NCBI GenBank assembly: GCA_021825785.1
Contig: JAKAGP010000006.1
Location: 1-16,213, forward strand
Origin: Nitrospirota bacterium
GTDB taxonomy: Bacteria; Nitrospirota; Thermodesulfovibrionia; Thermodesulfovibrionales; JdFR-88
Reading direction: 5' to 3'
Length of the DNA stretch: 16,213 nucleotides
A program made the position numbers and the translations under genes. The first letter of the stretch is position 1. Each line of letters starts with the position of its first letter. Positions 1-16,213 of the stretch are shown piece by piece. The notes under the pieces are model-generated. The model was given only the letters and a program-made list of their open reading frames with translations, did not search any database and had not been told where the DNA came from.

Positions 1-618
1 GACTTTCCCGCGCAATCTCTCCACCCAGCCCGTGTCCCGCCTTTCATACTTACGGAAAACACCCCAGGCTACCAGATCCGCCGCCTGAAGCTGCAGAACT
101 TCCTGGGAAGAGCGATGGAAAATTTCCAGCGGGATCCGCGGGTCGAGCCGTGCTTTCAGGTGTGCGATAATATACTCATTGAAGCGGTTGATCCTGGCCG
201 CGGTCTTGCTCTTATCCACGGTCAGGATCACCCTTACTCCGGTAGTATCCAGGTCTACCCTTTCAAGGACTTGCCTAGCGATGTAATTGTATATCCGCTC
301 CTTGTCGGCGGCCAGGAACGGCATGGCTCCTCTTTTGTTTATTGTCACGGCGTACACTTTGAAATCAACGGGCGCGGACAGGCGATAAAATAATTTCTTC
401 GCCCGCAGCTCCGTTGCGCTTCCTTTAAGTTCTTGCTTCCCGGCGTTCTTTGCCTCATTAAATCTGCGCCACAAGGTTACTTTTACGGCGCCGGCAAGCG
501 CCCTGTTCTGTTCATGGCCTTTGACCGCTAATACCGCTATTGTAAAGTGTTCGTTCGGCTTCTTGTTGACGAAGTCGAAGCCAAGGTCGCCGCTTTCGTC
601 CAGGTACAGATAAAGCAT
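1..618 (-). CDS. DUF3800 family protein (N-terminal 206 codons, runs off the left edge)
   Basis: Reading the minus strand from ATG at 618-616 gives an uninterrupted frame to base 1 (206 codons, no stop), so the gene is cut by the window edge. The N-terminus LYLDESGDLGF (residues 4-14) is the hallmark opening of DUF3800 proteins, with acidic residues D7, E8 and D11. TVDKSK (133-138) supplies a central Asp, and LQAADLVAW (177-185) is the conserved C-terminal motif with D181. This acidic arrangement resembles an RNase H-like fold and the family is often suspected of nuclease activity, but no biochemical role is established. DUF3800 genes are frequent in mobile and defence-rich regions. It diverges from the polysaccharide operon and is unlikely to be part of it. 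Only a short C-terminal stretch should be missing, since family members are usually a little over 200 residues. Confidence 0.88.
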   Translation of the reverse strand, partial: MLYLYLDESGDLGFDFVNKKPNEHFTIAVLAVKGHEQNRALAGAVKVTLWRRFNEAKNAGKQELKGSATELRAKKLFYRLSAPVDFKVYAVTINKRGAMPFLAADKERIYNYIARQVLERVDLDTTGVRVILTVDKSKTAARINRFNEYIIAHLKARLDPRIPLEIFHRSSQEVLQLQAADLVAWGVFRKYERRDTGWVERLRGKV

Positions 619-629
619 AGCCCACCCCC

Positions 630-657
630 GCTATAGCATAGCAGGCTACCCCGTCAA
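630..657 (-). promoter_or_regulatory. Candidate promoter for the DUF3800 gene
   Basis: On the minus strand TTGACG (657-652) is followed after 16 bases by TATAGC (635-630). An upstream TGC (638-636) makes it an extended -10. The predicted transcription start near 623 leaves only about five bases before the ATG at 618, so the message would be nearly leaderless. The G-rich stretch just before the ATG could instead act as a weak ribosome binding site if transcription starts further upstream. Called by eye only. Confidence 0.4.
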
Positions 658-694
658 GGGCCTGTCGCCTTTCCCGCGCCGCCGGCTATCCGCC

Positions 695-714
695 ATCCCG
701 GCGAAAGCCGGGAT
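695..714. repeat. Palindromic repeat, copy 1 (perfect 8-bp stem, GAAA loop)
   Basis: ATCCCGGC (695-702), GAAA loop (703-706), GCCGGGAT (707-714) form a perfect 20-base palindrome. The same core recurs at 15024-15043, and a degenerate copy lies at 1102-1121. Small GC-rich dyads of this type are dispersed intergenic repeats (REP-like) in many bacterial genomes. No T-run follows on either strand, so it is not a canonical intrinsic terminator. It sits between two divergent promoters and might separate them. Confidence 0.8.
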
Positions 715-759
715 CCGGCCCATCTGTAACCCAAGTCACTCCCGGACCTGCGCCCAAAT

Positions 760-768
760 TGCTATAAT
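760..768 (+). promoter_or_regulatory. Extended -10 promoter for the polysaccharide operon
   Basis: TGCTATAAT (760-768) is a perfect extended -10 element: TG, one base, then consensus TATAAT. No good -35 is visible about 17 bases upstream, which is usual for extended -10 promoters. Transcription would start near 775, giving a leader of about 50 bases before the ATG at 826. The upstream flank CAAATTG (755-761) is also found at 15089-15095 before the CapD gene. It is the only strong promoter-like sequence I see ahead of the thirteen-gene plus-strand run. Confidence 0.6.
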
Positions 769-778
769 AAAGATATCT

Positions 779-806
779 AGGGGGAGCGGTAGTGGTGTAT
801 CCTCCT
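779..806 (+). promoter_or_regulatory. 5' leader hairpin of the operon
   Basis: AGGGGGA (779-785) can pair with TCCTCCT (800-806): six Watson-Crick pairs and one G-U, around a 14-base loop. The right arm looks like an anti-Shine-Dalgarno sequence and the left arm like a Shine-Dalgarno sequence. The stem falls inside the predicted leader, about 20 bases before the regulator's ATG. It could affect translation or mRNA stability, but no regulatory function is shown. Confidence 0.3.
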
Positions 807-825
807 ACAACGAAAAGTGTAAAGA

Positions 826-1128
826 ATGACACTCCTGACCGCTTTCAAGTCGGCCGTAACCCGCAAACTGCTGGGCCATTTCTTCGCCCACCCGCAGGAC
901 CGCCTCTACGTCAACGAGATAGCCAAGATCCTCTCCCTGGACAAACGCAACCTCGTCAAGAAACTCCGCGAATTCGAGACCGCCGGCCTGCTCAAAAAAG
1001 AAGCCCGCGGCAACATGAGACTGTACTCCATCAACGCCGACTTCCCGCTTTACAACGAATACCGCCGCATAGTGCTGGCCGCCGCCGCGCCAACGACCGT
1101 CATCCCGGCAAAAGCCTGGAACCAGTAA
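826..1128 (+). CDS. Small winged-helix DNA-binding protein, first gene of the operon
   Basis: This 100-residue protein has a winged-helix fold: an N-terminal helix (about 4-20), a helix-turn-helix (about 29-53, YVNEIAKILSLDKRNLVKKL) and a wing (about 56-69, LKKEARGNMRLYSIN). The DFPLYNEYRRIV tail is typical of the ArsR/MarR-like or nucleotidyltransferase-associated winged-helix proteins that sense no obvious metal or ligand. A stop at 820-822 in frame fixes ATG 826 as the first start; the ribosome binding site is poor. Its last eight residues (IPAKAWNQ) and the stop neighbourhood come from a degenerate palindromic repeat (see 1102-1121). As the first gene, 11 bases before the Wzz-kinase, it is a plausible autoregulator of the locus, but the target is not known. 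No ligand or metal site is visible. Confidence 0.75.
   Translation: MTLLTAFKSAVTRKLLGHFFAHPQDRLYVNEIAKILSLDKRNLVKKLREFETAGLLKKEARGNMRLYSINADFPLYNEYRRIVLAAAAPTTVIPAKAWNQ
1102..1121. repeat. Palindromic repeat, degenerate copy 2, inside the regulator's 3' end
   Basis: ATCCCGGC (1102-1109), AAAA loop, GCCTGGAA (1114-1121). It matches copy 1 in the left arm and flank (CGTCATCCCGGC against CGCCATCCCGGC) but carries mismatches in the right arm, leaving six of eight pairs. It is translated as IPAKAWN at the C-terminus of the winged-helix protein. With copy 1 at 695 in the same orientation it brackets the promoter and regulator gene. Confidence 0.65.
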
Positions 1129-1139
1129 AAGGAAAACCT

Positions 1140-2939
1140 ATGAACGAGACTAACAACACTTCCGAAAAAGAGCTCGAATTCGACCTCACCTATTACCTGG
1201 ACCTCGTCCTGCGCCGCAGGTGGATAGTGCTCTCAGTCTGGGCGGCCATGGTGATAGTTACTTCACTCGTCACCTTCAACACGCGCCCAGTCTACCAAGG
1301 CCAGGCCATGCTGGTCATAGAGAAAGAGCGCGGCAACAGCGTGGTCTACCAGGGCGGCCCCGCCGTGGAGCGCAGCAATGAGGACTACTACCAGACGCAG
1401 TACAAGCTGCTCAAGAGCGAAAGCCTCCTCAAGACCGTTTACCAGCGTCTTGACTTGGAGAAATACCCGGAGTTCTCTAACCCCTACGGATATCTTAAGC
1501 TCGATAAACCCGTAACCATAGCCCCGGTGCCGCGCAGCCGCTTGGTATATATAAAAGCCGACTCATACAGCCCTGTGCTTGCAGCGGAGATAGCCAATAC
1601 CGTGGCCAAGGTCTTTATAGAACAGAACCTCTCCAACCAGCTTTTTATCTCCAAAGATGTGTTGGCCGCCCTGCAGGGCGAAAAGGACGGAAAGAAGTCC
1701 GCCCAGGTATACGAGTCCCTGCCTGCCGTGGTTAACAACACCCTTATACAGGACTTGAAGCGCGAGGAGGCCAAGCTCAAGTCGCAACTTGCCGAGGCTA
1801 GCGGACATTACACTCCCAGGCACCCGGAGGTTCTGGCGCTTACTGCGAATCTCAAGGCCGTGCAGGAGCAGATAAAGGCCGAGACCGACCGCGTGATACA
1901 GAGTCTCAAGATAGACCTCTCCGGCCAATTGATGGGTAACAACATCCGCTTGGTGGATGCCGCCATGCCCCCGCTGAAACCAATAAAACCGCGCAAATTG
2001 TTCAATATGGCTCTGTCCATCATCGGCGGATTAGTACTAGGTTTTTTTGTCTCTCTTATAGTGGAATTCATAGACCAGACCATCCGCACTCAGGAGGATG
2101 TGGAGAATAAGCTTAGCCTCCCTTTCCTCGGAGTTGTCCCAATGACGCCATTTGGCAAAAAAGCTACTGCTTATAACCATTTGTTACAGCAGGAGCATTC
2201 GCTCATAGCCGAGTCCATCCGCAACCTGCGCACCATGATAGACTTCGCCATAGTGGGCCAGAAGAGCAAGTCCTTCATGGTCACCAGCACCGTGCAGGGC
2301 GAGGGTAAGAGCTATGTCTGCTCTAATATCGCCGTGGCCATTGCCCAGGCGGGGGAAAAGGTGTTGATAGTGGACGGCGACCTGCGCCGCAGCAACCTGC
2401 ATAAGAACTTCCGCGTCAGCAACTCTAAAGGCTTAAGTGACTTCCTCGCAGGCGGCAAAAACACGGACGATCTCAAGAATCTCATACAAACTACCGACGT
2501 CGAGAACCTCTCAATACTTACCTGTGGTCCCAGACCGCCAAACCCGGCCGAATTACTGAATACCCCACGCCTGAGCGCCTTCCTCGCCTGGGCTGGTGAA
2601 TATTACGACCGCGTCATCATAGACTGCCCGCCGATGTTCCCTATAAGCGACGCGTTGCTGTGGGGAAAATACATCAACAGCGCGGTATATGTGACCTGCT
2701 TCGGTAAGACGCGCGTACCGCTCATAAGGAACGCGACGAAGCGGCTGCTTTCAGCCGGTATCAAGATACTGGGCAGCGTTGTAAACATGAGCAAGTTCGG
2801 TGGGCTCTCATACTCTTATTACGGGTACTACCAGTATAAGTACAACTACCACTACGGCTACGCCCCGGATGATAAGGATAATCAGGAAGCTGGTGTTGAG
2901 CTGACTAAAAAGAGTCACGCAAAGAAAGAATTGGTCTGA
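1140..2939 (+). CDS. Wzz chain-length/co-polymerase protein fused to a BY-type tyrosine autokinase (Wzc-like)
   Basis: The 599-residue inner-membrane protein controls polymer length and export. It has a Wzz domain: a first membrane segment at about 28-46, an extracytoplasmic part with a helical region at about 200-255, and a Pro-rich stretch PPLKPIKPRK (277-286) before the second membrane segment (about 288-308). A cytoplasmic BY-kinase follows: Walker A STVQGEGKS (383-391), Walker A' VLIVDGDLR (408-416), Walker B VIIDCPP (492-498). The C-terminus carries ten tyrosines between 558 and 574, the autophosphorylation cluster. It is shorter than Wzc of E. coli (about 720 residues), mainly in the extracytoplasmic part. 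The start is ATG 1140, preceded by AAAGGA at a good distance. The frame stays open upstream to 792, but that part only overlaps the winged-helix gene and encodes an unlikely Arg/Pro-rich sequence. Phosphorylation would be reversed by a Wzb-type phosphatase, which is not in the window. Confidence 0.95.
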   Translation: MNETNNTSEKELEFDLTYYLDLVLRRRWIVLSVWAAMVIVTSLVTFNTRPVYQGQAMLVIEKERGNSVVYQGGPAVERSNEDYYQTQYKLLKSESLLKTVYQRLDLEKYPEFSNPYGYLKLDKPVTIAPVPRSRLVYIKADSYSPVLAAEIANTVAKVFIEQNLSNQLFISKDVLAALQGEKDGKKSAQVYESLPAVVNNTLIQDLKREEAKLKSQLAEASGHYTPRHPEVLALTANLKAVQEQIKAETDRVIQSLKIDLSGQLMGNNIRLVDAAMPPLKPIKPRKLFNMALSIIGGLVLGFFVSLIVEFIDQTIRTQEDVENKLSLPFLGVVPMTPFGKKATAYNHLLQQEHSLIAESIRNLRTMIDFAIVGQKSKSFMVTSTVQGEGKSYVCSNIAVAIAQAGEKVLIVDGDLRRSNLHKNFRVSNSKGLSDFLAGGKNTDDLKNLIQTTDVENLSILTCGPRPPNPAELLNTPRLSAFLAWAGEYYDRVIIDCPPMFPISDALLWGKYINSAVYVTCFGKTRVPLIRNATKRLLSAGIKILGSVVNMSKFGGLSYSYYGYYQYKYNYHYGYAPDDKDNQEAGVELTKKSHAKKELV

Positions 2940-2988
2940 CTATTCTTCAGAGTAGCGCCGTTATGGTTATGTGTGCTTGGAGTCAATT

Positions 2989-4179
2989 ATGATACCGCTG
3001 ATGAAGAACACTTTCCTCAACGAGTACGAGACAAAGAAGGAGCTCGTGGATTTCATCCTCAAGGCCAAGATCCTCAGCATGGGCGAGAAATGCCTGGAGT
3101 TCGAGAAGGCCTTCGCCAAGGTGCAGGGCCGCCGGCACTGCGTGCTCTTCAACAGCGGCGGCAGCGCGAACCTGGCCCTGCTGCAGGCGCTCAAGAACCT
3201 GGGCCGGCTTAAGGAGGGGGACAAGGTGGGGTTCTCCGCCCTTACCTGGTCTACCAACGTGATGCCGATAATACAGCTGGGGATGAAGGCGGTCCCCGTG
3301 GACTGCGACGCGCAGACGCTCAACTGCATGGCCGCCAACCTCCAGGAGACGCTTAAGACGGCCAAGCTGCGCGCCTTCTTCGTTACCAACGCGCTGGGCT
3401 TCGCGGGGGACCTCGGTGAGATACGCGAGGTTTGCCGGAAGAACGGCGTGCTGCTGATAGAGGACAACTGCGAATCCCTGGGCACGCAGCTGCCGGACGG
3501 CCGCACGGGAAATTTCGGGGAAGCGGCCACGTTCTCCTTCTTCGTGGCGCACCATATGTCCACCGTAGAGGGCGGGTGCTGCTGCACGGACGACGACGAG
3601 CTGGACGAGATGCTGCGCATAGTGCGGGCCAACGGCTGGGACCGCAACCTGAACTTCGCGGCGCAGCGCCGCCTGCGGGAGAAGCACGGGGTGAAGAGCG
3701 AGTTCGACGCCAAGTACACCTTCTACGACCTCGGCTTCAACCTGCGCCCCACCGAGATCACCGGCTTCCTGGGCCTGGAGCAGTTGAAATACCTGCAGGA
3801 GAACTGCGAAGTGCGCCAGAAGAACTTCCTGGCGCTGGAGGAGGAGGTTCTGAACAACCCGGACCTCATGCCCATCAAGCGCGGGCACCTGTCCTTCGTG
3901 TCCAACTTCGCCTTCACCGTGATCTGCAGGACCAAGGAGCTGCGCAGCAAGTACATAGAGCAGTTCTCCGGCGACGGTGTGGAGATAAGGCCGGTGATAG
4001 CCGGCAACATGCAGCGCCAGCCCTTCTACGCCAAGTACGTGGGCGAGACTTACGAGCTCAAGGGCGCGGATTTCCTGCATGAGTGCGGCTTCTATTTCGG
4101 CAATTACCCGGAGCTGACCGAGTCGGACCTGGACATGCTTAGGAGCTGCCTGAGGAAGTATGTGGCCATTAGTTCCTAA
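2989..4179 (+). CDS. DegT/RfbH-family PLP (PMP) enzyme with His in place of the catalytic Lys; probable nucleotide-sugar 3-dehydratase
   Basis: This is a 396-residue member of the DegT/DnrJ/EryC1/StrS fold. NSGGSAN (55-61) binds the cofactor phosphate, LIEDNCESLGT (156-166) contains the pyridine-contacting D159, and FSFFVAHHMSTVEGG (182-196) is the active-site loop. Aminotransferases of this family have Lys six residues before the EGG glutamate; here that position is H188. A His there defines the dehydratases RfbH/E1 (CDP-4-keto-6-deoxyglucose 3-dehydratase) and ColD (colitose pathway), and SALTWSTNVMPIIQLG (83-98) also resembles RfbH. E1 binds a [2Fe-2S] cluster through four Cys. Only the DNC cysteine (C161) is kept; the later Cys group is absent, which favours the Fe-S-independent ColD mechanism. 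CCC at 197-199 is unusual. I chose ATG 2989 because GGAG (2979-2982) precedes it; GTG 2971 would add six residues. The gene is strikingly GC-rich. Confidence 0.85.
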   Translation: MIPLMKNTFLNEYETKKELVDFILKAKILSMGEKCLEFEKAFAKVQGRRHCVLFNSGGSANLALLQALKNLGRLKEGDKVGFSALTWSTNVMPIIQLGMKAVPVDCDAQTLNCMAANLQETLKTAKLRAFFVTNALGFAGDLGEIREVCRKNGVLLIEDNCESLGTQLPDGRTGNFGEAATFSFFVAHHMSTVEGGCCCTDDDELDEMLRIVRANGWDRNLNFAAQRRLREKHGVKSEFDAKYTFYDLGFNLRPTEITGFLGLEQLKYLQENCEVRQKNFLALEEEVLNNPDLMPIKRGHLSFVSNFAFTVICRTKELRSKYIEQFSGDGVEIRPVIAGNMQRQPFYAKYVGETYELKGADFLHECGFYFGNYPELTESDLDMLRSCLRKYVAISS

Positions 4180-4197
4180 GTAGAAGATTATGACCTT

Positions 4198-5691
4198 GTG
4201 CTTTTCGCTTTATCAAGAGATAGTGAACTCGGGCAAAAGAAGCTTGCAATGATTCCTATCTTTATCGCTCGTCTTGTACAGGTCGGTGTGGCGGTCGCTA
4301 TGATGCGAGTTATGACCACGCTGTTGTCCCCTGTAGAGGTCGGGGCTGTCTCTATAGCATTGTCGATTTCAGTAATGCTAAATCTTACGTTGATAAATCC
4401 GATCTGGATGTATATACTTAGAAACCTTCATGAATGGCAGCGCTTAAACTTACTGCCTAAAAAAATTCTTATTGGATTTGCCTGGTATTTACTTTGTGTC
4501 TCGCTCTTGTCACCGTTAATTGTTTCAGGTATTTCGTGGTTAGGGTGGGGGGTGCCAGGCGGCGGGGGCTGGGTGATTATTGCAATAGCCCTGCATTTTG
4601 CGATATTTTCGGCTGTTTCAACTCTGCCGCTGCTGATAAACAATCTCGGTCAAATTACTAAAGCTGCGGCACTTAATGGTGGAATCGCGTTGGCATCATT
4701 GGGCGGATGTGTGCTGACTGTGAAATTTGTCGGTTCAAATGTCACTGGGTGGATGATTGGGCTGTCTGCGGGCTATGCGGTGATGTTCCTTGTGGGTATT
4801 CCTGGTTTTCTTAAGTCGATTCAAGGCCCGAAATCTGTCCAACCCGGATATCGCTCTGATTGGGATCTCGGTAGCGTTGCTCGATTCGCTTTTCCGCTTT
4901 CTATTTCAGTGTTTTTCGCATGGGGGCAATTGTACGGTTACAGGTTTATCTTCGCTAATGAACTAGGCGCGAACCGTTTGGGGTTGTTTTTTAGCGGGTA
5001 CGCTTTAGGGGCAGCGGTTGTGAATACTGTTGAGAATGTATTGATCCAGTATTTCCAGCCAAGTTTCTATAAGCGGGTATCCCAGAACGAGCCAGTTGAA
5101 GCCGCGGCTGCATGGGAAGAGTATTCTTCCCGGGTGATCCCGTCCTTACTATTGTGCATAGGCTTCGTCGCTGGAGCGGCGCCCTTTCTTGCAAAGTTGT
5201 TGCTCGGCAGCGCGTTCCAGTCTGCGGCGCGGTTCGCTGTGTGGGGGGCTGCGGTGGAGTCTCTGCGGGCGTCTCTGGCGGTGTTCTCCCTTTCCGCACA
5301 TGCGCAGACTAAAACGCGGCCTTTAATCTTGGCCAATATAATCGCTGCAGTAGCAGCTTTGGGTCTGGCAACTGTGTTAATCAGGCCTTTTGGTGAAATT
5401 GGTGTCGGTTCCGCGTTGGTCATTTCTTACCTTTTGGGCATAGTGATGGTATACTCCTACCTTGGGCGCGGGGCGCATATGCCTATCAGGTCCAGGGTTC
5501 TCGGGGATATTCTTCTGGGAACCTCTTTTGTCCTCCTTTTCTCAATTATGGTGCGGTTCTTCTTACCGTCCAATTTGTCTATTTATTCTGCGGTTAATGG
5601 CGTCGGTCTACTGTCGGTGGTTTTCCTCTTGGTGTTGATCCGGGTTGTGAGGATACAACCATTTAAGGACTGGAAAATCGCATGGCCTTGA
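4198..5691 (+). CDS. wzx: Wzx-type polysaccharide flippase (MOP superfamily)
   Basis: This 497-residue polytopic membrane protein has about a dozen or more hydrophobic segments along its whole length. The N-terminus (SRDSELGQKKLAMIPIFIARLVQ... followed by LLSPVEVGAVSIA) has the layout of oligosaccharide flippases: a DS-containing lead, a first helix, then L-S-P-x-E-x-G before the second helix. It would move the lipid-linked repeat unit from the cytoplasmic to the outer face of the inner membrane. The start is GTG 4198, since the previous in-frame codons run back to the upstream stop without an ATG and the lead residues fit the family; ATG 4249 is the alternative. AGAAG at 4182-4186 is a weak ribosome binding site. 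It overlaps the next gene by 10 bases. From here GC content drops clearly compared with the preceding gene. The family diverges strongly, so the assignment rests on topology, motif and context. Confidence 0.85.
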   Translation: MLFALSRDSELGQKKLAMIPIFIARLVQVGVAVAMMRVMTTLLSPVEVGAVSIALSISVMLNLTLINPIWMYILRNLHEWQRLNLLPKKILIGFAWYLLCVSLLSPLIVSGISWLGWGVPGGGGWVIIAIALHFAIFSAVSTLPLLINNLGQITKAAALNGGIALASLGGCVLTVKFVGSNVTGWMIGLSAGYAVMFLVGIPGFLKSIQGPKSVQPGYRSDWDLGSVARFAFPLSISVFFAWGQLYGYRFIFANELGANRLGLFFSGYALGAAVVNTVENVLIQYFQPSFYKRVSQNEPVEAAAAWEEYSSRVIPSLLLCIGFVAGAAPFLAKLLLGSAFQSAARFAVWGAAVESLRASLAVFSLSAHAQTKTRPLILANIIAAVAALGLATVLIRPFGEIGVGSALVISYLLGIVMVYSYLGRGAHMPIRSRVLGDILLGTSFVLLFSIMVRFFLPSNLSIYSAVNGVGLLSVVFLLVLIRVVRIQPFKDWKIAWP

Positions 5692-6488
5692 AAATATCGG
5701 TCGTTACGGCTTGTTATAATAGCGCCGCAACAATAAGGAGCGCTCTTCATAGTGTGGCTTCGCAAACCTATCCACATATTGAGCATGTTATAATCGATGG
5801 CGCTTCAAAGGACGATACTCTGGATATTATCGCAAGGCATTCAATTCCAGGGGCTGTCGTTGTCAGCGAACCGGACCGCGGGATCTATGACGCGTGGAAC
5901 AAAGGTATTCGGAAAGCCACAGGTGACTATATTTGGCTTTTAAATTCGGATGACCGTATTTATGACAACGATACGATAGAGAAAGCGGTCGGTTTTTTAG
6001 TCGCTAATTCGTCCCCGGAGTTCATCTATGGAAAAGTTAAGGGGATGGAAAGTGCTTCCGGTTACTCGTATATTTCCGGGAAACCTACAAACTTGCGCGA
6101 TTTCGTGTACGGGATGAGGAATTTCTGTATATTGGCCACTATTATCCGGAGAGATGTTTTCTCTAGAGTGGGCTATTTCAATGAGAACTACCGGATATCA
6201 AGCGATTATGACTGGGCTATTTCTGCGTTCAAGAAATTGCCGCAAAAAGAAACGATCTTTTACGACAGCATTCTGACTAATTTTTCTGTGGGTGGAGTTA
6301 GTAATCTGCGGTATAAAGAAGCATACCGTGAAGTCTCGGAGATAGCTAAGGTGCATTTTTCCCGTAGTGATTATTTCAGGCATAGGGCATATATTGCTTG
6401 GCGCCTATTTTTGATGTCTATCCTGCCATATGCCCGCTCTATGGGGGTATTGCATATCTGGCGGACAGCGAGAGGTTTATTGAATTAA
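5682..6488 (+). CDS. Family 2 glycosyltransferase
   Basis: This 268-residue cytoplasmic GT-A enzyme transfers a sugar from a nucleotide donor to the growing lipid-linked unit. ISVVTACYNSAATI (5-18) is the start of the GT2 nucleotide-binding fold and HVIIDGASKDDT (35-46) carries the donor-binding Asp. EPDRGIYDAWNKGI (63-76) is characteristic of the WcaA/WcaE-like branch that adds the first or second sugar of a repeat unit. NSDD (88-91) is the metal-binding DxD-type motif. The length is usual for the branch and no membrane segment is evident. Its ATG lies inside the last codons of the flippase gene (10-base overlap), so translation is probably coupled. Donor and acceptor sugar cannot be read from the sequence. 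AT-rich codon choice as in its neighbours. Confidence 0.93.
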   Translation: MALKISVVTACYNSAATIRSALHSVASQTYPHIEHVIIDGASKDDTLDIIARHSIPGAVVVSEPDRGIYDAWNKGIRKATGDYIWLLNSDDRIYDNDTIEKAVGFLVANSSPEFIYGKVKGMESASGYSYISGKPTNLRDFVYGMRNFCILATIIRRDVFSRVGYFNENYRISSDYDWAISAFKKLPQKETIFYDSILTNFSVGGVSNLRYKEAYREVSEIAKVHFSRSDYFRHRAYIAWRLFLMSILPYARSMGVLHIWRTARGLLN

Positions 6489-6489
6489 G

Positions 6490-6543
6490 ATGAAAAGCAG
6501 GTCCCGCCAACTAATGCTATTTGTCCGAATTTCTTATGAATAA
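6490..6543 (+). other. Seventeen-codon mini-ORF bridging the GT2 and polymerase genes
   Basis: ATG at 6490 starts one base after the GT2 stop. It reads MKSRSRQLMLFVRISYE and stops at 6541-6543, overlapping the polymerase ATG at 6536 by eight bases. It fills exactly the largest gap between genes inside the 4198-15000 part of the operon. It could be a translational-coupling peptide for a gene whose own start lacks a ribosome binding site, or the remnant N-terminus of the polymerase separated by a frameshift, or chance. The sequence alone cannot decide. Confidence 0.25.
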
Positions 6544-7870
6544 GTCGCGTGTGACCATTGCGTTAGGTGCGATGTATGCTTTTGGTATTTTTGTGACAAG
6601 CGATCAGACATTGCGTATTATGTCAATGACTCTGTGTAATTTTATTTCTATCGCAATGTTGCTTATCCTGATTTTTCAGTACGCTGCCGGTAAACGGGAC
6701 GCGGCAAGAGACCCGCTCGCCGTTCCGTTAATGATCGCCATAGTCTGGGCATGTCTTTCTTTGTTGCTGTCATATTTTAACCCTGATACCGCAGCCTCTT
6801 CAGATGCCAACTTGTACGCCTGGGCAGTAGGCGTTAGCTCCCCAGGTTTAAGGGGGGTGTCATATCTCTTTCGCTTCATTTTATCCGTAAGTGCCTTCCA
6901 TTTCCTTTTCACCGCGCTGAATTCGAGTCAGCGGTACTTCTTTGTCCTTAAGGTGTTTTCCTGGGGCTATTTATTGTTTTGCACGATAACGCTTATTCAG
7001 ATTATAGCGTATCACTATTTTGGATATTCATTCGGAGAGGTTTTTGTCGATTCGATCGGTCGGGTACGTATCGGCAGCTATGTCGGAGAACCGTCCGTAA
7101 TGTCGGCTCTGATGTTAAGCGGATTCTTTTTATTCTCGCCATTCTTAAAATTGCCGACTGGTTGGCGGGTGGTCCATCCTTATTTGAGATGGTACGGGTT
7201 TATTGCTGCAAGTATAAGTTTATTTTATGCAATGTCCGCCGCTATCATTGCGGCTATCGTGCTGGTGTTCGCTTATTCTAGGGTCAAATATGCTCGCGGG
7301 CTCTTTTTGGCTATGGCAATTTCGTCGATCGTTTTGTTTTTGCCTTCGGCAGGGGAGAGATTGTACTCCAACTCCGTTGTCAATAAGATACGAGCCGAAC
7401 TTACTACGATAAATATACGTTCTTTCTCCTGGATTGTCGGTTATCGGATGTTAATGGCGTCTCCGCTCACGGGTGTTGGGATTGGGAGAACACCATTTCT
7501 GGTAGAGAAATATATTCCAACGGATGTGGAAATCCCTTTTGATATTTACAGCGATTTCAACTATGCTGAGATGAGACATACTACAATGAATTCCTATTTG
7601 GAATGGGTGGATGAAACCGGTCTTATCGGCGGGATAATACTCATATGGATAATTCGAATGGTGTATAGATATCAGAAAATATACGCGGATGCCGGGACAG
7701 GCCTTGTGAGGAACGCATTCGGGACCGCGCTGCTTGCGCTGGTTATCGCATCAAATTCTTTTCCGGGCGCCTTTTATTTGCCTCATTTTGGTTTTCTTCT
7801 TGCCTTTTATCTCGCCGGCCTTAGGATATTTTCTGGCCAGAGCGCCTCATGCAATACGCCGCTGGTATGA
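6536..7870 (+). CDS. wzy: Wzy/WaaL-type O-antigen polymerase
   Basis: This 444-residue integral membrane protein has about ten or more hydrophobic helices and one large hydrophilic loop (about 270-360), the topology of Wzy polymerases and O-antigen ligases. GSYVGEPSVMS (180-190) has the family's G-x-x-x-EPS motif. The large loop has R295 and W299 followed by SPLTGVGIG (309-317), and it ends with MNSYLEWVDETGLIGG (351-366), matching the H/N-xx-L/E-xx-x-E-x-G pattern of the family. It would join flipped repeat units on the outer face of the inner membrane. Position between glycosyltransferases and next to Wzx and Wzz favours polymerase over ligase. The start is ambiguous: ATG 6536 or TTG 6521 (five residues longer). 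Neither has a recognisable ribosome binding site, and an in-frame stop at 6512 excludes anything earlier. Confidence 0.85.
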   Translation: MNKSRVTIALGAMYAFGIFVTSDQTLRIMSMTLCNFISIAMLLILIFQYAAGKRDAARDPLAVPLMIAIVWACLSLLLSYFNPDTAASSDANLYAWAVGVSSPGLRGVSYLFRFILSVSAFHFLFTALNSSQRYFFVLKVFSWGYLLFCTITLIQIIAYHYFGYSFGEVFVDSIGRVRIGSYVGEPSVMSALMLSGFFLFSPFLKLPTGWRVVHPYLRWYGFIAASISLFYAMSAAIIAAIVLVFAYSRVKYARGLFLAMAISSIVLFLPSAGERLYSNSVVNKIRAELTTINIRSFSWIVGYRMLMASPLTGVGIGRTPFLVEKYIPTDVEIPFDIYSDFNYAEMRHTTMNSYLEWVDETGLIGGIILIWIIRMVYRYQKIYADAGTGLVRNAFGTALLALVIASNSFPGAFYLPHFGFLLAFYLAGLRIFSGQSASCNTPLV

Positions 7871-7882
7871 TGGGATCGTTTT

Positions 7883-8596
7883 ATGATTAATACAATCCGA
7901 ATGGGCATGCGAAAGGTCTTTACTGCGTGTAGCCTGTCTTCAGCTGCTATATCAAAGGCAATCTACCGAACACCGCAGGAGAAAGAAGTTGAGAGATGGT
8001 TTTTGGATGATGGGGACAACACCATGCGGGTAGATTATGATTTGAAACGTGGATCGCTTGTTTTTGATCTTGGTGGTTATGAGGGGGATTGGGCAGCCGA
8101 AATAACGGCGCGCTATGAGTGTGATGTTTTTGTTTTTGAGCCAGTCCCTGATTATGCCGATAGAATCATGCGCCGATTCCAGCGTAATCCTCGGGTTAAG
8201 ATTTTTCCATTTGGGCTAGGTAAGGAAGACTTTACCCAAAGTATTCATGTCGCGGAGGAGGGGTCATCCTTATTCACTAGCCCACATGTATCGAAGGGAA
8301 ATTCTGATATCCCGGTTCACATTAAATGCGCTTCTGAGTTCCTTAAAATTGAGAAGATCTCATCGATCGATTTGATAAAGATAAATATAGAGGGCGGGGA
8401 ATATGACCTTTTGGACCACTTGATTGAAACAGGTGTTGTAAATCAAATCGGGAATATACAGGTGCAGTTCCATGACTTCGCTCCTAATGCTGAATCGAGA
8501 ATGTCCGACATTCAAAGGAAACTTGCGCTTACCCATAAATTAACCTATCAATATCGTTTCGTCTGGGAGAATTGGGAAAGAAAAGGAGCAATATAA
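7883..8596 (+). CDS. FkbM-family SAM-dependent methyltransferase
   Basis: The 237-residue protein carries the FkbM (Methyltransf_21) pattern. LVFDLGGYEGDW (59-70) is the SAM-binding motif I, VFVFEPVPDY (82-91) has the ribose-binding acidic residue E86, and SIDLIKINIEGGEYDLL (161-177) is the family signature with the conserved KI-x-IEG. FkbM enzymes O-methylate sugars or polyketides, so here it most likely methylates a hydroxyl of the repeat unit or caps a terminal sugar. The N-terminal 40 residues are specific to this protein. It lies 12 bases after the polymerase and 1 base before the SDR, inside the AT-rich block. The target hydroxyl cannot be inferred. Confidence 0.9.
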   Translation: MINTIRMGMRKVFTACSLSSAAISKAIYRTPQEKEVERWFLDDGDNTMRVDYDLKRGSLVFDLGGYEGDWAAEITARYECDVFVFEPVPDYADRIMRRFQRNPRVKIFPFGLGKEDFTQSIHVAEEGSSLFTSPHVSKGNSDIPVHIKCASEFLKIEKISSIDLIKINIEGGEYDLLDHLIETGVVNQIGNIQVQFHDFAPNAESRMSDIQRKLALTHKLTYQYRFVWENWERKGAI

Positions 8597-8597
8597 T

Positions 8598-9494
8598 ATG
8601 CGCATTTATATGGCCGGTTCTGCGGGGATGCTTGGGGATGCTTTTATCCGCCATTTTGGGAGTAAACATGAATTAATGTGCACGGATATAGACACTTCTG
8701 ATGACCGCATGCAGTATTGTGACTTCAGGAATTATGCCGAATATTCCAAACAAGTCGCCAAATGGAAGCCGGATTTCCTGTTCCATCTGGGTGCTCACAC
8801 CGATTTGGAATATTGCGAGAAAAATCCGGACGATACCTACCTGACTAACGCCCTTTCGGTGGAGGGCGCAGTCCAGATCGCGAACAACCTTAATATCCCA
8901 CTGCTGTATATAAGCACCGCCGGAATTTTTGACGGCCAGAAGGAGCTTTATGATGATTGGGATGTTCCTAATCCAATGTGCGCTTATGCCAGGGCGAAAT
9001 ACATGGGCGAACGCTATGTCGTGGAGAACATGCGGCGCTATTTCGTCTGCCGCGCAGGGTGGATGATGGGGGGCGGGCTAAAGAAAGACAAGAAATTTGT
9101 TAAGAAGATAGTGGCGCAACTTCTTGAGGGACGTCGTGAATTGAACATCGTCACAGATAAGCTGGGAACTCCGACTTATACCCATGACTTCGCCGCAAAT
9201 GTAGATGCCTTGATGCAGACGGATTACTATGGTGTTTATAACATGGTGTGCGAGGGGGCAACAAGCCGTTTCGAGGTGGCGAAGGAGCTTGTGCGGTTGC
9301 TTGGCCTTGAGAAGGAGGTCACCCTTAAACCGGTGGATTCTTCTTTCTTCAGAGCGGAATATTTTGCCCCGCGGCCGGATTCAGAGAGGCTGGTCAACCG
9401 CAAGCTGGCGTTGCGCAACCTCAATACAATGCGCGATTGGCGCCTCTGCCTGAAAGAGTATGTGGAGGAACATTATTTGAAATTGTTCCCATAG
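8598..9494 (+). CDS. RmlD-like NAD(P)-dependent sugar reductase (extended SDR)
   Basis: The 298-residue cytoplasmic SDR resembles dTDP-4-dehydrorhamnose reductase. GSAGMLG (7-13) is the dinucleotide-binding glycine motif and HLGAHTDLEYCEKNPD (63-78) matches the RmlD segment after the fourth strand. ISTAGIFDG (105-113) parallels RmlD's STDYVFDG. Y130 and K134 in YARAK form the catalytic YxxxK, and GTPTYTHDFA follows in the substrate domain. It probably reduces a 4-keto nucleotide sugar. RmlA, RmlB and RmlC are absent from the window, so dTDP-rhamnose is not assured. With the His-type dehydratase upstream, a colitose- or abequose-like reduction step is an attractive alternative. AAGGAG (8582-8587) lies about 10 bases before the ATG. 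Codon use returns toward GC-rich through this gene. Confidence 0.88.
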   Translation: MRIYMAGSAGMLGDAFIRHFGSKHELMCTDIDTSDDRMQYCDFRNYAEYSKQVAKWKPDFLFHLGAHTDLEYCEKNPDDTYLTNALSVEGAVQIANNLNIPLLYISTAGIFDGQKELYDDWDVPNPMCAYARAKYMGERYVVENMRRYFVCRAGWMMGGGLKKDKKFVKKIVAQLLEGRRELNIVTDKLGTPTYTHDFAANVDALMQTDYYGVYNMVCEGATSRFEVAKELVRLLGLEKEVTLKPVDSSFFRAEYFAPRPDSERLVNRKLALRNLNTMRDWRLCLKEYVEEHYLKLFP

Positions 9495-9507
9495 CCTTCC
9501 GGGCCAA

Positions 9508-10701
9508 ATGCCAATGAAAAAGATTGCGGTCTGCTCTATCTGTTCCAGGAATTATTATCCGCACGCGCGGGTATTGTTCGACTCCATCCGGCGTTTCCAT
9601 CCGGATTGGAGCTTCCATTTGTTGCTGGCTGACGAGGCCGATGAAAATATCAGGAAGTCGGCTGACTATTTTAGCGTCATGCCAGCGAAGGAGTTGGGGA
9701 TCCAGGGATTCCTCGGGATGGCGTTCCGCTATGATGTTATAGAACTGAACGTGGCTCTCAAGCCTTTCCTGATCCGTTCCCTTTTTGCGAGGGGCTATGA
9801 GCGGGTGATCTATTTCGACGTGGATATCCAGGTATTCTCACCTCTCACCCCGGTCCTTGAGGCGTTGGATACCGCTTCGATAGTGATTACGCCTCATATC
9901 ACTTCACCCCTTACAGCGGATGTCGGGCCTACTATCCGGGAAGACTACTTCCTGAAAAACGGGAGCTATAATCTGGGTTTCATCGCGGTTTCTCAGGGCG
10001 AAGAATCCCGGGCGTTTCTTGACTGGTGGGCGGACCGCTGCCTTACGCAGTGCTATAGGGAGCCTGAGACAGGCTTGTTCGTGGATCAGAAGTGGGTAGA
10101 CCTGGTCCCTTGTTTTTATCCCAATACCAAGATCTTGCGTCATCCCGGCTGTAACATGGCTTATTGGAACCTGCATGAACGACGGCTCTCCGGCTCTGCC
10201 GTAAACGCGGAAGTCCCCCTGGTTTTCTTTCACTTCAGCGGTGTGGACATTTCCGCAATCTCGGATATTTCAAAGTACCAGGCCAGGTACAATCTTCAGA
10301 ACCGTCCGGATCTGGCCGAAATCTTTAAGAATTACGCAGACTCTATAATCGCCGCCGGCCATAAGAACTTCATAAACATACCGTATCATTATGGGAACTT
10401 TGAAAATGGCGCGAGGATAGGGCTTATTGTGCGGCGTTTATATGATCATTTCGCCAATGAATATCCAAATCCTTTTGCAACCGGCCCGGGGACCTTATAC
10501 GAGCGCGTAAAACGCAACGGGCTCCTTTCCGGGAACCCGCCTCCTGCGTATAAACCGGCGGATGCAAAAAAACGCGGCCGGCCGATAAATATGCTGTTAA
10601 AATGGGTTGCCAGGCTGCTCGGGGTCGGTAGATATGAGGCGCTCATGGCATATATGCGCTACATCTCCGTATTACGACGACAGAAATTTTTAATTGAGTA
10701 A
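9508..10701 (+). CDS. GT8-like glycosyltransferase (GT-A fold)
   Basis: The 397-residue protein has a GT-A type N-terminus (KIAVCSICSRNYYPHARVLF, 5-24) and YFDVDIQVF (102-110) with the D-x-D metal site at 104-106. YNLGF (154-158), DQKW (193-196), HPGCNMAYWN (212-221) and HFSG (242-245) follow. This order (DxD, N-x-G-x, D-Q-x, H-x-G) is that of family 8-like retaining transferases, usually annotated simply as glycosyltransferase. The C-terminal third (about 260-397) is a separate, less conserved region that ends in a basic segment and could contact membrane or partner proteins. Starts at ATG 9508 or 9514 (two residues apart), with only GGG as a weak ribosome binding site. It sits 13 bases after the SDR and 12 before the GT4 gene. 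Donor and acceptor are unknown. Confidence 0.82.
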   Translation: MPMKKIAVCSICSRNYYPHARVLFDSIRRFHPDWSFHLLLADEADENIRKSADYFSVMPAKELGIQGFLGMAFRYDVIELNVALKPFLIRSLFARGYERVIYFDVDIQVFSPLTPVLEALDTASIVITPHITSPLTADVGPTIREDYFLKNGSYNLGFIAVSQGEESRAFLDWWADRCLTQCYREPETGLFVDQKWVDLVPCFYPNTKILRHPGCNMAYWNLHERRLSGSAVNAEVPLVFFHFSGVDISAISDISKYQARYNLQNRPDLAEIFKNYADSIIAAGHKNFINIPYHYGNFENGARIGLIVRRLYDHFANEYPNPFATGPGTLYERVKRNGLLSGNPPPAYKPADAKKRGRPINMLLKWVARLLGVGRYEALMAYMRYISVLRRQKFLIE

Positions 10702-10713
10702 AGTTGAAATAAG

Positions 10714-11829
10714 ATGAAAATTGGTCTGGATGCCAGATCCTTCGGCGCGACAGTGTGCGGGGTTGCCCGCGTCACAGCGCGGCTTATCGAGGCCCTGTCC
10801 GTAATAGACAGGGAGAATCAATACTTTGTTTTTACGGACTCTTCTCCATTCCCCGGGTTGTCTAATCAAAATTTTCGCGTGGTCCAAACCAGATGCCCGC
10901 GGATGAATCCTTTTTACGATTTGAAGTTCGCCGGTATAGCGGGCGCTTTTCATCTGGATCTGTTCCATTCGGTCCATTCCTGGCTGCCTTTCGGCGTCGG
11001 CCGCATCGCCCCCAGATCATTGGTAACTATACATGATATGTTCGCCGTGACGGACCCTAGTTTCTTCTCCAAATACGGCGCATTTTCCGGGTTTGCACGC
11101 GCTTACTTCTCATATTTAACCGCCCGCTCGGTTAAGGCTGCGGATATGATACTTACGGTTTCGGAGTACAGTAAGAGGAGGATACAGGAAGTAATGCCCG
11201 CATCTGTCGGCAAGGTGGGGGTAGTATATAACGCATCTGGGATGAATCTTTCCCGGGGACCTGCAGGGGCGGTTTCCGGAGTCCAGGGCAAGTACATACT
11301 ATACGTCGGCAATTGCCGCAGTTATAAAAACGTCCCTACACTTATACAGGCCTTTTCGGCCTATCTCCATGCAAACGCGAATTCGGACATCTCATTGGTA
11401 ATTGCCGGCAATGACGCGGCCAGCGAAATAAAAAAACTGGTCGCGGAATACGGGATCGCGGCTAAAGTAATATTCTATAAAGACCCGAATGATAAAGTGC
11501 TTCATGACCTATATGCGGGCGCCTTGGGGTTTGTAATGCCCTCAAAAGAGGAAGGGTTCGGGATTCCCGTAGTAGAAGCGATGGGAATGGGAGTGCCCGT
11601 GATAATCTCCGACGCGGATGCACTTACGGAAGTAGCCGGCGGCGCCGCATTGATATTCCCGAAGTTTGATCATGAACGCCTTGCCGGGCTGATAGGGCAA
11701 TTGGTGCGGGATGAATCGCTTCGCCTCGGCCTTGCGCGCCGGGGGCTTGAGCGAAGCAAAGTCTTTACCTGGAAGCAAAGCGCGGAAAAATTGCTTTCTT
11801 GTTATGTTGATCTTTACTCTGCGAGGTAA
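10714..11829 (+). CDS. Family 4 glycosyltransferase (GT-B fold)
   Basis: This 371-residue GT-B enzyme has an N-terminal acceptor domain beginning MKIGLDARSFGATVCGVARVT (1-21), including the glycine-containing loop typical of mannosyltransferase-like GT4 proteins. TIHDMFAV (105-112) and LTVSEYSKR (147-155) follow. The donor domain starts at YILYVGNCRSYKN (194-206). SKEEGFGIPVVEAMGMGVPV (277-296) contains the E-x7-E pair (E280 and E288) that binds the nucleotide sugar. Length is normal. Members often transfer mannose or rhamnose, but the sugar cannot be read from the sequence. The radical SAM gene follows after only two bases. Confidence 0.94.
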   Translation: MKIGLDARSFGATVCGVARVTARLIEALSVIDRENQYFVFTDSSPFPGLSNQNFRVVQTRCPRMNPFYDLKFAGIAGAFHLDLFHSVHSWLPFGVGRIAPRSLVTIHDMFAVTDPSFFSKYGAFSGFARAYFSYLTARSVKAADMILTVSEYSKRRIQEVMPASVGKVGVVYNASGMNLSRGPAGAVSGVQGKYILYVGNCRSYKNVPTLIQAFSAYLHANANSDISLVIAGNDAASEIKKLVAEYGIAAKVIFYKDPNDKVLHDLYAGALGFVMPSKEEGFGIPVVEAMGMGVPVIISDADALTEVAGGAALIFPKFDHERLAGLIGQLVRDESLRLGLARRGLERSKVFTWKQSAEKLLSCYVDLYSAR

Positions 11830-11831
11830 CC

Positions 11832-13280
11832 GTGAAAGTCTTATTCTATAATCCACCTTTTCTTCCTAAATTCTCCCGGTTTTCACGCAGCCCTGCTGTT
11901 ACCAAGAGCGGGACAATCTACTACCCGAACTGGCATGCTTATGCGGCCGGCTGGCTGGAGAAGAAGGGGCATGAGGTAATGCTACTGGACGCGCCTGCCC
12001 GCGGGTTGAGCCGTGCGGACTCATCACCTCTCATCGCCGATTTTAAACCGGATATCGCTGTGGTTTACACGTCTACCCCCAGCATTTATAACGATGTCGA
12101 GGTCGCTGGCGGCCTGAAAGAGGCCTTGCCTGGCTGCTTTGTGGTTTTAACCGGCCCCCATGTGTCTGCATTGCCGGAAGAAACCCTTGCGCTGGACCCG
12201 CGTATAGATGCGGTAGCGCGGGGGGAGTATGACGCGACAATAGCCGAGCTCGCGGAAGTTTTGCCGGATACCGCCCGACTTGGGTCTGTCAAAGGGATTT
12301 CCTATCGCAATGGCACCGCGGTAGTCAGTAATCCTGACCGTGAATTCATCGAAGATCTGGACGCATTCCCTTTCGTTTCTGAAGTTTACAGGAAACATCT
12401 TAAGGTGGAAGATTACTTTTATGCTCACTGCCGCTTCCCGGTGGTGTCTATCTTCACCAGCCGCGGCTGCTACGCCAAATGCAACTACTGCGTTTATCCG
12501 AAGAAGATGTTCGGCCGGCGGCAGCGCCAGCGCAGCCCGGATAATATAGTGGCCGAGTTTGAATATATACAGCGCGAGCTCCCAGAGGTTAAAGAGGTCC
12601 TGATAGACGACGACACTTTCTCCTTCCATCAGGAGCATACCAGGAAATTCTGCGAGTTGATGATTGCAAAGGGAATTAAGCTCCCATGGACGGTTGAGTG
12701 CCGCGCAAACCTGGCGTATGAAACCATGATTCTGATGAAAAAAGCTGGGTGCCGACTGATAGTGGTTGGATTTGAGAGCGCTGACGACCAGATTCTCCGG
12801 AATGTATGCAAGGGCATTAATATGGAGCAGATGCGCAAATTTGTGGCCGATGCCAGGAGGGCCGGCATAATGCTGCATTCGTGCTTTATGGCCGGGAACC
12901 AGGGTGAGACACAAGAGACTCTTAAAAAATCTCTCGATTTCGCCAAAGAGATCAACGCCGATACCTGTCAGTTCTTCCCTCTTATGGTTTACCCTGGTAC
13001 CGCTGCGTATGCGTGGGCTAAAACAAATAAATACCTCGAAACAGAGGACTTCGCCAGATGGCTTACCCCGGAAGGGCTTCATAACACCATAATAAGTACG
13101 CCTGACCTGAGCGCGCGCGATCTTGTCTCTTTTTGCGACCGGGCGAGGAAAGAGTATTATCTCAGACCTTCGTATATCGCCCGGAAAGCGCTGCAGGCGA
13201 TAACCGATCCATACGAGTTCGTAAAGACGGTTAAGGCCGCGAAGACCTTCTTCAAGTACCTATTCAGAACGGCCGCATGA
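11832..13280 (+). CDS. B12-binding-domain-type radical SAM enzyme
   Basis: The 482-residue protein combines an N-terminal Rossmann-type B12-binding-like domain (about 1-145, with VVLTGPHVSALPEE at 104-117) and a radical SAM barrel. The barrel has the [4Fe-4S] motif C213-x3-C217-x2-C220 (SRGCYAKCNYC). VLIDDDTF, the GFES stretch and a C-terminal cap follow. No canonical cobalamin-ligating DxHxxG is visible in the first domain, as in many relatives, so cobalamin may bind base-off without that His or be absent. Relatives methylate unactivated carbons or rearrange small molecules and lipids. In this operon the substrate is probably a sugar or the lipid carrier glycan. The start is GTG 11832, with GAGG just upstream, two bases after the GT4 stop. 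It overlaps the next gene as ATGA, so both are translationally coupled. Confidence 0.92.
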   Translation: MKVLFYNPPFLPKFSRFSRSPAVTKSGTIYYPNWHAYAAGWLEKKGHEVMLLDAPARGLSRADSSPLIADFKPDIAVVYTSTPSIYNDVEVAGGLKEALPGCFVVLTGPHVSALPEETLALDPRIDAVARGEYDATIAELAEVLPDTARLGSVKGISYRNGTAVVSNPDREFIEDLDAFPFVSEVYRKHLKVEDYFYAHCRFPVVSIFTSRGCYAKCNYCVYPKKMFGRRQRQRSPDNIVAEFEYIQRELPEVKEVLIDDDTFSFHQEHTRKFCELMIAKGIKLPWTVECRANLAYETMILMKKAGCRLIVVGFESADDQILRNVCKGINMEQMRKFVADARRAGIMLHSCFMAGNQGETQETLKKSLDFAKEINADTCQFFPLMVYPGTAAYAWAKTNKYLETEDFARWLTPEGLHNTIISTPDLSARDLVSFCDRARKEYYLRPSYIARKALQAITDPYEFVKTVKAAKTFFKYLFRTAA

Positions 13281-14437
13281 CAACCCTGGAATTCTTTTTC
13301 TGGGGCGGCCTGGGCCTTCTCTCCTACACCTACATCGGGTATCCTGTCCTTTTGTATCTGGCTTACAGGCTGAAGCACGGGAATAATGCCGGCGAAGGAA
13401 CCGGGACAGAATATCCCAGGGTCACAATGATCATCGCAGCCTATAACGAGGCGCGGGTTATTGGCCGCAAGTTGGATAATTGTCTGGAATTGAATTATCC
13501 TGCTGAGAAGGTGGACTTCATTGTGGCATCCGACGGTTCAGGGGATGGGACAAACGATATCGTCTCGCAGAAAGCGGCCCGGTTTCCACGCATAAAGCTG
13601 CTCGCATTGCCCCGCGGTGGTAAAGCTGCCGCTCTCAACGCCGCAATGAAAGTTGTCACGGGGGATATTGTGGTGTTTTCAGATGCCAATACCATGTACG
13701 AGCCAGATGCAGTGACGCGGCTCGCGAAGCATTTCCGTGGTGATGAGATCGGTTGCGTATGCGGCCGTCTTAAATACGTGAATCCGGGCCAGGTGGTAAG
13801 CGGCAAAGGCGAAAGCGCGTATTGGCGTTACGAGACGGCATTGAAGAGAATGGAGAGCAGCCTGGGATATATTGCCGGGGCCAATGGCGCTATATACGCT
13901 ATGCGCAGAGAATTGTTTGAGCCGCTCCCAAGCGGTACCATTAATGACGATTTTATGCTCTCTATGCGTGTGGTATTAAAGGGGTTCAAGAGCCTTTATG
14001 AGGAATCCGCCGTTGCTGTGGAGGAAGTCGCTCCAGATGTGAAAAGTGAGTTCCGCCGGCATGTGAGAGATGGCGCTGGCCACTATATCGCAGTCTGGCG
14101 ACTGGCGCCCTTGTTAAATCCTCTATTGGGACTGCGTGCTTTCATCTATTGGTCTCACCGGATATTCCGGTGGGCAGCCCCATTTCTGCTTATCACGGTG
14201 TTGTCTCTTAATGCAGCTCTTTTTGCGGCAGAGCCATACCGCACCTTATTCATCTTGCAGGTCATATTTTACCTGCTGGCATTGGCCGGTTATGCTGCGT
14301 CAGGTTTTGGCCGTATTCCGTTCTTTATGTATGTTCCCTTCTATTTCTCCAATCTGAATCTGGCTTTGCTGCTTGGTTTCCTCAGAGTGGTATCCGGCAA
14401 AGCCAGGCCGGCCTGGCAGAGTACCCAACGAGCGTAA
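13277..14437 (+). CDS. Membrane-anchored family 2 glycosyltransferase
   Basis: The 386-residue protein has an N-terminal membrane helix (about 6-30), a cytoplasmic GT2 domain and about three C-terminal membrane helices (about 285-375). VTMIIAAYNEARVI (49-62) starts the catalytic domain. D86 in ASDGSGDGT, DAN (136-138) and NDDF (223-226) are the donor, metal and base motifs. The RRHVRDGAGHY segment (260-270) stands where processive enzymes such as cellulose or hyaluronan synthases have QxxRW. It lacks that motif, so single-sugar transfer is more likely than polymerisation. Its ATG overlaps the stop of the radical SAM gene (ATGA), and the next gene follows after two bases. It resembles the icaA/WcaA-like membrane transferases in exopolysaccharide operons. 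Confidence 0.92.
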   Translation: MTTLEFFFWGGLGLLSYTYIGYPVLLYLAYRLKHGNNAGEGTGTEYPRVTMIIAAYNEARVIGRKLDNCLELNYPAEKVDFIVASDGSGDGTNDIVSQKAARFPRIKLLALPRGGKAAALNAAMKVVTGDIVVFSDANTMYEPDAVTRLAKHFRGDEIGCVCGRLKYVNPGQVVSGKGESAYWRYETALKRMESSLGYIAGANGAIYAMRRELFEPLPSGTINDDFMLSMRVVLKGFKSLYEESAVAVEEVAPDVKSEFRRHVRDGAGHYIAVWRLAPLLNPLLGLRAFIYWSHRIFRWAAPFLLITVLSLNAALFAAEPYRTLFILQVIFYLLALAGYAASGFGRIPFFMYVPFYFSNLNLALLLGFLRVVSGKARPAWQSTQRA

Positions 14438-14439
14438 TC

Positions 14440-15000
14440 ATGAAGCGGACATTCGACATACTGCTTTCTCTCCTTATGCTGGCTATATTCGGCTTGCCGA
14501 TGCTTGTTCTGGCTTTATTGGTGCGTAGCACATCCACAGGCCCGGCATTCTATTTGTCCGACAGGGTGGGCAGGGAAAATAAGATATTCAAAATGCCCAA
14601 GTTCCGCACGATGCGGACAGATACTCCGCCCATGGCCACACACCTGATGACCGAGCCTGAAAAATATCTTACCCCTATAGGCGGTTTCCTGCGAAAGACC
14701 AGCCTGGACGAACTGCCGCAGCTTATCAGCATACTTAAAGGTGATATGAGCTTTGTGGGTCCCCGACCGGCGCTTTTTAACCAGGAGGACCTGATCGCCC
14801 TGCGCACTTCTAAGGGAGTGCATAAGATAGTTCCCGGCCTTACCGGCTGGGCACAGGTGAACGGCCGGGACGAACTTGCCATTCCGATAAAAGTTGAATA
14901 TGATGAATTCTATCTGCGGCATAGGTCCTTGGCCCTGGACCTTAAGATCATGGCCATGACCGCGCTGCAGGCGCTTACCGGGAAAGGGGTTTCCCATTAA
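14440..15000 (+). CDS. Small (PglC/WcaJ-like) initiating phosphoglycosyltransferase
   Basis: The 186-residue monotopic enzyme moves a sugar-1-phosphate from a nucleotide sugar to undecaprenyl phosphate, the first step of repeat-unit assembly. The N-terminal membrane segment (about 5-28) contains P20, the break that makes a re-entrant helix in this superfamily. KMPKFRTM (51-58) is conserved, [11 protein letters not shown] (85-95) has the catalytic D90-E91 pair, and FVGPRPAL (105-112) and [16 protein letters not shown] (131-146) are further family motifs. It corresponds to the catalytic core only, like PglC or WsaP-type proteins, without the multi-pass N-terminal part of WbaP or WcaJ. It is the last gene of the compact run and sits next to the CapD-type dehydratase, whose product would be a natural donor (UDP-4-keto-6-deoxy-HexNAc or a derivative). 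Confidence 0.96.
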
Positions 15001-15023
15001 GCGGTAGACAGGTTAATATGTGA

Positions 15024-15043
15024 ATCCCGGCTTTAGCCGGGAT
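15024..15043. repeat. Palindromic repeat, copy 3 (perfect 8-bp stem, TTTA loop)
   Basis: ATCCCGGC (15024-15031), TTTA loop, GCCGGGAT (15036-15043). The arms are identical to those of copy 1 at 695-714, and only the loop differs (TAAA when read on the minus strand). It lies 23 bases after the phosphoglycosyltransferase stop. There is no following T-run, so it may stabilise or process the operon transcript rather than terminate it. Confidence 0.8.
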
Positions 15044-15072
15044 GGATAAAGGGGGGTGTATCCTGATATACA

Positions 15073-15091
15073 TTGCGCCAGGGGGGCGCAA
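15073..15091. promoter_or_regulatory. Inverted repeat in the CapD promoter region (possible operator or hairpin)
   Basis: TTGCGCC (15073-15079), AGGGG loop, GGCGCAA (15085-15091) form a perfect 7-bp stem. The left arm covers the position a -35 box would have relative to the extended -10 at 15097-15102. That geometry would suit an operator, and the hairpin is not followed by T residues. A weaker dyad, TGTAT (15057-15061) with ATACA (15067-15071), lies just upstream. No regulator is identified for either. Confidence 0.4.
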
Positions 15092-15093
15092 AT

Positions 15094-15102
15094 TGGGATA
15101 AT
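15094..15102 (+). promoter_or_regulatory. Candidate extended -10 promoter for the CapD-type gene
   Basis: TGGGATAAT (15094-15102) resembles an extended -10 (TG, one base, GATAAT). Its flank CAAATTG (15089-15095) is identical to that of the operon promoter at 755-761. A -35 candidate TTGCGC (15073-15078) lies 18 bases upstream and matches the consensus poorly. Transcription would start near 15109, the base before the ATG, giving a leaderless message. No ribosome binding site sits at the proper distance, which is consistent. Found by eye only. Confidence 0.4.
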
Positions 15103-15109
15103 TATATAT

Positions 15110-16213
15110 ATGGGGAAAAAACTTGAGCGGCACGGCCGGCTGGTCGTGCTTCTGGGGGATGCAGCGGCCATATCCATGGCCTATTTCCTGGCTTTTTACC
15201 TGCGCTTTGACTTTTCTTTGCCTTCAGAGCAGGCATATAACTTTCTGCTGACTTTACCGCTGATAATACTGCTCCGCATTGCGACTTTCTATTATTTCGG
15301 TCTCTATAACGGCATCTGGCGCTACGCCAGCATGGCGGACCTCACCGCTATATTCAAAGGGATATTGACCAGCCAGGTGTTCGTAATGGCGGCGGTGTTG
15401 TTCGTGATGCACGCGCATTTCCCGCGCTCCGTGCTTATCATCAGCCCTTTCATTGCCTTCATCTTCATAGGCGGCATACGCTTCGCCATACGGGCTACCC
15501 GGCATATCCGTTACCCGGAGGTGGGCGAGAATCAGTCCCGTCTGCTGATCTTCGGCGCGGGGGACCTGGGCGAGGCCGTGCTGCGCGACCTGCAGCGCAA
15601 TCCGGGCTGCTATGCCGTGGTGGGCTTCCTGGACGACAACGCTTTAAAACACGGCCGTCACATACACGGCGTGAAGGTGCTGGGCGGGCGCGACAAGATA
15701 GCCGAGACGATAAAGCGCTACCAGGTGGACGAGGTGCTGGTGGCCGTGAACCACAGCCGCGGCAAGCTGATAACAGACCTGATAAACGTCTACAACGCGG
15801 CGGGCCTTCCCCGCAAGGTGGAGTTCAAGACCCTGCCCACGATGAACGAGCTCATCAGCAAGAAGCGCCTGGCGCCCGACATACGCAAGATAGACGTGAC
15901 GGACCTGATGCACCGCCGGATAGTGGATATAAACATGGCCCTGGTTAAGGCCGGCGTTAAGGACAAGGTTGTCTTGGTCACCGGCGCCGGCGGCACCATA
16001 GGCGGCGAGCTAGCCCGCCAGATCCTGGAGCTGGGACCGAAGAAGCTTATACTCCTGGAGAACCACAATACCGCGCTCTTCTACATAGACAAGGAGCTGC
16101 GCGAGAAAGGCTACGCCGACAGGATAGTGAGCGTCCCCGGCGACATACGCGACGAGAGCCTCTTAAAGAACCTCTTCGAGACGCACAAGCCCGCCTGGGT
16201 TATGCACGCGGCC
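15110..16213 (+). CDS. CapD/WbpM/FlaA1-type nucleotide-sugar 4,6-dehydratase (N-terminal 368 codons, runs off the right edge)
   Basis: The frame is open from ATG 15110 to the window edge. Membrane helices in the N-terminal third (about 12-32, 44-62, 84-102, 108-124) are followed by a first Rossmann domain with FGAGDLGE (148-155). DVTDLMHRRIVDI (262-274) leads into the second, catalytic Rossmann domain starting VVLVTGAGGTIGGELARQIL (287-306). The usual sequence there is TGAGGSIGSEL, so T296 and G299 are mild variants. Family members have about 600-650 residues; the catalytic motifs beyond the window cannot be checked. The enzymes convert UDP-GlcNAc (or a related sugar) to the 4-keto-6-deoxy form for bacillosamine, FucNAc or QuiNAc. 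Placed after the initiating phosphoglycosyltransferase, it probably makes the first sugar. There are 109 bases to the previous gene. Confidence 0.95.
   Translation, partial: MGKKLERHGRLVVLLGDAAAISMAYFLAFYLRFDFSLPSEQAYNFLLTLPLIILLRIATFYYFGLYNGIWRYASMADLTAIFKGILTSQVFVMAAVLFVMHAHFPRSVLIISPFIAFIFIGGIRFAIRATRHIRYPEVGENQSRLLIFGAGDLGEAVLRDLQRNPGCYAVVGFLDDNALKHGRHIHGVKVLGGRDKIAETIKRYQVDEVLVAVNHSRGKLITDLINVYNAAGLPRKVEFKTLPTMNELISKKRLAPDIRKIDVTDLMHRRIVDINMALVKAGVKDKVVLVTGAGGTIGGELARQILELGPKKLILLENHNTALFYIDKELREKGYADRIVSVPGDIRDESLLKNLFETHKPAWVMHAA

Follow-up and report, generated by a model that had tools for sequence, protein, structure and literature searches.

Which sugar does a DegT-family enzyme act on when a histidine occupies the place of the PLP lysine and no gene of a known dideoxysugar pathway is found around it? 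The question is raised by a gene at 2989..4179 in the stretch of DNA analyzed here (the window, 16,213 nucleotides), which the initial annotation took for a candidate Fe-S-independent, His-type sugar 3-dehydratase with a possible new activity on UDP-4-keto-6-deoxy-HexNAc. We consider it very probable that this gene codes for an ordinary ColD-type, PMP-dependent 3-dehydratase, whose partners Gmd and ColC most likely lie elsewhere in the genome or just outside the window. Enzymes of this type take one hydroxyl off a GDP-linked sugar, on the way to a 3,6-dideoxy component of surface polysaccharides.

The His-His site and the position of the protein among its homologs

2989..4179, plus strand: putative ColD-type GDP-4-keto-6-deoxy-sugar 3-dehydratase of the DegT family, 396 aa from the ATG at 2989 (alternative start, GTG at 2971)
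3550..3555, plus strand: H188-H189 (codons 3550-3552 and 3553-3555), with H188 in the column of the PLP lysine
3577..3585, plus strand: C197-C198-C199, by comparison not an Fe-S site, with Cys199 as the clade norm
3643..3645, plus strand: R219, by alignment the ColD arginine opposite an Fe-S cysteine of RfbH

The product of this ORF belongs to the DegT family (PF01041 match of 204 bits). Its best sequence matches in the PDB are to ColD (2gms, 3.9e-64, versus 2.4e-42 for E1), and in a Foldseek comparison with solved structures the first 12 rows are all ColD chains. In a phylogenetic tree, which contains 8 reference rows partly duplicating other leaves, the 170 H-type leaves grouped together (support of 0.985), and 153 of them, including the window protein, formed a ColD clade (support of 1.0) with the 17 RfbH-side leaves outside. 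Such a tree was the check proposed in the initial annotation, and it sets the window protein apart from RfbH/E1 and from the lysine aminotransferases too.

Read from the ATG at 2989, the loop of the protein is S183-F-F-V-A-H188-H189-M-S-T-V-E-G-G. H188, H189 and C197-C199 all fall within 3532..3600, the interval named in the initial annotation. The Schiff-base lysine of DegT aminotransferases (ArnB, PseC, PglE) is absent, and H188 stands there, aligned with the K of ArnB and with H188 of E. coli O55 ColD. Residues were compared in three groups: the window's clade (98 rows), the ColD sister clade (55 rows) and the RfbH side (17 rows). H188 is invariant in all three, and together with its neighboring residues it is invariant across 25 aligned proteins. 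Since H188 is found in all 98 leaves of the clade that contains the window protein and H189 in 96/98, the His-His site already recognized in the initial annotation is not a product of chance. The aligned four-cysteine Fe-S pattern is present in 16 of the 17 RfbH-side leaves; neither the ColD sister clade (0/55) nor the window's clade (0/98) has it. These 153 leaves keep the first Fe-S Cys alone and, as had been noted, the three later ones were not found in the window protein when it was aligned to the RfbH side. The CCC triplet at 197-199 does exist, but it is not the odd feature it was taken for; considering that Cys199 is the norm of the clade (87/98 leaves, with Cys at 197 in 12/98 and the whole triplet in 4/98) and that E. 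coli ColD likewise has C197, it does not look like a cofactor site. Among the columns invariant in both ColD clades, the window protein keeps W87, E162, H188, W217, R219 and R334, of which W87, W217, R219 and E162 become F, R, C or S, and D, respectively, in RfbH. We take W87, R219, E332 and R334 to be active-site residues in ColD; their conservation is what was measured here.

Partner genes in related loci and genomes

Related loci were obtained from a scan of genome contigs, and the best 80 of 151 (59-91% identity) were examined with thresholds of >130 bits for the ColC/GDP-fucose-synthase (Fcl) family, >250 bits for Gmd and >70 bits for CapD-like genes, the CapD-like query being the window's own ORF, incomplete at the window end. 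A ColC/Fcl-family gene lies ≤150 bp from ColD in 66 of these 80 loci and is found anywhere in the examined stretch in 74, while Gmd is present in 25, RfbF in 9, RfbG in 7 and RfbH in 8. In the nearest relative (L005), ColC and ColD overlap by 4 bases, as they do in E. coli O55. The L005 ColC shows 54% identity with its counterpart in E. coli O55 and 39% identity with E. coli Fcl, and both ColC proteins score ca. 305 bits against the GDP-fucose-synthase model (cut-off of 500). A Streptomyces relative (49.6%) sits between gmd and a GDP-fucose-synthase gene.

Six loci show no ColC-family gene in the examined stretch (L020, L021, L034, L048, L052 and L067). ColD lies <3 kb from a contig end in the first four of them, not in L052 and L067. 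All six genomes contain a ColC/Fcl-family gene outside the examined stretch, 32-41% identical to the L005 ColC (the match in the L067 genome covers part of its length only), as well as a Gmd over the cut-off, which adjoins the ColC/Fcl-family gene in five of them and the second-best match in G164. Since these pairs could be GDP-fucose pairs, they allow for an unlinked ColC but do not prove it.

We also searched 14 ColD-bearing genomes, 11 with copies at 77-91% identity (including 10 named Elusimicrobia or Elusimicrobiota), a Verrucomicrobia-labeled bin (88%) and two further Elusimicrobia whose copies are more distant (64% and 60%). Gmd was found over the cut-off in 12/14, ManC in 9/14, RfbG in 12/14 and, among the 13 examined for it, RfbF in 11; in several Elusimicrobia relatives, Gmd and ManC share the contig with ColD. 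The Gmd/ManC partners of a known pathway, which the initial annotation named as evidence that would refute its reading, appear in the relatives and not inside the window. Gmd over the cut-off was not found in two of the 14 genomes, the MAGs G001 and G006. G001 holds the nearest relative, and its missing Gmd counts against the ColD reading, although MAG incompleteness may be the explanation. Of 149 genomes sampled evenly across the phylum, 35 have Gmd over the cut-off, including all four that carry a close ColD. Compared with the 31/145 phylum-sample genomes without a close ColD (taking both phylum draws as the same 149 genomes), the 12/14 of the ColD-bearing genomes give a Fisher p of 2.5e-6, uncorrected for kinship. 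Gmd was over the cut-off in 6/14 well-known control genomes.

The ColC-ColD pair of the Verrucomicrobia-labeled bin (L025, 9075-11176) codes for a ColD 88% identical to the window's, with a GC3 of 0.73 versus 0.40-0.63 in the surrounding genes, pointing either to inter-phylum transfer or to a mis-binned contig. Viral records can have ColD as well: among the 13 checked (12 of 80 viral loci plus L002, a 642-kb phage record), 10 have it with a ColC/Fcl-family gene in the examined stretch, and four (L092, L093, L094 and L095) have Gmd besides, so that viral contigs appear to carry GDP-dideoxysugar-type cassettes. Three other loci, L180 (G004:C8), L181 (G003:C44) and L184 (G005:C11), have RfbF-RfbG-RfbH plus Gmd, ManC, ColC and ColD in one contig region, a gene set for two separate 3,6-dideoxysugar routes.

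An isolated gene and its possible readings

792..2939, plus strand: Wzz chain-length/tyrosine-kinase-like ORF (PF02706, PF13807, PF13614), next upstream of the ColD-type gene
4198..5691, plus strand: next ORF downstream (497 aa), by inspection resembling a flippase, with no Pfam or NCBIfam match
6521..7870, plus strand: O-antigen ligase/polymerase-family membrane protein (PF04932)
7883..8596, plus strand: FkbM-family methyltransferase (family match)
8598..9494, plus strand: RmlD-like SDR, not ColC (RmlD model 179.5 bits, below the cut-off of 224.05)
14440..15000, plus strand: bacterial sugar transferase (PF02397, 194.7 bits), probably of the initiating type
15056..16213, plus strand: CapD/PglF-like dehydratase (PF02719, PF13727), cut by the window end, presumably specific for UDP-HexNAc

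At the limits used, the 16.2-kb window yielded no gene for RfbF, RfbG, Gmd or ColC, which bears out the earlier remark that neither a CDP-glucose nor a GDP-mannose pathway is visible there; ColC beside ColD, a feature of the GDP-L-colitose cassette, is not seen within it. The Wzz-like ORF occupies the place where most relatives carry the ColC-family gene. The only complete sugar-nucleotide reductase found among the window ORFs is the RmlD-like SDR, 24% identical to a relative's ColC over 63-67 residues. It comes immediately after the FkbM methyltransferase (7883-9494).

Several other features of the window were recorded. The initial ca. 120 residues of the Wzz/tyrosine-kinase ORF have no match and may be out of frame, and a 100-aa ORF (826-1128) with a sub-threshold helix-turn-helix match overlaps it. 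A DUF3800 ORF on the minus strand (1-618) is cut by the window start. Within the polysaccharide cluster, 11832-13280 codes for an HpnJ-like, B12-binding radical SAM protein (410.2 bits, below the cut-off of 577.6).

At the DNA level, the window resembles the ColD loci in the 14 relatives' genomes only within 2979-4161, with nothing beside the gene common to them. The gene itself is 72-84% similar to those of L005-L015, and the sole other match, at 63%, links 15409-16123 within the CapD-like ORF to a different G002 contig. Its GC3 is 0.90 versus 0.42-0.65 in the other genes of 1-15000 and 0.77 in the incomplete CapD-like ORF; the same gene has a GC3 of 0.77 in L005 and 0.82 in L006. Considering the similarity limited to the gene and its GC3 of 0.90, it seems that the ColD-type gene joined the cluster singly or that its surroundings were replaced. 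The missing ColC would therefore be elsewhere, or would itself have been replaced, and the RmlD-like SDR is the one candidate for the replacement.

Along this line, ColD might have entered a different polysaccharide cluster by itself, leaving ColC behind, and might now feed the RmlD-like 4-ketoreductase (8598-9494), which would reduce C4 directly, without C5 epimerization, to a GDP-linked D-series 3,6-dideoxyhexose. This would be a GDP route to a tyvelose-like sugar, to our knowledge known only as CDP-linked. We regard it as unlikely, even though no other complete reductase gene of this kind was found in the window and the SDR follows an FkbM methyltransferase with relatives placed directly ahead of the ColC-family gene and ColD in L041, L054, L059 and L077 (with one gene between in L066; in L025 the FkbM relative stands after ColD). 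C3-dehydratase pathways with separate epimerase and reductase are described in PMC10440746. Moreover, a ColD homolog (P0013, 87%) and an SDR homolog (P0128, 79%), the longest contig of each being of 69,037 bases, may be linked, and in the L027 genome a 62% SDR relative and ColD lie ca. 16 kb apart, the contigs recorded for the two having the same length of 1,029,596 bases; this locus has its own ColC-family gene. However, a close SDR relative was found in only 2 of the 50 ColD-bearing genomes searched (50 of 66 selected) and a distant one (30-31%) in 2 of 14 others; the SDR relatives in L210 and L212 adjoin rhamnosyltransferase-like genes (below cut-off), and the six sampled loci without ColC have a ColC/Fcl-family gene elsewhere in the genome.

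The 3-dehydration of UDP-4-keto-6-deoxy-HexNAc, the new activity suggested initially, would draw on the CapD-type dehydratase 11 kb downstream. CapD-like genes, however, appear in 3 of the 80 related loci, against 74 with the ColC family and 25 with Gmd, and the window CapD adjoins a sugar transferase and may serve the first sugar; with the ColD branch and residues also speaking against it, this activity is unsupported and very unlikely. There is about as little probability in a CDP/TDP-sugar 3-dehydratase of the RfbH/E1 or SpnQ type. The protein is H-type, as expected from it, and equally identical to a Streptomyces RfbH and to E. coli ColD; RfbF and RfbG share the contig with ColD in several relatives; and the best NCBIfam match is RfbH (230.4 bits, under its cut-off of 423), with no model reaching its own cut-off. 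A CDP-hexulose-dehydrase or E1 source name is given to 16 of the 120 homologs listed, names put in doubt by the gene neighborhoods of the related loci. Against this, the Fe-S cysteines are missing, the tree position is outside the RfbH side and several relatives have a separate RfbH-like gene after RfbF-RfbG. That the protein is a relative of the lysine-type aminotransferases that lost both lysine and function, as membership in the DegT family might suggest, is hardly credible, as the H-type leaves form one supported group, 12 loci encode copies 77-91% identical to the window protein and the surroundings of H188 are invariant in the aligned proteins.

Proposed reaction and known systems

For the ColD-type enzyme, the sequence, the residues, the tree position, the fold and the partner genes of relatives are observations, from which we infer the reaction, the nucleotide, the final sugar and the place of ColC. 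By analogy with ColD, it would bind PMP and form a Schiff base with GDP-4-keto-6-deoxy-D-mannose; His188 would take a proton from the cofactor, whereupon the C3 hydroxyl would leave; the intermediate would be hydrolyzed to GDP-4-keto-3,6-dideoxymannose, PLP and ammonia; and glutamate would regenerate PMP. In close relatives, the neighboring ColC (5-epimerase/4-reductase) would complete GDP-L-colitose. In the account of PMC8987622, ColD, E1 and SpnQ have in common the Schiff base with PMP and the His-driven loss of the C3 hydroxyl, with ColD hydrolyzing the intermediate and recycling PMP with glutamate and E1 and SpnQ using an Fe-S cluster and reductases. As the Fe-S cysteines are missing, we expect the window protein to proceed like ColD. 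The same reaction type is reported on GDP-heptoses, with separate epimerase and reductase (PMC10440746); given this route, the substrate of the window protein may be a hexose or a heptose, and the last steps may likewise be of either kind.

At the level of sequence, the initial call of a His-type sugar 3-dehydratase independent of Fe-S holds, but such an enzyme is not new, ColD being of this known kind (PMC8987622). The activity proposed at first can be traced back to known ColD chemistry, and the data point to no new one. For annotation, we suggest that DegT proteins of the His type be called ColD-like when they carry Arg219 and lack the CxCx7C cysteines.

GDP-perosamine synthase too uses GDP-4-keto-6-deoxymannose. 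Its fold (PDB 3bn1, 3dr4) is like that of the window protein, but it is a lysine aminotransferase (K186 in the entry title). RfbH/E1, the CDP-4-keto-6-deoxyglucose 3-dehydratase (PDB 3bcx, 3bb8), has the DegT fold and the catalytic His in common with the window protein; however, PMC8987622 describes E1 as having the [2Fe-2S] cysteines and working with the reductase E3, and in the window protein the position of one of these cysteines is occupied by R219. The Campylobacter GDP-heptose C3-dehydratases are compared here by description: PMC10440746 proposes for them a reaction of the same type, with PLP and glutamate, in which the GDP-4-keto-6-deoxy sugar is a heptose. ColD/WbdK, the E. coli GDP-4-keto-6-deoxy-D-mannose 3-dehydratase (PDB 2gms, 3b8x, 2r0t, 3gr9), shares the fold, H188, the lack of Fe-S cysteines and the W/E/R columns, and its ColC-family and Gmd partners are seen in the relatives of the window protein. 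It differs in that no ColC was found in the window, in the loop (SSFYSHHIAT versus SFFVAHHMST in the window protein) and in H215, which is N215 in the window protein; the two are 33% identical, and the window protein belongs to a sister subclade inside the ColD clade.
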